Assembly: GCF_001984155.1 (NCBI RefSeq)
Contig: NZ_MTQO01000054.1
Span: forward strand, 1,240,001 to 1,304,000
DNA length: 64,000 bases
Source of the DNA: Actinosynnema sp. ALI-1.44
GTDB lineage: Bacteria > Actinomycetota > Actinomycetes > Mycobacteriales > Pseudonocardiaceae
Reading direction: 5' to 3'
How positions within the stretch are numbered: position 1 is the first letter of the stretch; each line of letters begins with the position of its first letter. The translations under genes and the position numbers were made by a program. Below the pieces are notes generated by a model. That model saw only the letters and a list, made by a program, of their open reading frames with translations, ran no database searches and was not told where the DNA came from. Below are positions 1 to 64,000 of this stretch, in pieces.

Positions 1-339
1 GCCCGCAAGGCCGATGTGGTGGCGTTCGGCGCGCACGCCGGTGATCACGCCGTCTACCCGGACTGCCGACCAGAGTTCGTCGAGCGGTTCACCCGGTCAG
101 TCCGCACCGCCAACGAGGGACTGCTGGTCGACGATTTCGAGATCCTCGCCCCGTTTCTCACCCAGAGCAAGACCGACATCGTCCGCATCGGCGCGGCACT
201 GGAGGTTCCGTTCGAGCGGACGTGGTCGTGCTACCGGGGCGAGGCGACGCACTGCGGGACATGCGGAACCTGCACCGAACGCAAGGAAGCGTTCCAACAG
301 AACGGCATGACCGACCCCACCAGCTACCGCTGCGCGTGA
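1..339 (+). CDS. queC: 7-cyano-7-deazaguanine synthase, C-terminal part
   Basis: This is the 3' end of a gene whose start lies before the window; reading frame 1 is open from base 1 to the TGA at 337-339. The residues are typical of the QueC C-terminus: an AGDHAVYPDCRPEF segment, then a zinc-site cluster CYRGEATHCGTCGTC followed by ERKEAF. QueC is an ATP-dependent enzyme that converts 7-carboxy-7-deazaguanine plus ammonia to preQ0, using an adenylated intermediate. It is the first visible gene of a long plus-strand operon and fits the queD/queE genes found 23 kb downstream. The N-terminal PP-loop cannot be seen. The family assignment is secure; whether the gene is complete is unknown. Confidence 0.93.
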   Translation, partial: ARKADVVAFGAHAGDHAVYPDCRPEFVERFTRSVRTANEGLLVDDFEILAPFLTQSKTDIVRIGAALEVPFERTWSCYRGEATHCGTCGTCTERKEAFQQNGMTDPTSYRCA

Positions 340-343
340 AGAG

Positions 344-1333
344 GTGACGACGATGACGGAGGCGGAACTCGGCTCACCGGCTGGGCCGGGGCGGGGCCGT
401 CGTTCCTCGCGCCACGGCTCGCGCGTGTCGGGTTGCGAACCGGTACAACGTGGCGAGGGGATCGTTCCTGCCGCCCAAGCACCCAGCACGGTAGCGCAGC
501 AGGCAGCAACCCCGCCAGCGCCCTCCACCTCCGGACCGCAGTCACACTCGCTGATGCCCCTGCTGGCTGAGCCGTACCTGCGTCGCGCGTTGCGCCAATG
601 CGGCCGGCGAACCTCAGCACCCGGTGCCGACGGCATGACCTGGGGCTACCTCCGCCGCGAGGCCCGCGTGATGCTGCCGCAACTGGCCATCGAACTCGCT
701 AGCGGGACGTGGCAGCCCGGACCTGTCCGCGACGTGCAGGTGCCCACCTACACCGGCAAACAAATGCACATGTTCATCCCCACCGTGCGGGATCGACTGG
801 TGCACCGCGCGCTGCGAAACGCCCTCGAACCGGTGCTGGAAGCGGGTGCCTTCCGCGATTGGGTGTCCGGATTCCGGCCGCGCCGCAACCGCATCACCTC
901 ACTGCGCCAGGCCGCCGTCTTCGATCAGGCGGGCTTCCGGTGGATAGCCGATCTCGACGTCGCCTCGGTATCAGAAGGCGCGACGATCGACGAAGTCATC
1001 GACTGGCTCGCCGAGCACATCCACGACGGCACTTTCTTGGCCCGCCTGCGCACCGCGCTCGCCGCGATGCCCAGTCCGATCGCGCCGGGCTCCGGCCTGG
1101 CGCCCATACTGATCAACCTCCGGTTGTCCCAAGTGGACAAGAGAGTGACCGGGCTGCGAGTCGTCCGCTTCGCCGACAACTATGTCGCCTTCGCCCGAAC
1201 CCGCGAGGACGCACAGGAGGCGTTCTACACCATCAGCGACGCACTCCTGCAGCTTCGACTGCGGCCCAACGAGGCCAAGAGCCGCATCCGCGAAGACGCC
1301 AACGTCGAAGACCTGTTCCTGATCGGCGGCTGA
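344..1333 (+). CDS. Reverse-transcriptase-like protein with altered catalytic motif
   Basis: A 329-aa protein built like the RT domain of group II intron maturases. Landmarks are APGADGMTWGYL (RT1), TVRDRLVHRAL and WVSGFRPRRN (RT2), WIADLDVASV (RT3, first Asp kept), PGSGLAPILINLRLSQVD (RT4) and LLQLRLRPNEAKSRI (RT6). The YxDD box reads FADN, so the second catalytic Asp is replaced by Asn. The protein stops at the RT7 position (LFLIGG), so there is no thumb/X or endonuclease domain. The first 60 residues are low-complexity. It starts 4 bp after queC, at GTG 344 or ATG 353, and ends 3 bp before the FGE-fold gene, so it is clearly an operon member and not an intron. DNA polymerase activity is doubtful; a domesticated or structural role is my inference. 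Confidence 0.8.
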   Translation: MTTMTEAELGSPAGPGRGRRSSRHGSRVSGCEPVQRGEGIVPAAQAPSTVAQQAATPPAPSTSGPQSHSLMPLLAEPYLRRALRQCGRRTSAPGADGMTWGYLRREARVMLPQLAIELASGTWQPGPVRDVQVPTYTGKQMHMFIPTVRDRLVHRALRNALEPVLEAGAFRDWVSGFRPRRNRITSLRQAAVFDQAGFRWIADLDVASVSEGATIDEVIDWLAEHIHDGTFLARLRTALAAMPSPIAPGSGLAPILINLRLSQVDKRVTGLRVVRFADNYVAFARTREDAQEAFYTISDALLQLRLRPNEAKSRIREDANVEDLFLIGG

Positions 1334-1336
1334 GGC

Positions 1337-1894
1337 ATGAACCTGGAATGGATCGAGGTCACCGGAGGAGTCTGCGCATTCGGGGACGCCGCGCGCCCTA
1401 TCCAGGTCCCGACCCTGTTGTGGACGCGCACCCCGATCGCCTACGGACACCTGCCGAGCGAACACCCTGACCTTGGACTGCGGTTCCCCGTCACCGAGAT
1501 CAGCCACGCCGAGGCGACCGAGATCGCCGGCCGATTGGGCGGGCGGTTGCCGCGCTCGGCGAAGTGGGAGTGGATGGCTGCCGGCACTGGCCGCCGACGC
1601 TGGCCATGGAGCAACGAACCGTGGCAACCGGCGTTCGCGAACCTCCGGGACTCCGGGCACGACACGGTCACCCCGGTCGACACGCATCCCGACGGCGCCA
1701 CGCCCGAGGGCATACTCGATGTCGCGGGCAACGTGTGGGAATGGACCGCCAACACCGCGATGAGCAACGGAGTCGTCATCCGTGGCGGTTCGTACGCCGC
1801 GCCACCGTTGTACGCGCAGTGCACGTTCCTCAACGCCGCGCCCGCTGAACTGCGCTCGCGCGGCATCGGCCTGCGGGTGGTGCGCGAACCATGA
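1337..1894 (+). CDS. Formylglycine-generating-enzyme (SUMF1/EgtB-like) fold protein
   Basis: A 185-aa protein with the C-type-lectin-like fold signature of the FGE-sulfatase family: EWMAAGTGRRRWPW, then DVAGNVWEWT, then VIRGGSYA, and a C-terminal GIGLRVVRE. It is shorter than catalytic FGE/EgtB enzymes (about 300 aa), and the usual N-terminal GG-F-MG segment is reduced to TGGVCAFGD. In diversity-generating retroelements this fold is a common variable target next to an RT gene, and here it directly follows an RT-like gene. I see no template repeat. It could instead be a small non-haem-iron-type enzyme of the pathway. Its stop overlaps the next start (ATGA). Confidence 0.75.
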   Translation: MNLEWIEVTGGVCAFGDAARPIQVPTLLWTRTPIAYGHLPSEHPDLGLRFPVTEISHAEATEIAGRLGGRLPRSAKWEWMAAGTGRRRWPWSNEPWQPAFANLRDSGHDTVTPVDTHPDGATPEGILDVAGNVWEWTANTAMSNGVVIRGGSYAAPPLYAQCTFLNAAPAELRSRGIGLRVVREP

Positions 1895-2379
1895 CCCTTC
1901 GGCCGCCCAGCACTCGCATCCTCTCACCCGAGCAGGGTTTGATCATCCTCAACTGTTCACGGGAGAAGCTCGTCACGAGCGTCCCCGTTGCTGCGCTTGA
2001 TCTCTACCAAGGTGCGTGCGTTCCGCTCGCGCGTGAACACTTCGCCGCCGATCCGGCTCGCCGAGCCCGCATCCGTATCCTCTCGGCCGCACACGGCCTG
2101 CTGCGACCCGAGAACGCGATCAGCACCTACGACCACCGGCTCACGAACAGGGTCGAAGCCATGCGCCTGCACGAGCGGACGGTCTCCGCGCAACTGGACG
2201 CCGAACTCGCCGAGACACCGTCATTGCGGCACATGCTGATCGTGGTCGAGCCGTTGTATCTGCTCGCCTTGCAGCGCGTGTTCGACCACCTTGACCGGTT
2301 TGATCAGATCGCGCTCATCCCGAACCCGTGGGGGTGGCCGGAAGGGTTGACCTACCTCCACCAATGGGGGTGGGCGTGA
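1891..2379 (+). CDS. DUF6884-like protein
   Basis: A 162-aa protein. Visible signature: LIILNCSREK near the N-terminus, ALDLYQGACVPLAREH, then RIRILSAAHGLLRPE and ISTYDHRL. This CS..K / LY.G / ILSA.HGLL / YD pattern matches, from memory, small proteins annotated DUF6884. That family has been noted around tgtA5-type (archaeosine/DpdA-like) transglycosylases, but its activity is not established. It is coupled to both neighbours by overlaps (ATGA upstream, GTGA downstream). The association with queC here supports a role in deazaguanine or base chemistry, which is inference. Confidence 0.6.
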   Translation: MTLRPPSTRILSPEQGLIILNCSREKLVTSVPVAALDLYQGACVPLAREHFAADPARRARIRILSAAHGLLRPENAISTYDHRLTNRVEAMRLHERTVSAQLDAELAETPSLRHMLIVVEPLYLLALQRVFDHLDRFDQIALIPNPWGWPEGLTYLHQWGWA

Positions 2380-3410
2380 CCACGATGTATGAGGAACTGT
2401 TGCGCCGCAACAATTTTCACACCAGCAGCACTCGCAGCTGGGAAGCCATATCCGGGATCGGGTGGCACGAGCCCACACCGTCGGAGCTGTCACTGGCCGC
2501 CGTGCGCACCCTTTCGGTCGTTGTCCCGGCCTACAACGTCAGCTACTGCCTGCCGGCCGTGCTCGACGCCCTGGAAGGCCAGCACCACCGGTACAGGTTC
2601 GAGGTCATCGTTGTCGACGACGCCAGCACCGACACCACGGCCGCCATCGCCGCCCAGCACCCGGTCGTCACCACGGTCCTGCGGCTGCCAGAACGCGCGG
2701 GCGGGGCCACCGCACGCAACCTCGGCACCGCGCTCGCGCGCGGGCAGACGGTGCTCTACCTCGACGCCGACATGGTCCTGCCCCCACACGTGATCACCGA
2801 CATCGCCGCCCGCGCCACCGACACCACCGTGCTCGTCGGGTTCCGCCACAACCTCCCCTACGACCTGCACCAGGGCGGACGCGGCGTCCCGGCCGACCAT
2901 CCCCACCTCGCCGCAGACCATCGAGTCGTGTGGCGGCCCCCGGTCGGCCGCCCGTTGCTCTATACCGGCATCACCCTGACCAAGCGCCTCGACGGCCGCC
3001 CGCTGGACCACACCCGCGACTTCGTCGATCTGGGCTATGGCCAGCGCTATGTCGACTGGGACCTGCCCCGCATGGTCGTCACCTGCCTCGTCGCCGTTCC
3101 ACGCGCCGCCGTCCTGAACGTCGGCGGGTTCGATCCCGAGTTCGGGCGGATCGGCTGGGGCTTGGAAGACACCTACCTTGGCGCGTGCCTGATCGCCGCC
3201 GGGCTGCTGGTGATCCCGCTGCGGCAGGTCGTTGGATTCCACCTCGATCCACCCGACGCCGACGAGCAATGGCAACGCAAGCTCGCCACCTGGCCCGACA
3301 CCCTCGCTCGCTACTGGGACCTGATGCGGCGGCCTGCCCCGGCCGGCCGCGCCTGCTCATTCACCGCCGCGATGACCGAGCTGCTGCGCACCTGCGAGGT
3401 ACTGCGATGA
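2376..3410 (+). CDS. Family 2 glycosyltransferase (GT-A fold)
   Basis: About 344 aa from GTG 2376, whose GTGA overlaps the preceding stop; ATG 2385 is an alternative. GT-A features in order: RTLSVVVPAYNVSYCLP, EVIVVDDASTDTT, ARNLGTALARG, and VLYLDADMVLP holding the DxD metal/nucleotide-sugar site. Near the C-terminus GGFDPEFGRIGWGLEDTYLG is the acceptor-side motif seen in chondroitin-synthase-type GT2 enzymes. No membrane helices are evident, so it should be a cytosolic sugar transferase. With the GT-B enzyme and PIG-L deacetylase of the same operon it implies a sugar attached to an operon product. The acceptor is unknown. Confidence 0.85.
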   Translation: MTTMYEELLRRNNFHTSSTRSWEAISGIGWHEPTPSELSLAAVRTLSVVVPAYNVSYCLPAVLDALEGQHHRYRFEVIVVDDASTDTTAAIAAQHPVVTTVLRLPERAGGATARNLGTALARGQTVLYLDADMVLPPHVITDIAARATDTTVLVGFRHNLPYDLHQGGRGVPADHPHLAADHRVVWRPPVGRPLLYTGITLTKRLDGRPLDHTRDFVDLGYGQRYVDWDLPRMVVTCLVAVPRAAVLNVGGFDPEFGRIGWGLEDTYLGACLIAAGLLVIPLRQVVGFHLDPPDADEQWQRKLATWPDTLARYWDLMRRPAPAGRACSFTAAMTELLRTCEVLR

Positions 3411-3490
3411 CCTCACCTGCACTAGCGACGGTTGCCAACACCGAATGCCGCCACGACGGCACTGACCAGAAAGAAGACGCTGCTCGATGA
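3407..3490 (+). CDS. Mini-ORF, 27 aa, coupled on both sides
   Basis: ATG 3407 overlaps the glycosyltransferase stop (ATGA), and its own TGA overlaps the next ATG at 3487. The peptide starts MTSPALATVANTECRHDG and is hydrophilic with one Cys. It may exist only to hand ribosomes from one gene to the next, or it may be a genuine small product. Two other 22-24-codon ORFs in this window have the same arrangement. Confidence 0.5.
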   Translation: MTSPALATVANTECRHDGTDQKEDAAR

Positions 3491-3801
3491 TCGACCCGAT
3501 CTCCCTCGCGGTGGGCGCTGGCCTGTTCGGCGCAGGGCTGCTGGTCGGCACACTGACCCGCCGCCAATCCGCCGCAGGCATCACCCCGAAACCGATCTGC
3601 GGCTGCTCGCACGGATTGGAACAGCACGACCCCGACACCAAGGAGTGCCACGGCCAGATCTTGCACAAGGACGCGCGCACCAAGGGCGGTTCCTGGATCG
3701 GCAACCAGTGGGTGCCCTGCACCTGCCGCCAGTACGTCGGCCCGAAGCCGTTCGAGGAGCTGTACGCCCCGCCGCTGCTGCCGCCGCAGGACATGCCATG
3801 A
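3487..3801 (+). CDS. Small membrane-anchored Cys-rich protein
   Basis: A 104-aa protein. Residues about 5-23 form one hydrophobic helix (ISLAVGAGLFGAGLLVG), so it is probably anchored in the membrane. A metal-site-like set follows: CGCSHGLEQH, then KECHGQILH, then WVPCTCRQYVG, giving four CxC cysteines plus Cys and His residues that could bind zinc. I do not know a named family; similar small proteins occur in actinobacterial mobile elements. It is joined by ATGA overlaps to the mini-ORF before and the radical SAM gene after. Confidence 0.65.
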   Translation: MIDPISLAVGAGLFGAGLLVGTLTRRQSAAGITPKPICGCSHGLEQHDPDTKECHGQILHKDARTKGGSWIGNQWVPCTCRQYVGPKPFEELYAPPLLPPQDMP

Positions 3802-4766
3802 CAGAGCCACGCATTGCCCCAACGCGCACTTTCGCGGCGCGCCCACACAGCACCGGGCTCGTCGTGCATGATCCGCTGACCGGGCTGACCCACCGCGCAG
3901 GGACCGAACTCGCCTCCGGCCGTGTCCGACTGTCGGACACCGACGTCGCCTCCTTGCCTGAGATCCACCCGGCAGCCATGCAGGCCGACGTGCCCATCAG
4001 CGTGTGCTGGTCGCCCCTGGTGCGCTGCAATCTCGCCTGTCCTCACTGCCTGGACGACAAGTCCGTGCCCGAACTGGCCCGGCCCGACCGCTACCGCATC
4101 GCGCACCTGCTCGCCGAGTCCGCGGTCCTGGGCGTGGACATCTCCGGTGGCGAACCGCTGCTGCTGCGCGAACTGCCCGTGCTGATCGACATCCTCGTCG
4201 CGGGCGGCAGCGCGGTCAGTGTCACCACCAACGGAACACACCTGGCCCGCCGCGCCGAAGCCCTCGCCGCCCGCGTGGACGCCGTCCGCATCAGCCTGGA
4301 CGGCCCGGACGCCGAACGCCACGACCACTGGCGCGGCACAGGCAGCTTCGATCGCGCCGTCGCCGGAATCCGCGCGGCGGTAGCCCACGGCATCCCGACC
4401 CAGATCCAGACCGTGCTCCTGCGCTCCACCGCGTGGGCCAGCGTCCGGCCGATGGTCGAGCTGGCAGCCGCGCTCGGCGTGTACGGGGTGACCTTCCTGC
4501 AGATGCTCCCCATCGGGGAAGGCGCCGTGCTGGCCGACGCCGAGCAGCTGACCGACGACGAGGCCACCGAACTCCTTGCCGAACTGAACACCACCTCGGC
4601 TGTACCCGTTCGCCTGCGCACTCGCGAGGCGGCCGGGGGTTTCACGGTGATCCGCGCCGACGGTCACGTGTGGCGCAACCAGCCGGACGCACACGCCATC
4701 AACTCCCTCCGCCCACTGCTCAGTATCAACGACCTCGCACTGACGGCACGGGACGGCTCGGCATGA
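3798..4766 (+). CDS. Radical SAM protein
   Basis: A 322-aa protein. RCNLACPHCLDD carries the CxxxCxxC site for a [4Fe-4S] cluster and SAM. VDISGGEPLLLREL is the GGEP SAM-binding motif; SVTTNGTHL and AVRISLDGPDAERHD are typical barrel strands. The C-terminal 60 residues lack Cys, so there is no SPASM auxiliary-cluster domain. The substrate cannot be read from sequence. In this operon it could modify the deazapurine or its sugar. Translation starts at ATG 3798 overlapping the previous TGA, and the stop overlaps the following 24-codon ORF. Confidence 0.88.
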   Translation: MTEPRIAPTRTFAARPHSTGLVVHDPLTGLTHRAGTELASGRVRLSDTDVASLPEIHPAAMQADVPISVCWSPLVRCNLACPHCLDDKSVPELARPDRYRIAHLLAESAVLGVDISGGEPLLLRELPVLIDILVAGGSAVSVTTNGTHLARRAEALAARVDAVRISLDGPDAERHDHWRGTGSFDRAVAGIRAAVAHGIPTQIQTVLLRSTAWASVRPMVELAAALGVYGVTFLQMLPIGEGAVLADAEQLTDDEATELLAELNTTSAVPVRLRTREAAGGFTVIRADGHVWRNQPDAHAINSLRPLLSINDLALTARDGSA

Positions 4767-4837
4767 ACGGCTCCTCGAACGGTCTCGGCGTAGTCCAGCG
4801 GCGGGCACGCACCGCGCCACGGGAGGCCAGGCGATGA
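4763..4837 (+). CDS. Mini-ORF, 24 aa, coupled on both sides
   Basis: ATG 4763 overlaps the radical SAM stop and its TGA overlaps ATG 4834 of the HTH gene. The peptide is basic (ends RRARTAPREARR). Same architecture as the ORFs at 3407 and 25574. A product is not proven; translational relay is the simplest reading. Confidence 0.45.
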   Translation: MNGSSNGLGVVQRRARTAPREARR

Positions 4838-5411
4838 ACACGCCCACGAGCGACCAACTCGACCGCTTCGCACGGGTGCTGGGCGACCAGCTGCGAACTG
4901 CGCGGAAGGAACGCGGCTGGACCCGCAACAGATGCGTGCCGAGATAGGCGCCGACGACGAAGACGAGGTATCCCTGCAAACCCTCGCCACCTACGAACTC
5001 GGCACACGCCGTATCTCCGTCGAGCGGCCGGTCGAACTGTGCCCTGTGCTGAAGCAGCGGCCGGACACGCTGTTGCTCCGCGCGACCACCCTCGCGTTCG
5101 GCAGTGATCACGACAGTCCAGTGACAGTTGACCCGTCGGCCCTCGCGCACACGACCGATCCCCGGCTGCAGCCTCTCCAGCGATGGGCCAGGGTCCGCGC
5201 CCGCCAGTGCCCAGGAGGACGAACGCCTGTCGAAGAACTCGACATCCACGCGCTGACCGCACTCGCCGGGATCGCCGGATCCACTGTGTACGACCTCGTG
5301 CAAGCCCTGCGTGATCTCCGAGGCGCTGAGGTCCCAGACCACCCCGCTGACGCGAATCCCTTGCTCCTCAACGAATGGACCTCGCATGACCAACACAAGC
5401 CGTGTTTTTGA
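4834..5411 (+). pseudogene. XRE-type HTH protein, frameshifted
   Basis: Two pieces of one protein lie in different frames. Frame 1 from ATG 4834 gives MNTPTSDQLDRFARVLG to RKERGWT and then runs into a TAG. Frame 3 from about 4920 gives QQMRAEIG, SLQTLATYELGTRRIS and continues to the TGA at 5411. Joined, they form an HTH domain (LRTARKERGWT.QQMRAEIG) followed by about 110 residues, like 160-190-aa XRE proteins of actinobacterial elements. The break lies near 4918-4925. It may be a real null allele, a sequence error, or less likely recoding. The downstream phosphoribosyltransferase start overlaps its end. Confidence 0.7.
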
Positions 5412-5949
5412 GCACCGCCAGATCTGGCGCTTGACTCCGAACGCCCTCCGCGAGGCCACCACGCTGCTGGCCGGCGCGATCCTGCGCGATCACCAGCCGG
5501 TCCAGCACGTCATCGGCATCGCCAACGGCGGCGTCGCGCCAGCCCGCATGATCGCCTCCACACTCGAGGTGAAAGCCCGCACGGTCCGCGCCCGCCACAA
5601 CACCGGCGACGCGACTTACCAGCAGGCCACAGGCAAGGTGACGGTCGACCTCGACCCGCTGACCCGCGCACTGAACGGTCAACGGATGAAAGGCAGGGTG
5701 CTGGTGGTGGACGACATCTGCGGCAGCGGAGCCACACTTCGGCGTCTCCGGCACGACCTCGCACCCTTGCTCAGCCCGAGCGCGACGATGCTGACCGCGG
5801 TCCTGTGCCTCAACACCGGGGCGGCCACGCTACCGGACTACTCGATCTGGACCGTCTCGGACTGGGTCGTCTTTCCCTGGGAGAAGCCGCCCGCCGACCA
5901 CGACACCACACCGCTGCCACGCCCGGAGGAGGTCCTCCGCCATGCCTAA
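5386..5949 (+). CDS. Phosphoribosyltransferase-family protein
   Basis: 187 aa from ATG 5386. The PRPP-binding loop is clear: VLVVDDICGSGATL preceded by hydrophobic residues. Near the N-terminus HVIGIANGGVAPARMIAS matches the GG.P substrate-side loop of type I PRTases, and FPWEKP at the end resembles xanthine/hypoxanthine PRTases. It could join a purine or 7-deazapurine base to PRPP, as a PRTase does in the toyocamycin pathway, or could be a salvage enzyme. It starts inside the end of the HTH gene and overlaps the GT-B gene by 8 bp. Confidence 0.8.
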   Translation: MTNTSRVFEHRQIWRLTPNALREATTLLAGAILRDHQPVQHVIGIANGGVAPARMIASTLEVKARTVRARHNTGDATYQQATGKVTVDLDPLTRALNGQRMKGRVLVVDDICGSGATLRRLRHDLAPLLSPSATMLTAVLCLNTGAATLPDYSIWTVSDWVVFPWEKPPADHDTTPLPRPEEVLRHA

Positions 5950-7063
5950 CCAACCCCCGTTGACCGTCGCGTTCGTCCTGGCCTCCTATACCCCGAACGC
6001 GCCAGCCGGGATCGAACGCGCCACCGCCGCCCTCGCCCACGGACTGCGCCAGCTCGGCCACCGCAGCCTCATCCTGACCGCCGCTCCGATCGACACCCCG
6101 GACGACAACGTGGTGAGAGTGTGCTCGGTGGGCGTCGATTTCCCCTGCGACGATGACGAATTGCGCGACGCGATCAGCACCCACGGGCAAGACGTCCTGC
6201 TCGCCGCCGAACTGTGCGAGCTGTACCGCAAGCACCGGGTCGACGTCGCCGTCTACACCGACGGCTTGTGGGGCCTCGGCCGAGCCGCGCCGGTCAGCCG
6301 GGCGCGCTCGGTACTGGCCATGCACGTCGTCGGCCACGACCAAGACCTCGCGCCCGCCCTCGAACGCTCCGATCTCGTGATCGCACCGTCCCAGACGGTG
6401 CTCGACCAGGCACACGATCGCGGCTACGACACCGACCATTGGCAGATCGTGCCCAACGCCCTGCTCCATGACCACGCACCACCACCCGAGTCACGACGGG
6501 AAGCGCTGCGACGGCACGGCCCGATCCGGATCCTGGCCCGGCTCGGACCGGAGAAGAACATCCGGACCTTGCTGGACGCCGGGCGCCTGGTCGACAGGAC
6601 AATCGAGGTGATCGTCGGCGAGGCCGGATTCGAGATCACCGCCGGCGGCCAGGCGACCGAACTTGACCAGTGCCGCTACTCGGCGGCCCACCTCAAACTC
6701 GGCACCATCCACGGCGACGCCCTCGGCTGGCTCCAGGTGCCGCCCTGGCTCGCACAGGCTGCGGTGGTCATCGTGCCCTCGCTGCGCGAGACCTTCGGAC
6801 TGGTCGCGCTCGAGGCCATGAGCGTCGGCACCCCGGTGATCGCCTTCGACGTGGGCAACCTGCCCACCTTGGTCGGCACCGGCGATGGAGCTGGCGGGGT
6901 GATCGTCCCCCGATCGGGGGGCGAGCACGGCCTCTGGCGCGCCGCCGAGCACCTGCTCGAAGATCCGCTACGCTACGCCGAACTATCCAGGGCTGCGTAC
7001 TACCGCTCGCGGGACTATCTGCCCACCACAGTCGCCGAGACATTCGTAAAGGCGGTGCGGTGA
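5942..7063 (+). CDS. GT-B glycosyltransferase (family 4 type)
   Basis: A 373-aa two-domain transferase. The N-terminal half has AFVLASYTPNAPAGIERA, the glycine loop of GT-B folds. The C-terminal half has ILARLGPEKNIRTLLDA (GPEKN) and ETFGLVALEAM, the E-x7-E motif, then GTPVIAFDVGNLPTLV. GT4 enzymes usually transfer from UDP- or GDP-sugars with retention. With PIG-L downstream, a GlcNAc-transfer-then-deacetylation pair, as in mycothiol biosynthesis, is an attractive inference. The stop TGA and the next ATG overlap in TGATG at 7061-7065. Confidence 0.87.
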   Translation: MPNQPPLTVAFVLASYTPNAPAGIERATAALAHGLRQLGHRSLILTAAPIDTPDDNVVRVCSVGVDFPCDDDELRDAISTHGQDVLLAAELCELYRKHRVDVAVYTDGLWGLGRAAPVSRARSVLAMHVVGHDQDLAPALERSDLVIAPSQTVLDQAHDRGYDTDHWQIVPNALLHDHAPPPESRREALRRHGPIRILARLGPEKNIRTLLDAGRLVDRTIEVIVGEAGFEITAGGQATELDQCRYSAAHLKLGTIHGDALGWLQVPPWLAQAAVVIVPSLRETFGLVALEAMSVGTPVIAFDVGNLPTLVGTGDGAGGVIVPRSGGEHGLWRAAEHLLEDPLRYAELSRAAYYRSRDYLPTTVAETFVKAVR

Positions 7064-7920
7064 TGCCTGCTGGCGTCCCTCTGCTCCTGGTTGACGGTCA
7101 CAACCTCCTCTGGCGCGCGGCCTTCGGATTCCCCGCCGCGATCCTCTCCCGCGACAAGGCCCGCGACCTGACCGCGGAGTTCGGGTTCTTCGCCCTCCTG
7201 CGCGTCGCCATCCGCGAAGAACTGCCTGAGCCACCCGAAGTGCTCGTGGTATTCGACGGCGAACACGGCGCCACCGAGCGCAAGGACAGCGACGCCGACT
7301 ACAAAGCCAACCGCGTCCTCGACGAAGCCGCGCTCAAACCCTTGCGCGCGATCCCGCACGTCCAGCGGGCACTGACCGACTACGGCATCGCCTGGATCGA
7401 GATCGACACCGCCGAAGCCGACGACGTGATCGCCACCCTCGTCAAGGTCACCCGTAACCAGGCACCCGAGCGGCAGGTGCGGATCATGTCCGGCGATCGC
7501 GACTTTTACCAACTCGTCGACGACCGGGTCCACGCGCTCAACACCGTAATGAAACGTGGCCGACGACACATCGGCCCGGCCGAGGTCGTCGAACGCTACG
7601 GCGTCACACCGGACCAGTGGCCCGACTTCTGCGCGCTGAAGGGCGACTCCGCCGACAACATCCCAGGGGTGAAGGGAATCGGTGAAGGCACGGCAACCAA
7701 GCTCCTGGCCGGCGGGCTGCACCTCGACCAGCTTCTCGCCTCCGGACGGCTGACTGGGGCGAAGAAGACCAAAGTCATCGACGCCTGGGAGCAGGTGCTC
7801 GCCTGGCGCGACCTCATCCGGATGCGCACCGACCTCGACCTCCCACACCACCCGACCGGCCACCCCACGCGCGAGCTGCCCAAGCCGGCCGACGTCATCG
7901 AGAAGCTCGGGCTCTGGTGA
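7063..7920 (+). CDS. FEN/PolI-type 5'-3' exonuclease
   Basis: A 285-aa protein equal to a free-standing 5'-nuclease domain. Motifs: LLLVDGHNLLWRAAFGFP, VLVVFDGEHGATERK, TAEADDVIATLV, IMSGDRDFYQLVDD (carboxylate metal ligands) and the H3TH segment CALKGDSADNIPGVKGIGE. The family cleaves 5' flaps and degrades from 5' ends, using two metals. A nuclease is unexpected in a sugar/base pathway. It suggests action on nucleic acid, such as modification-linked processing or element maintenance. Coupled by overlaps to both neighbours (ATG 7063 and GTGA at 7917). Confidence 0.9.
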   Translation: MPAGVPLLLVDGHNLLWRAAFGFPAAILSRDKARDLTAEFGFFALLRVAIREELPEPPEVLVVFDGEHGATERKDSDADYKANRVLDEAALKPLRAIPHVQRALTDYGIAWIEIDTAEADDVIATLVKVTRNQAPERQVRIMSGDRDFYQLVDDRVHALNTVMKRGRRHIGPAEVVERYGVTPDQWPDFCALKGDSADNIPGVKGIGEGTATKLLAGGLHLDQLLASGRLTGAKKTKVIDAWEQVLAWRDLIRMRTDLDLPHHPTGHPTRELPKPADVIEKLGLW

Positions 7921-8549
7921 CTGCTTCGCCGTTCACCGCTCCGGCGTCGGTGCTGACCGTGATGGCACACCCCGACGACGCCGAACTCTGGGCGGGTGGA
8001 ACCCTCGCCCGTTGTTCCGCCTCCGCGGCCGCCGTCACCATCGCGATCCCGCACCACTCCGACCCAGTGCGGGATGCCGAAGCAGCGGCCGGAGCGGCGA
8101 TCCTGGGGGCCAGGCTGTACCAGTACGACCAACCCACCGTGACGGCCCTGCGCGAACTGCTGCTCGCCGTCCGACCCGAGATCGTCATTACCCACCCCCT
8201 CCGCGACATTCACCCCGACCACCGGAATCTCGCTGAAACACTCGTCGCCGCCCTGCCTGACGTCGTCATCGCCACCGGCCACCCACGCCGCGTCTACACC
8301 GCCGACACCTACAACAGCCTCACCGCCGACGGCCCCGTACCCGCACACACCACCATCGACATCACCGACACCTACGAGATCAAGAAACGCGCGCTCGCGG
8401 CCCACACATCGCAGCCGATCAGCGACCACTTCGGTCCCATGGCCGAGACCCTCGCCCGGCTATGGGGCTCCCGAATCGGCGTGCGTTACGCGGAGAACTT
8501 CGTACCGGTGCCCATCCTCGGTCGCCTCCCGGCGGCATCGACATTGTGA
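7917..8549 (+). CDS. PIG-L family deacetylase
   Basis: 210 aa from GTG 7917 overlapping the nuclease TGA. VMAHPDDAELWAGG holds the zinc-binding AHPDD(A/E) motif, and ITHPLRDIHPDHRN holds the second His pair. The family removes acetyl from GlcNAc conjugates (mycothiol MshB, bacillithiol, teicoplanin-type deacetylases). It is the last gene of the operon. About 95 bp downstream a divergent-looking but same-strand regulator begins. Confidence 0.9.
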   Translation: MTASPFTAPASVLTVMAHPDDAELWAGGTLARCSASAAAVTIAIPHHSDPVRDAEAAAGAAILGARLYQYDQPTVTALRELLLAVRPEIVITHPLRDIHPDHRNLAETLVAALPDVVIATGHPRRVYTADTYNSLTADGPVPAHTTIDITDTYEIKKRALAAHTSQPISDHFGPMAETLARLWGSRIGVRYAENFVPVPILGRLPAASTL

Positions 8550-8645
8550 CCAGGCTCCGACCGGGGGGTTCCATGCAACCCCTGTGACCTGCGCATACGT
8601 GAGATGTCGGTACGATGCGCCGATGACTGACGGGGTGGTCTGCTG

Positions 8646-10037
8646 ATGGGCGGGTCGGTGAGTCCGCTGGCCGCGTACCGCCTGGCCGCTGGCTTCACGC
8701 AGGAGAGCCTCGCCGAGCAGCTGAGTATCGACCGCGGCACCATCGGCCGTTGGGAACGGGGTACCCAAGTACCCCAGCCATGGCAACGACCGGACCTCGC
8801 GACGAGCCTGCGGATCTCCCTCGCTGAACTCGACGACATCCTGCACCGGACGAAACACCAGACCGACTCCAGGTCTGCCATCCCGACGTCGAGCAAGTCC
8901 GCTTCAGCGGACGTACGGCGCAGCCAGCAGGAGTGGCTCCGCGTGCGGAACGCGCCAGGGGTGCGAGGTCGCGAGCTGACCGAGCTGGCGGCCTGGCTCT
9001 ATCCGGAATCACAACGGGCACCTGGCGGCCACGTGCTCGCAGGCTCCGGCTGGCTGCTTGAGCAGCCAGTTCCCTTGGAATCGGTGCGGCTGGTGTGGTC
9101 GGACCAGCAGCGGCCGACTCGCCCGTTGGGATCGTTGGAGCACGTCCTTCCGCTGACCGAGCGGGGCGAGCTGTACGCGGGCTACAGCCGAGCGGTGCGC
9201 GACCTCGTCCGACCACGGCTGTTGGAGAACCGGCTGAGCTACCGGCTACTTGGCCTGCAGTCCGATCACGGACTGGCCCTGAGCTTCGGGACCACCACCT
9301 TCTTCGAGGTATTCGACATCAAGCAAGCCCTCGCGCACGAGTTCAAGGCCGCATGGCTGGCCTCGAACCGCTCAGTGCCTGACTGGAACGACCTTCCTCT
9401 GCGCGCGGCGATCGGTGACCCTTTCGACCCTCAGCAGCTGCTGATGTCGCCGGGGATCAGCACGCTGACCATCCGGCGTGACAGGTCGGACGGTCAGCAC
9501 CAGTTCGTGCTGCACGAGCGCGACGGCGGAAAGGTCGCGGACGGCGGCGGCCTGTGCCACGTGATGCCAGCCGGTGAATTCCAGCCGTCCTCGGTCGATC
9601 TGGCCGACGTGCGCAACGACTTCTCGTTGTGGCGCAACATCATGCGCGAGTTCTCCGAGGAGTTCCTCGGAAACCCCGAGCACGACGGCTCTACCTCCCG
9701 ACCGATCGACTACGCATACGAGGAGCCCTTCCGATCATTCGATCGAGCACGCGCCGAGGGTGGGCTTCGACTCTGGCACTACGGCCTGGCGATGGAGCCC
9801 TTGGAGCTCGGGGCCGTCCAGATGACCGTGGCCGTGGTCGACGACGTGGTATTCGACCGATTGTTCGCCGACCTTGTGGACATCAACGACGAGGGACGGG
9901 TGATCGGCCGCGGCGGGCGAACCGACATGCCGTTCACTGTGGAGGCCATCGACCGGCTTGGCCCCCGGTTGTCAGCCAGTGCACTCACCTTGCTCCGCTT
10001 GGGCTGGCGTGATCGAGAACAGCTACTGGGTGATTGA
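8646..10037 (+). CDS. HTH regulator fused to a Nudix-like domain
   Basis: 463 aa. Residues about 7-75 are an XRE HTH (LAAYRLAAGFTQESLAEQL, GTIGRWERGTQVP). The rest is a long sensor domain with a Nudix-like core near residues 300-345: GGLCHVMPAGEFQP followed by REFSEEFLG, which matches the REUxEExGU half of the Nudix box. Such XRE proteins occur in actinomycetes without known ligands. A nucleotide or nucleotide-sugar ligand for a regulator of the adjacent operon is inference. Its first 60 residues resemble the HTH at 21015-21623, so the two HTH regions are related. Confidence 0.75.
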   Translation: MGGSVSPLAAYRLAAGFTQESLAEQLSIDRGTIGRWERGTQVPQPWQRPDLATSLRISLAELDDILHRTKHQTDSRSAIPTSSKSASADVRRSQQEWLRVRNAPGVRGRELTELAAWLYPESQRAPGGHVLAGSGWLLEQPVPLESVRLVWSDQQRPTRPLGSLEHVLPLTERGELYAGYSRAVRDLVRPRLLENRLSYRLLGLQSDHGLALSFGTTTFFEVFDIKQALAHEFKAAWLASNRSVPDWNDLPLRAAIGDPFDPQQLLMSPGISTLTIRRDRSDGQHQFVLHERDGGKVADGGGLCHVMPAGEFQPSSVDLADVRNDFSLWRNIMREFSEEFLGNPEHDGSTSRPIDYAYEEPFRSFDRARAEGGLRLWHYGLAMEPLELGAVQMTVAVVDDVVFDRLFADLVDINDEGRVIGRGGRTDMPFTVEAIDRLGPRLSASALTLLRLGWRDREQLLGD

Positions 10038-10263
10038 GGCACCGTTGATCTACATTGGATGATCGATGCAGTGTGCGCGACGACAACGGAAAGCCTAACC
10101 GTCGCAGCACAAGCGCCTCGCTACCTGTCGGTTCCTCGTTGGTCTGTCAGCGGATATCTCGGGCCCGCGGTCGATGACTCGCTGCGCCGGTGGGACCGCC
10201 GACGGTGCAACAGGTCACGGCCGCCTCACGACCGCGCGGCGGGCATGGTTGCCGTGTTTATGG

Positions 10264-10913
10264 TCAGCATGGGAACCCGAGCGCGGTGAGGTCGGTCCAG
10301 GTGTGGACGCCGGTGGCGTTGACGATCATCAGCACATCGACGTAGCGCTCCCCGTGGGGCCCGCACATGTCCTTGCGGGCCTGCGCGAGTGATCGACTGG
10401 CGATCCATTGCTCCAGTCCGTGCTTGGTGCTGTGGTGGAACTGGGGCCGACCGAGGCCTCCAGGTTGACGACCAGGACATGTTCGAACCCCGGTGGTGAG
10501 TTTTCCGGCTTGCCGTTGAGGGTGTCGCCCTTGAGACCGTTGAGCTGCTTGGCGCCGTCGATCATCCGCGCGCCGACATTCTTGAGCACAGACACGGTCT
10601 TGACCTGCGCGGAACATCGTATCGTCCGGCCGTTTGCGGTGCCGGTGTAGATCAGGTCGGCTTGGTAGTCCGTGTCGCGGTCATCGTCCACATGGGCGCC
10701 CGGCCTGCGGCGGACCCCCATGCGTCTGCTGATCCTCGTGGGCTGCGTGACAAATCGGACATGCTTCAGCTTCGCAGTCCTCATGTGGCCCGCTGGATAT
10801 TCCGGGATGATGACTTGGGCAGTACGTCCGTCCTGGACGAGAGTGCTGATGTATACGCGCTTCTGGAAGCCAACGGTGCTGACGGATACCTGAGACCGAT
10901 TCACTATTTTGGG
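10264..10913 (-). pseudogene. Unrecognised protein, one frameshift
   Basis: A minus-strand gene of about 217 codons starting MPKIVNRSQVSVS at 10913 (upstream in-frame ATG at 10955). The frame is open to about 10440 (FEHVLVVNLEAS), then switches by one base at a GGCCCC run to GRPQFHHSTKHGLEQW and ends TDLTALGFPC at 10264. The middle has D..TDYQADLIYTG then CSAQVKTVS, a spacing that recalls PD-(D/E)xK nucleases with Q-x-K, but this is weak. I do not recognise the family. The two halves read as one protein, so either decay or a sequence error has split it. Confidence 0.5.
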
Positions 10914-10955
10914 CATGCTTATTACATTTCGCCTCGGCGGCTGGAACTCGCCCAA

Positions 10956-11374
10956 AGGGTCGCAAATTTCCCCTCAACCAACTGTGACCGCGGAGAGTGC
11001 TCGGGCCATTGCTCATCATTCTTCGCGTTCTAGGCGTGCTGTGATCTCCCGGGAGGCTGAGTTGCGGGCGGTGTCGTGGATGGACGGACAACCGAGGGAA
11101 ATCGAGACACACTGCCTACCCCGGGCGGTGACGTGCAGCTCTCGTTCGGCTGCGGTTCTGCGTGTAGATGACCCGGACTGCCCTCGGCCCGTAGGTGATG
11201 CAACCCCGATGAGCAACGCGGCCGACACCTCGGCACAGGGGCGAGCATGTGTGACACGTCACGCTGGGTGCGGCCGGTAAGTGTCGAATGACCAGCCGGA
11301 ATCTATGCTTTGCCAGATCAAGTTCACTATGCGTGTTCCTGCGCGTTTTCAGACACAAGAAAGCAGGCTTCATC
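10956..11374. other. Intergenic, no gene seen
   Basis: Between the broken minus-strand gene and lsr2. Only short overlapping ORFs without family features. It must contain the lsr2 promoter; I could not place a convincing -35/-10 pair. Confidence 0.5.
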
Positions 11375-11734
11375 ATGGCTCAGAAGGTCGTCGTCCAACT
11401 CGTGGACGACCTGGACGGCACCACTTCGGACGACATCACTACCGTGACGTTCGGCATCGACGGTGTCAGCTACGAGATCGACCTCACCGACGCCAATGCC
11501 ACCAAGCTACGTGAGCAGGTCCAGGAGTTCGCCGACAGTGCTCGCCGTACCGGTGGCCGCGCCAAACGCGGCATCGTCCCCATCGGCGCCAAACCGCAAG
11601 CCAACCGCGAGCAGACCAAAGCGATCCGCGACTGGGCCCGCCAGAACGGCTACGACCTGTCTGACCGTGGTCGCATCCCGGCTACCGTGATCGAGGCCTT
11701 CGACGCGGCGCACACCAGCGTGAAGCGAAAGTAA
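11375..11734 (+). CDS. lsr2: Lsr2-family nucleoid-associated protein
   Basis: 119 aa from ATG 11375 ([15 protein letters not shown]); the frame extends upstream but this start matches the family. The N-terminal dimerisation domain is followed by a basic linker ([11 protein letters not shown]) and the DNA-binding domain [20 protein letters not shown], whose RGR loop enters the minor groove of AT-rich DNA. Lsr2 silences horizontally acquired DNA. An extra copy on an accessory region could be a xenogeneic silencer carried by the element itself. Confidence 0.95.
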
Positions 11735-12207
11735 GACCACTCACCGAGGCGAGCCCTCCGTGACGATCGTTCTCCTCGCTGGCCGGGTGCGATAGGCCCG
11801 CAGTCCCCGGCGCCGACCGAACAGTAGACCGAGTTGCTCGTGGCCACTCCCGCCGAGGTGTCGCGTTATGGGCGATGGCCTGAGGCGCGGAGCGCTGCTT
11901 CCAGTTCCGGATACCGGTAGTAGCTGTCGTCGCCGCTGGCCCGGGCTTGGACCGCGGGGAGGAAAGTGACGAAAGCTGTTGACTGGCCGACGCCCAGGTC
12001 CGGCGCCGCGCCCGACGACATCCGCGGCCCCGGGCCGGGAGCCGAGGCCGGGGGAGTATGGGCCTGCACGAGACACCGGGAGACGGCGCACAGCTCTGTC
12101 GGAAAGGCACTTGGCCGCAATCGTCGTCGTTCGGTTGGCGGTAGCCCACGCCCAGGGTGCCTTGCCACCGTCGATGCGAGTGTTGCCAGCAACCGTGGAG
12201 GCGTTGC
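11735..12207. other. Intergenic, no gene seen
   Basis: 470 bp between lsr2 and the radical SAM gene. Open frames here have no recognisable domain. The last bases carry TGGAGG (12196-12201), a good ribosome site for GTG 12208. Confidence 0.5.
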
Positions 12208-13095
12208 GTGGAGAATCTTTCGTTCGTGTGGCTGGAGATCACCGGTACATGCCAACTCACCTGCACACATTGTTACGCGGACTCTGGCCCGTCCGGCACG
12301 ACCGGGGCGATGACCGTGCAGGATTGGGCGCGGGTGATCGACCAGGCGGCGGGCCTGGGGGTCGGCATGGTGCAGTTCATCGGTGGTGAGCCCACGCTCC
12401 ACCCGGGTCTGCCTGATCTCATCGCCCGAGTACTCAGGCACGGAATCCGCGTTGAAGTGTTCACGAATCTGGTGCACGTGTCGCCGCGCATGTGGGAGGT
12501 CTTCGCCCAGCCAGGTGTCCAGCTGGCGACGAGCTACTACACCGACCAAGCCGAGCAACACGAGGCGATCACCCGCGGCCGCGGCAGCTACGGCCGGACC
12601 AAGGCCAACATTGCCACCGCGGTACGCCGTTCGATCCCGCTGCGGGTAGGCGTGATCGACGTGCACGACGGCCAACGGATCGAGCAGGCACGCGACGAGC
12701 TCACAGCTCTGGGAGTGCGGGGCGAGGTGCGTGTCGATCATCTGCGCGGTGTCGGCAGGGGAGCGGGCAGGCGCCGACCGGACGTGGACCAGTTGTGTGG
12801 ACAGTGCGCTCGGGACAAGGTCGCGGTGTCACCCACGGGCGAGGTCTGGCCGTGCGTGTTCTCCCGCTGGCTGCCGGTAGGCAATGTCCGCCGCGACACG
12901 CTCGCCGACATCCTGACCGGAGCGTCGATGGCCGAGACGACGGAGAATCTGGCCCGGCGGTTCGCTGGCCGGGTGAGGGCGGCGTGTGACCCGCAGTGTG
13001 GCCCGAACTGTGGCCCGGCGTGCCATCCGTCATGCTGGCCCACGGGCGCCGGGCCGTGCGGTCCGAACGGCGGGTGCCAACCGAACTACGACTAG
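12208..13095 (+). CDS. Radical SAM/SPASM-like protein with a Cys-repeat tail
   Basis: 295 aa from GTG 12208, chosen for TGGAGG six bases upstream. GTCQLTCTHCYAD is the CxxxCxxC cluster site and VQFIGGEPTLHP the GGEP motif. LCGQCARDKVAVSPTGEVWPCVFS is a SPASM-type auxiliary-cluster segment. The tail is unusual: CDPQCGPNCGPACHPSC places Cys every fourth residue, followed by more Cys. Such enzymes often modify peptides, but no precursor is evident next to it. It leads a three-gene operon with an ATPase and a kinase-like gene. Confidence 0.88.
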   Translation: MENLSFVWLEITGTCQLTCTHCYADSGPSGTTGAMTVQDWARVIDQAAGLGVGMVQFIGGEPTLHPGLPDLIARVLRHGIRVEVFTNLVHVSPRMWEVFAQPGVQLATSYYTDQAEQHEAITRGRGSYGRTKANIATAVRRSIPLRVGVIDVHDGQRIEQARDELTALGVRGEVRVDHLRGVGRGAGRRRPDVDQLCGQCARDKVAVSPTGEVWPCVFSRWLPVGNVRRDTLADILTGASMAETTENLARRFAGRVRAACDPQCGPNCGPACHPSCWPTGAGPCGPNGGCQPNYD

Positions 13096-13111
13096 GAACA
13101 GGAGCAGGTGA

Positions 13112-13855
13112 GTGTTCGTCAGCCGCGCGCACGTCCCCGACGGGCTACGCCCACCACATTTCCGGCAGTGGCCCTACACGGTGCCCGCGGTGGCCGAGGT
13201 GGTCGAACGCGGCATCGAATTCACCCATCCGGTGACGTTCCTGGTCGGGGACAACGGCTCGGGCAAGTCGACGTTGGTTGAGGCCATCGCTGAGGGATTC
13301 AAACTGGACGCCCGCGGCGGGCGCGCGGCACGCAAGGCAGGTGCCGCGGACACCACCAGGACACCTCTGGGCGAGGTTCTGCGATTGGAGACCACCGCCC
13401 AGGGCGCCCGGATGCTGGCCGGTCCCCGGCTGAAGAGGAAGGGTTTCTTCCTGCGCGCCGAGACCGCGTTCAGCATGACCGAAAGCCTGGGCGGTGTACC
13501 GGGCTACTGGCAGGAGAACACGGCCGAGATGAGCCACGGCGAAGGATTCCTGGCCGTGTTCCGGTCGATGTTCCGCGAACCGGGTTTCTATGTGATGGAC
13601 GAGCCGGAGTCGGCGTTGTCGTTCACCGCGTGCCTGCACTTGGTCGCATTGATGCACCAGCTCGGCGAGTCGGGAGCGCAGGTGGTGTGTGCGACGCACT
13701 CGCCGATCCTGGCCTCCACGCCGGGCGCGGACATCATCGAAGTGGGCGAGCACGGCTTGCGGCGTTCCAAGTGGTCGGAGCTGCAGCTGGTTGATCACTG
13801 GCGCCGCTATCTCGACGACCCCGCCGCCTACCTGCGCCACCTCACCGACTCATGA
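13112..13855 (+). CDS. ABC-type ATPase (AAA_21/AAA_23-like)
   Basis: 247 aa from GTG 13112, with a purine-rich ribosome site (GGAGCAGG). FLVGDNGSGKSTLVEAI is Walker A, EMSHGEGFLAVF the signature motif, GFYVMDEPESALS Walker B with catalytic Glu, and VVCATHSPILAST the switch His. Small soluble ATPases of this type are common in defence and radical SAM clusters and act without membrane parts. The partner nuclease or effector usual in OLD-type systems is not present here. Confidence 0.88.
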   Translation: MFVSRAHVPDGLRPPHFRQWPYTVPAVAEVVERGIEFTHPVTFLVGDNGSGKSTLVEAIAEGFKLDARGGRAARKAGAADTTRTPLGEVLRLETTAQGARMLAGPRLKRKGFFLRAETAFSMTESLGGVPGYWQENTAEMSHGEGFLAVFRSMFREPGFYVMDEPESALSFTACLHLVALMHQLGESGAQVVCATHSPILASTPGADIIEVGEHGLRRSKWSELQLVDHWRRYLDDPAAYLRHLTDS

Positions 13856-14703
13856 CCGATTACCTCGCGCCCGAGGAACCGGTCGACGGTGACGCGACGT
13901 TCCGCAACTTCCAGCGGCACAACGCCGCCCGGGCGGCCGAGCACTTCGCGGTGACGGTGACCGGGCCACCGGTGTTCGGTTGGCGTCTGCGATCGGTCGG
14001 CGTTCCGGTCTGCGGCGACCGCGGCGAGTGCTGGCTGCGGGTGGTATCCGAAGAACCCCCATGGGCGCAGGGATACGCGTGGACGGGCAACCGGGACGCC
14101 AACGCCATCACCACCATCACCAAGCCCCGGGTGCTAGACGTCGTCGAGTGGTCCGAACACGGCTGGCGCGACCAGCGCGCGGAACTGATGACCCGGTTGC
14201 TGGGCGAACCGTGCTCGCCCAGCGACGTCCTGTGCACGACGGTAAATGTGTCGAACGAATGGTGGTCCACCCTCCAGCAGTCACTCGACCTGCTCGCCGT
14301 CACGCCGACCGAGCGCGTCCACGCCGACCGGGCACGAGTCGACGACCGGATCCGTGGCCGGTTCGGAGACAACGTCGACACCACCGTCGCTCGATGGGCC
14401 ACCGCGCACGGCGACCTGCACTGGTCGAACCTGATGCGGCCCCGGTTCGGCGCGCTGGACTGGGAACTGTGGGGGACAGCGCCTGCGGGAACCGACGTTG
14501 CGACGCTGCTGTGCTACAGCCTGCTCGTTCCCGACATCGCCGCACGCATCCGTGACCAGTTCGCCAGTGTCCTCGACAGCCCGAGTGGACAGGTGGCGCA
14601 GCTGTATGTCGCTGCCCGACTCCTGCGTCGCATCGACGGCGGCGACTATCTCGACCTCGCCGAGCCGCTGACCCACCATGCACACGCGCTGTTGGCGTCG
14701 TGA
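13852..14703 (+). CDS. Aminoglycoside-phosphotransferase-like kinase
   Basis: 283 aa, start ATG 13852 overlapping the ATPase stop. ATAHGDLHWSNLM is the HGDxHxxN catalytic loop and FGALDWELWG supplies the metal-binding Asp. The N-terminal lobe is divergent (KPRVLDVVEW region). It probably phosphorylates a small molecule or a product of the radical SAM enzyme; the substrate is unknown. Confidence 0.8.
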   Translation: MTDYLAPEEPVDGDATFRNFQRHNAARAAEHFAVTVTGPPVFGWRLRSVGVPVCGDRGECWLRVVSEEPPWAQGYAWTGNRDANAITTITKPRVLDVVEWSEHGWRDQRAELMTRLLGEPCSPSDVLCTTVNVSNEWWSTLQQSLDLLAVTPTERVHADRARVDDRIRGRFGDNVDTTVARWATAHGDLHWSNLMRPRFGALDWELWGTAPAGTDVATLLCYSLLVPDIAARIRDQFASVLDSPSGQVAQLYVAARLLRRIDGGDYLDLAEPLTHHAHALLAS

Positions 14704-14954
14704 CCCGACAGACCCTCGAACAGTCGGCCACTGGTGCCGAGCGTCTCGCCGGAGTATGCGTGCAGGTCGTGGTGACCTTTCAAAGGATGGATCGCTGCTC
14801 GCACGCGGATACGGCGGTGCAAGTGGTGTTCCGTGCTGCCACCGATGCGCGCTGTCAGGTCGATATGGAAGTCACCGTTCGGCAAGGCCGGTTGTCGAGC
14901 ACTCGGGGCTCAGGCGCCGATCATGTGGATTGCCTTACGCGGTTCAAAGCCTGA
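14700..14954 (+). CDS. Possible small protein following the kinase
   Basis: 84 codons from GTG 14700 overlapping the kinase TGA (GTGA), as elsewhere in these operons. It has no recognised domain, and a minus-strand frame over 14646-14885 is equally open. Kept only for the coupling signal. Confidence 0.3.
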   Translation: MTRQTLEQSATGAERLAGVCVQVVVTFQRMDRCSHADTAVQVVFRAATDARCQVDMEVTVRQGRLSSTRGSGADHVDCLTRFKA

Positions 14955-15119
14955 GGAGCGACCAGGGATCATCCGCGCGGTAACGATGCGAAGCCACACA
15001 CCGTTCCGCAGCGACGGCCCGTCGACCGATCGAGCAAGCGACCCAGCTTGAGCCCGCGGTGAGTCCGTCTGAATCAGTGCGACATTGTCAGGCAGAGGTA
15101 CGAAGGTGCTCTGGCAACT

Positions 15120-15250
15120 CGGTCACGATGGCGTTGGCCGGGATCCAGCGGATGCTGCGGTTCGCTGACGTGGACCTGGCGGACGGGATACCGATCGTGG
15201 ACATTAAGCCGTACGTGACGGCATTCGACCGGCCGCCGGGGAGACACGAT
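15120..15250 (+). pseudogene. Fragment resembling the TrmO (TsaA-like) C-terminus
   Basis: Reads RMLRFADVDLADGIPIVDIKPYVTAFD, which matches the end of tRNA m6t6A methyltransferase TrmO, where GLD..DGTPVLDIKPYVP.FD is conserved. No upstream part of the gene remains. It is an orphan tail among other fragments. Confidence 0.5.
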
Positions 15251-15766
15251 CGGGATGGATCGGTGAGGTCTGCCTTGAGTAGGGTGCCACTGGTTTGGTC
15301 CGTCAGATTCGACCGCGTTTCTCGGGGGCAACCGACCGCACCCGGTTCGGCAGGGAGGCTTGTGTTCACGAGATTCGACCGCGCCGCTTCCCGGCTCGTG
15401 AGGCGGGCACATTCCGGTCTTTCTTGATCCTTGCCGCCCTTGCCGCCCTTGCTGGCGTGAAGGTGTAGGTCGGGTCGTGTTGTTCGTCGGGTGTCGCGGG
15501 ACCACCGCGCGTCCGGCGGATGGACCACCACCATCAGATGAGCTCTCAAAGAGAACATGTTCCAGACCTGCCCTGCGGGGCGATCATGGCGACGGGTTAG
15601 CGAGTATCCGCCTTTCGGCGTGGGTGGGTCAGCCGGGCTCAGCGTTGGCCCGCTCCGGCACGCGGAAGTCGAGGGCGAAACAGCCGGTGGCGCCGTCCTG
15701 GGTGCGTCCGATCCACACGGGGTACGCGTCGTGTCCTGCCATAGCGGGTCGCCTGAACGGATGAAG
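15251..15766. other. Intergenic, no gene seen
   Basis: No convincing gene. A minus-strand piece at about 15629-15745 reads MAGHDAYPVWIGRTQDG then CFALDF, similar to the core of DUF4241 proteins, but nothing surrounds it. Confidence 0.4.
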
Positions 15767-15808
15767 GAGACCGGCCGCCCGTCCCAGGCGAGGCGGCCGG
15801 TCTCCTGT
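15767..15808. terminator. Strong hairpin, terminator-like
   Basis: GGAGACCGGCCGCC and GGCGGCCGGTCTCC form a perfect 14-bp stem around a 12-base loop. No long T-run follows on either strand, as is usual in high-GC actinomycetes. It sits just beyond the end of the minus-strand remnant at 15824. Confidence 0.7.
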
Positions 15809-15823
15809 CACAGCCCGGCTACT

Positions 15824-16160
15824 TGGGCAGGGTGTTGGTCCATTCGGCGGTGACCTATGCGCCGGCCGCGTCGGCGACCTTGTTCCGAGCACCGTCCATG
15901 GAGACGTGGACCGACGTCCTGTTCACCCGTCCGGTCGCCGGGTCGACGACGAGTCGCCCGCCGCCTTCGGGCAGCGAGAGCCCCTGCCCACCCGGCACCT
16001 CACCGAGGCTGTGCACACCCGGGTACGACGCGATCCACCAGGCCGCCCCGGTCGACGGCGAACGCAACCCGCTGCTACTCACCCAGCGCCAGGCCGAACC
16101 CTTGCCGTTCAGCGTGGCGATGTGCAGATCGGGGTTGTGCACGGTGACACCGGCCGGCGG
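15824..16160 (-). pseudogene. Unrecognised C-terminal gene remnant
   Basis: The minus-strand frame reads VHNPDLHIATLNGKGS, WRWVSSSGLRSPSTGAAWW, VVDPATGRVNRTSVHV, then a stop and in the same frame VTAEWTNTLPK and a second stop before the hairpin. The residue pattern looks like a real protein tail with one late in-frame nonsense codon. Family unknown. Its upstream part is replaced by the pentapeptide-repeat fragment on the other strand, so this is a rearrangement junction. Confidence 0.4.
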
Positions 16161-16167
16161 CACGATC

Positions 16168-16821
16168 GTCAACGTGCTCTGCGCGTACCTGCGCATGCCC
16201 TACACCCTGCCGGACGCGCACCTTCCCGAGGACGCCGACGACACGGCACGGGACGTTCAGGAGCAGCGGGTGCAGGAACGGGAGGTTCGCCTTACCGCGC
16301 AACGTATCCTCTCCACCCGCCTGTACCCCGGCCGGAACCCCGACCACCCTCACGAGACGTTCTGGGCGAACATGAACCTTGACCTGACCGGCGCCACCCT
16401 CATCGACTTTCACCCCATAGGCTGCCGCATCAACATCGGCAGGTTCGACGGCGCGACGTTCACCGGGACCACCAGGTTCGATGACGCGACGTTCACCGGG
16501 CATGCCTGGTTCGAGCACGCGACGTTCACCGGGGAAGCCCACTACCCTGACGCGACGTTCAACGGGAGGGCCATGTTCAGCCACGCGACGTTCACCGGGG
16601 ACGTCTGGTTTAACCGCGTGACGTTCACCGGGACGGCCTGGTTCAGCCGTGCCACGTTCGCCGAGGGCGCCTTCTACATCGACACGACATTCGCCGGAGA
16701 CGCGTTGTTCAACGCGACGTTCACCGCCACCACCAACTTCGACGGCGCGACGTTCCACGTGTTGGTGCCGCCGAACATCAGGCGGTTCATGGGCAGGCCA
16801 CCGCAGGACTCCAACACCTAA
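16168..16821 (+). pseudogene. Pentapeptide-repeat protein, 5'-truncated
   Basis: Contains about ten pentapeptide-type units such as GATFTGTTRFDDATF and HATFTGEAHYPDATF, giving a right-handed beta-helix. Before them lie VNVLCAYLRMPYTLP and REVRLTAQRILSTRLYPG, which in full-length actinobacterial relatives follow an N-terminal membrane region. That region is missing here, and the upstream sequence encodes something else on the other strand. ATG 16195 could still start a shorter product. The full protein's function is unknown. Confidence 0.65.
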
Positions 16822-17048
16822 GCGTCAAGTCCGGACGACGGATCAGTCACGCTCGACGGATATGCCGAGCGAGTAGGCAGGCGCTGTCACGGAGCTGAGG
16901 GTACGTCCGGCTGCGCGGTGGGCTCGCGGTAGGGAAATGCCGTTCTCATTGAGACTGATCATGGCGATTTCACGGTGAGACAACGAAGAAGGCCCAGGTC
17001 GCACAAGATCAACATGTCGCGCGCGGTGGGACCCTACACTGGTCCGGC

Positions 17049-17470
17049 GTCACCATTGCGCCGAACGAGGGACATGACGGATTCTGGCTACGGCTTACGG
17101 TCACCGACCAGCGCGTATGCTGCATCAGCGCGCACCCTGACGCCGTCCCGAGGATAGTCAACCCGATCGGAGGGTACTGGCGTCCAGCGCTGGTCGACGG
17201 CGGCTCACTGGTCTATCTCACGGCTTGCCGGATGGAGACCGGCGACGGTGTGCGTTGGGAGTGGGCGCGATCGGCCACGGCTCAGCCGCCGCCGAGCTGA
17301 CCGAGCACCTGTGTGACGAGGCCCGAGCCTGGTCTCCCGAACGCGATCACTACGAGCCCGGGCTGGTCATCTACCCCCGCAGACATCCCGGGCAGCGAGC
17401 TTGGACGCTCCGTTTTCGAGAAGACTCACAGCAGGTTCGTGTTCACCTACGACTGCGTCTCCGAGTGACC
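17049..17470 (+). pseudogene. Remnant of an FxLD-type methyltransferase
   Basis: Three frames in succession give the order of the C-terminal part of the isoaspartate-methyltransferase-like proteins of FxLD RiPP systems: GFWLRLTVTDQRVCCISA, WRPALVDGGSLVYLT, then GAIGHGSAAAELTEHLCDE, then VFEKTHSRFVFTYD. At least two frameshifts separate them. The match is from memory of the family, so moderate confidence. Confidence 0.45.
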
Positions 17471-17524
17471 CCGACGGGGTACGGCACCAACCGACGAGGC
17501 AGACCGGTCTGGTCTCATGGGGGA

Positions 17525-18169
17525 ATGGTCAGCGCGGTGGTGTTCGACGTGGGTGAGACTCTGCTGGACGATTCACGTGAGTGGCGTGCGTGGGCCGACT
17601 GGGTGGGGGTGTCTCCTCATACGTTTTCGACCGTGCTCGGCGCTGTGACGGCGGCGGGCCGGGACAACGCCGAGACGTTCGAGTACTTCCGCCCCGGCTT
17701 TGACTTGGCCCGTGAGCGACAGTTGCGGGAGGAGGCCGGGCGCGGGGAGCAGATCGACGACAGCGATCTGTACTCGGACGTACGGCCCAGCCTGGCGGCC
17801 CTCCGCGCGGGAGGTTTGTGGGTCGGTGTCGCCGGCAACCAGACCCCGCGAGCTGCTCAGTTGCTGCGGGCATTGGACTTGCCCGTGGACTACGTCGGCA
17901 CGTCCGGCGAATGGGGTGTGGCGAAGCCGAACCCCGGCTTCTTCGAACGGGTCGTCGGGGTCGCACCTGGCGCGGCCGACCAGATCGTGTATGTCGGTGA
18001 CCACCGCGACAACGACGTGCTGCCCGCGAAGGCGGCCGGTCTCCGTGCCGCGTTGATCCGGCGTGGCCCATGGGGGTACCTCTGGGCCGACGACCCGGTG
18101 GTGAGGGATAGCGCCGATTGGGTGATCGACTCGCTCGCCGAGCTGCCCGCCCTTCTGCTTGATCGGTAG
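17525..18169 (+). CDS. HAD-superfamily hydrolase
   Basis: 214 aa from ATG 17525. AVVFDVGETLLDD is motif I (DxGxT variant of the nucleophile site), VAGNQTPRAAQLL motif II, GVAKPNPGFFERVV motif III Lys, and VYVGDHRDNDVLPAKAAG motif IV. Belongs with small phosphatases of the HAD subfamily I type. Substrate unknown. It ends 11 bp before the convergent regulator on the other strand; a long upstream open frame belongs to the methyltransferase remnant. Confidence 0.87.
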   Translation: MVSAVVFDVGETLLDDSREWRAWADWVGVSPHTFSTVLGAVTAAGRDNAETFEYFRPGFDLARERQLREEAGRGEQIDDSDLYSDVRPSLAALRAGGLWVGVAGNQTPRAAQLLRALDLPVDYVGTSGEWGVAKPNPGFFERVVGVAPGAADQIVYVGDHRDNDVLPAKAAGLRAALIRRGPWGYLWADDPVVRDSADWVIDSLAELPALLLDR

Positions 18170-18180
18170 CCCGGCAGCCG

Positions 18181-18849
18181 TCAACGCGCGCGAGCCCAGG
18201 CAGCCAACTCCGACAGGCGGTCATCTGGTGACCCGTGGGTTCGCAGCAGCGCTGACAGCGTCTGCCGAACCTGGGGGTGCTCGCGAACGTGCTGGGGGGC
18301 GACCCGACGGGCGGCTTCCAGCCCGAGATAGGCGTCCTGGTGGTGGCCGAGGCGCAGCTGGGCGCGGGCGAGGTCGATGTAGTAGTGCGAGCGCCGTTCG
18401 GCAGGGAGATGACTTGGTGGGTGCCAGGATGCCGCTCGCTCCACCGCCGCTGGGCTGTCGCCCAGCTCGACGGCGACCGCGAGCTCGTGGATGCGTACCG
18501 ACGCCGGTCCGAAGGCCGTGCCGAAGTAGACACCTTCAGGCACCTGCCGGGCGGCTCGATGAGCCTCGCCGAGGTGATCCCACGCGGCGTCGGGCTTGCC
18601 AGCGCGGCCGGCGACGACAGCGGCTCGCATGTGCAGGGCACCGAATGCCGCGGCGGAGGACGCCGACGCGCTGAGGTCAGCCGACAGATCGTCCGCCGCG
18701 GCCATCAGCAGCCGCGAGGCCGACGCCAGGTCGCCAGTGGCGAAGAAGGTTTCGGTGCGCACGTAGGCGACGGCGGCCACCAGCAGCGGGTCCGCGGCTG
18801 CCAGAGCGGACACACGCATGAGGTCGATGATGCGGCCCGAGAGGTCGAG
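18181..18849 (-). CDS. HTH/TPR regulator, exon 2
   Basis: The C-terminal 222 codons of the gene begun at 21623. Starts LDLSGRIIDLMRVS, then LLVAAVAYVRTETFFATGD and TPR-like helices, ending with YYIDLARAQLRLGHHQDAY and RVAPQHVREHPQVRQTL, the standard tail of actinomycete XRE-TPR regulators. It is separated from exon 1 by a group II intron. The codon phase is kept exactly, so splicing would give a 425-aa protein of normal length. Confidence 0.85.
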   Translation of the reverse strand, partial: LDLSGRIIDLMRVSALAAADPLLVAAVAYVRTETFFATGDLASASRLLMAAADDLSADLSASASSAAAFGALHMRAAVVAGRAGKPDAAWDHLGEAHRAARQVPEGVYFGTAFGPASVRIHELAVAVELGDSPAAVERAASWHPPSHLPAERRSHYYIDLARAQLRLGHHQDAYLGLEAARRVAPQHVREHPQVRQTLSALLRTHGSPDDRLSELAAWARAR

Positions 18850-18912
18850 GTGAGGTGGGCCCGGAGCGCGGTGCTGGCCTTGCGGCCAGTCCGTTTCTCC
18901 GGACCTCCTCCC

Positions 18913-18946
18913 GAACCCGGCGTGCCCATTGCTGAGCACCGGGCTC
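18913..18946 (-). ncRNA. Group II intron domain V
   Basis: 34 nucleotides that fold as the catalytic hairpin: GAGCCCGG pairs with CCGGGTTC, with an internal bulge and a short GTGC/GCAC upper stem. The length and position (62 bases before the 3' splice site) are as in other bacterial introns. Confidence 0.85.
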
Positions 18947-18977
18947 TCCACAAATCCCGTTGCGTGTCTTCGGGTCC

Positions 18978-20465
18978 TCAGCCCTTTGATGGCCAGGGAC
19001 TGGGGATTGCCGTTCCTCGATATCGGTAGCGTGTTGTGCCGACCGTCACGGGGTTGAACAATCGTCCCTTGTCGCTGGTTGGCCATCGTGCGTGATCACA
19101 ATAGAGTCGGAACACGGTCTTCCAGGTGATCCGGCGGTGTTTGCGCCGCGCCCAGCGCATAACGGTCCACCACGTGTAGTGGGCCAAGTACTGGAACGTG
19201 GCGTAAGAGACACCGGGCCGGAAGTAGGCGCACCATCCCCGCAGAAGCGGATTGAGCTTATGCAGAAGGAACGGTAACGGCAGGTTGACGCTCTTGCGGC
19301 ACAGTGTCTTCACCTTGACCATCACCGACCGGAGGGCCTTTTTGGACGGATAGGTGTAGACGTAGTGCTTCGTGGTTCCTCGCTTGCGATGACGTTGGAT
19401 GCGCCACCCCAAGAAGTCGAGGCCCTCGTCGATGTGGGTGATCTTTGTTTTCTCGACCGACAGGCGCAGACCCATCGGCGCGAGAACCTCGGCCACCTCA
19501 GCCCGCATACTCGCTGCATGATCACGAGTTCCGCTGACCATGACCAGGAAGTCGTCCGCATACCGGACCAGCCGATAGTTGGCTTTCCCTTGCCGTCGAC
19601 GGATAAATCGTTGCTTCGGGGTCGAGTTCGCCCCACCCGCGATCCCGGCGATATGTTCGTCCAGGACCGACAGAGCGATGTTCGCTAATACGGGTGAGAG
19701 AATGCCACCCTGCGGGGTGCCAGTGTGGGTGTCTCGCGACGCGCCATCCTGCGAGAGGATACCGGCTTTGAGAAACGCCTTCACCAGAGCCAGAACACGC
19801 TTGTCCCCAACCCGACATCGCACTCTGCCCATTAAGGACGAGTGCGAGATCTCGTCGAAACACGCCGTGATATCGCCTTCCACCACCCACTCATAGGAGT
19901 GCTTGGCCAGGAAGCGAGTCTCAGCGACTGCGTCATGGGCCCGGCGATTCGGGCGGAACCCGTAGGAACACGGGAGGAAGTCCGCCTCAAAAATCGGTTC
20001 AAGCACCAGCTTCAAGGACGCCTGGACCACCCGGTCGGTCACGGTCGGGATCCCGAGACGACGCAGCTTGCCGTTCGCCTTGGGAATCATCCGTTCCCGC
20101 ACCGCAACCGACCGGAAAGTTCGGTCCTTCAGCAGCGACCGAACTCTGTCGAGGAAGACCTCGACGCCCAGTTCCGCTTCCACCGAGTAGGCGGTCCTGC
20201 CATCTATCCCGGCGGTGCGTGCGCCCTTGTTGCCCCGCACCCGATCCCACGCAACCAACAGGAACGCGGGGTCGGCCACGAGGTTGTACAGATCGTCAAA
20301 CCTGCGTTGAGGATCGTCGTTCGCCCAACGGTGCAGTTTGGTCTGGATCTCCCGTACCCGGTGCTGCGCCTGTATTACAGCGTAGTCCAGTTCGTCGGTA
20401 TTCACCCACGACCCTTCGGGCATTCCAGCATCCTTCCCTGCTGACTTGCTGGCCTCCTTCGCCAC
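18978..20465 (-). CDS. ltrA: Group II intron reverse transcriptase/maturase
   Basis: 495 aa from GTG 20465 (ATG 20423 possible). Full RT set: NKGARTAGIDGRT, YGFRPNRRAHDAV, VVEGDITACFDEISH, GTPQGGILSPVLANIAL, and the intact catalytic box VRYADDFLVM, then GLDFLGW. The X/maturase domain ends KLNPLLRGWCAYFR. No HNH endonuclease motif follows. It mediates splicing and retrohoming. Unlike the RT-like protein at 344, all catalytic residues are present, so the intron may still be mobile. Confidence 0.95.
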   Translation of the reverse strand: MAKEASKSAGKDAGMPEGSWVNTDELDYAVIQAQHRVREIQTKLHRWANDDPQRRFDDLYNLVADPAFLLVAWDRVRGNKGARTAGIDGRTAYSVEAELGVEVFLDRVRSLLKDRTFRSVAVRERMIPKANGKLRRLGIPTVTDRVVQASLKLVLEPIFEADFLPCSYGFRPNRRAHDAVAETRFLAKHSYEWVVEGDITACFDEISHSSLMGRVRCRVGDKRVLALVKAFLKAGILSQDGASRDTHTGTPQGGILSPVLANIALSVLDEHIAGIAGGANSTPKQRFIRRRQGKANYRLVRYADDFLVMVSGTRDHAASMRAEVAEVLAPMGLRLSVEKTKITHIDEGLDFLGWRIQRHRKRGTTKHYVYTYPSKKALRSVMVKVKTLCRKSVNLPLPFLLHKLNPLLRGWCAYFRPGVSYATFQYLAHYTWWTVMRWARRKHRRITWKTVFRLYCDHARWPTSDKGRLFNPVTVGTTRYRYRGTAIPSPWPSKG

Positions 20466-21014
20466 GTACGCGCCTCTCGCGCGCTCGGACTACTACGAGG
20501 CCTCCGCCCCACTACGCATCCATCGGCTGGCAACGAGCCTTTCCCACCCACGGGCAGGCTGCCCGACAATGGGAGAACACGTAATGGTTCCCACGTTCAC
20601 CATGCAATCGGTCGGCCAGGGAGGCACCCAGCTTTACCCCGGCAGCATCACCACACCTACGCCGCAGTCCTTCGACGTGGTCTCCGGAAACACTCGGCTA
20701 CATCGTTCCCGGAGTCGGAACCACGGATACACAGGTTCCGCGCACTGCACACCGGCCCAGATCCGCCAGGTTCGAGCCGGCACAAGCCTTACGGGGCTTC
20801 AATCACTGGTTCGCTTTCGCTGTACCTTCTGGCCTTGCTTGCCGGACCCGCACCGTCTGGCAGTGCCGACACGTCCCGGCGTTGTCGGGGCCGCTTTCCG
20901 CCCGTCCCAGCGTTCCCTGGTCCAGACTGCCCCCAGCTTCTATCCTGTTGCTGCGACAACAGAACGGTGAAGGTCTCTCACCTCCACCCGATCACACAGC
21001 GCTTCGTGGCGCAC

Positions 21015-21623
21015 GTAGCCGAACTTGTAAGCCACGCCGTCGGCCGCCCGAAGGGCGAGGGTCAACAGCATGGAGGCGTCGCGCACATCGGGACAGGCAT
21101 CGGCCTGTGCCCGCGCCAACTCGGAAATCAGGCTGGGCAGACGCCACGCCATCTCGTCATAGCGCGCCTGCAGACGGTGCTCGATCATTCCTGCGACCTC
21201 GGCCGCGAGTTCGAGGCAGGAACGGGTCGATCGGTCGTCGGGAAAATCGATGCTGTCGAGCGCCCGCCGCAGTCGCGGGATGGCGGCGTGCACCGCGTCA
21301 TCACCAGAGAACACGTTGACCAGTCCCGGCTGGCGGTCAGTGGGAGGCGGGGAGAATGAAGGACCGGGCGTCGGGAATGGCTGGGGTGCGGTGGATGTAC
21401 TTGCGTGCCGTTTCGTTCGCCGGAGCAGATCGTCGAGATGATCTAGGCTGATGTCCAGCGCTGTGGCAAGGTCGGGACGTTGCCACGGTTGGGGAGACTG
21501 CACACCGCGTTCCCAGCGGCCGACGGTGGTTCGGTCGACACCCAGCTTGTCGGCGAAGATCTCCTGCGTGTAGCCAGCGGCATGGCGGCGGTCGGCCAAC
21601 GGGCTGAACCGTTGAGTTGCCAT
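21015..21623 (-). CDS. HTH/TPR regulator, exon 1
   Basis: Exactly 203 codons from ATG 21623 to the intron boundary. FSPLADRRHAAGYTQEIF and VDRTTVGRWERGVQSPQP form the XRE helix-turn-helix. LISELARAQADACPDVRDAS and LALRAADGVAYKFGY begin the TPR part. Without splicing the frame continues 25 codons into the intron and stops at 20940. It overlaps no neighbour; the region upstream (21624-21900) should hold the promoter. Confidence 0.87.
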
Positions 21624-21899
21624 CTCCTCACTTCCTGGTGTGCGGCTGTCACGCTACTCGCTCGTTTAACCCTGTTCACGAGGGTCAACGCCGCATCAGC
21701 GCCTCATCGGCGCTCCACGTGCGCTCTGGTGGTCGACGGTAGCGGGCGATCTACTGGCGTTCGACAACACCGACACCGTAGCGGAACCGGGGAGCCACGA
21801 TTCCTGTCCCGTTCGTATTCGGCAACTGTTCTCCCGGACATGAATCACTCCTTGGCAATGTCGCGCAACAACAACGTCGTGGTGAAAGCGGGATCACCA

Positions 21900-22540
21900 T
21901 GAGCGCCACCGGGACGCACCGCAATGCCCACTCCCGCAGGGTGGCACCTGTTCGCCTCGCCGTCGGTGTACTCGAGGCGCATCGGTGACCGAGCCTCGCG
22001 AACCGAGCTGGAGGATCTCGGCAGAGCCCTGCTGCTCGACGAGCAACGCGGCGACCGCCGCAGCATCGCCCTGCGCCATCGACGGATCGGCCAGGCATAC
22101 GCCCACCCCGAGATCGCCGATTTCCCTGAGCCACCTGGCACCTGCGCGAAGCCGCGACCTGATGGAGGCCCTGGGGGACGAATCAGGCCACGTCCGAATG
22201 ATCACCTACCTTGCGAGGTCCACGTCGCGCCCCAGCAGCCGGACGCCGCGCTGTTCACCCTGCACCGGATCGGCAACACCTTGGCGTCCTGCGGTTCATC
22301 GCGCTACCGAGGCCACGCCAACACCGTCATGGGCCGGGCGCACACCCAGCTCGGCAACGTCGTGGAGGCTGATCGCTGCTACAGCAACGCGCTGGGCCTC
22401 TTCACCGACGCGGGACCGGGCGCGGCAACTGATCGCGAGACAGTCCTCAGACTCAGGGAAGAACTCGGTGAGATGACGGCGCAGGTCGCGTATGGACACT
22501 TCCACTGTGGAAAAGCGAACACGGAAGGAATTACGAGCGA
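21900..22540 (+). pseudogene. TPR-regulator remnant
   Basis: Pieces in shifting frames: RTELEDLGRALLLDEQRGD, then MEALGDESGHVRMITYLA, then TLHRIGNTLASCGSSRYR, ANTVMGRAHTQLGN and DRCYSNALGLFTDAGPG. Together they resemble the TPR tail of XRE regulators like the one at 18181-21623. No HTH part survives. Probably a decayed paralogue. Confidence 0.5.
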
Positions 22541-22795
22541 ATGATCATCCCGATTCTGGCGATCCTCTACATCGGCGTGGCTGTAGGTATCGGCGCTGTC
22601 GTCTGGAGCCGCACTCGCGGTACCTGGTCCGCAGGGAAGCTCAGCTCCCATATCGCCCGATGCGTGGTCCTCACGGTCGTCCTCGGGGTGCTGTGGCCGG
22701 CGTCCGTGCTCATCGCCTTCGCCTACGAGTTCCCGGCGGCCCGCGAGGTCATTGACCGCCTCGTCTTCGGTCCCACGGCGAACGGCGACGCCTGA
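22541..22795 (+). CDS. Small two-helix membrane protein
   Basis: 84 aa from ATG 22541. Two hydrophobic stretches (IIPILAILYIGVAVGIGAVV and CVVLTVVLGVLWPASVLIAF) flank a short basic loop. No family recognised. Followed after 18 bp by a small HTH gene on the same strand. Confidence 0.6.
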   Translation: MIIPILAILYIGVAVGIGAVVWSRTRGTWSAGKLSSHIARCVVLTVVLGVLWPASVLIAFAYEFPAAREVIDRLVFGPTANGDA

Positions 22796-22813
22796 CCTGG
22801 AAGGCGGCCGATC

Positions 22814-23077
22814 GTGACCCCAGCAAAGAAAGTCAAGAAGGGGAAGCAGATCAGAGGTTCCGCGCGGACCCGGATGCGCGCGGATTTGAAGAAGAAGTAC
22901 GAAAAGGGTGCCAGCATCCGCGCCTTGGCGAAGCTGACTGGCCGCTCGTACGGCTTCGTACACCGGATCCTGGCCGAGTCTGGCGTCCAACTGCGGGCGC
23001 GCGGCGGCGGCCCTCAACGTCGGCTCAGCCAGACCACAGAGGCAGTACGCTCACGTCGGCAGATCGGAACCGAGTAG
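22814..23077 (+). CDS. Small HTH protein
   Basis: 87 aa from GTG 22814. Lys-rich start, then LKKKYEKGASIRALAKLTGR and SYGFVHRILAESGVQLR, a helix-turn-helix of the resolvase/Hin type found alone in many actinobacterial proteins. Its stop is directly next to the RbpA-like start, so the two are co-transcribed. DNA target unknown. Confidence 0.8.
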   Translation: MTPAKKVKKGKQIRGSARTRMRADLKKKYEKGASIRALAKLTGRSYGFVHRILAESGVQLRARGGGPQRRLSQTTEAVRSRRQIGTE

Positions 23078-23479
23078 ATGGCGAGAGGAACTCTGCGCGG
23101 CTACCGGTGGGGGCACACCACAGTGGAACCCGACCGCTACACCGGGCCTGTCGCGCGAGTGACCGTCCAGTTCGCGTGCAAGCGCGGGCACGAGTTCACT
23201 GTGCCCTTCGCGCCGGAGGCGGAGCTGCCGACGAGTTGGACCTGTCGACAGCATGGCGTCGAAGACTGTGCCCGAATCAACGCCGCTGCCTCCGCCTCGG
23301 CGGTGGCCAAGGGCAAGCCCCCGCGGACACACCTGACGATGCTGTACGAACGACGCAGCGTGGCCGAACTGGAGCTTCTGCTCGCCGACACACTCGCGGC
23401 AATCCGTCGACAGGGAGGCGCACGACCGGGGTCTGTGCAACTTGGGGATAAGAAGTATTCGTTCCGCTACGACGGCTGA
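23078..23479 (+). CDS. RbpA-like RNA polymerase-binding protein
   Basis: 133 aa. The arrangement matches RbpA: start LRGYRWG, then the core domain CKRGHEFTVPFAPEAELPTS with TCRQHG, then KPPRTHLTMLYERRSVAELE, the basic linker and sigma-interacting helix (KPPRTHWDML.RRS..ELE in RbpA). It binds RNA polymerase and group I/II sigma factors in actinobacteria. A second, divergent copy on an accessory region could redirect transcription; it lacks an adjacent sigma gene. Confidence 0.85.
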   Translation: MARGTLRGYRWGHTTVEPDRYTGPVARVTVQFACKRGHEFTVPFAPEAELPTSWTCRQHGVEDCARINAAASASAVAKGKPPRTHLTMLYERRSVAELELLLADTLAAIRRQGGARPGSVQLGDKKYSFRYDG

Positions 23480-23655
23480 CCGGTCCCGCCCAGCTGGGCT
23501 ACCTTTCGGTCCTGACCGGGTGAACACCTGTCGCGCGTCAACGCTGACGTTCATGCTGCTTCGCAGGTCAGCTCGGTCGACGCCCCATCCACGCCGCATC
23601 GACGCCGCACGCACGCTCTGGATAACGATGATCACCCGTCGTTGACTGGACCGGA

Positions 23656-23700
23656 CTGCGGCGGAAGGCACCTCCTTCCCCCCTCGGTCTTCCGCCGCAG
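23656..23700. terminator. Hairpin after the RbpA-like gene
   Basis: CTGCGGCGGAAG and CTTCCGCCGCAG form a perfect 12-bp stem with a 21-base loop. No T-run. It lies between the RbpA-like gene and the queD operon. Confidence 0.6.
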
Positions 23701-23771
23701 CCACACCCAGTCTTCACTGGTGAGTACGCGCGTGCGGAACGCGCTCGTGGTGAAAGGATCCGGCGCTCACG

Positions 23772-24335
23772 ATGCACGGCACGGCGACAACCGAACACGC
23801 CACCGCCTACCCGGCGAACCTCGTGACGGATGGTCCCGCGCCGACAGCCCACCAGATCGCCATCGAGCACACCTTCGAAACCGCGCACCGCCTGCCACAC
23901 CTGGGAGGCAAGTGCACCAGCCTGCACGGACATTCCTGGCGGGTCGCGGTGTCGGTGATCGCCCCGACCCTGAGCGACGATGTCACCGTCGTGGAGTTCG
24001 GCGCCCTCAAAGCCGGAGTCCGGCAATGGATGGACACCCACCTCGATCACGGCACCATGCTCGGCGTGCACGACCCGCTCGCTGCGCACCTTCTCGCAGC
24101 GAAATGCAAAGTCTTCCGCTTCGGCGCTAATGGCAACGAGACGGTCAAGGATCCCGAGCTGCTGGCCACCGATTTGGCCTGGCCGACAGTCGAAGCTGTC
24201 GCGGTGTTGCTGCGTCGTGTGAGCCAGGCCGTTCTCGCCGCACTGCCCTGCGCCCCCGATGCACGTATCGGCCAGGTATTCGTGCGCGAAACCCATCTCA
24301 ACACCGCGACCTACGGGCCGGTGGACGCACCGTGA
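23772..24335 (+). CDS. queD: 6-carboxy-5,6,7,8-tetrahydropterin synthase
   Basis: 187 aa from ATG 23772. HTFETAHRLPHLGGKCTSLHGHSW contains, in its last part, the QueD pattern Cys-x3-His-Gly-His with the zinc-binding His residues and the catalytic Cys. THLDHGTML supplies the second catalytic His/Asp region and VRETHLNTATY the conserved Glu near the C-terminus. QueD converts dihydroneopterin triphosphate to 6-carboxy-tetrahydropterin, the second step to preQ0. The first about 25 residues are an extension. GTGA overlap with queE shows coupling. Confidence 0.93.
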   Translation: MHGTATTEHATAYPANLVTDGPAPTAHQIAIEHTFETAHRLPHLGGKCTSLHGHSWRVAVSVIAPTLSDDVTVVEFGALKAGVRQWMDTHLDHGTMLGVHDPLAAHLLAAKCKVFRFGANGNETVKDPELLATDLAWPTVEAVAVLLRRVSQAVLAALPCAPDARIGQVFVRETHLNTATYGPVDAP

Positions 24336-25054
24336 AGCTACCCGCTATGTCCGATATGGACCAGTACGTTGTCGTCGACGAAACGTTCGGCCCGACCTTC
24401 CAAGGCGAGGGATCGAGCGCCGGTCGCTACGCGCATTTCATCCGACTGTTCGGCTGCCGCCTGTCGTGCGCCTGGTGTGACAGCCCGCAAACCCATGACG
24501 CCACTCGCTGCGACGTCGCTGCCGAACAGCGAATCCTCTCGATCGAGGACGTTACGTCCTGGCTCGCCGCCGATCCGGCCGGCCTGCTGGTCATCACGGG
24601 CGGTGAACCACTGCTGCAGCCGCACGTCGTGGGGCGGTTGCTATGCGCGATCCGCGAGCGTGCGTTGGCCACCGACATCGAGATCGAGACATCCGGCGCC
24701 ATCGCGCCGGCGGACATGATCACCTCGGCGGTAACACGGTTCAACGTCTCGCCGAAGCTCGCGCATTCGGGCCTGCGTCGCCATCAACGCATCCGCCCCG
24801 CAGTGCTGCGTGGCTTCGCCGACAGCGGGAAAGCCATCTGGAAATTCGTCGTCCAAGAGCTTGACGACCTCGACGAGATCCAGGACCTAGTCGACACCTA
24901 CGGCCTTCACCCGGTCTGGGTCATGCCGGAGGGCACGGACAGCGCCACCGTCCTGGCGCGGATGCGGATGCTGGCCGATCCGGTGCTGGCACGCCGCTGG
25001 CACCTGTCGACCCGGCTCCACACACTGCTGTGGGAGAACGACCGTGGCCGCTGA
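24332..25054 (+). CDS. queE: 7-carboxy-7-deazaguanine synthase
   Basis: 240 aa from GTG 24332 overlapping the queD stop. ETFGPTFQGEGSSAGRYA is the QueE start; LFGCRLSCAWCDSPQTHD carries the radical SAM cysteines; VITGGEPLLQ is the GGEP motif; IEIETSGAIAP and FNVSPKLAHSG are family signatures. It performs the SAM-dependent ring contraction from carboxytetrahydropterin to CDG. With queD and queC it gives all steps after FolE. Confidence 0.95.
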   Translation: MKLPAMSDMDQYVVVDETFGPTFQGEGSSAGRYAHFIRLFGCRLSCAWCDSPQTHDATRCDVAAEQRILSIEDVTSWLAADPAGLLVITGGEPLLQPHVVGRLLCAIRERALATDIEIETSGAIAPADMITSAVTRFNVSPKLAHSGLRRHQRIRPAVLRGFADSGKAIWKFVVQELDDLDEIQDLVDTYGLHPVWVMPEGTDSATVLARMRMLADPVLARRWHLSTRLHTLLWENDRGR

Positions 25055-25577
25055 CATCACCACAACCGAGTTCGCCGGCAGGAAGCTCGCGCCCCGGCGT
25101 TGCTCGCCACCCCAGACAACTCCTAGCGACAGGCGGTCCACGATGGGCGAACCCGACACCCCGGCCAACGGCCCCCGCGTCCGGGTCTACGCCCTCATCA
25201 GGCAGATCGACCGCCTGCTCGTCGTGGAGTACCCAGGCCACGACGCGCTACCCGGTGGCACGGTCCGCGCTGGTGAACCCGTCGAGCAGGCGCTTCGCAG
25301 AACCCTGCTCGATCAGCTCGGCGCGACCATCGCCGAGCTGGACTTCTGTGCAGTTGTCGAACACGGCACCAGCGTGCCCGGCGAGCCGTCCACTTCGGAG
25401 ATGGTCTTCCTGTGCGACGTGACGCTCGCCGACGCCGACGTCGTCATCGACTCGGCGCAGTCACATCGCTGGGCCAGCGAAAAGGAAATCTCTGCCCTTC
25501 GTCCTCAAGCGGTCCGGGACGGGCGGATCGCGGGCACGCTGTCGGTCGAACACCCCTGGAGGGCGTGGACACCATGA
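25044..25577 (+). CDS. Nudix-fold protein with degenerate catalytic box
   Basis: GTG 25044 overlaps queE by 11 bp; ATG 25143 would remove 33 N-terminal residues. The fold is visible: RVRVYALIRQIDRLLVVEYP, then LPGGTVRAGEP and ALRRTLLDQLG. In a working Nudix box the last part is REUxEExGU. Here RR..LLDQLG replaces the metal-binding Glu residues, so hydrolysis is unlikely. It may bind a nucleotide or act on another phosphate by different residues. Confidence 0.7.
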   Translation: MAADITTTEFAGRKLAPRRCSPPQTTPSDRRSTMGEPDTPANGPRVRVYALIRQIDRLLVVEYPGHDALPGGTVRAGEPVEQALRRTLLDQLGATIAELDFCAVVEHGTSVPGEPSTSEMVFLCDVTLADADVVIDSAQSHRWASEKEISALRPQAVRDGRIAGTLSVEHPWRAWTP

Positions 25578-25642
25578 GCAGCCTCGACGTCGCGTTCCCC
25601 GCCCAACCCCCAGTGCGCGTGGTCGCGGTGAGCACTTCATGA
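25574..25642 (+). CDS. Mini-ORF, 22 aa, coupled on both sides
   Basis: ATG 25574 overlaps the Nudix stop and its TGA overlaps ATG 25639. Sequence begins MSSLDVAFPAQPPV. Third example of this layout in the window, again in the deazaguanine genes. Confidence 0.45.
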   Translation: MSSLDVAFPAQPPVRVVAVSTS

Positions 25643-25980
25643 CCCCAGAACAAGCAGCAGCCCTGACCGAGTTTCCTGAGCTGCAGCGGCTCATCGACCT
25701 TCGCGGCGCGGGCTGGCTGTTCCTGCCCACCGTCGTCGACGGCGAAATCGTTGAGGTGCATGGCGTGCGGACTTGGCCGGAAGGGTGGGCGGACGCGCTG
25801 CGTGTCCGTTACACCACCGACGCCGCTGGTCTCCGCAATGACCACACCGGCGGCATCACCTGGCAACGAGAAGGCACGCTCAACGAGATCATCGACGGCC
25901 TCATCGCCCTGCCCCCACCCGGTGACCGCCTCGCGCCCCGGCTCGTCATCGCGCGCGGCCCGCTGCCGCGAACCGCGTAA
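25639..25980 (+). CDS. Hypothetical protein
   Basis: 113 aa. Segments such as LRGAGWLFLPTVVDGEIVEV, WPEGWADALRV and HTGGITWQREGTLNEIID look like a folded, conserved actinobacterial protein, but I cannot name the family. No membrane helix or Cys. Lies between the Nudix-like and IMPase-like genes with tight spacing, so it belongs to the operon. Confidence 0.65.
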   Translation: MTPEQAAALTEFPELQRLIDLRGAGWLFLPTVVDGEIVEVHGVRTWPEGWADALRVRYTTDAAGLRNDHTGGITWQREGTLNEIIDGLIALPPPGDRLAPRLVIARGPLPRTA

Positions 25981-26063
25981 GTCCGATCTCCGCCGTGAGA
26001 ACCGAATTGTTGGGTCCTCTGGTCCGACGTCCGTATCAGCAGAACCCCAAGGAACGCTCTTCA

Positions 26064-26891
26064 ATGCCCTTCCCCAGTCTTGGTGACGCTCTTACGGTCG
26101 CGCAGCGCGCGATGGATCTCGCTGTCCACCATGCCCTGAGCCACCGGCCGACCCACATCACCACCAAGGGCGACCGCGATGTCGTGACCAACATCGACGT
26201 GGCCGTCGAAAATCTCATCCGGGACCGGCTGAGCGACTGGGATCCGGCTGTCGGCTTCGTAGGAGAGGAAAACGGAGCCTCTGGCGACGAGAACACCTAC
26301 TGGGTCCTCGACCCGATCGACAGCACCATCAACTTCTCCCACGGCAGCCCGTTGTGCGCGATCGCCCTCGGCCTCGTCCACGAAGACCAACCAGTGCCCG
26401 GCATCACGGCTGTCCCGTTCCTGGGACACCGCTACTGGGCCCTCACGGGCGAAGGCGCATACCGAGACGGCGATCCGATCTCCGTATCCACGACCGCCAG
26501 GCTCCGCAACGCGCTCATCGGAATGTGCGACTACGGCAGCGGCCCCGACGCCAGCACCCGTGACCGGCTCTGCGGCGACCTCGACCAGCGTCTGACTGGA
26601 CAAGCCCAAGGAGTCCGTCGCCTGGGCACCACCGCGCTCGAACTGGTCTGGGTCGCCGACGGCACCCTCGACGCCAGTATCCTGTTCGGCAACCGCGCCT
26701 GGGACACTGCATCCGGAGCGATCATCGCGCGCGAAGCCGGCGCCCTCGTCCTCGACGCCGACGGCAGCCCGCACTCCACCCGCTCGCGCTGCACGCTGGC
26801 GACCACGCCCGCGCTCGCGGAGGCTCTTGTGCCGATGATGGAGGTCGCGCGCAACACAACCTACTGGCCACAGCCGGCGGGCACCCAGTGA
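26064..26891 (+). CDS. Inositol-monophosphatase-family protein
   Basis: 275 aa from ATG 26064, chosen for AGGA nine bases upstream; GTG 25995 would extend it. Metal-site motifs: FVGEENG, WVLDPIDSTINF (DPIDGTxNF) and WDTASGAIIAREAGA (WDxAAG). The family dephosphorylates inositol-1-phosphate, histidinol phosphate, PAP or sugar phosphates. Here it may act on a sugar-phosphate or nucleotide intermediate. Stop overlaps the next GTG. Confidence 0.9.
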   Translation: MPFPSLGDALTVAQRAMDLAVHHALSHRPTHITTKGDRDVVTNIDVAVENLIRDRLSDWDPAVGFVGEENGASGDENTYWVLDPIDSTINFSHGSPLCAIALGLVHEDQPVPGITAVPFLGHRYWALTGEGAYRDGDPISVSTTARLRNALIGMCDYGSGPDASTRDRLCGDLDQRLTGQAQGVRRLGTTALELVWVADGTLDASILFGNRAWDTASGAIIAREAGALVLDADGSPHSTRSRCTLATTPALAEALVPMMEVARNTTYWPQPAGTQ

Positions 26892-27709
26892 ACGCGGCGC
26901 GAGCGCTACTGCCCGAGCACACCGAACCGGAGCACGTGACGTTGCACCGCGACACTATCCCGCACGACCTGCTGACCGAGTTGCGCCTCCTGCATCGAGA
27001 ACAACCCGATGCGTTGGGCGCGGACTTGCCAGCCTACGGATTGATCCAGCTCACCGGCGGGCGGAACAACCGCGTCTACCGCTGGAGCAGCCCTCGCGGC
27101 CCGGTGTGTCTCAAGCTCTACCGCACGGACAAGCGCGACCGCGCCCGCTGTGAATGGACAGCCTTGCGGCACCTCGCCGACCACGGCGTCACCGCCACGT
27201 CCACGGCGTTGTGGCACGACCCGCATCCCGAACTGCCCGCCGTCGGCTTGAGGTTCGTTCCCGGACGGCTCACCACCGCGCTGGACATGCCGAGCACCGC
27301 CCTCCCGGCGATGGTCACCGTCCTCGGCCAGATCCGCCAGGCTCCGCTCGGACCGTTCGCCAGCCTGGGCCGCCTGGACTCAGCGACGGACTTCATCCGG
27401 CGCATCACCACCACGTGGCCGGAGCAGCTGAGCCAGTGCGCCGACGAATCGCTCAGCCGCGACATGATCGCGCTGAGCGGGGCCTGGCATGACCGCGGCG
27501 ACGCCAACGTGCTCGCCGAACCGGCCCCATGCGTGTTTTCCTGCGGCGACGGCAACCTCGACAACTGGCATTGGCACGACGTCATCAGCGCCATCTACGC
27601 CCTGGACTGGGAGTTCGCGGAAAGTGAGCTTGGTTCAGTGCAGATGCACGAGGTGATGCTGCCGCCATCGCCCTTGTCGATCGACTGGTCGAGCACGGTG
27701 GTCGCCTGA
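26888..27709 (+). CDS. Phosphotransferase-like protein, probably truncated
   Basis: 273 aa from GTG 26888. The N-lobe GGRNNRVYRWSSPRGPVCLKLY shows the nucleotide loop and Lys. The catalytic loop reads VFSCGDGNLDNW instead of HGDxHxxN, with Cys for His, and ALDWEFAES is the metal-site Asp. Right after this, the frame becomes unlike the family, while another frame reads AIALVDRLVEHGGR. A frameshift or deletion near 27630 is likely. It probably acted on a sugar or nucleoside. Confidence 0.6.
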   Translation: MNAARALLPEHTEPEHVTLHRDTIPHDLLTELRLLHREQPDALGADLPAYGLIQLTGGRNNRVYRWSSPRGPVCLKLYRTDKRDRARCEWTALRHLADHGVTATSTALWHDPHPELPAVGLRFVPGRLTTALDMPSTALPAMVTVLGQIRQAPLGPFASLGRLDSATDFIRRITTTWPEQLSQCADESLSRDMIALSGAWHDRGDANVLAEPAPCVFSCGDGNLDNWHWHDVISAIYALDWEFAESELGSVQMHEVMLPPSPLSIDWSSTVVA

Positions 27710-28190
27710 TGGTGCACAAGATCACCGTCGAGCATTCGTTCGAGTCCGGGCACGGACTGTCGCACCTGGGTGGCAAGTGCGTGAGCCTGCACGGCCATTC
27801 CTGGTCGACCGCGGTGACGATGGTCGCCCCGAAACTGAGTCCCGAGGTGACTGTGGTGGAGTTCAGCGCGCTCAAGGTCGGACTGCGGCGGTGGATCGAC
27901 GAGCACCTCGACCACGCCATGATGCTCAGCGCGCGCGACCGGCTGATCGAGCCGCTGATCGCGGAAGGCAGTCGGGTGTTCTGCTTCGGGGCCGAGCGCC
28001 CAGCGGACGTTGCCGAGCAGTTCGCCCACGGGCTGCCGTGGCCCACCGTGGAGGCCATCACGGTCTTACGTGGTCGGGTCGCCGAGAGCGTCTCGGCCGG
28101 GCTTCCTCGCGCTGGCGGCGCAAGTCGAGCGGATTCTGGTCCGCGAGACGCGGCTCAACACCGCCGTCTACGAGCCGTTGACCTTGGCGG
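27709..28190 (+). pseudogene. queD: Second queD copy, frameshifted
   Basis: Starts MVHKITVEHSFESGHGLSHL with GGKCVSLHGHSW (zinc and Cys residues intact), and runs in frame to about 28095 (ESVSAGLP). The rest, LALAAQVERILVRETRLNT then AVYEPLT, is in the +1 frame. The same C-terminal order in the first queD shows these belong together. It is a diverged paralogue, not a recent duplicate. Either a broken spare copy or a sequence error. Confidence 0.75.
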
Positions 28191-28668
28191 CCCCGCCTTC
28201 CGCCGTGAATGCTTCCTCCTCCTGCCCATCGACGGTTCCGTACCGCGCCTTGATGCCTCGACCGGCCGAGCGAGTCGACCACCCGATGCACAGGGGAGTG
28301 CGAGATCCCGAACAGTGGGCCGAGCTGCCGCATGGTCAGATTCGTTCGCCACTAGGTCGCCACCAGCAGCACCCGATCGGCCGGGCCAGCCGCCACTGCT
28401 GGCCCGGGACAACCATTCCGAATCGCTCGATGTTGTGCCTGATAGGGAAGCGCGACGTGGCGGTGGTTACGGGGACGTGACCGGATGGGAGTGTTCCTGT
28501 CACTCGTGGGAGCGTGCACGGCACAAGGTTGGCGGTACCACGATGTCACCCGAATGGTGGATACTGATGATCATGACACGTAATTCGCGGCGATGGATCG
28601 CGATGGAGCTGTAGACGAGACAGCACAAGTGATGATCGAATCGATACCCGGTGAGGAGAGAGGTGCTG
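28191..28668. other. Intergenic, no gene seen
   Basis: About 480 bp after the deazaguanine operon. Frames run through but carry no domain. The end holds AGGAGAGAGG (28654-28663), the ribosome site of the next gene. Confidence 0.45.
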
Positions 28669-29574
28669 GTGAGCGGGGAGCCAGGGCATGCAGTGTCAGT
28701 ACTTCTGCAGGACACGCTCCACGCGCGGCGTGCACTTGGCCATGATCTTGCCGACGATGAGGACGACCTGGAGAACACGGCGGGTGCTTCCCCGTTTGTC
28801 ACCGGCGAGGATGTCGCAGGATGGTTCAACGACAACCGGGAGCAGATCCTCGCTACCGCTCAGGAAGCGGTGACCAATGGCGATCCCGACACAGCGGCAC
28901 GGTTGTTGGCGCGGATCTGGGCGGTCATTCCCGCGTCGACAGACGCGGCGTGGTGCGACGCGCTGCGTGACTGCGGGCGGAGGCTGAAGGCCAGCTTGCC
29001 GAATTCTCGCACCATGGCAACAGTTTTCCGCAGGAGCGCTGCCCTGTTCTTGGAGCGAGGTGATCATCGGATCGCGGAAACCGAGGGCATGCGAGAGTTG
29101 GCGATCTGGCGGCGACTGGATGACCCAGACGGGCACGTCAGCGCGTTGAACGCGCTGGCCCGAACCTTTCAGGCGCGCGGCCGGCTCAACCGTGTGATCG
29201 ACTGCGCGTCCCGGCGGCTCGCTGTCGATGTGCGTCATGGCCGAACGATCGAGGTCGCGCACGATCTGCGGCATCTGGGTGTGGTGATGTTGCAGGCGAA
29301 CCGCCCAGACACAGCCGTTGACTACCTGACCAGGGCGCGGGACGCGTTCGATGAGCTGCCGCAGACCACGGCCCAGCAGCACGCCGACGTGCGGATACTG
29401 CTGGGCCGATCCTTGTGGCTGTCTGGCTCGCCCTCCTCGGCGCGGCGCCAGTTCAGTGGCGCGCTTCAATTCGTGGTCGACGTGGACGAGGATGAGGCGG
29501 ATCGAATCCGTGAACTTCTTGATACGCCCCTAGATGGCGTGCTGCCCCCGATCAATCACGAAACAACGGGCTGA
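28669..29574 (+). CDS. TPR-repeat protein
   Basis: 301 aa from GTG 28669, five bases after AGGAGAGAGG. Helical repeats: AVTNGDPDTAARLLARIW, SALNALARTFQARGRLN, AVDYLTRARDAFDELP and ILLGRSLWLSGSPSSARR. An all-helical TPR scaffold with no HTH or enzyme domain; an adapter or regulator. Not linked to an obvious partner; 95 bp past its end the region is empty. Confidence 0.65.
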   Translation: MSGEPGHAVSVLLQDTLHARRALGHDLADDEDDLENTAGASPFVTGEDVAGWFNDNREQILATAQEAVTNGDPDTAARLLARIWAVIPASTDAAWCDALRDCGRRLKASLPNSRTMATVFRRSAALFLERGDHRIAETEGMRELAIWRRLDDPDGHVSALNALARTFQARGRLNRVIDCASRRLAVDVRHGRTIEVAHDLRHLGVVMLQANRPDTAVDYLTRARDAFDELPQTTAQQHADVRILLGRSLWLSGSPSSARRQFSGALQFVVDVDEDEADRIRELLDTPLDGVLPPINHETTG

Positions 29575-29786
29575 TCACGGCGAACGCGATCTGGATGAGG
29601 ACCGTTACCCACGGCTTCAGCGCCGCGAGAAAGCTGGACTGGCGACGGCGACGACATCGCGCATGGCGGCACCGGGACGTGCGATATGGTGTAGAGGCTC
29701 GGCGATGCTTGTGACGGCGAGTCATGTGCGGTTAGTGATCCTTCGGTCGGTGGGGTACGGCCGGAGAAGGTGAGACAGGTGTCTGG

Positions 29787-30977
29787 TCAGCGCGTGGCGT
29801 CGCGTTGATCGTCGGCCCTGGTCTCCTCGTTCAGGTTGAGCAGGTCAAGCGCGGGCTCGCACAGAAAGATCTGGTCGTACCGAGGGGTTTCCCAGATCGC
29901 GAGGATGTCCAGGTCGATCAGGCGGCGGGTGAGGTCGGTGGCGTATTTCGTCGTTACCTTGTACCGCTCCTCGATCGCTCGGTGGTTGATCACTGGATAG
30001 CTGATCAGGTCGGCGATCACCTGAAGGATTTTCCCGGACTTCGGTGCCCTGTCGGCAAACTCGACGGCCAGTTCGTCTAGTCTGCTGATCAGGTTGAGTT
30101 GCGCGTTGGCCTGGTCGCGGATGGCGGTGGAGAAGTAGTCGACCCAGTTGTGGATCAGGCCGGTGTCGACCACCGCGCGGACTTGTTCCTGGTACTCGTC
30201 CAGGGTGTCATCGAGCCAGACTGACAACGGGAGTATTTGGCTGTGCAGTAGGCGTTGGCGTATCAGTTGCAGCATGCTGAATCCGCGGGCTACGTGCCCA
30301 TTGGCTGTCGGGAAGGGTTGCAGTACCTCCAGTTGGTAGTGGGCGATGGCGAGCTGGGCGACCCTGGGCTGGCCTTTGTCGTTTTCGGCCCAGTCCGACA
30401 ACTGCTCCAGCCGATCGAGCAGATGCGGCCCGATCGCTGTCAGTAGATACGGCCCGGTGATACCGCCGCCCAGTAGGCCGTGTTCGGTGCGCAGGACGTC
30501 GGACACGGCGCGCCCGGCTTGTCCGGTCATGATCGCGCTGAGCTCGCTCATCAAGGTCGCGTCGACGCGGGCACCGGCGCGGACACGGTCGATGCCGTGG
30601 TCGTAGGCCTGCAAGTAGCGCGTGACCCGCGGGATCAGATCGGGGCGTCGCGGGGAACTCTGCGAGGCCAACAGATCCGCGGCCAATACCTCCTCAAGGC
30701 CAAGGTGAAGGCCGCCGAGGCTGGCTGAGCTCTGGGCGTCGCGCACCTGGGTCGAGCGCACCAGGCCTTGCGGTGCGCGGAGCCGTTTGGCCGCCTCATC
30801 CAATCGGCCCAGCACATGCTCGGCCTCGGCCGCGCGACGGTAGGTCGTCGACGGCAGTGTGAGATCCAATGGCAATGGCGGCGGCACAAAGGCGCCTTCA
30901 CGACAAAGAACCTCGGGAACACCGGGGATGTCGGGAACGGGCGCCCACTGCCCATCGGGCATGGGTCGAACCTGCAT
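29787..30977 (-). CDS. Fic-fold protein with altered active site
   Basis: 396 aa from ATG 30977 (GTG 30995 possible). The N-terminal helix carries SSASLGG where class II Fic proteins have the inhibitory S-x-x-x-E-G. The core reads LQPFPTANGHVARGF where the AMP-transferase motif is HPFxxGNGRxxR. The catalytic His is Gln and the first Arg is His. A C-terminal winged-helix part (INHRAIEERYKVTTKYATD) follows. AMPylation by the standard mechanism seems impossible, so it may be a regulator or an inactive homologue. Confidence 0.82.
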   Translation of the reverse strand: MQVRPMPDGQWAPVPDIPGVPEVLCREGAFVPPPLPLDLTLPSTTYRRAAEAEHVLGRLDEAAKRLRAPQGLVRSTQVRDAQSSASLGGLHLGLEEVLAADLLASQSSPRRPDLIPRVTRYLQAYDHGIDRVRAGARVDATLMSELSAIMTGQAGRAVSDVLRTEHGLLGGGITGPYLLTAIGPHLLDRLEQLSDWAENDKGQPRVAQLAIAHYQLEVLQPFPTANGHVARGFSMLQLIRQRLLHSQILPLSVWLDDTLDEYQEQVRAVVDTGLIHNWVDYFSTAIRDQANAQLNLISRLDELAVEFADRAPKSGKILQVIADLISYPVINHRAIEERYKVTTKYATDLTRRLIDLDILAIWETPRYDQIFLCEPALDLLNLNEETRADDQRDATR

Positions 30978-30995
30978 GCTCGAAAAGATACGCAC

Positions 30996-31650
30996 ATACC
31001 GACCAGTGAGGCAACAAGTGAACCAAGGATGAGCGCACTTCAGTTGTCTTCACAAAGATCAACTATCAACGGTTAGTCCGTTTGGGATTCGTTACACCCC
31101 ACGAGTTACGTAGGTTCGTTGATCACCAGGCAATCGACGTTTCCGGTGCTCGTGCCATCGCAGTGTGGTTCGCGATCGACATCTTCGCGCACCGTCGCCA
31201 TGAGACTGTCGCCGGAAATCGACGCCAGTGCGGTACGGAACGTGGCGGAGTACCACGATACGGGTTCACCTGGTCAGGTACCTGTTCGCCGCTGTGTGAT
31301 CACGTGAAAATGCGGTTTCCCGCTGAGGATGGCATCGTGCCGAACTCGCGTTCGCCTGCTGCGTCCAAGAGGACCGTCCCAGCGGGATTCCCGCGGGCCG
31401 ACGACCATCCCGCTCAAATCACGTTGTCTGGGCCTACAGTGTCACTCTTTCGCGTGAACGTGGCGAACGTGTTCAGCGTTCCACTGTGGTGCGCGCCTGT
31501 GAAGAGTGACGTTGGCTGCGATGTAGCCACACTTGGTCAGCTGAGGGGTACTTCCGTGCGCAACGAACAAGCCCACGTGCGCCACCGCCCGCGTGCGCAC
31601 GTCCACCAGCCGACGGCGCACTGGCCGGTGACGTCGCCGCGGGCGACCAG
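30996..31650. other. Intergenic, no clear gene
   Basis: 650 bp between the Fic-fold gene and the sigma factor. A 190-codon open frame (31082-31654) has no domain and poor coding look. Promoters of both flanking genes must be here. Confidence 0.4.
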
Positions 31651-32229
31651 GTGAGTGGCAACTCCGGCGCCTGGTCGTCCGTGCGATCTGATTCCGCGTC
31701 CGCGGCCGACGGGCCCGAGAGCCGATTCGAGGAGTTCTACACCCGGTGCTTTCCGTCGGTGAGCCGAACGCTCGCCGTACTCACCGGAGATACGCGAACG
31801 GCCGACGACTGCGCACAGGAAGCCTTCCTACTGGCCAAGCACCGCTGGAACGAGCTCGCGACGTACGACAAACCCGAGGCGTGGGTGGTCAAGGTGGCAC
31901 TGCGCAAACTGCGACGTGATCAACGCCCACGAGAGCAGCCGCTTGACGTGTCGGACCTGGACACCATCCGCACTCGGATCAACGACCACGCCGAGGACAT
32001 CGTGCTGCGAGACGAGCTGTACGCCGCTGTCCGCTCGCTTCCGCAGCGACGTGCCGAAGTCGTGGCACTGCATGACCTTGGCGGCCACAGCATCAGCGAG
32101 GTGGCCTCGATCCTGCACATCGCTGACTCCACCGTGAGATCCCACCTGACCCACGCCCATCAACATCTTCATCGTCTGCTCAGCACATCGGACGTGGCCA
32201 CTCAGGGAGAATCTCATGAACCTGAATGA
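31651..32229 (+). CDS. ECF-type RNA polymerase sigma factor
   Basis: 192 aa from GTG 31651. Region 2: FYTRCFPSVSRTLAVLTGD, ADDCAQEAFLLAKHRW, YDKPEAWVVKVALRKLRRD. Region 4: LPQRRAEVVALHDLGGHSIS, EVASILHIADSTVRSHL. No anti-sigma gene with a membrane helix follows; instead a TPR protein overlaps by 14 bp, which may control it. Confidence 0.88.
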   Translation: MSGNSGAWSSVRSDSASAADGPESRFEEFYTRCFPSVSRTLAVLTGDTRTADDCAQEAFLLAKHRWNELATYDKPEAWVVKVALRKLRRDQRPREQPLDVSDLDTIRTRINDHAEDIVLRDELYAAVRSLPQRRAEVVALHDLGGHSISEVASILHIADSTVRSHLTHAHQHLHRLLSTSDVATQGESHEPE

Positions 32230-33766
32230 ACGTCTGCGCGCCGCCGCTGCGAGCATCGCGGCACCGGCATGCGCGCTGGACGTACGTCGAAAACTACGCC
32301 AAGTCGAAACAAGGTACGAGACCGTCACCAGCACAACCGCCGACACAGAGAAGCTCGATAGCGACATCGAGCTACACGCGGCGCTCGAACGCGCCTACCA
32401 GGCGGGAGTGGACGCGCGCAGCCGCGGTGACCTGACAGAAGCGGCTCACCAGCTGCTCATCGCCGCCGATCAACAGATCGGCGACGCCTCTGTGCAGCTG
32501 GCGGAAGTCTTGGTCGACCTAGGCGACTACACCAACGCACTGCGGTGGTGCGCTGTCGCGGCAGCGGATGGATTCGGTGAGGCGGCCGAGCTGGCCCATC
32601 GATGCCGTGACCGGCGAGACATGATCGACCAGCAGCGACATCACGGTCAGGCCCGAGTCACGGCGCGGGTCAACCCCAGGCCGCTTCTGTCTCGGCCACC
32701 CTTCCTCACGCGAGAGGACCAAGCCGAACGTGACCAGTTCCTGGCTCACGCCACCGCGATCACACTCGGTGCCACCGCTCTGGAATCGTTCTGGACGGCG
32801 TCAGAGTTGCCATGGTCAATCGGTGCGCACCCGCAGTGGGAAGGCCGCCCAGTCACACTCTGGGATGTGCGTCAGACCGAGGCGGCCACGCGAGCGCTGC
32901 GGACATTGGACTATCAGTACGGCGGCGCGAACGTTCGGTCAGCGGTACTGACTCAACTGGGCTGGGCCGAGCCTATGCTCGCCGGGCAAGGCGCCGAGGA
33001 CATCCGGAAACGACTCCGCACCGCGCTTGCCGACTTGCACACCCTGGCGGGCTGGGTCTCCTTCGACGCCAACCTGATCGCCTCTGCGCGCCTGCACTTC
33101 ACGAGGGCGCTGGACCTGTTGAGCCATACCGGAAACAACGGCATCCTCGCGCATGTCCTCTGGCGCGCGGGGAGAATGTACCTCCACAGCGACGCGCCCC
33201 ACGAGGCGCTGAAGTACTTCCAACTCGGCGAGATCGCGGCAGAAAAAACCGGCGACGCGACACTCACCGCACTGGCTGTCGGCTCACAAGCATGGGTTGC
33301 CGGACTCATGAGCAACGAGGACGAGGCCATACACCTGTTGCGACGCATGCGCGACGAACTGTCCGCCCCCTTGCTTGAACCAAGCGCACCGACCTACGTC
33401 ACCGCCGATGCACTGCTGGCCACTGCAGGATCCGCGCACGCGGCCCTCGCCCGTCACACCGACGCACGCCACGCGCCGTCCGCTATCCGACTGCTCACCG
33501 CGGCCCTAGACGTCTGCGAGCCAAGCCAAGCGCGCAGCCGCACGTTCATCTTCACCGCCATGTCCGGAAGCCATCTGGCGAGCGATGACATCACGGCAGC
33601 CAGACACACGGGCTATCAAGCGCTTGACACAGCTGACAACGTTGTGTCACGCGGCTTGGACGGCGAGTTCAGTACCCTCAAACGTGACGCGGAACAACAC
33701 GCGCACCCTACCGCCCGCATGCTCGCCAACCGCATAGCCGAACGGCTCTTGGACCGCGCCAGTTGA
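32216..33766 (+). CDS. TPR protein paired with the sigma factor
   Basis: 516 aa, ATG 32216 inside the sigma gene end. N-terminal about 60 residues are charged and could contact the sigma factor. Then TPR-type helices: YQAGVDARSRGDLTEAAHQL, LVDLGDYTNALRWCAVAAAD, LHFTRALDLLSHTGNNG, ALKYFQLGEIAAEKTGD. No membrane segment. Sigma/TPR pairs recur in actinobacteria; a partner-switch or sensor role is inference. Confidence 0.75.
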   Translation: MNLNERLRAAAASIAAPACALDVRRKLRQVETRYETVTSTTADTEKLDSDIELHAALERAYQAGVDARSRGDLTEAAHQLLIAADQQIGDASVQLAEVLVDLGDYTNALRWCAVAAADGFGEAAELAHRCRDRRDMIDQQRHHGQARVTARVNPRPLLSRPPFLTREDQAERDQFLAHATAITLGATALESFWTASELPWSIGAHPQWEGRPVTLWDVRQTEAATRALRTLDYQYGGANVRSAVLTQLGWAEPMLAGQGAEDIRKRLRTALADLHTLAGWVSFDANLIASARLHFTRALDLLSHTGNNGILAHVLWRAGRMYLHSDAPHEALKYFQLGEIAAEKTGDATLTALAVGSQAWVAGLMSNEDEAIHLLRRMRDELSAPLLEPSAPTYVTADALLATAGSAHAALARHTDARHAPSAIRLLTAALDVCEPSQARSRTFIFTAMSGSHLASDDITAARHTGYQALDTADNVVSRGLDGEFSTLKRDAEQHAHPTARMLANRIAERLLDRAS

Positions 33767-33849
33767 GCTCTGCCGTCGGTGGCACTCTACTTGCGCCGGT
33801 CAAAAACCTAGATCTGTCAGACGGCGGCGACCAAGACACAGAGGTGATC

Positions 33850-34056
33850 ATGCCGTACCGCAATTCCCGGAAGGGACAACCGCCCCTGCCGCAATGGAAA
33901 GACCTCAATGCCGTTCACAAGAGCGTCCGCGCACGGGTCGAGCACGCCGTGGCACACATGAAGTCCTGTAACATCCTGTGCAACTGCCGCGCAAACGCGA
34001 CGGCATCTGGCACGCTAACCAAGGCATCACCCAACTGCGCAACCCGGCCATGACGG
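33850..34056 (+). pseudogene. IS5-type transposase remnant
   Basis: Reads VIMPYRNSRKGQPPLPQW, then AVHKSVRARVEHAVAHMKS and ILCNCRA, the C-terminal end of a DDE transposase of the IS5/DDE_Tnp_4 type. The last part (RDGIWHANQGITQLRN) is in another frame. No 5' part and no clear ends. Confidence 0.7.
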
Positions 34057-34731
34057 CCTGACCGGCCGCCTCGACCCACCCACCGCCGTGATCACCCATC
34101 CCCATCAACGCTTTTGACCTTTAAGGACGACCATTAGCTGAGGTGGCTTAGGTTCAGACGGAGACCGGGAGGGACGCCGCAGCTCGCGTGAAGGTCGCAT
34201 GGCAGGCAGCAGAAGCAACCGAAGACCCACTCGTGCACACCTGGATCGGATACGTGCTGAATCGCTGCATGCACACCGAGATCCTGGTTCTGCTGTGACG
34301 GACCGCCATCCGGCGATCTCGGTGTCCGGGAGGGGGCCGGGGGTGACGTTCGGCGACACATGCAGCGGTGAGCAGGACGCTGCGATCCATCGAGTTGGCC
34401 AGCCCGAGCAACGTGGTCAATGTGGTCGGGGCGGTTATCAGATTTGCTGCTCAGATGTCGCGGCCGTTGACGACACTGGTGACGAGCCGTTTATCCGCAG
34501 AAGCCCCGGGGCAGTGGCGAGGGCATCGAGGTTGACAGCGGCGGTCTGCTGAAGTCGATGGTGAGGCCCCCGACGGCTCGGACTCGGGGTTTACAGTGTT
34601 GATCTAGGTACATCAAGTGCGTGTCGACACGCCGGTCGGTTCCGAGGCTCGGTGCGGCGTGTTGACTCTGTACGTGGATGTTGCGTGGTGCTTGCTGGTG
34701 CTGTTGCATAAGTGTGTCCTGGTCAGGCAGG
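34057..34731. other. Gene-free region including the probable CRISPR leader
   Basis: 675 bp without a supported gene. The last about 120 bases next to the first repeat are the likely leader, although I see no long AT tract. Confidence 0.4.
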
Positions 34732-34985
34732 GCAGCGCTGGTTCGCGAGGACCAGCGAGGATCGCAACGTCACCGGCGTGACATCGGCGTCACCCAGCAG
34801 CGCCGCAGCGCTGGTTCGCGAGGACCAGCGAGGATCGCAACAACACGAGCTGCGGATCCTGTTGCAGGCCCGCATGCAGCGCTGGTTCGCGAGAACCAGT
34901 GAGGATCGCAACCAAGGCGCAACCCCACATTCGAGAAAGGCTGGCAAGGCAGCGCTGGTTCGCGAGAACCAGTGAGGATCGCAAC
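34732..34985 (+). CRISPR. Short orphan CRISPR array, 4 repeats and 3 spacers
   Basis: Repeats of 37 bp at 34732-34768, 34805-34841, 34876-34912 and 34949-34985. The repeat starts GCAGCGCTGGTTCGCGAG and ends GAGGATCGCAAC; inside, CTGGTT and AACCAG (or GACCAG) form a hairpin. Spacers are 36, 34 and 36 bp and unlike each other. The end ATCGCAAC fits an 8-base crRNA handle, so transcription to the right is likely. Copies 1-2 differ from 3-4 at two positions. No cas gene is in the window. The next unit is cut by an IS5 element. Confidence 0.92.
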
Positions 34986-35026
34986 TACAAGAACGTCAAC
35001 GAACCCGAGCGAGTCCTGTCGCCTAG

Positions 35027-36066
35027 GGCGTGTGTCGAAGTCGGCTGTGTGGTTTGACCTGAGTTGATGTTGCTGGGCGTGTCGATGATCGAGAATGAGT
35101 GAGGTCTCCGGTAGATGGTTCGTCGACCAAGAAGAACCTGAACACCGGAGACCTCGTGGACACCTTAACGGTGACGGGGCGGTTCGACCTGACTGACGCG
35201 CAGTGGGCGGTGCTGGAGCCGTTGTTGCCCCGGCCGTCGCGGTCTGGTCGGCCGTCGTTATGGAGCAAGCGGCAGATGGTTGATGGGATCCGGTGGCGGG
35301 TCGGTGTGGGGGCGCCGTGGCGGGACGTTCCCGCGGTGTATGGATCGTGGGCGGCGGTGTATGCGCTGTTTCGGCGTTGGCAGCGGGTTGGTGTCTGGCA
35401 GGCGATAGTGACGTCACTGCAGTCGATGGCGGACGCGGCCGGGCGTGTGACGTGGGATGTCAGTGTGGATTCCACGATCGCGCGGGCGCATCAGCATGCC
35501 GCTGGTGCGCGGAAAAGGGGGATCTACAGGCCGAGCCGCCGGGGTGGATCGTCACTGAGCCTGATGATCACGCGTTGGGCCGTTCTCGGGGCGGGCTGAC
35601 CACGAAGCTGCATCTGAGCTGCGAGCAGGGGCAGAAGCCGTTGTCGATCGTGCTGACCGCGGGGCAGCGTGGGGACAGTCCTCAGTTCACCGTGGTGCTG
35701 GAGCGTATTCGGGTTGCTCGCGTGGGTGCTGGTCGGCCGCGGACCCGGCCGGATCGGGTGCTGGCCGACAAGGCGTACAGCTCTCGTGCCAACCGTGGTT
35801 ACTTACGGCGTCGCGGGATCGCGGTGACCATCCCGGTGCCCGCTGATCAGGCCGGTCATCGGCGGCGGCGTGGCCGTGCGGGTGGACGGCCACCAGCGTT
35901 TGACGCAGAGATCTACAAGCAGCGTCATGCCGTGGAATGCGGCATCAACCGGCTCAAACGCCACCGTGCCGTGGCCACCCGCTACGACAAACTCGCCGTT
36001 CGCTACGAGTCCACCGTCCACATCGCCATGATCAACGAATGGCTCTAACCGACTTCGACACAGACC
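35027..36066 (+). mobile_element. IS5-family insertion sequence
   Basis: Imperfect terminal inverted repeats: GGCGTGTGTCGAAGTCGG at 35027 and the complement of CCGACTTCGACACAGACC at 36049-36066. CTAG stands on both sides (35023-35026 and 36067-36070), matching the YTAR target duplication of the family. About 1040 bp with one transposase in two frames. It lies 37 bp after the last CRISPR repeat. Confidence 0.88.
35156..36048 (+). CDS. IS5 transposase, two frames joined by -1 frameshift
   Basis: The first frame (GTG 35156, GGAG upstream) gives [20 protein letters not shown], the DUF4096 N-terminal domain, and [18 protein letters not shown] with the first catalytic Asp; it ends at 35599. The second frame gives [30 protein letters not shown] (second Asp) and [19 protein letters not shown] with the Glu. 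The overlap carries AAAAGGGGG at 35513-35521. A slip of -1 there joins the halves and is normal for the IS427 group. The transposase is probably functional. Confidence 0.88.
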
Positions 36067-36091
36067 CTAGTTGAATCTGTAGGCGAACGAT

Positions 36092-39000
36092 TCAGGAATG
36101 GCTGGGTGGCGTGTCAATCCGGTCGCTGTCGGCGTCTAGCGCGTGGAGCAGGTTGGTGATTTGAGTTGCTTCGGGGGCGTGTATCTCGAGGTAGATGACG
36201 AGGGCTCGCTGTAGTAGGGGGACGGCTTGTGAGTTGTTTCCGGTGCGGTAATGACATCGAGCTTGGCCGACGAGGGCGTTGGCCACGTGGAGTCTGCTGT
36301 CGCATTCTCGTGCGAGTGTGAGTGCGGTGGTGAAGTGGATGTGTGGGTCGCCCGCAGCGGGGTGGTCGAGAGAGAGATCGCCGAGCGCGTTGTGAGTTTC
36401 GGCTTGGCCGTCAACGTTTTCTACTTGGGTGAATAGGTATAGCGCTTGAGTGAGGTGTGTGATGGCGAGGTGATGTTCCCGTGTCCGATGGTGGACGATG
36501 CCTGTCTCAAGATGTGCGTTGGCCTGTCCGTGTAGGTCACCGATGTCGGTGCACAGTTGCAGAGACTGAGACGAAGCCTTCTGTGCCGCAGGCAACTCAC
36601 CCCGCAACCGGTACACGGTGCCGAGGGCGTTGAGGGCGTTGGCCTGTCCGTGTCGGTCACCGATGTCGGTAAACAGTTGCAGAGACTGAGACAAAGCCTT
36701 CTGTGCCGCAGGCAACTCACCCCGCAACCGGTACACGAGGCCGAGGCCGTTGAGGGCGTTGGCCTGTCCGAGTCGGTCACCGATGTCGGTAAACAGTTGC
36801 AGAGACTGAGACGAAGCCTTCTGTGCCGCAGGCAACTCACCCCGCAACCGGTACACGGTGCCGAGGTCGTTGAGGGCATTGCCCTGTCCGATTCGGCTGC
36901 CGATGTCGGTAAACAGTTGCAGAGACTGAGACAAAGCCTTCTGTGCCGCAGGCAACTCACCCCGCAACCGGTACACGAGGCCGAGGTCTTTGAGGGCATT
37001 GCCCTGTCCAAGTCGGTCACCGATGTCGGTAAACAGTTGCAGAGACTGAGACGAAGCCTTCTGTGCCGCAGGCAACTCACCCCGAGTCCAGTCTACGATG
37101 CCGAGGTCGTTGAGGACGTTGGCCTGTCCGCGTCGGTCACCGATTTCGGTATATAGGTGTAGAGCCTGAGACAAAGCCTCTTGCGCCGCAGGCAACTCGC
37201 TCCGCAACCGGTACACGGTGCCGAGGTCGTTCAGGGCGTTGGCCTGTCCAAGTCGGTCACCGATGTCGGTAAACAGTTGCAGAGACTGAGACAAAGCCTC
37301 TTGTGCCGCAGGCAACTCAACCCGCAGCCTGTACACGGTGCCGAGTTCTTTGAGGGCGTTGGCCTGTCCGCGTCGGTCACCGATTTTGGTATATAGGTGT
37401 AGAGCCTGAGACAAAGCCTCCTGCGCCGCAGGCAACTCGCTCCGCAACCGGTACATGGTGCCGAGGTCGTTGAGGGTCGTGGCATGGGCCTGAGGGTCGT
37501 GGGTTCGAATGGCAACGGTGAGGGCGGTGTGGTGGATGGTGTGGGCGTGGTGCCAGTGTCCTGCGGTGCGGAGGAAGGGGTGCAGGGTCGTGGACAGGTG
37601 AAGGGTGTGTCTGGGGTGTGTGAGGTGAGTGTGGTCGATTGCGGTGAGGAAGGTGAGTAGTTCGGTGGTGAGCCAGGCCATCGCGTGTGACGTGTCGGTG
37701 ATCGGCTGCGGGTGTCGGGGTGGGGTGAGGGTGGCAGTGGTGCTGGGTGTGCGGTAGATCGGGAGGTGGCTGGCGGCGGTGTATGTGGTGTGTAGGTAGT
37801 AGTCCAGGACCCTTGTCGTGGCCTGGTATTGGTGTTCGGGGTCCAGGTGGGTGGCGTGGGTGTGGGCGTAGACGCGGAGCAGGTCGTGCAGACGGTAGCG
37901 GCGGGGACTGGTTTCCTGGATGAGGTGGCGAGTGTAGAGGGCGTCGAGCAGGTGCCGGGCTCGGGCGGGGGTGGTGTCAGCCAGAGCGGCGGCGGCGTAT
38001 TCGTCGATCTCGGGGCCGTGATGCACGCCCAGCAGCGTGAATAGTTCGTGTTGGTCGGTGGGCAGGTCGTGCACGGAGGTGTCGAACACCGCTCGCACTG
38101 AGCGTTCGCCTGCGTGTAGTTCGTCCAGTCGGTCGTAGGCGTGGGCGAGTTGGTCGGCTAGGTAGCGCGTGCTCCAGGCAGGGTGTATGCGCAGTTGGGA
38201 GGCGATGATCGCGATGGCGATCGGCAGGCGTCCGCACAGCTCCACGATGCGGGCCACTTCGTGGGCGTTGGTGGTTTCGGGTGTGCGGTGGGCGAGGCGC
38301 AGCAGCATCTGGGCGCCCTCGTCGGGGCTGAGGATGTCGAGGGTGAGTGGGTAGACGTCGTCGAGTTCGGGCAGTCGGTTGCGGCTGGTGATGATCACCA
38401 GGCAGCCCGGCGTGGCCGGTAGCAAGGGTGCGACCTGGTCGGAGGTGGCAGCGTCGTCCAGGACCAGCAGCATCCTGCGGTTGGCGGTCAGGGTGCGCCA
38501 CAACAGCTCTCGCTCGCCCACGGTCTTGTGTCTACTGAGGATGTCGGCGTGCACTCCGATAGCGGTCAGCAGGGAGTGCAGGGCATCGAACGGAGTCCGC
38601 GGTTTCTGGCCGGGGGCGTGAGCGTCCAGTTTGAGCAGGAGTTGGCCGTCGGGGAAGCGGGGTGCCAGCAGGTGGGCGGCGTGGATGCCGAGGGCGGTTT
38701 TGCCGACGCCGGGCATGCCGTCGATGGCGTGGATCGCGATCGTCGTGACGCCGCTGTCGGTGGCTCGTTGGACCGCGGTGAGCAGGGTGTGCAGTTCCTG
38801 GTCGCGGCCGATGAACTCGGGAATGTCGCGTGGCAGCCCTAGTGTCACCGCAAGAGCCGACGCCGCGTTGGTTGTGGTGGGTCCGGGTGGGTCGGCGATG
38901 AGGCGTTGGAGGTGGGCGTAGGTGTCGGCGGAGCGGCCGGCTCCGCGTTCGTCGCGGACGCGGTCGGCGATCCTGCTTTCCCAGGTGGTGATCTCGGCGT

Positions 39001-39631
39001 GACGGCCGGCGGCGGCCAACGCCTCCGAGCCCATCCGCAGCAGGGTTTCGTCTTTGACGATGTCGTCCTCGCACGGGCCGAGCAGGGCGACTAGGTCGTC
39101 AACGCGGTGCGCGTTCAGTAGGTGGGTGAATAGGGCTTTCACCGCTGCGCTGCGCCGGAGGCTGAAGTGGTGGCGAACCGTGTCCGCCCAGCCGTTCTCA
39201 ATGGTGGGAAGTAGTTGGTATTGCTGGGTGGACAGTGCGTGGTGCAGCCTGTCCCAGTCGGCGTCGGTGCGGGCGATGTCAATCTCGTCAAGAAAACGGT
39301 GGTAGTCCACAACACGAGGGTTGACCGCCAGGGTCCAACTGTGGGACCTGGGGTCCCACGTGACCCAGTCGCGGCTGCCGCCAGCGTTGGCGAGGGTGTC
39401 ACGGAGGAAGTCGATGTTGCGCCGCAACGTCCCTGGCGCCGGGGTGCGTCGACTGTCGCCCCACACCGCGTCGAGGAGAGCAGTTTCGCTTACTTGCGTG
39501 CTGGCCTCGATGGCGAGCACCGCCAGCAGGCGCATCGCCGCGGTCCGCGGCGGACTGTGGACGTTGCCGTTGCCGGTGCGGACGCCGATGGCGCCCAGCA
39601 GTTGGATCTCCACCCCTGCGGTCGGGTGCAT
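36092..39631 (-). CDS. AfsR-like STAND protein: SARP-type N-terminus, NB-ARC, TPR
   Basis: 1179 aa from ATG 39631; the open frame starts at 39847 but the earlier residues are unlike the family. Residues about 1-105 are an OmpR-like winged helix (VEIQLLGAIGV, LLDAVWGDSRRT) with a BTAD-like segment after it. The NB-ARC part has IDGMPGVGKTALGIHAA (P-loop), MLLVLDDAATSDQ, CLVIITSRNRL and GRLPIAIAIIASQL. The C-terminal third is TPR, of which eight units are nearly identical at DNA level. AfsR-type proteins regulate secondary metabolism; STAND proteins of this shape also serve as phage sensors. Which applies is open. Confidence 0.88.
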   Translation of the reverse strand: MHPTAGVEIQLLGAIGVRTGNGNVHSPPRTAAMRLLAVLAIEASTQVSETALLDAVWGDSRRTPAPGTLRRNIDFLRDTLANAGGSRDWVTWDPRSHSWTLAVNPRVVDYHRFLDEIDIARTDADWDRLHHALSTQQYQLLPTIENGWADTVRHHFSLRRSAAVKALFTHLLNAHRVDDLVALLGPCEDDIVKDETLLRMGSEALAAAGRHAEITTWESRIADRVRDERGAGRSADTYAHLQRLIADPPGPTTTNAASALAVTLGLPRDIPEFIGRDQELHTLLTAVQRATDSGVTTIAIHAIDGMPGVGKTALGIHAAHLLAPRFPDGQLLLKLDAHAPGQKPRTPFDALHSLLTAIGVHADILSRHKTVGERELLWRTLTANRRMLLVLDDAATSDQVAPLLPATPGCLVIITSRNRLPELDDVYPLTLDILSPDEGAQMLLRLAHRTPETTNAHEVARIVELCGRLPIAIAIIASQLRIHPAWSTRYLADQLAHAYDRLDELHAGERSVRAVFDTSVHDLPTDQHELFTLLGVHHGPEIDEYAAAALADTTPARARHLLDALYTRHLIQETSPRRYRLHDLLRVYAHTHATHLDPEHQYQATTRVLDYYLHTTYTAASHLPIYRTPSTTATLTPPRHPQPITDTSHAMAWLTTELLTFLTAIDHTHLTHPRHTLHLSTTLHPFLRTAGHWHHAHTIHHTALTVAIRTHDPQAHATTLNDLGTMYRLRSELPAAQEALSQALHLYTKIGDRRGQANALKELGTVYRLRVELPAAQEALSQSLQLFTDIGDRLGQANALNDLGTVYRLRSELPAAQEALSQALHLYTEIGDRRGQANVLNDLGIVDWTRGELPAAQKASSQSLQLFTDIGDRLGQGNALKDLGLVYRLRGELPAAQKALSQSLQLFTDIGSRIGQGNALNDLGTVYRLRGELPAAQKASSQSLQLFTDIGDRLGQANALNGLGLVYRLRGELPAAQKALSQSLQLFTDIGDRHGQANALNALGTVYRLRGELPAAQKASSQSLQLCTDIGDLHGQANAHLETGIVHHRTREHHLAITHLTQALYLFTQVENVDGQAETHNALGDLSLDHPAAGDPHIHFTTALTLARECDSRLHVANALVGQARCHYRTGNNSQAVPLLQRALVIYLEIHAPEATQITNLLHALDADSDRIDTPPSHS
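36541..37500. repeat. Tandem 120-bp repeats encoding TPR units
   Basis: Eight units of exactly 120 bp starting at 36541, 36661, 36781, 36901, 37021, 37141, 37261 and 37381. Each begins CGAT(G/T)T(C/T)GGT and encodes a 40-residue TPR unit of the type NDLGTVYRLRGELPAAQ. Variable bases cluster at a few positions. The last unit is more diverged. Homogenisation by recombination is likely and copy number may vary. Confidence 0.93.
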
Positions 39632-39932
39632 GCCTCGCAGTCTGCCGATGTGTGTACGCCATTTGAACTGATTCCATGGCCCGTCACCCAGCTGTGTGTG
39701 GCCATGCCCCATTAGCCCTGAGGCCGATGACGATTCGTAGAACCGTGCGCCTTCGATATAGGCCGTTCGGATTACTATCTGCCACGTTCGGCCCGTCAGA
39801 TTCACATCACCCGATCGGCCGACACGGTGTCGGCAATGTGTCCGCATCGGCGTCCTACAAGCTGTCCGCCGCCTCGTCTGATGCTCTGTCTAGCTCCTCG
39901 AACCAGCAGGGGCGGAGACGGAGATCGAGACC
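39632..39932. other. Divergent intergenic region
   Basis: 300 bp between the STAND gene (leftward) and the MccB-like locus (rightward). It should hold both promoters. I see no recognisable operator. Confidence 0.4.
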
Positions 39933-40037
39933 ATGCACGCCTACGGCTATCACGTGCCGGACCTCGACAGCCCGGATCAACCGTATTGCGTGCGCGGTGT
40001 CGTCTCCCTGAGCGGGGAGGGGAGGTGGCGACGGTGA
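39933..40037 (+). CDS. Mini-ORF A upstream of the MccB-like gene, 34 aa
   Basis: ATG 39933 preceded by GGAG. Begins MHAYGYHVPDLDSPDQP; ends GEGRWRR. Its TGA (40035-40037) overlaps the GTG of the next mini-ORF (GTGA), so the two are coupled. It could be a leader or a second precursor peptide. No homologue known to me. Confidence 0.45.
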   Translation: MHAYGYHVPDLDSPDQPYCVRGVVSLSGEGRWRR

Positions 40038-40099
40038 TCGAGTTTCACGAGATTCCGCCCGTGACGATGTTCTGCGACCCGCAGAACCCCAACAACTGA
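40034..40099 (+). CDS. Candidate precursor peptide ending in Asn-Asn
   Basis: 21 codons from GTG 40034, eight bases after GGGGAGG (40019-40025). GTG 40025 would add three residues, and ATG 40067 would give the ten-residue MFCDPQNPNN. The peptide ends NPNN before TGA. The adjacent enzyme resembles MccB, which activates the C-terminal Asn of the seven-residue MccA peptide. A C-terminal Asn here is what that chemistry would need. Expression is not shown. Confidence 0.5.
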   Translation: MIEFHEIPPVTMFCDPQNPNN

Positions 40100-40120
40100 C
40101 CGTGAATTGGAGGGACTTCA

Positions 40121-41194
40121 ATGTTTCGCCCCATGATCAAGTTTGAACACCGGCCCGTCCGTCACGGCGAGGACTGGATTCAGATCGGTGGCGCCGTGCG
40201 CGGTGTCGGCTCACGTATCCATGATCCGGGCGGGTGGGTGTGGGCGCTGCTGGAGGCCCTCGACGGTACCCGCACGGTGGGCCAGGTGGTCGCCGACCTG
40301 GTCCGCCGCTTCCCGACGCTCCTTGCCACCGATGTGCAGGAGGCAGTCAACGACCTTCGTGCCGGAGGGTATCTCCAGGAGGTCGAGGCGCCTGTCCAAG
40401 ATGGACGGTACGAACGTGGTCTGGTGCTGTGGCGGTGGATGGACCGGACACCTGGTCGCTCCGCGTGGGATGTCCAACTGCTGTTGGCCCAGGCACGGGT
40501 CACGGTGGTCGGCGTCGGCGGTGTCGGCTGCACTGCGGCGTTGGACCTTGTCCTGTCTGGTGTCGGGCATGTCCATTGCGTGGACCATGACGTGGTGGAG
40601 CTGTCCAACCTCAACCGGCAGATCCTGTACACCGAGCGCGACGTCGGCTGCCCCAAGGTCGAGGTCGCGGTGCGGCGACTGCGAGAACACAACAGCGACG
40701 TACAGGTCACTGGCGAGCAGTCGCGCGTCGACGCCCCCACGATGCTGCGGAGGCTGGCCACGGAATGCGATGTCCTAGTGATGGCCGCTGACACCCCGAC
40801 GGCGATCCATTCCTGGACCAGCGAGGTATGCCAAGAGACCGGAACGGCATGGGTGCACGGCGGGTACGACGGACCACAGGTCACGGTCGGCTTCTACCAG
40901 CCACACACCGGCCCGTGTCACGACTGCGGGCAGACCGCTCGGCTGCGGGAAGTGGCCGCTGGGCCGCCGCTCACGTTCTGGTCGCCTGGCACGTCGCGGT
41001 CCAAGGCACATGCGGCCAACGCCGTCACCGCAGGCGTCAGTGGGAATTACGTGGCGCACGCCGTGATGAGTCTGATCACCGGCGTACCCGCTATCCCCGC
41101 CAACGGCGAGTTCGGCTGGAACCTGGTCCGGTTGCAGGAAAGTCAGCGGGTGGCGTTGGACTCACCCGGCCCCGACTGCCCCACCTGCGGTTGA
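40121..41194 (+). CDS. RRE + E1/ThiF-like adenylating enzyme (MccB-like)
   Basis: 357 aa from ATG 40121 with GGAGG upstream. Residues about 1-95 form a PqqD/RRE-like winged helix (ALLEALDGTRTVGQVVADL, VNDLRAGGYLQE) that binds precursor peptides in RiPP pathways. From about 125: VTVVGVGGVGCTAALDL (ATP loop), VDHDVVELSNLNRQ and VGCPKVEVAVRRL, all standard for ThiF/MoeB/MccB. HDCGQ and CPTCG supply two CxxC zinc pairs. The size (about 350 aa) and domain order match MccB, which adenylates a peptide C-terminal Asn. It could also be a cyclodehydratase-partner type E1. Confidence 0.8.
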   Translation: MFRPMIKFEHRPVRHGEDWIQIGGAVRGVGSRIHDPGGWVWALLEALDGTRTVGQVVADLVRRFPTLLATDVQEAVNDLRAGGYLQEVEAPVQDGRYERGLVLWRWMDRTPGRSAWDVQLLLAQARVTVVGVGGVGCTAALDLVLSGVGHVHCVDHDVVELSNLNRQILYTERDVGCPKVEVAVRRLREHNSDVQVTGEQSRVDAPTMLRRLATECDVLVMAADTPTAIHSWTSEVCQETGTAWVHGGYDGPQVTVGFYQPHTGPCHDCGQTARLREVAAGPPLTFWSPGTSRSKAHAANAVTAGVSGNYVAHAVMSLITGVPAIPANGEFGWNLVRLQESQRVALDSPGPDCPTCG

Positions 41195-43321
41195 CCCTGG
41201 TGTTGCTGCGGCTTCGATACGCCGGAGTCGCAGCAACACCTCGTCCGCGCGTGGGTCGCCGAACTCCGCCATGATTGAATGCGTGTCCTTCAGTGCTCGG
41301 ATGGCGCGGTCGTGGTGCCCGAGATCCAGGTAGATGGAGGCCAGCAGTTCCAAGGGCTTGCAGGCGAACACGCTGATCGGTCCGCGCGAGGAGTACAGCG
41401 CCACGGCGCGTTCCCCAGCATTCAACGCGGCCTGGTGCTCGCCCAGTCGCCACCGCGCGGCGGCGATCCCGTACAACGCATACGCCTCACCCAACTGGTC
41501 GCTGGCCTGGCGGCGCAGTACCAGCTCGCGCTCGGCATGTTCCAGAGCGTGCTGGTGTTGGCCCAACGCCAACCGGATTTCACTGAGGTTGCACTCGACC
41601 ACGGCCTCCAGCCGCGGCTGCCCCGCTTCCCGGCTGATCGGCAACGCGGTCAGGTAGTACTCCAGCGCTTCCTCGTAGCGCTGCTGCGTCAACCGGACGC
41701 GGCCCATGCCACAGATCGCGCCGGATACTGTCACCGCGTCCTTCAGTGCGCGTCCCAGCCGTAGCGCCTGCTCGTAGCAGGCGTCCGCTTCCGCCCACGC
41801 CTGTGTCAACCGGTAGCTTTCTGCTACCCGCTGCAACAGCAGTGCCTCTGCTTCTCGGAACCCGCCCGCTCGCGCCGCAGCGACGCCGGCCGTTTCGGCG
41901 GGCAGCCCGTACGGCCACAACGCCCGCGGGCGCAGCACCAGAATGTGATGCACACCAGCCAGCACGACCGACGCCGCCCACGCGCCTTCCTGGTATGCGA
42001 CACGTGCCGCCGCCGACAAGGCTGGCAGTTCTCGGTCCAACCATGCCAATGCCTGGTCACGGTCGAACACCGGCTGGGACACGGTCTGCGGGAGCGGCAC
42101 CTGGGGTCGCGGCACGGTCGGGAACGCGACCCGGTCCGCCGCGTCCGCGACCTGTGCGTACCAGGTCACGACCGCCACTTTCGCGCGGCGCCGACTGTCC
42201 TCGGGTTCGTCGGCCTCCGCCCTGGTGACGGCATAGGCGTGCAGCAGGTCATGCAGCCGGTACCGGCCGTCGTCCACGGGTTCCACCAGGTGCAGGTCCG
42301 CGAGGTTTTCCAATACCCGGGCCGCCTCAGGCTCCTCGATGCCGGTGAGCGCCGCGATCGCCGGCACACCGAACTCCGGGCCGGGATGCATCCCGAGCAG
42401 GCGGAACACCCGGGCCTGCTCCTCGGTGAGGCGGTGGTAGGAGAAGGCGAACACCGCCTGGACCGCGGTGCGTTTGTCGCCAGACACGCTCAATCCCTCC
42501 ACGCGTTCGCGTTCGTCAGCGAGTTCGGCCACCACCCTGGCTATGCCACCGTGCCGTCGAGCCGACGCCCGGCAGGCCGCGACCCGCATCGCCAGCGGCA
42601 GCCCGCCGCACAACTTGACCAGGTCGGTAACCGCGTCACCCTCGGCGTCGGCCCGCGAGCTGCCGACGACACCGCGCACCAGCGCCACCGCGTCTTCGGT
42701 GGGCATCGGCGACACGATCACCGAGGTGACACCTTCGGTGACCCGCAGCCCGGTTAGGCTCGCCCTGCTGGTCACCACGACCGCGCAGCCATCGGCGCCG
42801 GGTATCAACGGACGCACTTGCTCAGCGGAGGCGGCGTTGTCCAACACCACCAATACCCGTCGGTCCGCCAGCAACGACCGGTACAACCCGGCCACCGCGT
42901 CCTCGTCAGCGGGCATCTGCTGTGCAGGTACACCGAGGGCCTGGATGAATCCTGCCAGGACCACGGCGGGTATCAGCGGCGCGCTCGGCCCGTATCCACG
43001 CAGGTCTGTGAACAACGTCCCGTCTGGGAACCGGTTGGCGGCCTGCCGTGCCCAGTGGATCACTAAAGAAGTCTTCCCGACCCCACCCATGCCCTCGACC
43101 ACAGCCAAAGCGCCCGAATCTCCATTCGGTCCCATCGTGGCGGTGTCGAGTTCGGCCAGCTCCCGTGCCCGACCAGCGAAACCTCGTACACCCGGGGGTA
43201 GCTGTCGTGGTATCGGAACCTTGGGCATGGGCAGAGTGACCTGGCCGATCGAGCCAGCCTGGACAAGGTTCGCGCCCGTGATGTGTCCGGAGATCGAAAT
43301 CGAGGTGGCGTTCGAGTCCAT
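41162..43321 (-). CDS. STAND NB-ARC/TPR protein
   Basis: 719 aa from ATG 43321; its end overlaps the MccB-like gene by 33 bp. Start contains SISISGHITGANLVQAGSIG, a short beta-type segment often present ahead of NB-ARC in actinobacterial STAND proteins. Then VVEGMGGVGKTSLVIHWA (P-loop), VLVVLDNAASAEQVRPL, GCAVVVTSRASLTGL, KLCGGLPLAMRVAA, and RYRLHDLLHAYA (winged helix). TPRs end the protein. No DNA-binding or effector domain is visible, so output depends on partners. Confidence 0.87.
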   Translation of the reverse strand: MDSNATSISISGHITGANLVQAGSIGQVTLPMPKVPIPRQLPPGVRGFAGRARELAELDTATMGPNGDSGALAVVEGMGGVGKTSLVIHWARQAANRFPDGTLFTDLRGYGPSAPLIPAVVLAGFIQALGVPAQQMPADEDAVAGLYRSLLADRRVLVVLDNAASAEQVRPLIPGADGCAVVVTSRASLTGLRVTEGVTSVIVSPMPTEDAVALVRGVVGSSRADAEGDAVTDLVKLCGGLPLAMRVAACRASARRHGGIARVVAELADERERVEGLSVSGDKRTAVQAVFAFSYHRLTEEQARVFRLLGMHPGPEFGVPAIAALTGIEEPEAARVLENLADLHLVEPVDDGRYRLHDLLHAYAVTRAEADEPEDSRRRAKVAVVTWYAQVADAADRVAFPTVPRPQVPLPQTVSQPVFDRDQALAWLDRELPALSAAARVAYQEGAWAASVVLAGVHHILVLRPRALWPYGLPAETAGVAAARAGGFREAEALLLQRVAESYRLTQAWAEADACYEQALRLGRALKDAVTVSGAICGMGRVRLTQQRYEEALEYYLTALPISREAGQPRLEAVVECNLSEIRLALGQHQHALEHAERELVLRRQASDQLGEAYALYGIAAARWRLGEHQAALNAGERAVALYSSRGPISVFACKPLELLASIYLDLGHHDRAIRALKDTHSIMAEFGDPRADEVLLRLRRIEAAATPGSTAGGAVGAG

Positions 43322-43519
43322 TCGTCAGGCATCCCATGCCCACTACGAATCCACCAGCTGATCCAGGCGAGTCCACCCGCTCAGACCATCCTCTTCATCA
43401 CCACCCCAGGCGCTCGTCCTGCCGGCAGTTTCGATGTTCTCCCATGACCCTTGAGAGCTCAGGGGTCCCGGAGAACACAACTCCAACAACGAACCATAAG
43501 TCCGCCGAGGTCAGATGCC

Positions 43520-44300
43520 TACCAGACCGACCCTTTGCTGTAGCAGCCGGCGTTGTGCAGGGCGTGGCAGCGGGCGCACCACCCGTACGCCCGCCCGGAT
43601 CGTCTCGGTGTAACCGTCGACGAGGTCGTACACCGCGGCGACCGCTGCGGTGAGGTTGCGCAGATTGTGCTCACCTCGCAACTGGACGTCTGCCGCGCCG
43701 ACGATCTCGGTGGGTCCGAGGTGGATGGCGCGGCCGCGGATGTGGAAGCCATCGGCATCGCCGAGGGCCAGCTTGCGGCCTGGACTCGTCGCGGCGATGC
43801 GGGTGGCGACCGGGTTGGCGGCATCGAAGACCACGAGATTCCCCGACTTGTGGCGAGAGGTGCTCGGTGTCTTGGCGGCGTAGTACTCCTCGAGGTCGAC
43901 GTGCCAGTTCAAATGGTCGGGCGTCACCGCCAGCACCACGGCCACGCTCGGCGCGACCTCGGCGTCGATCAGCTGCAGGTTCGACAGCTCCAGGACCACC
44001 ACGTGGTCGGTACGGACCTCGGCCAGAAAGTCCAGCGGTGGCCGGCCGATGTTGCCGCCGAGGTGCGCGGTGCGGCCGGCCGCGATGAGGATGGCCGTGA
44101 TCGCTGTGCAGGTGGTGCCCTTGCCCTGGGTGCCGGTGACGCCGATGACCGGTGCGGGGCAGCGCTGCAGGAACTCGCGGATCACGCTGGTCGTGGCAAC
44201 ATTGTCGGGTAACAGGTCCGGCCGCACCCCAGGGCTACGCACGATCAGGTCGAACTCGCCCAAGCCGGCCAGGTAGTCCGAACCGATCCACCGTCGGGCC
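43520..44300 (-). pseudogene. MurD-like ligase fragment
   Basis: Reads DLIVRSPGVRPDLLPDN, VIGVTGTQGKGTTCTAITA (ATP loop), LGGNIGRPPLDFLAEV, VLELSNLQL, AVTPDHLNWHVDLEEYYAAK, then ends near GVRVVRPLPR, where a frame change leaves no C-terminal domain. The first about 50 residues are also lost. UDP-MurNAc-Ala--Glu ligase needs all three domains, so this is dead. It marks a deletion between mobile segments. Confidence 0.8.
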
Positions 44301-44357
44301 TGCTGAACGCCGCGGTGACGGTCGCCAGTCCCTGACGGTCCCCGCAGCCGGGGCCGT

Positions 44358-44500
44358 TCAAGTACATGTGGACCTTCTGGGAGTATCAGCAGGCCGAGCA
44401 CGGCGTGCTGGTGCGCTGGGTGCAGGACTTCGAGATGAAGCCGCAGTCACCCGTCGACGACGCGGCCATGCTGCAAGGTATCCGCCCGTCGTGCGCCTGT
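44358..44500 (+). pseudogene. Unknown protein fragment
   Basis: In one frame: WTFWEYQQAEHGVLVRW, VQDFEMKPQSPVDDAAML. It looks coding but is short, with no start or domain. Family not recognised. Confidence 0.3.
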
Positions 44501-44648
44501 CGCCCGAGAAAACCGTCAGTCGAGCGGGCGACATCGAGGGTGGCCAACTGAGCGCAGTATCCCCCCGTTTGGAAGGCGACTCTCCGGTCCCGCCGTCTCC
44601 GAGCCAGATCGGCGGACGTGGGACCCGGTCGCACGGGCAGAACGCCGT

Positions 44649-44952
44649 GTGCCACCGCACGCTGGGCGGGTACACCTGTGGTCATGTTGGCCACGGCCTG
44701 GCCGAACGGCTCGCGACTGGACCGCTGTTGACCGTCTAGCCGAAGCCCGCAACGCCGTTGCCCACGGTCTAGGAAAGCTGACGAGGCGCCAGTTGCGCAA
44801 CGAGCAGAGTGTCAAGTCCAAGCTCAAGGCAGCGGGCATCGCAGTCGAGGACAACAGAATCGTGCTCTCCGACAGCAGCCTTGCGGCAGCTGCCATGGCG
44901 TGCCGCGACTTTAATCGAGAAACTCGACTTGGCAGTCCAAGACAGAACTTGA
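44649..44952 (+). pseudogene. HEPN-like protein fragment
   Basis: RLAEARNAVAHGLGKLT contains R-x4-H, the ribonuclease motif of HEPN domains, followed by LKAAGIAVEDNRIVLSDSS and ACRDF. After one base shift it continues IEKLDLAVQDRT to a stop at 44952. Probably the C-terminal part of a defence-type HEPN protein, without its front. Confidence 0.5.
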
Positions 44953-45085
44953 CTGGAAGAGCACGCACGGGTGGCCCGTGCCGCTGCTCGCTCATGCCGT
45001 GAGTCGGGTGTTGCCGACAACCGCTTCTACGGCGAATGTTCTTCTTGTGCCCAACGCTACGAGCGTAAGTTGAGATGTCGCGAGG

Positions 45086-45396
45086 GGCGTGCGGTTGGCA
45101 TGTCGGCTGGCGCGCTATGGACTTCATCGAACCTTGGCATGTGCCGGTAAGAGAGTATATTGAAAGGATGGCGATCTGTCTGTCCATAGGGGATGGATTG
45201 GTGCTTGGTCCGTTTCACACTCCGTGGGGATGGAGGAAATCTGGAGAACTGATGTGCGTTGAACGGCGTTGAAGAGCGCTCAACGGCGGTGAACGGTACC
45301 GGTTTGTGCTGGGGTTTCTTGGTTTCTGCTGGTGACGGTCCTTTTTGGACCCTGGCAGTGTGGGGGTCAGGGGTTCGAATCCCCTCAGCTCCACAG
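45086..45396 (+). repeat. Long direct repeat, left copy
   Basis: About 311 bp nearly identical to 61137-61450, from GCGTGCGGTTGGCATGTCGG to the att core at the end. It includes GGCATGTGCCGGTAAGAGAG and GGAGGAAATCTGGAGAACTG. It is the right end of an integrated element of the same family as the one ending at 61450. A more diverged relative precedes the middle att at 49487. Confidence 0.9.
45352..45396 (+). other. att copy 1: tmRNA/tRNA-like 3' end
   Basis: GGGGTCAGGGGTTCGAAT followed by CCCCTCAGCTCCAC: a T-arm (CAGGGGTTCGAATCCCCT) and the acceptor end. The end CAGCTCCAC suits tmRNA (ssrA), whose 5' end GGGGCTGA would pair with it. No 5' half is present, so this is an attachment-site copy, not a working gene. 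The integrase gene ends inside it. Confidence 0.8.
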
Positions 45397-46821
45397 TTGA
45401 TCAATGCCCTTCGATCGTGGCGGATTGCCTGGTCGGAGGGCTTTTCTGATGCGGTCGATGATCGGGACTCGATGGCTTTGGTGTCCATCTCGGTGCACTG
45501 ATATGGAGGAATTCGGGAGGACGTTCGCCTCCTGAATTTGTGCCCTCCCGCGCCGTTGAGTGGTCGGGAGCTGCGGTCGACTCTTTCTGGTGGTGCGTCG
45601 TCGGGTGGTGCGCTGCGCGGGAGCCGTGTGGGGTGCAGTGGTCGGTCGGCGGTGTGGACGGTTATCGGTCGGCCGGCGCTTCTGCTGGATTTGTGGTTGG
45701 TGGGCTTGGTGCCAGCGTTGTTCGAGGCCTCGCAGGAGGCGGGTTTCGATTTCGGGTGCGACGTGGCTGTAGACCTCTACCAGCCTGTTGGCGAGGTGGT
45801 GGCCGAGTCGTTTGGCTTGGGCGATTTCAAGGATGTCGTCGGCGATGAGCCAGGTTTTGTGGCTGTGTCGTAGCCCATGGAAGGTCAGTCCCGGCCGGAC
45901 AGGATCCAGGCCATGGCGGGCGTCGCCGTCGACGGAGGGCCGGAAGACCCTGCGGTCGAAGGTACTGCGGCGCAGCCGACAGCCGAGGGGACTGGTGAAC
46001 ACGAACGAGCCAGGAGCGACCGCGAGGTAGTCGCGGAGCAGAGTGATGAGGAACGGCGGCAGCGTGACCGTGCGTGCGGAGGCGGGTGTCTTGGGTGGGC
46101 CGAGCCAAAGGCGGCTGGCGGACTCATGCAACGCCCCGGTGTCCGGGTCGATGGTGAGGACACCGCGGTCGAGGTCGAGGTGGTCGCGTTGCAGTCCGGC
46201 GAGTTCGCCCCAGCGGCAGCCGGTCCAGGCGGCGGTGATGACGAGCAGTCCGGCGGAGGGGCCGCCGCGCATGGTGGCTTGTTCGGCGATGCGGATGACG
46301 TGTTCGGGCATGGCCCAGACACGTTCGGCTGTGGTGGGTGCGTGGTCGCGGCGGCGGCCTCGTCGCCGGTGGCGGCGGACCGGGTTGGTGGGTATGAGGC
46401 GTTCGTCGACGGCGTCGTCGAGCATCGTTGAGAACACGGTGCGGATGCTGGCGATGGTGGAGGCGGCGTAGCGGCGGCGCAGTTCTTTCCACCACTCTGT
46501 GACCGCGAGCGAGGTGATGTCGCCGAGGGCGGTGGTGCCCCAGCGGGGGAGGATCTGTCGGCGGAGGTATCTGCGGTAGTTCTCTTCGGTCCGTGGCTCA
46601 ACATCAAGTGTCTCGATCCAGATGGTGGCCCAGTCGGCGAGTGGTTTCTTGGCTCCGGCGGGGTCGAGCCAGGTGCCACGACGTCGGTCGGTGTCCATGT
46701 CCTGTGCGTAGTCTTCGGCAGCTTTCTTGGTGTGGAAGCCTGATTCTGATCCGTAGGTGCCGTCATCGCGTAGGTAGCGGACGCGCCACGAGTTCTTGCC
46801 GGTCTGCTCGATCCAGGCCAT
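45385..46821 (-). CDS. int: Tyrosine-recombinase integrase
   Basis: 478 aa from the ATG at 46821 (MAWIEQTGKNSWRVRYLRDD); earlier starts at 46857 and 46899 exist. An Arm-binding N-terminal part and a SAM-like core (TIASIRTVFSTMLDDAVDE) precede the catalytic domain: WTGCRWGELAGLQ (Arg), LTFHGLRHSHKTWL (His-x-x-Arg), HHLANRLVEVYSHV (Tyr). A 110-residue basic tail runs into the att core. Position beside att 1 is standard for an element integrated at an RNA gene 3' end. All catalytic residues are present. Confidence 0.93.
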   Translation of the reverse strand: MAWIEQTGKNSWRVRYLRDDGTYGSESGFHTKKAAEDYAQDMDTDRRRGTWLDPAGAKKPLADWATIWIETLDVEPRTEENYRRYLRRQILPRWGTTALGDITSLAVTEWWKELRRRYAASTIASIRTVFSTMLDDAVDERLIPTNPVRRHRRRGRRRDHAPTTAERVWAMPEHVIRIAEQATMRGGPSAGLLVITAAWTGCRWGELAGLQRDHLDLDRGVLTIDPDTGALHESASRLWLGPPKTPASARTVTLPPFLITLLRDYLAVAPGSFVFTSPLGCRLRRSTFDRRVFRPSVDGDARHGLDPVRPGLTFHGLRHSHKTWLIADDILEIAQAKRLGHHLANRLVEVYSHVAPEIETRLLRGLEQRWHQAHQPQIQQKRRPTDNRPHRRPTTAPHTAPAQRTTRRRTTRKSRPQLPTTQRRGRAQIQEANVLPNSSISVHRDGHQSHRVPIIDRIRKALRPGNPPRSKGIDQLWS

Positions 46822-47112
46822 CACTGCCTCCTGAGTGCTTCTGTCGTGTGTGGACATCTCCGTGATGCGCCTGTATTGATGCTTCCGCAAGTCGATCATT
46901 GTCGGCCTGGCGGGTTTCGTAACCCATATTCCCAGCCGCGTATGAGGTCCGACGGGAGATCACCTGGGACCACACTGACGTGATCTCAACAAGATTCACG
47001 CGAGCTGGCCGTGTTCGAATTGGGTGAGGACGAGTGCGGCTTTGACGATGTCGCCGATCTTGCTGGCGCTGGCAGTGAAGTGGTGGAGCGCGCCAGCGTC
47101 CGGCGGTAGTTG

Positions 47113-48140
47113 TCAAGTCCAATTGAGACGGTTTGTGCCTATGGGGTTGGCTGTGGTTGTTCGACGGGTTGGTTGATCCAGGCCACCTCGGGCAGCTTGG
47201 GTGGCCGGGGTCGGCGGGTGAAGCGTTCCGGGTGCGCCGCGTAGGCCCGGCTGAGTGTTGCCTGGCGCTGCACCTGGATCTGTTCGGCGGTGCCGAAGTG
47301 CACCGAGGCCGGGGGTGTGCATCCCGATCCCGGAGTGCCGGTGTTCGTGGTTGTAGGACAGGAAGAAACCTTCACAGAATGTGCGGGCGTCCGCGAGTGA
47401 CCCGAACCGGTCGGGAAAGTCCGGGACGTACTTCATGGTTTTGAATTGTGCCTCCGAATAGGGGTTGTCGTTCGAGGTTCGTGGGCGGGAATGCGATCGC
47501 AGTACTCCGAGGTCGGTCAGGAGTTCGGAGACTGGTTTGGAGACCATCGCTCCGCCGCGGTCGGCGTGGATGGTGTGCGGTTCGCATCCGTTACGGGCGA
47601 TGGCATCGGCCAGGAAATCCTTGGCCACGATTGCGTCCTCGGCTGCGGCGACCAGCCAGCCGGTGACATAGCGGGAGAAGATATCGAGGATGACGTAGCA
47701 CTTGTACCAGATCCCTTTCGCTGGTCCTTTCAATGCGGTGATGTCCCAGGACCAGACCTCGCTGGGGCCGTGAGCGACCAGCTCCGGGCGGATCCGGGGC
47801 GGATGGGTGGCTTGGCGGCGACGTTCGGAGACCTGGCCGGCGGCGCGGGCGATGCGGTACATCGTGGACAGTGAGCACCAGTACCGGCCTTCGTCCAGTT
47901 CACGGGCCCAGACCTGCGGGATGGCCAGGTCTCGGTAGGCAGGGCTGGTCAGCAGGGCCAGCACGGCGGTCCGTTCGGTGTCGGTCAGTGCTGAGGGTGG
48001 TGGTCTGCGGGGCAGCCATGGACCGTATTTGGCTGCTGCGGGTGTGGTGTGGCGGTAGTGGGGTGGCTCGGGATATCCCGGTCAGCGCGCAGGATTTCTG
48101 CACGGATATCCCGGCGTTGCGCAGTTCGGTGAACGTGGTG
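47113..48140 (-). pseudogene. IS3 OrfB transposase, frameshifted
   Basis: The frame starting near 48140 reads TELRNAGISVQKSCALTGIS. At a run of four C (plus strand G, about 48059-48062) one extra base shifts it; the continuing protein is HYRHTTPAAAKYGPW, LALLTSPAYRDLAIPQVW and the DDE core SEVWSWDITALKGP, HADRGGAMVS, NDNPYSEAQFKTMKY. Removing one base restores a full OrfB, so the copy is dead only by this change, or by a sequence error. Confidence 0.8.
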
Positions 48141-48577
48141 GTCAGGATGTCGTTGGCGGCGTGGCGTTGTCCGCACTCTCGGAGAGTTCTTCCAAGAGCG
48201 CGTGTGCTTTTCCCATGATGTCCAGCGCCAGCTTGGTTTTGGTGAGGTCGGCTTCCAGTTTGGCGTTGCGGCGGCGGAGTTCTTCCAGTTCGAGTTGCTC
48301 GGCTGTTTTCTTGGGGCGTTTCGAGGGTGCCGCTGGATCTGCTGGCCGGTGGGTCAGGGTGCCCGCGTCCCGGGCTCGTGCCCATTCGATGACGTGGGAG
48401 GAGTACAGGCCTTCGCGGCGCAGGATCGCGCCTTTCTCGCCGTTGGGGGCGTTTTCGTACTCGGTGAGGATCGCCAGCTTGTACTCCGCAGTGAACACCC
48501 GCCGGGACGGTCGTGGCGCGGGATCGGCCGCCGGGGTCGTCGGGTTGGGCTGGTCGTCAGACGGGGTGGACACGTAC
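47113..48577 (-). mobile_element. IS3-family element
   Basis: OrfA and OrfB on the minus strand. Probable ends: TGTCAAGTCC near 47113, and TGTACGTGTCC on the minus strand near 48577. The match between them is only partial. It interrupts the 5' part of the HEPN-protein gene at 48590. Confidence 0.7.
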
Positions 48578-48579
48578 AC
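48142..48579 (-). CDS. IS3 OrfA
   Basis: Up to 145 aa; true start uncertain because the first codons lie in the element end. SRRVFTAEYKLAILTEYENA and YSSHVIEWARARDAG form the HTH; LELEELRRRNAKLEADLTKT is the leucine-zipper-like coiled coil. Overlaps OrfB for the usual -1 frameshift. Confidence 0.87.
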   Translation of the reverse strand: MYVSTPSDDQPNPTTPAADPAPRPSRRVFTAEYKLAILTEYENAPNGEKGAILRREGLYSSHVIEWARARDAGTLTHRPADPAAPSKRPKKTAEQLELEELRRRNAKLEADLTKTKLALDIMGKAHALLEELSESADNATPPTTS

Positions 48580-48589
48580 AAGGATCTCC

Positions 48590-49253
48590 GATCCCGCCCT
48601 TGGTCAGGAACCCCGGTACTCACACTGGGTGTCTCACACGATCCTGGCAAAGAGGGGGATGCCACTGCATTGGTGCGTGCGGCACGGCATTACGCCACGG
48701 CTCTGTGGGTTGCCGACAGTGACCCGGAACAGGCATGGCTTCAGCTTGTCTCTGCACTCGAAACCGTCGCTACCCAATGGAGAGCTACCAAAGCAGATCC
48801 CACCGTGGTCTTCACTGACCAGTTCCCGAAGCTGCGAGGCTGATCCAGGAGGCCGGCGAAGTTGACCTGCTCGCAGCAATCTCCCCGTATTTTCAGCGAC
48901 TCATCGGTGCAGGTCACCGCTTCGCGGAATTCGTAGAGACCTTCAAGCCGTCGGCCCCGTATCCTCGCCCAGCCATTGGCAGGAATATTCGCTCCGGGGA
49001 GAACGTGTCAGCGCAGGTCGACTGGAGCGACTTGCGCCCGGTCGTCAAAAGGATCGATAGTTGCCGATCGGAAATTCTCCACAACGGCACGCTCTTCCCG
49101 GCGGACCTTTGCGTGCCGCCGCTCGAAATTGATGGCGTACCCGAAGAAAGACCTCTCTGGGACTCAGTTCCACTGTCGGGAACACGAGCTGGAGCGCCGA
49201 TGATACTCCTATCCGGCTGCACACCTTTGCTTACCTTGCTCGAGGCGCAATAG
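48590..49253 (+). pseudogene. Apea-type HEPN protein, broken
   Basis: First frame: ARHYATALWVADSDPEQAW, LQLVSALETVATQWRA and a stop at 48843. Second frame: LIQEAGEVDLLAAISPYF, FAEFVETFKPSAPYP and IDSCRSEILHNGTLFP to 49253. RSEILHNG is the R-x4-H HEPN ribonuclease motif. The 5' end is cut by the IS3 element. The family often guards against phage in other contexts. This copy is not functional. Confidence 0.6.
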
Positions 49254-49486
49254 TCAACTGGTGGGACGGCGTCGTCCCCAAGTCGGACACATGACTGTCT
49301 GTCGAAGCTGGCACCACTGGCCATCCTGTCCGCGCTGCAGTGGGATCCTGTCGGAGTCTCACACTGTTGCAGCTGGAGAAAATCTGGAGAGGTCATGCGG
49401 CCTGAACTGCGCTCAACTGCCCTCAATTGCAATGAATGGAACCGTGTTTTCCTGCGGATTCTAGAAAGGTACTGGTCAGGGTTCTT

Positions 49487-49529
49487 CTGGCAGTGTGGGG
49501 GTCAGGGATTCGAATCCCCTCAGCTCCAC
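49487..49529 (+). other. att copy 2: tmRNA/tRNA-like 3' end
   Basis: Same 43-base core as copies 1 and 3 with one change (GGGATTCG for GGGGTTCG). The roughly 190 bases before it resemble, more distantly, the long repeat of copies 1 and 3 (for example AAATCTGGAGAGG). Confidence 0.82.
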
Positions 49530-49530
49530 T

Positions 49531-49620
49531 CCCCTGATCGAGCCCTTCGAATCCAGTGTCATGCCTGTTCGGAGGGCCTTTCTTATGCGGTCGATGATCG
49601 TCAGGCTGATCTCGTTCTCG
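49531..49620 (-). pseudogene. int: Integrase C-terminal remnant
   Basis: The minus strand reads ENEISLTIIDRIRKALRTGM, matching the tail of the intact integrase beside att 1 (VPIIDRIRKALRPGN). It is all that remains of the integrase that would have belonged to the element to the right. Confidence 0.75.
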
Positions 49621-49973
49621 CGTGCGAGCCGTCAGTCGTTCACCCGGCGCCTGGTCCGACGTCCGCGGCATCCAGCGGGCCACGGAAAACTGCGGACGAC
49701 GAGTGCTCATCCGCGCCTGTGTCGGGCTCTCCGGCACAGGCCTGGCCGGTCCATGCCGTCGGCCACGAACGGATAGCCGTGGCCGCTGAACGGGCGTCTC
49801 TGACCACGATCCTGCTTCTGGCCGGGAGGCGCGTTCCACAAGGCGAGTTGAGATAGGGAGGCCAGCGCCTGACAAGATGAAGCCATCGAGAGGTGCGCGA
49901 GCGCGTAGGAAGGCGTAGGACTACGGCGATGACGCGAACTCCGCCGCGACGAGTCGAGGAATGAGCGAGCAAG
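49621..49973. other. Gene-free region
   Basis: 350 bp after the integrase remnant. Short frames without domain. GAGG lies upstream of ATG 49974. Confidence 0.4.
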
Positions 49974-50582
49974 ATGTCCAACGGTGATCAACTCGGCCTC
50001 GTGGGCGGGTCGACGATCGAAGTCGGTACCCGACGATCAGACGAGACTTCGGTTGGGCAAGCCGTGGTGCTGTTGGAGTGGGACGGCCTGATCGTCGAGA
50101 ATATGCTGCTGTTCGGTCACAGCGTCACCGTCGTGGCCGTCGTCGATCAACAAGCACACGAGGCACGCTTGGCGGAAGGGTGGGGACCTGTCACAGATCG
50201 CATGTCGGTCGCCTTGTGGGGGGAATGGCCCGAACACGCTGTCGTCCCGCCGCCGGTCATGAGCCTGACTGGATTCATCGCCCGCAGCCCACGTTGGCAA
50301 CGTGCGCTAGCAATTGCGAGTGGATTTGTCGGGTTCGGTTCGACCGCGATCCTGCTCGACCAGGATCACGAGCCCAATGAACATTGCCTGATCGCGGCAC
50401 ATCTGCGTGGCATTGCTGTACTGCGGTCCGGGCGATCATCCGGTGATGCGGCGTTGGTGCGTCCTGGTCGGACCGGTCCAGTGCCTACGGCCCGCCCCAC
50501 TGTGGTGAGTCGATGGGTTGAGGAGTTGGTCTACGAACGGTTCGTCGGTAGTGACTGTTTCATGGTGTCGGGCGTAGAGTGA
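49974..50582 (+). CDS. Hypothetical protein
   Basis: 202 aa from ATG 49974. Segments: SVGQAVVLLEWDGLIVENML, SVTVVAVVDQQAHEARL, MSVALWGEWPEHAVVPP, FVGFGSTAILLDQDHEPNEH. No known family, no signal peptide. It ends 22 bp into the convergent TGT-like gene, so it may face or antagonise that operon; no evidence beyond position. Confidence 0.55.
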   Translation: MSNGDQLGLVGGSTIEVGTRRSDETSVGQAVVLLEWDGLIVENMLLFGHSVTVVAVVDQQAHEARLAEGWGPVTDRMSVALWGEWPEHAVVPPPVMSLTGFIARSPRWQRALAIASGFVGFGSTAILLDQDHEPNEHCLIAAHLRGIAVLRSGRSSGDAALVRPGRTGPVPTARPTVVSRWVEELVYERFVGSDCFMVSGVE

Positions 50583-51654
50583 TCTGGTGTGTTGCGCGTG
50601 CGGCCCAGTTCTCCAGTGCCGCGGGCGGTTCCCAGCGGTATGTGATGCTGTCGAGGTCCAGGAACTGAAACATGGCGCTGTCGCATTGGGCGATCCAACT
50701 TCGCTGTCGTTCCGCCGGTGTGACGACCCCGCTAAGAATGTTGTTTCTGATGTGATACATGGTTTCCAGTGAGTGGTGGTATGCGGCTGACTCGGGATCT
50801 GGTGCAGACCCCAGCCACTGCATGGTTCTGCCGTTGCACCAGGGGCACTCGCATACCCACAGCATGTTGTCTGGGTCAGCCTGAACCGCTTGGTCGATCT
50901 TGTCTAAAGACGCGTAGGCTAAGCAGCCACGTACGATTGCCGCTGTTTTCGCCTGGCCTCCGCCGCCGTTACTACCTGGCTTGGGTAACGGGTAGATATG
51001 CCGTAGGCCAGTCGTGGTACCAATGGCCGCTGCCAGCGCCCCAAAACACAGGGTTCCGATGGCGGACACGTCGCACCGAAGCATGATCACCGGTGTCGGT
51101 TGAGCCAGGAGGGACATCAGTCCGTCGAAGGCGTAGTGGGGGCCGAGTGGGTCTTTAGGATGTTCGAGTGCGATCGCGATCGGCACTCCGGCTGCCTCGA
51201 CCTGCTCGATCAGGGTCGTGAGCCCGCGATTGATATCCAACCAGCTCAGATGCAAGCCGAGCGGGGCTATGGCGTCATCACCCAGACTCCGCACGCGGGT
51301 CAGGATGCTTTCTAGCCCGGCTGTGTCGCCTTCGGCGACGTACCCGGCGTCGGGCATCACGGCAGCGAGTTCGAGGCGACGCTGCCGGCTAATCCAGTTG
51401 TTGTCGAAGGGTTCGCATGCGAACTTGCGCCGTCTGCCCGCGTACCTGCCGCGGTCAACCAAAACCGGCCGAGTGTAGTGCCTGTGATTGACCACATATT
51501 CGGCTGTGACCAGGGCTTTCTCCCCGGTGAGGACCAGTCCGCCACCCTGTCTGTCGGCGCAGGCGATCGCATCCAAGCCGTGATTGGCGTCAGTCTGCAC
51601 CAGCAAGGTCTCGGCCAGCGTCTGCTGCACCCGAGTGGTGCTGGAGGCGTTCAT
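50560..51654 (-). CDS. Protein with a TGT-like zinc motif
   Basis: 364 aa from ATG 51654. The C-terminal half has CECPWCNG followed by AYHH and, 27 residues after the last Cys, another His (MYHIRNN). Queuine/archaeosine tRNA-guanine transglycosylases bind zinc by CxCxxC-x(about 25)-H in a similar setting (Y.HHL...E). The preceding alternation of strands and helices (PLGLHLSWLDINRG, VPIAIALEHPKDP, PVIMLRCDVSAIGT) suits a TIM barrel. The usual N-terminal DSGGFQ is not seen, so this is a divergent relative at best. ATGA overlap with the 656-aa gene. Confidence 0.45.
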   Translation of the reverse strand: MNASSTTRVQQTLAETLLVQTDANHGLDAIACADRQGGGLVLTGEKALVTAEYVVNHRHYTRPVLVDRGRYAGRRRKFACEPFDNNWISRQRRLELAAVMPDAGYVAEGDTAGLESILTRVRSLGDDAIAPLGLHLSWLDINRGLTTLIEQVEAAGVPIAIALEHPKDPLGPHYAFDGLMSLLAQPTPVIMLRCDVSAIGTLCFGALAAAIGTTTGLRHIYPLPKPGSNGGGGQAKTAAIVRGCLAYASLDKIDQAVQADPDNMLWVCECPWCNGRTMQWLGSAPDPESAAYHHSLETMYHIRNNILSGVVTPAERQRSWIAQCDSAMFQFLDLDSITYRWEPPAALENWAARATHQITLRPTP

Positions 51655-53621
51655 ACCGGCATCAGTGGCACCCAGCCGATGCGGGCCTCGTCGTCGCTAA
51701 ACGCGTCGGGGAGATCGTCTGGAGCCAGCAGCGTGGGCAGGGATTTGGTCATGAACGAGACGGCGAGGCCGTTGAGCCGCCGGACTTGGTCGAGTACGTG
51801 TTCGGGCGGCTTGATCGCAAACTCCTGGTCGGGCATGTCCGGCAGGTAACCGGTCACGGTGACAATCAGGTAGTCCTCGGAAATCTCTGCCTCCGCCTCA
51901 GTGATCGTGGGAGGAAAATCGCGGGTGGGTTGGACGAATCCGAGCGCGGCGAACGCCTCCAACGTGGCGTTGCGCCAGCCACCAGAGGCGTTCGGGGCGA
52001 GGGCAAGTTGCTCGCAGGATGGGTTGATCACCATGACGGGGATGTCGTCCTGGCGTGGCTTGCCGCCGCGGCGGCTGAGATAGCCAGCCACCACCGAGTG
52101 AGTCGGGCAGGTCATCTTCACACCCTCGGATGGCGTAATACTGGAAGGGCGGCAACTGGAGTGGTGCATGCTGATCAGGACCTTGCCTTGTTCGAGCGGT
52201 CCGTCGGCACTGATATCGGCCTTAGTTCCCAGTGGTTCGCCGCACGTCTGGCAGGTGATCGGCCACAAGTTGGTCAGCCAGGGAGCCAATCCGGTCCTGT
52301 CGATCAACGCTTCGAGATCATTGCTGGCATAGATCGTGAATGACTCCTGGCCGCGCAGTTTGTCTTTGAGAATGTTCGTGTACTCGGCCTGCTGCTCGGC
52401 TTGTGTGATCACATCGCGGCGTTGATCCCCTTGCCGAGGGGCTGGTTGGCTAGATAGCAGATCGACCTTGGAGTCCTCGCTGAGGATGACTCTGGCGCCC
52501 CATGACTCACCCATTACCTCCCAGGCGAGCTTGTCTTGTTCGACGCTGGAACCCAATACCGACGGCATGGCCTTGTTGCCAGTCATCACGACCAGTCCAC
52601 CGCAAGCGAGGACTGCTTGCCGCCACTTGGAGAAAAAGCCGTTGTCGCCAGGCTCGCCATGGTCGCGATAGCCCGCGATCAGCGCGAGCCCCGGATCGGT
52701 TTCATCGGGGCGCACCAGGTCAAGGTCGCTCAGCGTCAGATTGGCGATCAGCCCGTCCGCGAGCGGCGCCTCAATGCGCTTGTTGAGACGTGCAAACCCG
52801 AATTCCTCGGGGCCGCCGTGCGGGGCGAAGTGCCACAGCGGTACGTATGCCACCGGGACCGGTATGCCGAACACGCCTGGAGGGAACAGCACCCAGTTGA
52901 ACGTCTCTGTGAAGGTGCCCGCCCACGTCACCAGGGCGCCGACGAGAAGCCCGTTGTTGCGCGCATGGCGGAACTCCATCGCCCGATCGGCCAGTGTGTA
53001 GGTGCGCTCGGTCTTGCCAGGCGGCACTCGCACACCCAGCGGTGATCCGTGCAGTACCATCACGTAGCCGTAACTTGCGGCGGCCGACACCCACGCGGGG
53101 TCGAGTGTGAGGGAACTCTCGGCAGCCACGTCGCCGTCGGGGTCGCGCAGTTTGACCGTGTCGGCCGCGCGGCCAACGTTCCATCCCTCGGCTGGGCTGA
53201 GTGCCCAGACTGGGCCGGTGAGGCGTTGGAAGCCGCCGGTGACCAATGTTTCGGTGCGCAGTTCGTGGACCGTGCCGGTGCGGGTGTCCTGTATTCCCAA
53301 TAGCTGGCGGGGTTCGAATAGCAACACCGGTGGTGTTTCTATCCCCGTCGCGCCCTGCTTGTCAGGAGCGGCTACATAGTCAGCATTGACCGCCGAGCCG
53401 TCGAGAGTGCCACCGAAAACGGGATCGTTGAGAAAGGTGGCACGACAGGGCATTTCTCGGGCGTTGGCGAATTTTCCCATCAACGCCATCGCCTCCGGAG
53501 TCCCTCCCCGCAGCACCTCCGGCGGAGGAGTAGGCCACGAGGACAATCCGACAAACCTGTTCCGTGGCTGTCGGGAGTTCCGCTCGCGTCGACGGCGCCG
53601 GTTTCGTTTTGCCTTGCTCAT
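51651..53621 (-). CDS. 656-aa protein of unknown function
   Basis: Start ATG 53621; first 25 residues are very basic (KAKRNRRRRRERNSRQPRNR), suggesting nucleic-acid contact. No known domain. Possible zinc site: WPITCQTCGEPLG then MHHSSCRPSS and MTCPTHSVV. Other segments: TFTETFNWVLFPPGVFGIPV, YRDHGEPGDNGFFSKWRQ. It lies between a helical protein and the TGT-like gene in a four-gene operon. Possible roles include a scaffold or a nucleic-acid-handling enzyme. Confidence 0.7.
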   Translation of the reverse strand: MSKAKRNRRRRRERNSRQPRNRFVGLSSWPTPPPEVLRGGTPEAMALMGKFANAREMPCRATFLNDPVFGGTLDGSAVNADYVAAPDKQGATGIETPPVLLFEPRQLLGIQDTRTGTVHELRTETLVTGGFQRLTGPVWALSPAEGWNVGRAADTVKLRDPDGDVAAESSLTLDPAWVSAAASYGYVMVLHGSPLGVRVPPGKTERTYTLADRAMEFRHARNNGLLVGALVTWAGTFTETFNWVLFPPGVFGIPVPVAYVPLWHFAPHGGPEEFGFARLNKRIEAPLADGLIANLTLSDLDLVRPDETDPGLALIAGYRDHGEPGDNGFFSKWRQAVLACGGLVVMTGNKAMPSVLGSSVEQDKLAWEVMGESWGARVILSEDSKVDLLSSQPAPRQGDQRRDVITQAEQQAEYTNILKDKLRGQESFTIYASNDLEALIDRTGLAPWLTNLWPITCQTCGEPLGTKADISADGPLEQGKVLISMHHSSCRPSSITPSEGVKMTCPTHSVVAGYLSRRGGKPRQDDIPVMVINPSCEQLALAPNASGGWRNATLEAFAALGFVQPTRDFPPTITEAEAEISEDYLIVTVTGYLPDMPDQEFAIKPPEHVLDQVRRLNGLAVSFMTKSLPTLLAPDDLPDAFSDDEARIGWVPLMPV

Positions 53622-53650
53622 CGTGTTCGTCTTCTCCGTTCTGACACGTA

Positions 53651-54256
53651 TTAGGAACGAGGCGTCGGGGCGAGCTTGGCAGTGTCTGTGGCCTCGTCAA
53701 ACAACTGGGCGACGGTCGTGCGCAGGGTCTGGATCTGGCCAGCAATGTCGTTGCCAAGCTCCCTGAGCTCGCCAATTCGGTCGTGTAGGGCCTCGTCCAG
53801 CGACAGTCCGTGCTCAGCCCGCAAGGCCGCGTCGGCCTCACGCAGGTTATGCTCGACATTGCCGATCAAGCGCAATGCGTCGTTTCTGCTCAGCCGGTGT
53901 TTGGTAAGGCCATCACGCAGCCTGCGCAGGGAACGCCGCGCCGTCGATAGGTAAATCGTGCCAAAGAGTGGTGAGCGGGTGTCGTGTACTACCTCCGCTT
54001 CCAGCACGGCGTTCAGCAGGTCGATGTGGTCGCACACCGCATCGACCCGGCCGCGCTGTTCGTCCACTATCTGCCCGTGTAGTGGATCTGCGGATTTCTT
54101 GAGGGATTTCGGAGTCTCGATGCGGCCAGCCTGTGCATAGATATCGGCGAACACGGCGTCAAAGTCCGTGGCGGCATCCAGTTTGTCGATTATACTGGCC
54201 CTGGTCGCCACGATCAGTTTGTCGATGTCGTCGAAATCGTTGGAGAAGCTGCTCAT
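53651..54256 (-). CDS. Helical/coiled-coil protein
   Basis: 201 aa from ATG 54256, overlapping the sigma stop (ATGA). Almost all helix: SNDFDDIDKLIVATRASIID, RVDAVCDHIDLLNAVLEAE, LRRLRDGLTKHRLSRNDALR, RIGELRELGNDIAGQIQTLR. No membrane segment. Its place after the sigma gene suggests an anti-sigma or adaptor role, not shown by sequence. Confidence 0.65.
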   Translation of the reverse strand: MSSFSNDFDDIDKLIVATRASIIDKLDAATDFDAVFADIYAQAGRIETPKSLKKSADPLHGQIVDEQRGRVDAVCDHIDLLNAVLEAEVVHDTRSPLFGTIYLSTARRSLRRLRDGLTKHRLSRNDALRLIGNVEHNLREADAALRAEHGLSLDEALHDRIGELRELGNDIAGQIQTLRTTVAQLFDEATDTAKLAPTPRS

Positions 54257-54966
54257 CCTGCATCCTCCTGGATCAGGTCGAGAAGGTGCCGCAGTCGGTT
54301 GCGTGCCCGCAGCACGTTGTGCCGCACCGCAGAGGGATCGACGCCAAGCAGGTCGGCAATCTCGCGGTTGGAGTAGCCGCGGTAGCGCAGCTCGGCCACC
54401 TGGCGTTGCACAGGCGGGAGCTTGGCAAGCTCAGCGCAGACCAGACGTTCTTGCTCGCTGAAGACAACCCTGTCCGCAGCGGACGGTGTGTACGAAGGCT
54501 CGGGCCGTTCCGAGATCTCCTCGACTACTACGTCGTGGGCACGATGGGTGTCGGCCTTGGGTGAAGATCGGAAGTATTCACGGGCAGCGACCGTGTACAC
54601 CCACTGCCTCGGGTGGGTAATCGTCTCCCATTTCTGCCACGCCTTGATCATGGCGAGATGCACAGCCTCTTCAGCCTCGTGAGCGGCTGCTCCGTGCTGG
54701 CTCATCAAGAACCAGATCAGCGTTGATCGTTCCGTCCGGACGAAATCCTCGAATTCGGCCTGTCGCACCGTTGCTCCCGGTATCGTGTCCCGAGTCCCGG
54801 ATGGTTCGCTAAGCAGCGAGCCGCGCGTGGCCGCCAGGTTGTCATCAGGCAAGACAGCCTCCCACGCTCCGGGGCCATGCGGGGGAAGCTGAAAACTCCG
54901 TGGTGCTGCACCGTCCTCGACTGGCTTCCGATGCGCCTGTCGAGCGTTCGGGTTTCCACCTGCCAC
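54253..54966 (-). CDS. RNA polymerase sigma factor (sigma-70/ECF type)
   Basis: 237 aa from GTG 54966, with about 65 unfolded residues before region 2, so a later start is possible. Region 2: FVRTERSTLIWFLMSQHGAA, AEEAVHLAMIKAWQKW, HPRQWVYTVAAREYFR. Region 4: LPPVQRQVAELRYRGYSNRE, IADLLGVDPSAVRHNVLRA. It leads the four-gene operon and may direct its transcription. Confidence 0.85.
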   Translation of the reverse strand: MAGGNPNARQAHRKPVEDGAAPRSFQLPPHGPGAWEAVLPDDNLAATRGSLLSEPSGTRDTIPGATVRQAEFEDFVRTERSTLIWFLMSQHGAAAHEAEEAVHLAMIKAWQKWETITHPRQWVYTVAAREYFRSSPKADTHRAHDVVVEEISERPEPSYTPSAADRVVFSEQERLVCAELAKLPPVQRQVAELRYRGYSNREIADLLGVDPSAVRHNVLRARNRLRHLLDLIQEDAG

Positions 54967-55424
54967 CTCTACTCACCCTGGCGTACTGGACCAGGACCGA
55001 CAATGCCCGAGCGAACCTCATCGCCGACACCGCGACGACGAAGAAACCCGTCATCACACTGAACACCTTGTTCCTCATCCCGATCCTCAGGGTTGGACTC
55101 GGCTGGGCTGACAGGACTTAGAGGGGGTGAGGGGGCAAAACCGTGACATCGATCCGTCCGGACGACGAACCTGGTCTGCAAACGGCGGGCACCACGGCAC
55201 ACTTGGAAGCTGGCTACCTGGCCGTTCTGACGGACACGTCGCGCCCACGGGCTGCCTCGTCACCCAGAGCCAGCTATCCCGCCGTTAGGCCGCGGTGCCC
55301 CTGGGCGTAGTTCGTTGGCCTGGCGTAGAACAGCCCGGTGACTGGGTTGTCCCTTGACTACGAGGGTTGAAGGTGTTCCGTACCGGGTTTGATGGAGATC
55401 ATCAAGCCTGGATGATGAGGAGCA
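54967..55424. other. Gene-free region
   Basis: 460 bp between the sigma operon and an IS3 orfA. Should contain the operon promoter. Nothing else recognised. Confidence 0.45.
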
Positions 55425-55742
55425 ATGGCCCCACCGAAGAAGCACCCAGACGAGCTGCGTGAGCGGGCGACCCGGATGGCCGTGGAGGCCCGGCCGGATC
55501 CAGCGTCCGCGACTGGGGCGATCAAGCGGATCGCCGAGCAGCTCGGGATCCATCCCGAGGCGCTGCGGACCTGGGTCACGCGCGCGGAGATCGACGCCGG
55601 GGACCGGCCTGGCACCACGAGCAGCGATGCGGAGCGGCTCGCGCAGTTGGAGCGGGAGAACCGTGAGCTGCGGCGCGCGAACCAGATCTTGAGGTCAGCG
55701 GCCAGTTTCTTTGCGGCGGAGCTGGACCGTCCGTCGCGATGA
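55425..55742 (+). CDS. IS3 OrfA
   Basis: 105 aa from ATG 55425. HPDELRERATRMAVEARPDP and KRIAEQLGIHPEALRTWVTR form the HTH; LAQLERENRELRRANQILRS the coiled coil. Intact, but its OrfB partner is broken. Confidence 0.9.
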   Translation: MAPPKKHPDELRERATRMAVEARPDPASATGAIKRIAEQLGIHPEALRTWVTRAEIDAGDRPGTTSSDAERLAQLERENRELRRANQILRSAASFFAAELDRPSR

Positions 55743-56570
55743 AGGTCGCGTTCGTCGACTCCCAGCGGGAAGAGCACGGTGTCCAGCCGGTCTTGCAGGC
55801 GCTCGAGCAGACGCCCGCCGAGATCGCACCGTCGACGTACTACGCGGCCACGTCCCGCCCGGAATCGGCCCGTGCGGCATGAGACCGGGAGCTGACCGGC
55901 AAGATCGAGCGGGTGTACGAGGACAACTACGGCGTCTACGGGGCGAGGAAGGTCTGGGCCGAGCTCAACCGCCACGGCGTCGACGTGGCCCGGTGCACGG
56001 TCGAGCGGCTCATGCGCGAGAGCGGGCTGCGTGGCCTGCCGCCGGCAAGTCTCCGCGCACCACACGACCGGCAGCGGAGACCAGCAGGCCCACTGACCTA
56101 CGCGGCGTTCGTGCTCGAGGTCCACTCCCGCCTGATCGTCGGCTGGCAGGTCGCCGCCAGCCTCTACACGGATCTGGCGCTGGACGCGCTGCAGATGGCG
56201 ATCTGGCGCCGCCAGGCCACCGGCGCGGACCTGACCGGGCTCGTCCACCACAGCGACCGCGGCGTGCAGTACCGGGCGGTGCGCTACACCCAGCACCTCG
56301 CCGACGCCGACGCGGTCACATCCGTTGGCAGCAAAGGATTCCTACGACAACGCGATGGCCGAGGCGTTCAACTCGTTATACAAGGCCGAACTCGTCCGCA
56401 ACCGCGGACCATGACGCGGTCTGGACGATATCGAGATCGCCACCGTCGAGTACATCGACTGGTACAACAACCGACGCCTGCACGGCGAGCTCGGGCACGT
56501 GCCACCCGCCGAGCACGAAGCACTACACGCGATGACCCAGCCGGTCACCGCAACGCTGGAAACCAGCTAA
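55739..56570 (+). pseudogene. IS3 OrfB, multiply broken
   Basis: Starts MKVAFVDSQREEHGVQPVLQ with an in-frame TGA at about 55880, then DNYGVYGARKVWAELNRHGV and CTVERLMRESGLRGL. After this about 40 residues that normally include the first catalytic Asp are deleted. TYAAFVLEVHSRLIVGWQ, VHHSDRGVQY, then a frame change near 56330, then AMAEAFNSLYKAEL and DWYNNRRLHGELG. Not functional. Confidence 0.88.
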
Positions 56571-57066
56571 TCCAGTCTCCACCAAACCAGGTGCTTGACA
56601 ATTCGCTGTGCCGCGAGCTGGAGCCGCGGCCTCGACGACTGGGGTGCCGTCAGCGTGTGGGCGGATTGCAATCTCGGCGGTGAGGTCGTCCCTGGGTTGG
56701 GGCGGTTAAGGGAGGCGGCGAGCAGCTCGGTTCCGTGGTGGGCTGACGATCGGTGCTGCAGCGTCGCGGTAGATCGGTCGGTGGCCGGGCTCTCATCCTA
56801 CTGCTGCAACTATGGCTCGGCGCTCGTCGGACTCTCGGCGAAGCATCGGATACTGGACAGCTTGGTAGGCAATTTGGGGTCAATTCTGGGACGATTCTCT
56901 TGGTGGTCATAGTTGGAGGAGGCGTCAACCAGCGTCGGGGTTGTCGCCGCATGCTTGTTGGCATCAGTTCTGGACGGCAATTCGGGCGAAAATGTTTGTT
57001 GACGAGGCACATGTCTGTCGTGGAGCCTGGCTACGATAGCCTGTCAACTCGTGAGAGAGGCCAACG
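56571..57066. other. Gene-free region
   Basis: 500 bp, less GC-rich than its surroundings near the end. It should include the promoter of the secreted-protein gene. No domain in its frames. Confidence 0.45.
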
Positions 57067-58068
57067 ATGTACTTTTCACGGGCTCGTGGTCTTGCGGTTG
57101 TTGCGGCCTTAGCTTTCGCGTTCGCCGTGGCGCCGACAAGTGCCGAAGCAAAGCAACTCGATGACGTCCGGCTTGGCTCATCGTTGGCCTTGCCTACCGT
57201 GTCCGCACCGCAGGTTCGTTTCACGGGACCTGCGGCGCTTGCTCCTCCGGCCGGTGTACACCCGTACATCCCGCCAGCAGGCCCGGTCACCCGCGCCCCA
57301 CGCCACGACCTCAGCGCCAACACAAACCCATCGCCACTCAACACGGTTGCCACGGAGGTTGCCGAAGCCGATAAGGCGCAGGCCGCTGAGAACCTCGCTT
57401 CATCCGCAACCGGCGATCTTCAGACGCAAAGCCTCGTCAGACGGATCATCAACGCGGGGACAGCAGGTTGGGCGACCGCCCGAGGAGAGCCGGGCCGCTT
57501 CATGGTCGCTGAGGGCAAAAACGGATGGGGTTTCGACGTTGTGACCGAGCGAGATACCTCGAGTTGGCGCTTCGGCTGGCTCTCCGGCGGCACCTACTCG
57601 AACGGGGCCCCGAGAGTCGCAGGTTGCCTCTGGCTCCTCAGCAGCCTCATCACTACACCCGGCGGCACGCCCACCGCAGATTGTTCACCGTACGGAAATC
57701 TAACTGTCGACAAATACATGGCAATATGGAACGGCAACCGTCCGGGCATCAATTGTTTCCCCGACAGCACAGGGCACATCCAATGTGACGGAAGTCCCGC
57801 AGTCCTCGACAACTCGACGCTGTGCCCAAACGGAACCTGGTTCCTCCAAAACGTACGTCCCTGGGACCCCACTGCGCCATATCCCCTGGAGGCCGACGCC
57901 TGGATCCCGTTCGGCACCACACTCCTGTGGCGATACGTGACAAAGGACAACCGCTATGTCACCGTTCGCTGGCCCAACCGCCCCGGCGGCGGCCAGGACT
58001 GGGGCTTCATGACCGGGGCATGCTTCACAAACCTCGGATATTCGGAGTCCTGGGTATCCGCCCAGTAA
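57067..58068 (+). CDS. Secreted protein of unknown function
   Basis: 333 aa from ATG 57067. Residues about 1-28 are a Sec signal peptide (RARGLAVVAALAFAFAVAP, cleavage near SAEA). A Pro-rich stretch follows, then a compact C-terminal domain with several Cys (GCLWLLSSL, DCSPYGNL, NCFPDSTGHIQCDGS, LCPNGTW, GACFTNLG) that may form disulfides. Trp-rich ends (LWRYVTKDNRYVTVRWPN) suggest carbohydrate or surface binding. No family known to me. An isolated gene between IS remnants. Confidence 0.75.
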   Translation: MYFSRARGLAVVAALAFAFAVAPTSAEAKQLDDVRLGSSLALPTVSAPQVRFTGPAALAPPAGVHPYIPPAGPVTRAPRHDLSANTNPSPLNTVATEVAEADKAQAAENLASSATGDLQTQSLVRRIINAGTAGWATARGEPGRFMVAEGKNGWGFDVVTERDTSSWRFGWLSGGTYSNGAPRVAGCLWLLSSLITTPGGTPTADCSPYGNLTVDKYMAIWNGNRPGINCFPDSTGHIQCDGSPAVLDNSTLCPNGTWFLQNVRPWDPTAPYPLEADAWIPFGTTLLWRYVTKDNRYVTVRWPNRPGGGQDWGFMTGACFTNLGYSESWVSAQ

Positions 58069-58079
58069 CTTCTCACGAC

Positions 58080-58340
58080 ACCAAGAGCGTGTCTCACGTT
58101 GTGCACCCAGGAGCTGATCCGGATCGCTGGCGCGGGCGAAGCGCCGCACCGTGCCCCGTGCCAGCTTCAGGTGTGCAGCGGTGGCCCGGATACCCATGCC
58201 TTGATCGAGCAGGTCGTGGATGGCGCGGTGGCGTGTGCGGGTGCGCTGTGCGGTGCGGTCGGTGCGCTGCTCGGCGGCCACGGGACCCGACCTCGGTGTC
58301 GGTGTCGGGGCGCGGGTTGGGTCGGTGTCTGAGCGGTTGG
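58080..58340 (-). pseudogene. ISL3-type transposase remnant
   Basis: Reads RHRAIHDLLDQGMGIRATAA and HLKLARGTVRRFARASDPDQ, the internal HTH of ISL3-family transposases. No catalytic part. It is next to the left end of the IS3 element. Confidence 0.65.
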
Positions 58341-58383
58341 TGGTTCGGGGCTGAACCGTCACGGATTTGGGACCGGCTTCGGG

Positions 58384-58683
58384 GTTAGACCAGCGCCGGT
58401 CGGCGTGGTGGTTGTTGAGCGTAGTAGAGGGCTTCGTGTTCGGCCGGGGTGAGGTAGTCCAGTCGGGAGTGCAGGCGGGCGTTGTTGTCCCAGTCGACCA
58501 TTCCATGACCGCGAACTCGACCTCGGCCAGGGTGGTGAACAGGCCGTGCTGGATGACGACCTCGGTCTTGAACAACCCGATGATCGACTCCGCCAGGGCG
58601 TTGTCGTAGGCGTCGCCCACGGACCCGATCGATGCCGTGAGTCCTTGCAGGGCAAGGGATTCGGTGAAACGAACGGACGTGTA
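58384..58683 (-). pseudogene. IS3 OrfB, C-terminal part
   Basis: YTSVRFTESLALQGLTASIG, SVGDAYDNALAESIIGLFKT with the catalytic Glu, then a frame change near 58500 to LHSRLDYLTPAEHEALYY. Continuation of the piece that ends at 60139. Confidence 0.83.
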
Positions 58684-58686
58684 TTG

Positions 58687-60138
58687 CTTGGGTTCAACCG
58701 GTGGTCGCAACACCCGCTTATTGGAGCGATAGTAGCTGATCGTTGAGGGCTTCTGCGGGTGTCTTCCAGCCGAGTGTCTTGCGGGGCCTACTATTGAGCG
58801 TGCTTGCAACTGCGTCGAGTTCGTCGCGGCCCCAACGGGACAGGTCGGTGCCTTTGGGGAAGTACTGACGCAGCAGGCCATTCGTGTTCTCGTTTGTGCC
58901 GCGCTGCCACGGGCTGTGCGGCTCGGCGAAGTAGACCTCGATGCCGGTGTCGACGCGCAACTGGGCGTGCTGGGCCATTTCCTTGCCGCGGTCCCAGGTC
59001 AAGGACCGGCGCAGTTGTTCGGGCAGGGTGGTGATGGTCGAGGCGATGGCGTCGCGGACAGCCTCGGCGCCGCGACCGGCCAGGGCCGGGCCGTTCTTGA
59101 GGCGTGGTTCGACGCCGTGGCCTTCCATGCGGGGCAGGTGCAGCAGCATCGTGAATCTGGTGGTCCGCTCGACCAGCGTGCCGATCGCGGAGCTGCCCAG
59201 GCCGATGATCAGGTCTCCCTCCCAGTGTCCGGGGACAGCGCGGTCGGCGACCTCGGCCGGGCGCTGGCTGATCATGACCTCGGGTGTGACCATCCCATCG
59301 GCCCGTTTCCCGGCGCGGGACCGGGGAACCCGCAGTGCTCGGCCGGTGCGCAGACAGGCGACCAGTTCGCGCTTGAGCGCCCCTCGGCCCTGGATGTAGA
59401 GCGCCTGATAGATCGCCTCGTGCGAGATACGCATGGACTCATCATCCGGGAAGGCCACCTTCAGCCGGTGGGAGATCTGCTCCGGGCTCCACGCGTTTGT
59501 CCATCGTCGGTCCTGACGCCGCGGCTTGTTGCGGCCCTTTCCATGGCGCTGCGGCCGGCCCTGTCACCGACGTCCCGTCCGGGCGACGAACCTGGCCCGA
59601 GAGCCTATCCTGAACGTACTCGCGTAGCGGCTCATTGACGAGGAGCTTCGCCGGTTTGGGGTGCCGTGCCAGCAACTCCGCTTTCCACTGCGCGACCGAG
59701 GCCCGATAGTCCAGCTTGCCGCCGCGAGTCGCCGCGTTGCGGCGCAACTCCCGGGAGATCGTCGAGGGGTCACCGTCCAGTTGGCGGGCGATCTCTCTCA
59801 CCCCGGCGCCTTGGGCTTTGAGCATGGCGATCTCTTCCCGCTCCTCAAAGGACAGGTACCGGCCCGACAACGGAGCGAGCACGAACGACGGCATGCCACC
59901 ACGTTCCCGGAACCATCGGGTGCCAGCCGGCGGCGACACGCCGACCGCGATCGCGGCATCCTCGCTGGTGAGCCCTCTGGCGATCTCACGCGAAAACAAC
60001 CGCTCCACTTCCCGTCGAAGCGACGGAGCCCCCGGCGACTTCATCGCCGACCTGCCCGTCAACGCCGTCATCCACCCCGCTGGCCTGCCTATCAACACCT
60101 CCGTTGTCGAGGTGTTGCGACGACCGGTTGAATTCGCC
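58687..60138 (-). mobile_element. IS30-family element inserted in IS3
   Basis: Terminal inverted repeats GGTTCAACCGGTGGTCGCAA (58691) and, on the other strand, ATTCAACCGGTCGTCGCAAC near 60138. TTG (plus strand) flanks both ends (58684-58686 and 60139-60141), a 3-bp target duplication. 1452 bp. Confidence 0.88.
58718..60050 (-). pseudogene. IS30 transposase with one frameshift
   Basis: Front: RREVERLFSREIARGLTSED and YLSFEEREEIAMLKAQGAG, EIARQLDGDPSTISRELRRN (HTH). Near 59535 (at GGAAAGGGCC) the frame changes by one base; then RWTNAWSPEQISHRLKVAF, HWEGDLIIGLGSSAIGTL and WDRGKEMAQHAQLRV, PHSPWQRGTNENTNGLLRQY contain the DDE residues. All domains are present, so only this indel, or an error, breaks it. 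Confidence 0.85.
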
Positions 60139-60790
60139 TTGACTCCCGGCATCGGAGTGGAACACCAATCCCGGCTCGATGGGACGCCCGTGGTGATCGC
60201 GTCGCCAGACCGCCATCGTGAGTGCCTTGGACACCAGGCCGGTGGTCTTCGTGCTGGACACGATCCAGCCGACGATCGCGCGGGAGTAGGCGTCGAACAC
60301 GAACGCCACATAGGCCCCTCCCGCCTGGGTGGACACGTAGGTGAAGTCCGCGACCCACACTCGATCCGGCGCGGCCGCGGTGAAGTCACGGTTGAGCCGG
60401 TCAGAGGCCCGGATCCCGTTCTTGGACGGGATCGTGGTCCGCGGCCGACGCCCGCGCACGACACCGTGGTGGCCCAGGTCGCGCACGATCCGGTCCACCG
60501 TGCAGAACGCCACGTCATGGCCGTGGCGGCGCAGGTAGCGGGTCATTTTCCGGCGGCCGTACATCTGTTCCGGCTTCCCGCTGAGATTCCGCAGCACGTT
60601 CTCCACGTGAGCGTCGGCGACATCGCGGGCCGAGGGTGGCCGGTGGCGGGCCTTGCGGTAGGTCCGGGGCGCGATCTGGATCCCGTGCTCGGTGAGCGCG
60701 TGGCAGATCGACTCGACGCCGTAGACCTGGCGGTACTGATCGATGAAACCGACGATCAGGGCAGTCGCGGGTCGAGTTCCCGCGCGAAAA
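60139..60790 (-). pseudogene. IS3 OrfB, N-terminal part
   Basis: FIDQYRQVYGVESICHALTE, MYGRRKMTRYLRRHGHDV, then PDRVWVADFTYVSTQAGGAY with the first Asp, and GLVFHSDAGSQ with the second. It stops at the IS30 insertion. Confidence 0.85.
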
Positions 60791-61081
60791 AGCCGAGGCC
60801 AGCTTCAGGATCTCGGTAGACTGCTTGAGATCCCGGACTTCCTTGCGCAGCCGCAGCAACTCCTCCCGCTCCGCCGACGACAGATCAGACACTGTCGGTG
60901 TGGCGGGTCGGATTCCCTCGGCGAGGGCCTTCTTGATCCAGATCCGGAGTGTCTCGTGGTGGACATCGACCATCGGGCCGATCGCCCGGGCAGCCGCGTA
61001 CGGCGACCCGTACTCCTCCAGCCGCTCCAGAGCCAGACGCACGGCCTTCTCACGAACCTCAGGCGGGTAACGCTTCGACAT
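60515..61081 (-). CDS. IS3 OrfA
   Basis: Starts MSKRYPPEVREKAVRLALER at 61081 (an ATG at 61102 is also in frame). VHHETLRIWIKKALAEG is the HTH recognition part; AEREELLRLRKEVRDLKQST the coiled coil. The frame lacks an early stop and runs on over OrfB to 60515; only the first about 100 residues are OrfA. Confidence 0.82.
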   Translation of the reverse strand: MSKRYPPEVREKAVRLALERLEEYGSPYAAARAIGPMVDVHHETLRIWIKKALAEGIRPATPTVSDLSSAEREELLRLRKEVRDLKQSTEILKLASAFSRGNSTRDCPDRRFHRSVPPGLRRRVDLPRAHRARDPDRAPDLPQGPPPATLGPRCRRRSRGERAAESQREAGTDVRPPENDPLPAPPRP

Positions 61082-61136
61082 GATGACGACCATCTTCCTC
61101 AAAACGGAAGCGGCCTCAAATCCGTGACGGTTTGAG

Positions 61137-61450
61137 GGCGTGCGGTTGGCATGTCGGTTGGCGCCCCATGAACGTCATCGAACCTTGGCATGTGCCGGTA
61201 AGAGAGTAAATTGAAAGGATGGCGATCTGTCTGCCCATGAAGGATGGATGGCTGCTTGGTCCGTTTCACACCCCGTTGGGGTGGAGGAAATCTGGAGAAC
61301 TGACGTTCGTTGAGCGGCGTCGAACTGCACTCAACGGCGTTGAATGGTACCAGTTTGTGCTGGGGTTTCTCGTCTTCTGCTGGTGATGGTCCTTTTTGGA
61401 CCACACTGGCAGTGTGGGGGTCAGGGGTTCGAATCCCCTCAGCTCCACAG
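61137..61450 (+). repeat. Long direct repeat, right copy
   Basis: About 314 bp matching 45086-45396 with small differences, including the att core at its end. Marks the right end of the element that carries the sigma/TGT-like operon. Confidence 0.9.
61406..61450 (+). other. att copy 3: tmRNA/tRNA-like 3' end
   Basis: Identical over 45 bases to att copy 1. No integrase or integrase remnant follows on the right, so this may be the outermost end of the tandem. Confidence 0.82.
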
Positions 61451-61512
61451 TCGTTGAATTTTCGGAAATCAGCCTCCGACCTTGCGCTTGCCGAAAATGT
61501 CATCCGCGCAGG

Positions 61513-62610
61513 TCAAGCTGCATAGTAGTACTCGTTGAGATTGCCGCCCAGACGTGAGCGCCGGCGGACGTCGAGCCTGGTGATCTGGGCTGGATTGGTG
61601 ATCGGCTCTGGCAGCGGTTGTAATGGTCGGGCGTTGGCGATGCCTTGGTGAGGTTGGTGCGAGTTGTAGAAGCGCTCGTATTCACGGAGTGCGTGAACCA
61701 GGTGACGCTGGTTCCAGATCAAGGTGCGGTCGAGCAGTTCGTGTCGGCAGGTTTGGATCCAGCGTTCGACGATCGAGTTCATTCTGGGCATCTGAATACC
61801 ACTGAGCACGACCTCGATGCCGGCGTCGGCGAGGATGTTGTCGAACAGTTGAGGGAATTTGCCGTCTCTGTCGCGGATCAGGAATCGCGCTTGGCAATGT
61901 GCGTCCTCGAGGTCCATGACGAGATTGCGGACGGCTTGAGTCACCCAGGTCGCGGTGGGATGTGCTGTGGCGCCGAGGATGCGGATCCTGCGGTGCGCGT
62001 GCTCGATCACGACCAGGACGTACATGCGGGCGCTGGTGAGGGTGACGGTTTCGAGGAAGTCGCAGGCCAGCAGGACCTCAGCTTGGGAGCGGAGGAACTG
62101 TGCCCAGGTGCTGGATGCGCGTTCGGGTGCGGGGTGGATGCCGGCGTCGGTGAGGATCTGCCACACGGTGGAGGCGGCGATCTTGATGCCGAGGACGAGG
62201 AGTTCGCCGTGGATGCGGCGGTAGCCCCAACTGGGGTTTTCTTTGGCCAGGCGGAGAACCAGGACTCGAATGGATCGGATGGTGCGCGGTCGGCCTGGGC
62301 GTTTCGGTCGCGACATTCTGGCGTGGTGTCGGCGGAGCAGGTCGCGGTGCCAGCGCAGGATTGTGTCCGGGCGTACCAGCAGGTGGAGTCTGTGCAAGAT
62401 CTGGCGTGGTAGTCGGTGCAGGAGCGCGGCGAACAACGCCCTGTCAATCGGACTGAATTGCACTCTGGTGTCGCCGAGTTGCCGTTGCAGTACTGCGATC
62501 TGGTGCCGTAGCACCAGGATCTCGATGTCCTTGTCCCGGTCGTTCATCGGGAGCAGGCGGAGCATGGCGAAGGTGTTTGTCAGGCCGAGGTAGGCCGGTC
62601 GCAGCAGCAC
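61513..62610 (-). CDS. Integrase-core transposase (IS481/IS3-like)
   Basis: 365 aa. KDIEILVLRHQIAVLQRQLG front; WGYRRIHGELLVLGIKIAAS HTH-type part; catalytic core LLACDFLETVTLTSARMYVL (Asp), RFLIRDRDGKFPQLFDNIL (Asp), IQMPRMNSIVERWIQTCRHE (Glu) and FYNSHQPHQGI. Single-ORF type, intact. Starts by GTG/ATG near 62610; ATG at 62547 (MNDRDKD) is possible. Terminal repeats not defined. Confidence 0.88.
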   Translation of the reverse strand: MLLRPAYLGLTNTFAMLRLLPMNDRDKDIEILVLRHQIAVLQRQLGDTRVQFSPIDRALFAALLHRLPRQILHRLHLLVRPDTILRWHRDLLRRHHARMSRPKRPGRPRTIRSIRVLVLRLAKENPSWGYRRIHGELLVLGIKIAASTVWQILTDAGIHPAPERASSTWAQFLRSQAEVLLACDFLETVTLTSARMYVLVVIEHAHRRIRILGATAHPTATWVTQAVRNLVMDLEDAHCQARFLIRDRDGKFPQLFDNILADAGIEVVLSGIQMPRMNSIVERWIQTCRHELLDRTLIWNQRHLVHALREYERFYNSHQPHQGIANARPLQPLPEPITNPAQITRLDVRRRSRLGGNLNEYYYAA

Positions 62611-62730
62611 GGCCAGTCATCCTGCCGTGCTGGTCCCTGAGCGTATACGGCGACGGAGTTGATGTTGGTTACACGGTCTGACAGGACGGATGAGGTTTTC
62701 GGCAAGCGCAGCGTAGGCACGCTGCGGCTG

Positions 62731-63140
62731 GGGACAGTCCCGCCTGCGCGGAGGCGACCCCTTCGTTCTGCGGTCCCGAGGCTGCCCGAGGGGACAGGCC
62801 TCGCCTGCGCGAGGACGACGACATTCCACTAGCGGACACTCAAGTCGCCGGAACAGCTCCGCCTGCGTGTGGACCACCTCGTAGACCTGCTCGAGCAGCT
62901 CGTGCGGCAGAAACAATCCCGCCTGCGCGGGGGAGGACGGTGCCTGGAACTCGCAGCCTGCGGCCACTGCGGAACAGCCTCGCCTGCGACGTGCTGGACC
63001 CTTTTGGGTAATGCGCCGGTGGTGGGGGTCCGCACCGGGCAGGATGACAGGGACGACCCCGCACAGGCTAGGGAAGTTCCGAGACCAGCCCAGCAAAGTC
63101 ATAGCCTGATCCGTCATTCCCGCGCAGGCGGGGCTGTTCC
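62731..63140. CRISPR. Decayed I-E-like CRISPR array with inverted part
   Basis: Five degenerate copies of about 29 bp at 62731, 62791, 62850, 62910 and 62971, close to GGAACAGCCCCGCCTGCG followed by CGGGGACGACC, spaced 59-61 bp as in type I-E. Two copies in the reverse orientation lie at 63051-63080 and 63111-63140 (GCGCAGGCGGGGCTGTTCC at the end of the last). Every copy has substitutions, so the array is old. No cas genes here. Confidence 0.62.
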
Positions 63141-63298
63141 GTGTTGGGTGCCTCGGACGTTGGAGGCCTCCGTGTCCTCGTCTCTGGTTGTGTGGCATCC
63201 AATTGGCCTGCGTCGCGGCGGTAAGGCGTTCTCTCGATCCACCCTCCGGGCTGTAGGATTTGGCCGAGAATTGTCATGTTGGCAGCGGGTTGCTGGGT

Positions 63299-63493
63299 CT
63301 ATGATTGAAACTTTTTGAGTTTGAGGATCGCTACCAATAATTGGAACCTGCCGGGTCGCAGGTGTAGTTCTTCGTTGGGGTTCTTTGAATCTCTGATGGT
63401 GACCAAGCGTGAAGTCAGGCAAAGCTCAACGCAATTAGAGGCAGGGTGGCTATGACTGCTCTTTCGCCACTCCTTATCCGTCTGCATCGTCAT
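63299..63493 (-). CDS. DUF397 protein
   Basis: 64 aa from ATG 63493 (later ATG 63487; longer frame from 63538). EWRKSSHSHPASNCVELCL and VTIRDSKNPNEELHLRPGRF are the family core. DUF397 proteins pair with XRE regulators in actinomycetes, some pairs affecting development. Here the XRE gene lies divergently 255 bp to the right. Confidence 0.88.
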   Translation of the reverse strand: MTMQTDKEWRKSSHSHPASNCVELCLTSRLVTIRDSKNPNEELHLRPGRFQLLVAILKLKKFQS

Positions 63494-63747
63494 CTCGTCC
63501 CCTCGCATGTCGACCTCGATAAACGACGACATGAGCAATTATCGATGGACTGAGCGACACATGCAGCCGCTGGTCGGGTGTCTCCGTTGTGCCCAAGACG
63601 AGACAACGTCCGGTCCGGTGGTGTCCGACCTAGCCGTACCGCGCCGCGCTGGCCGCCGGTCGACTACACGATCGGGTGGCGACTATGCGCTATTCTTGAG
63701 GCGATCACAGCCATATGGCTGTTGGCCATATCGCCGAGGAGGTTGAG

Positions 63748-64000
63748 GTGCGCGGGTCTGATCCGTTCGTGGCGCGGAGACGCCTGAGCCGCCGGCTGCG
63801 TCGGCTGCGAGAGGGCGCCGGGCAGACGCAACAGCAGCTCGCGGACGCGCTCGAGTGGTCCCTGTCAAAGGTCATCCGGATAGAGACCGAGGTAGTGACG
63901 GTCTCGCTCGCCGATCTGCGCCTGCTGCTGAGCCATTTCGAAGTCACCGACCCAGAGATAGTCGAGGCGGCACTGGCACAGTCGCGTGCCAGCCGGACCA
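63748..64000 (+). CDS. XRE regulator, N-terminal part
   Basis: GTG 63748 with GAGGAGG upstream; the gene runs past the window end. RRLSRRLRRLREGAGQTQQQ, LADALEWSLSKVIRIETEVV is the HTH typical of DUF397-linked regulators (a DUF5753 sensor usually follows). Partner of the divergent DUF397 gene. Confidence 0.85.
   Translation, partial: MRGSDPFVARRRLSRRLRRLREGAGQTQQQLADALEWSLSKVIRIETEVVTVSLADLRLLLSHFEVTDPEIVEAALAQSRASRT

Follow-up and report, generated by a model that had tools for sequence, protein, structure and literature searches.

The actinobacterial clusters for toyocamycin, tubercidin and huimycin combine preQ0 genes with a PRPP transferase (ToyH/TubE) or a GlcNAc glycosyltransferase (HuiG), and the dpd islands are mobile and carry preQ0 genes together with DUF6884, the family of DpdC (PMC11888242; related literature in PMC11701544, PMC7439116, PMC6112128, PMC4244168, PMC13279940, PMC11996544 and PMC12337344, all consulted as extracts). 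Among reverse transcriptases (RTs), those of group II introns and the G2L group include a case of domestication outside an intron (G2L4, as described in such extracts), and in DRT and retron systems an RT is kept with a specific structured RNA, with phage-borne copies. Finally, MshA/MshB and BshA/BshB pair a GT4 glycosyltransferase with a PIG-L deacetylase.

The locus described here, in Actinosynnema sp. ALI-1.44, resembles each of these systems in part. It shares preQ0 genes, a phosphoribosyltransferase (PRTase) and an actinobacterial host with the antibiotic clusters, but those are described, in the extracts, without an RT, a FEN nuclease, DUF6884, a radical SAM tailoring gene, PIG-L or a structured element. 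Compared with the dpd islands, a TGT/DpdA protein was not found in 18 carrier genomes or records, and sugar and phosphoribosyl tailoring, an RT and a FEN nuclease take the place of the dpd helicases, DndB-like and PLD-type parts given in the same kind of source. The RT resembles group II and G2L enzymes in fold and profile, but carries FADN where they have YADD, lacks both a thumb and a maturase domain as well as a recognized intron RNA, and has operon partners. As in DRT and retron systems, the RT is kept with a specific structured element, its putative nucleic-acid partner, and occurs in phage-borne copies; unlike them, it scores 24.5 bits against the Drt4 cut-off of 450, its element lies within a coding frame, and ten or so metabolic genes are attached. 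GT4 and PIG-L suggest GlcNAc addition followed by deacetylation, although their matches fall below curated cut-offs and the acceptor is presumably a deazaguanine nucleoside. Word searches of open-licence papers, which do not prove absence from print, found no description of the operon or the element.

A mobile operon with a conserved gene order

The window is the whole 64,000 nt stretch that was analysed, and its coordinates are used throughout.

1 to 339, plus strand: queC, 3' end (PF06508, 218.5 bits at G000:C51:1239674-1240303)
344 to 1333, plus strand: RT open reading frame (PF00078, 47.5 bits), conserved core from about 554 (259 aa); predicted group II-type, motif C FADN, thumbless
383 to 497, no strand assigned: structured nucleic-acid element, about 115 nt, with helices P1 (10 bp), P2, P3 and P4, in frame within the 5' end of the RT frame
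1337 to 1894, plus strand: FGE-sulfatase-fold protein, 185 aa (PF03781, 63.4 bits)
1891 to 2379, plus strand: DUF6884 (DpdC/YaaA-related) protein with CxxxK and LSAxxG (PF21818, 40.7 bits, cut-off 30)
2328 to 3410, plus strand: GT2 glycosyltransferase (PF00535, 86.9 bits; gene-caller start 2364)
3487 to 3801, plus strand: P0005, small Cys-containing protein with a hydrophobic N-terminal stretch (cluster c26)
3798 to 4766, plus strand: radical SAM protein, MoaA-like (PF04055, 67.6 bits)
about 4834 to 5411, plus strand: HTH regulator, frame-broken in this genome
5386 to 5949, plus strand: purine-type PRTase (PF00156, 49.9 bits)
5942 to 7063, plus strand: GT4 glycosyltransferase, MshA/BshA-like (PF13692, 78.3 bits)
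7063 to 7920, plus strand: 5'-3' exonuclease/FEN-type nuclease (PF02739, 125.3 bits; PF01367, 71.4 bits)
7917 to 8549, plus strand: PIG-L deacetylase, BshB1-like (PF02585, 45.7 bits)
8646 to 10037, plus strand: HTH regulator adjoining the operon in close relatives (PF13560)
23772 to 24335, plus strand: queD (PTPS), away from the operon (PF01242, 74.5 bits; tblastn)
24356 to 25054, plus strand: queE, away from the operon (51% identical to L074 queE across 230 aa)

The RVT_1, FGE-sulfatase, DUF6884, GT2, radical SAM, PRTase, GT4, 5'-3' exonuclease and PIG-L domains all score above their Pfam cut-offs. The genes are closely spaced, with several ends overlapping, and an earlier note had read them as a coupled chain of about 14 ORFs headed by queC. 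Our count is about 12 genes, one of them the frame-broken HTH gene (intact in L037, L039 and L058); queC does stand at the head, but the window edge clips it, its start lying outside at L004:14575.

Loci throughout Actinomycetota repeat the order queC–(queD–queE)–RT–FGE–DUF6884–GT2–radical SAM–PRTase–GT4–exonuclease–PIG-L. In a comparison of 34 locus rows, not all of them independent, every row has the RT and DUF6884, 33 have queC, and the PRTase, GT4 and PIG-L are each present in 32. Homologous loci thus keep queC with the RT, FGE and glycosyltransferase genes, a check that the earlier note had proposed, and because the order is maintained between loci whose proteins are about 34-97% identical, the grouping goes beyond chance. 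Its view that the overlapping genes form one functional unit is supported by this conservation, which shows the unity of the operon.

The operon is also a mobile gene cluster of soil actinobacteria. It is found on islands, has been rearranged on a plasmid of Embleya, and lies between head and connector/tail genes in two viral (phage or prophage) sequences, L076 and L104; over 20,948 bp, two Amycolatopsis species and Prauserella share 99.99% identity, the mark of a recent transfer. A first scan of viral collections with a Pseudonocardiaceae-weighted alignment gave no match, because the patterns of that alignment misfit the distant type, while a second scan recovered L104 at 87% and 19 further loci at 25-33%. 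Among annotated phages, 18 records matched, every one below 60% identity, and megablast of window 300-8560 against plasmids gave no match. Genes for a DegT aminotransferase, a GFO/IDH/MocA protein and a methyltransferase lie 3' of PIG-L in some loci (clusters c29, c25 and c30; 6 of 34 rows each). P0005, with no Pfam or NCBIfam match, is likewise present in 6 of 34 rows, all close relatives.

The preQ0 genes and the tailoring enzymes

The earlier note took preQ0 biosynthesis by QueD, QueE and QueC as established. This is right for the window, but in this strain queD and queE are not operon members, lying 15 kb away; their place is between queC and the RT in L073-L077 and L079, loci that also have the PRTase. 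With folE (cluster c31) present in five of 34 rows (L008, L074, L076, L077 and L079), gene content establishes a predicted route to preQ0 through FolE, QueD, QueE and QueC.

Canonical QueC, in the extract of PMC13329287, carries SGGxDS, YxQxHxxE, VPxRN, YPDC and a CxnCxxCxxC zinc motif with x8 spacing. All five motifs tested are present in the window queC, with x7 spacing, and 28 of the 33 rows have the full set; VPxRN is missing from L008 and L079, three motifs are missing from L066, and L073 and L080, with short gene calls, are incomplete too. QueC-family proteins also work in Qat and type IV CBASS, according to the parts of the literature consulted, so that a protein-deazaguanylation defence built on QueC has to be weighed. 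The signature here includes motifs absent from QatC (PMC13329287, in extract), and a Cap10-like TGT-family protein was not found in 18 carriers. Since Cap9 keeps much of the canonical signature, the QueC motifs alone do not exclude a CBASS-like function, but overall we regard a defence of this kind as highly improbable.

A TGT-family gene (PF01702) was found in none of 18 carrier genomes or records, Embleya being represented by its plasmid record and the virus record possibly being a fragment, whereas all 14 controls were positive. This makes queuosine or dpd-type modification through a transglycosylase unlikely, and the earlier note's suggestion of DNA or RNA hypermodification is not supported as far as the known transglycosylase route is concerned. 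In dpd islands DpdC belongs to DUF6884 (PMC11888242, in extract), the DUF6884 protein has a weak PADLOC match to DpdC (E 4.5e-4) and QueC is canonical, all of which would suit a 7-deazaguanine placed in DNA or tRNA and glycosylated there. However, PADLOC rows shown at E <= 0.01 for 10 window proteins contain no other dpd parts, and together with the TGT result this leaves such a system very unlikely.

The tailoring proteins keep the motifs of their families. The DUF6884 protein has CSREK and LSAAHG in the window, with Cys and Lys in at least 90% and Ser and Gly invariant across 19 sequences. In the radical SAM protein the CxxxCxxC cysteines are invariant (11/11); its best NCBIfam profile is MoaA, with a weaker match to viperin, and this profile together with the separate queE rules out 3798-4766 as QueE. 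The best NCBIfam profile of the PRTase is xanthine PRTase, below its cut-off, and the DDI.G.GAT loop is conserved in 11 sequences; GT4 matches MshA at 53 bits and PIG-L matches BshB1 at 60.5 bits, both below cut-off. The modest FGE-fold model (pLDDT 72.8) matches FGE, EgtB, ToxD and CalU17 at TMq about 0.5-0.66, and its alignment contains a single nearly invariant cysteine (C13); the active site of catalytic formylglycine-generating enzyme has a cysteine pair. From GT2, GT4, PRTase and PIG-L the earlier note had proposed a glycosylated 7-deazapurine; gene content supports a preQ0 pathway with sugar and phosphoribosyl tailoring, while the product stays putative.

The main rival to the mechanism proposed below is an ordinary, if new, biosynthetic cluster for a secreted 7-deazaguanine nucleoside antibiotic bearing an aminosugar, with the RT and exonuclease guarding the nucleic acid of the producer or recruited as unusual tailoring enzymes. 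The preQ0 genes and PRTase recall toyocamycin and tubercidin, and GlcNAc transfer recalls huimycin, as these are described in extract; GT4 and PIG-L are like MshA/MshB and BshA/BshB, the genes 3' of PIG-L in some loci would fit, and ToxD and CalU17 stem from natural-product pathways. The tubercidin cluster, however, contains an MFS transporter in the extract consulted, whereas a Pfam scan of 10 window proteins gave no transporter. Furthermore, the rearranged Embleya locus retains the RT, exonuclease, DUF6884 and structured element, but GT2, radical SAM and PRTase were not detected there (a nucleoside 2-deoxyribosyltransferase-like protein stands in place of the PRTase), and the two phage placements would be unusual for an antibiotic cluster. 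We consider an antibiotic possible but less likely than that mechanism.

The reverse transcriptase and the structured element

A profile search of the PDB matched the RT to 6ar1 (E 1.3e-37), and its predicted model (pLDDT 87.0) matched 7k9y in Foldseek at TMq 0.85. The best solved structure match is the GsI-IIC RT; DGR, DRT9 and retron RTs are also among the structure matches. The match to TIGR04416 (126.6 bits, cut-off 300) ends at position 253 of 353, the best PADLOC match is the generic RT model, with DRT models at E 2e-7 or weaker, and the Rfam matches for window 1-9000, taken up to E 5, include no intron family. Neither a thumb nor a maturase domain was found, and motif C reads xxDN in 40 of 41 rows, the two-aspartate YADD type being absent except in L051 (FADD). 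By sequence and model, the RT is predicted to have a group II-type fold without a thumb. Its core is under purifying selection (dN/dS 0.13-0.21 in 8/8 pairs). Lacking a thumb and with FADN as its motif C, the protein may have no polymerase activity at all. Steric-gate and GDN-polymerase analogies, and the mechanisms of retrons and DRTs, form part of the general background.

An RT lies beside an FGE-fold protein in most rows, and targets of diversity-generating retroelements (DGRs) include such folds (PMC7159879, in extract); as DGR RTs are also among the structure matches, the RT could be imagined to diversify its C-type-lectin-fold neighbour. Window 1-5000 contains no template/variable repeat pair, only six two-copy families of 26-35 nt at 71-84%, and the FGE-fold protein has no hypervariable stretch in its alignment (dN/dS 0.13-0.36). 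We therefore rejected the DGR reading, whose probability we consider negligible.

In the exonuclease, D11, D65, E118, D120, D121, D145, D147, D195 and D198 are invariant in 12 of 12 sequences, and we take these residues to be those of the T5/Pol I active site. These nine acidic positions, the RT fold and the structured element uphold the earlier suggestion of work on nucleic acid, although the earlier note missed the element itself, treating its stretch as part of the RT gene. From 344 to 553, the 70 opening codons of the RT frame have flat codon-position rates and low dS and do not vary like protein, so that the earlier RT N-terminus was wrong; a coding-only reading is rejected, even though the frame stays open.

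Within this region, 383-497 forms a conserved structured element of 28 base pairs, 14 of them changed on both sides. Sequence comparison supports this conservation by three of five pairing measures: standard pairs make up 88.4%, compared with 79.0% after shuffling and 34-42% after sliding, covariation reaches 0.278 versus 0.127, and double-change cells number 84 versus 30. Two measures are weak, namely the count of doubly changed pairs (14 versus 10.8, reached by 15 of 500 shuffles) and that of further pair types (29 versus 29.3, reached by 327 of 500). Single-sequence folding is not consistently better than shuffles (window z 0.31 and 0.09), and the minimum-energy fold of the window sequence differs from the consensus. 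The element model R1 independently matched Embleya (E 2e-10), 5' of FGE instead of the RT. Among 200 family genomes searched, the element was found in all 15 with RT orthologues of at least 61% identity, plus one remnant (G029), an apparent case of an element without a cluster that proved decayed, with queC broken and the RT truncated. Across 396 phylum genomes under stricter filters R1 matched this genome alone, and viral contigs gave no match to a DNA pattern of the element. Three Rfam scans gave weak matches below gathering scores or none, leaving no credible match to a known Rfam RNA.

The element sits in the 5' coding region directly behind a start codon, which itself overlaps with the stop of the preceding gene or comes after it; in all 29 aligned loci the frame through the element stays open, with 8 of 8 distances multiples of three, and in Embleya it is likewise in frame 5' of FGE. 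All this would suit a purely cis-regulatory role, either an RT-bound translated 5' structure for autoregulation, comparable to DIVa, which group II maturases bind where their own ORF begins, or a metabolite switch ahead of the tailoring genes. However, P1 (25 A.C, 0 G.U) and P4 (25 A.C, 3 G.U) pair better on the antisense strand, as do four sequences outside the model (7 A.C, 0 G.U), which disfavours a sense-strand mRNA switch, and no terminator-like site was found in window 250-750. P2 (14 G.U, 2 A.C) favours the sense strand and contradicts an antisense reading, so that two of four helices favour antisense and one sense. On balance, a purely cis-regulatory element is unlikely, and one possible reading of the antisense-favouring helices is an antisense RNA or cDNA. 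Invariant A-nnn-TA columns correspond to TAnnnT on the minus strand, but an antisense promoter there was rejected: a promoter scan of both strands of window 250-750 was empty, and the spacing would cut into P1.

A proposed coupling of two modules

We tentatively favour, at somewhat below even confidence, a cluster that couples a preQ0-derived glycosylated free nucleotide to an RT/element/FEN module, probably in mobile-element or phage conflict; the chemistry of the product, the activity of the RT and the connection between the modules are what we infer. In the first module, preQ0 would be converted to a free nucleotide by the PRTase (in Embleya by the 2-deoxyribosyltransferase-like protein). 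Judging from their families, DUF6884 probably acts on the preQ0 nitrile, GT2 and GT4 may attach an N-acetylhexosamine that PIG-L then deacetylates, and the radical SAM and FGE-fold proteins may carry out further chemistry. The second module would comprise the thumbless RT, the FEN-type exonuclease and the portable element, about 115 nt long, that lies within the 5' part of the RT coding sequence (of FGE in Embleya). The RT may bind the element as a ribonucleoprotein, with the element as template or primer and, possibly, an antisense cDNA as the folded, functional strand. The modified deazaguanine nucleotide could be substrate or payload of the RT reaction, the exonuclease could trim or free the product, and the benefit would likely lie in conflict with phages or mobile elements. 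A more specific version, which we consider quite unlikely, is that the RT writes glycosylated 7-deazaguanine into a short nucleic acid on the element, with the antisense cDNA as folded product, tailored there and trimmed or released by FEN, either for biosynthesis on a nucleic-acid scaffold or to turn a modified cDNA against phages and mobile elements.

If the modules truly cooperate, this would be the first known bacterial RT and structured element tied to modified-nucleotide synthesis, in a mobile cluster that moves between genera and is carried by phages. It would allow two questions to be tested: what purpose does preQ0 serve in genomes without a transglycosylase, and what do group II-type RTs do once they are domesticated and changed in their active sites? 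Even if the product is an antibiotic, the locus represents a widespread 7-deazapurine cluster of an uncharacterized type, and its conserved structured element is new.

Operon composition and distribution

The window (G000:C51:1240001-1304000 of the 11.7 Mb source genome, G000) begins with the operon, in which the ends of many genes overlap. The features referred to here are, in window coordinates:

1-8549: the operon, in the order queC (cut at the window edge), RT, FGE, DUF6884, GT2, small protein, radical SAM (rSAM), frame-broken HTH gene, phosphoribosyltransferase (PRTase), GT4, 5'-3' exonuclease, PIG-L
383-497: the conserved structured element, in frame in the 5' part of the RT ORF
4834-5411: the operon HTH gene, frame-broken in the source genome and intact (165-179 aa) in loci L037, L039 and L058
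18055-18147: a tRNA-Val (gac) called by ARAGORN inside a predicted HAD-like ORF (17633-18169), a probable false positive, or else what is left of an attachment site
23.8-25.1 kb: queD and queE, displaced from the operon
45385-48498: a phage-type integrase and ORFs resembling parts of insertion-sequence transposases, pointing to a mobile region downstream of the operon

When 200 family genomes were searched with the RT, 19 had matches (E 1e-20). Fifteen of these, including the source genome, contain orthologues of at least 61% identity (partial pieces apart), and the remaining four contain matches of 30-36% only. None of the seven other listed genomes of the source genus has an RT match, so the distribution is patchy. 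Genome-wide scanning yielded 27 named loci, in Pseudonocardiaceae genera and also in Micromonospora, Nocardiopsis, Kitasatospora, Streptomyces, Actinocatenispora and an actinobacterial MAG.

The earlier note had taken the tightly overlapping genes to be one unit and had proposed a comparison of gene order across actinobacteria; its view is borne out. The same order is kept in loci L036-L051 with some losses (L043 is without rSAM, PRTase and GT4, and L048 is cut just past the start of GT4). Across 34 compared rows, some of them near-identical, from one genome or cut by contig ends, queC (33 rows) stays with RT (34), DUF6884 (34), PRTase (32), GT4 (32), PIG-L (32), exonuclease (31) and FGE (30). 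At least two of the FGE absences are gene-calling misses, as tblastn finds FGE in L046 and L048 (the loci of L062 and L070). Judged by this conservation of order and membership, the operon is one unit. Genes for a T2SSE ATPase and pilus-assembly-like proteins were also seen upstream of it in many Pseudonocardiaceae loci, including L004 (1-9101), L039, L044, L060, L066 and L071.

The genes of the preQ0 pathway are, by their neighbourhoods, part of the operon: in L073-L077 and L079 the interval from queC to RT holds queD and queE, and a folE cluster is present in 5 of the 34 rows. The source genome has a second locus (L006, on G000:C32) with homologues of queC, queD, queE and folE, which is perhaps a different 7-deazapurine pathway. 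A rearranged version of the operon is found on a 5.7 Mb plasmid of Embleya sp. NBC_00888 (queC, queD, queE, DUF6884, PIG-L, WbqC, folE, element, FGE, GT4, RT, a second GT4-type gene, exonuclease and a nucleoside 2-deoxyribosyltransferase-like gene); GT2, rSAM-tailoring and PRTase genes were not found at this locus.

Mobility and phage settings

Phage structural genes surround the operon and its flanking regulators in Kitasatospora sp. MBT63 (L076): genes for scaffold, major capsid and minor capsid proteins stand on one flank, and those for connector and tail tube on the opposite flank. The same layout is seen in an IMG/VR contig (L104; 66,868 bases), whose capsid protein is 92.7% identical and whose operon DNA is approximately 80% identical to those of L076. 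In another locus, L077, a phage integrase lies downstream of the operon. Among annotated phages no carrier was found, the 18 matching records all being below 60% identity.

Amycolatopsis tucumanensis, A. echigonensis and Prauserella flavalba (L067, L068, L072) share 20,948 bases at 99.99% identity, reflecting either very recent transfer or mixed assemblies. Similarly, 8.7 kb is 99.8% identical across two genera, between Saccharomonospora sp. CUA-673 (L053/L078), where the copy is frame-broken, and Sciscionella marina (L056/L036); in both cases the upstream sequence includes an integrase-core transposase ORF (cluster c39).

A structured element within the RT reading frame

At the 5' end of the RT ORF, codon-position rates are flat for approximately 60 codons (e.g. 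0.36/0.37/0.37), and from codon 80 third positions are the most variable (e.g. 0.16/0.08/0.53). The element can be aligned across 29 loci (28 distinct) and has a consensus structure of 28 pairs in four helices, P1 (10 bp), P2, P3 and P4. Standard pairs make up 88.4%, compared with 79.0% in shuffled alignments and 34-42% in slid versions, over which the structure is favoured by having been derived from the tested alignment itself. The covariation score is 0.278 (0.127 in shuffles), and both sides have changed in 84 cells (30 in shuffles) and in 14 pairs (10.8 in shuffles, with 14 reached by 15 of 500). Further pair types showed no excess (29 against 29.3), nor was single-sequence stability unusual (z 0.31 and 0.09 for the window; -2.03 to 0.09 for seven tested sequences).

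A search model built without the Embleya sequence (R1) finds the element in Embleya at E 2e-10, between folE and FGE. Over the 200 family genomes it gave 16 matches, namely the 15 with RT orthologues and a decayed remnant in genome G029; with stricter filters, it matched none of 395 other genomes of the phylum sample.

The reading frame indicates that the element is also translated. From its start to the conserved HSLM motif the RT frame is free of stops in 29 of 29 loci, over distances of eight lengths that are all multiples of three, and the other two sense frames contain stops in 28 and 20 of the 29. In Embleya, the same frame continues into FGE. In all eight pairs compared, dS is lower in the element region (0.17-0.49; dN/dS 0.33-0.99) than in the RT core (0.47-0.87; dN/dS 0.13-0.21).

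Which strand folds can be addressed through the mismatches, although their survival could be biased by the common ancestry of the cells and by the coding role of the sense strand. Read on that strand, the A.C and G.U counts are 25 and none in P1 and 25 and three in P4; P2 shows the opposite (14 G.U, two A.C) and P3 is even (four of each). As a sense A.C is a wobble G.U on the complement, antisense pairing reaches 99.6% in P1 and 96.4% in P4. In four sequences outside the model (L008, L080, L103, L104), P1 and P4 together have seven A.C and no G.U. The antisense strand also has the lower consensus energy (-33.6, against -20.9 for sense) and mean z (-1.51 against -0.81), and its energy is lower in 22 of the 29 sequences, higher in five and equal, at the printed decimal, in two. 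These comparisons do no more than suggest that the antisense strand is the folded one. Just 3' of P1, columns 106-111 of the element alignment (A3) hold an invariant A-nnn-TA; the minus strand here reads TAnnnT, like a -10 box, yet a promoter scan at the element found none.

Predicted function and novelty

The RT core (259 aa) stops short of the thumb; its best solved matches are GsI-IIC and other group II RTs (E 1.3e-37), and its model (pLDDT 87.0) has a TMq of 0.85 to 7k9y. Motif C is xxDN in 40 of 41 rows, the exception being L051 with FADD. The two Phe that follow the motif-A Asp in GsI-IIC align with small residues in this RT. Strong purifying selection implies that the protein matters; it may polymerise, GDN motifs being known from other polymerases.

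Catalytic signatures are kept in the exonuclease, rSAM and PRTase. DUF6884 keeps CxxxK and LSAxxG, described in the Pfam paper as a putative active site, and one preprint (PMC11888242) names the DpdC domain as DUF6884. The FGE protein has the FGE fold, with weak structural overlap to FGE, EgtB, ToxD and CalU17 (TMq about 0.5-0.66, rmsd about 8-10 A).

No TGT-family protein (PF01702) was detected in 18 carrier genomes or records, of which 10 meet the 90%/5% quality mark, Embleya is a plasmid record only and the virus record is perhaps a fragment; controls were positive in 14 of 14. This argues that preQ0 probably enters a nucleotide as the free base, through the PRTase. The GT4 and PIG-L suggest a hexosamine. 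Such a product might be a secreted antibiotic, which we consider the less likely reading: no transporter was seen among 10 scanned window proteins, the RT, nuclease and structured element are kept, and the operon occurs in phage settings. On the same grounds we tentatively, and only modestly, favour an intracellular nucleotide/RT system.

Word searches of open-licence papers found no description of the operon or element. The separate gene families are known, but their combination with the element matches no known kind that could be tested, so that we regard it as categorically new, the mechanism being a proposal. If the antisense reading is right, the folded molecule would be an antisense RNA or a cDNA of the operon mRNA.
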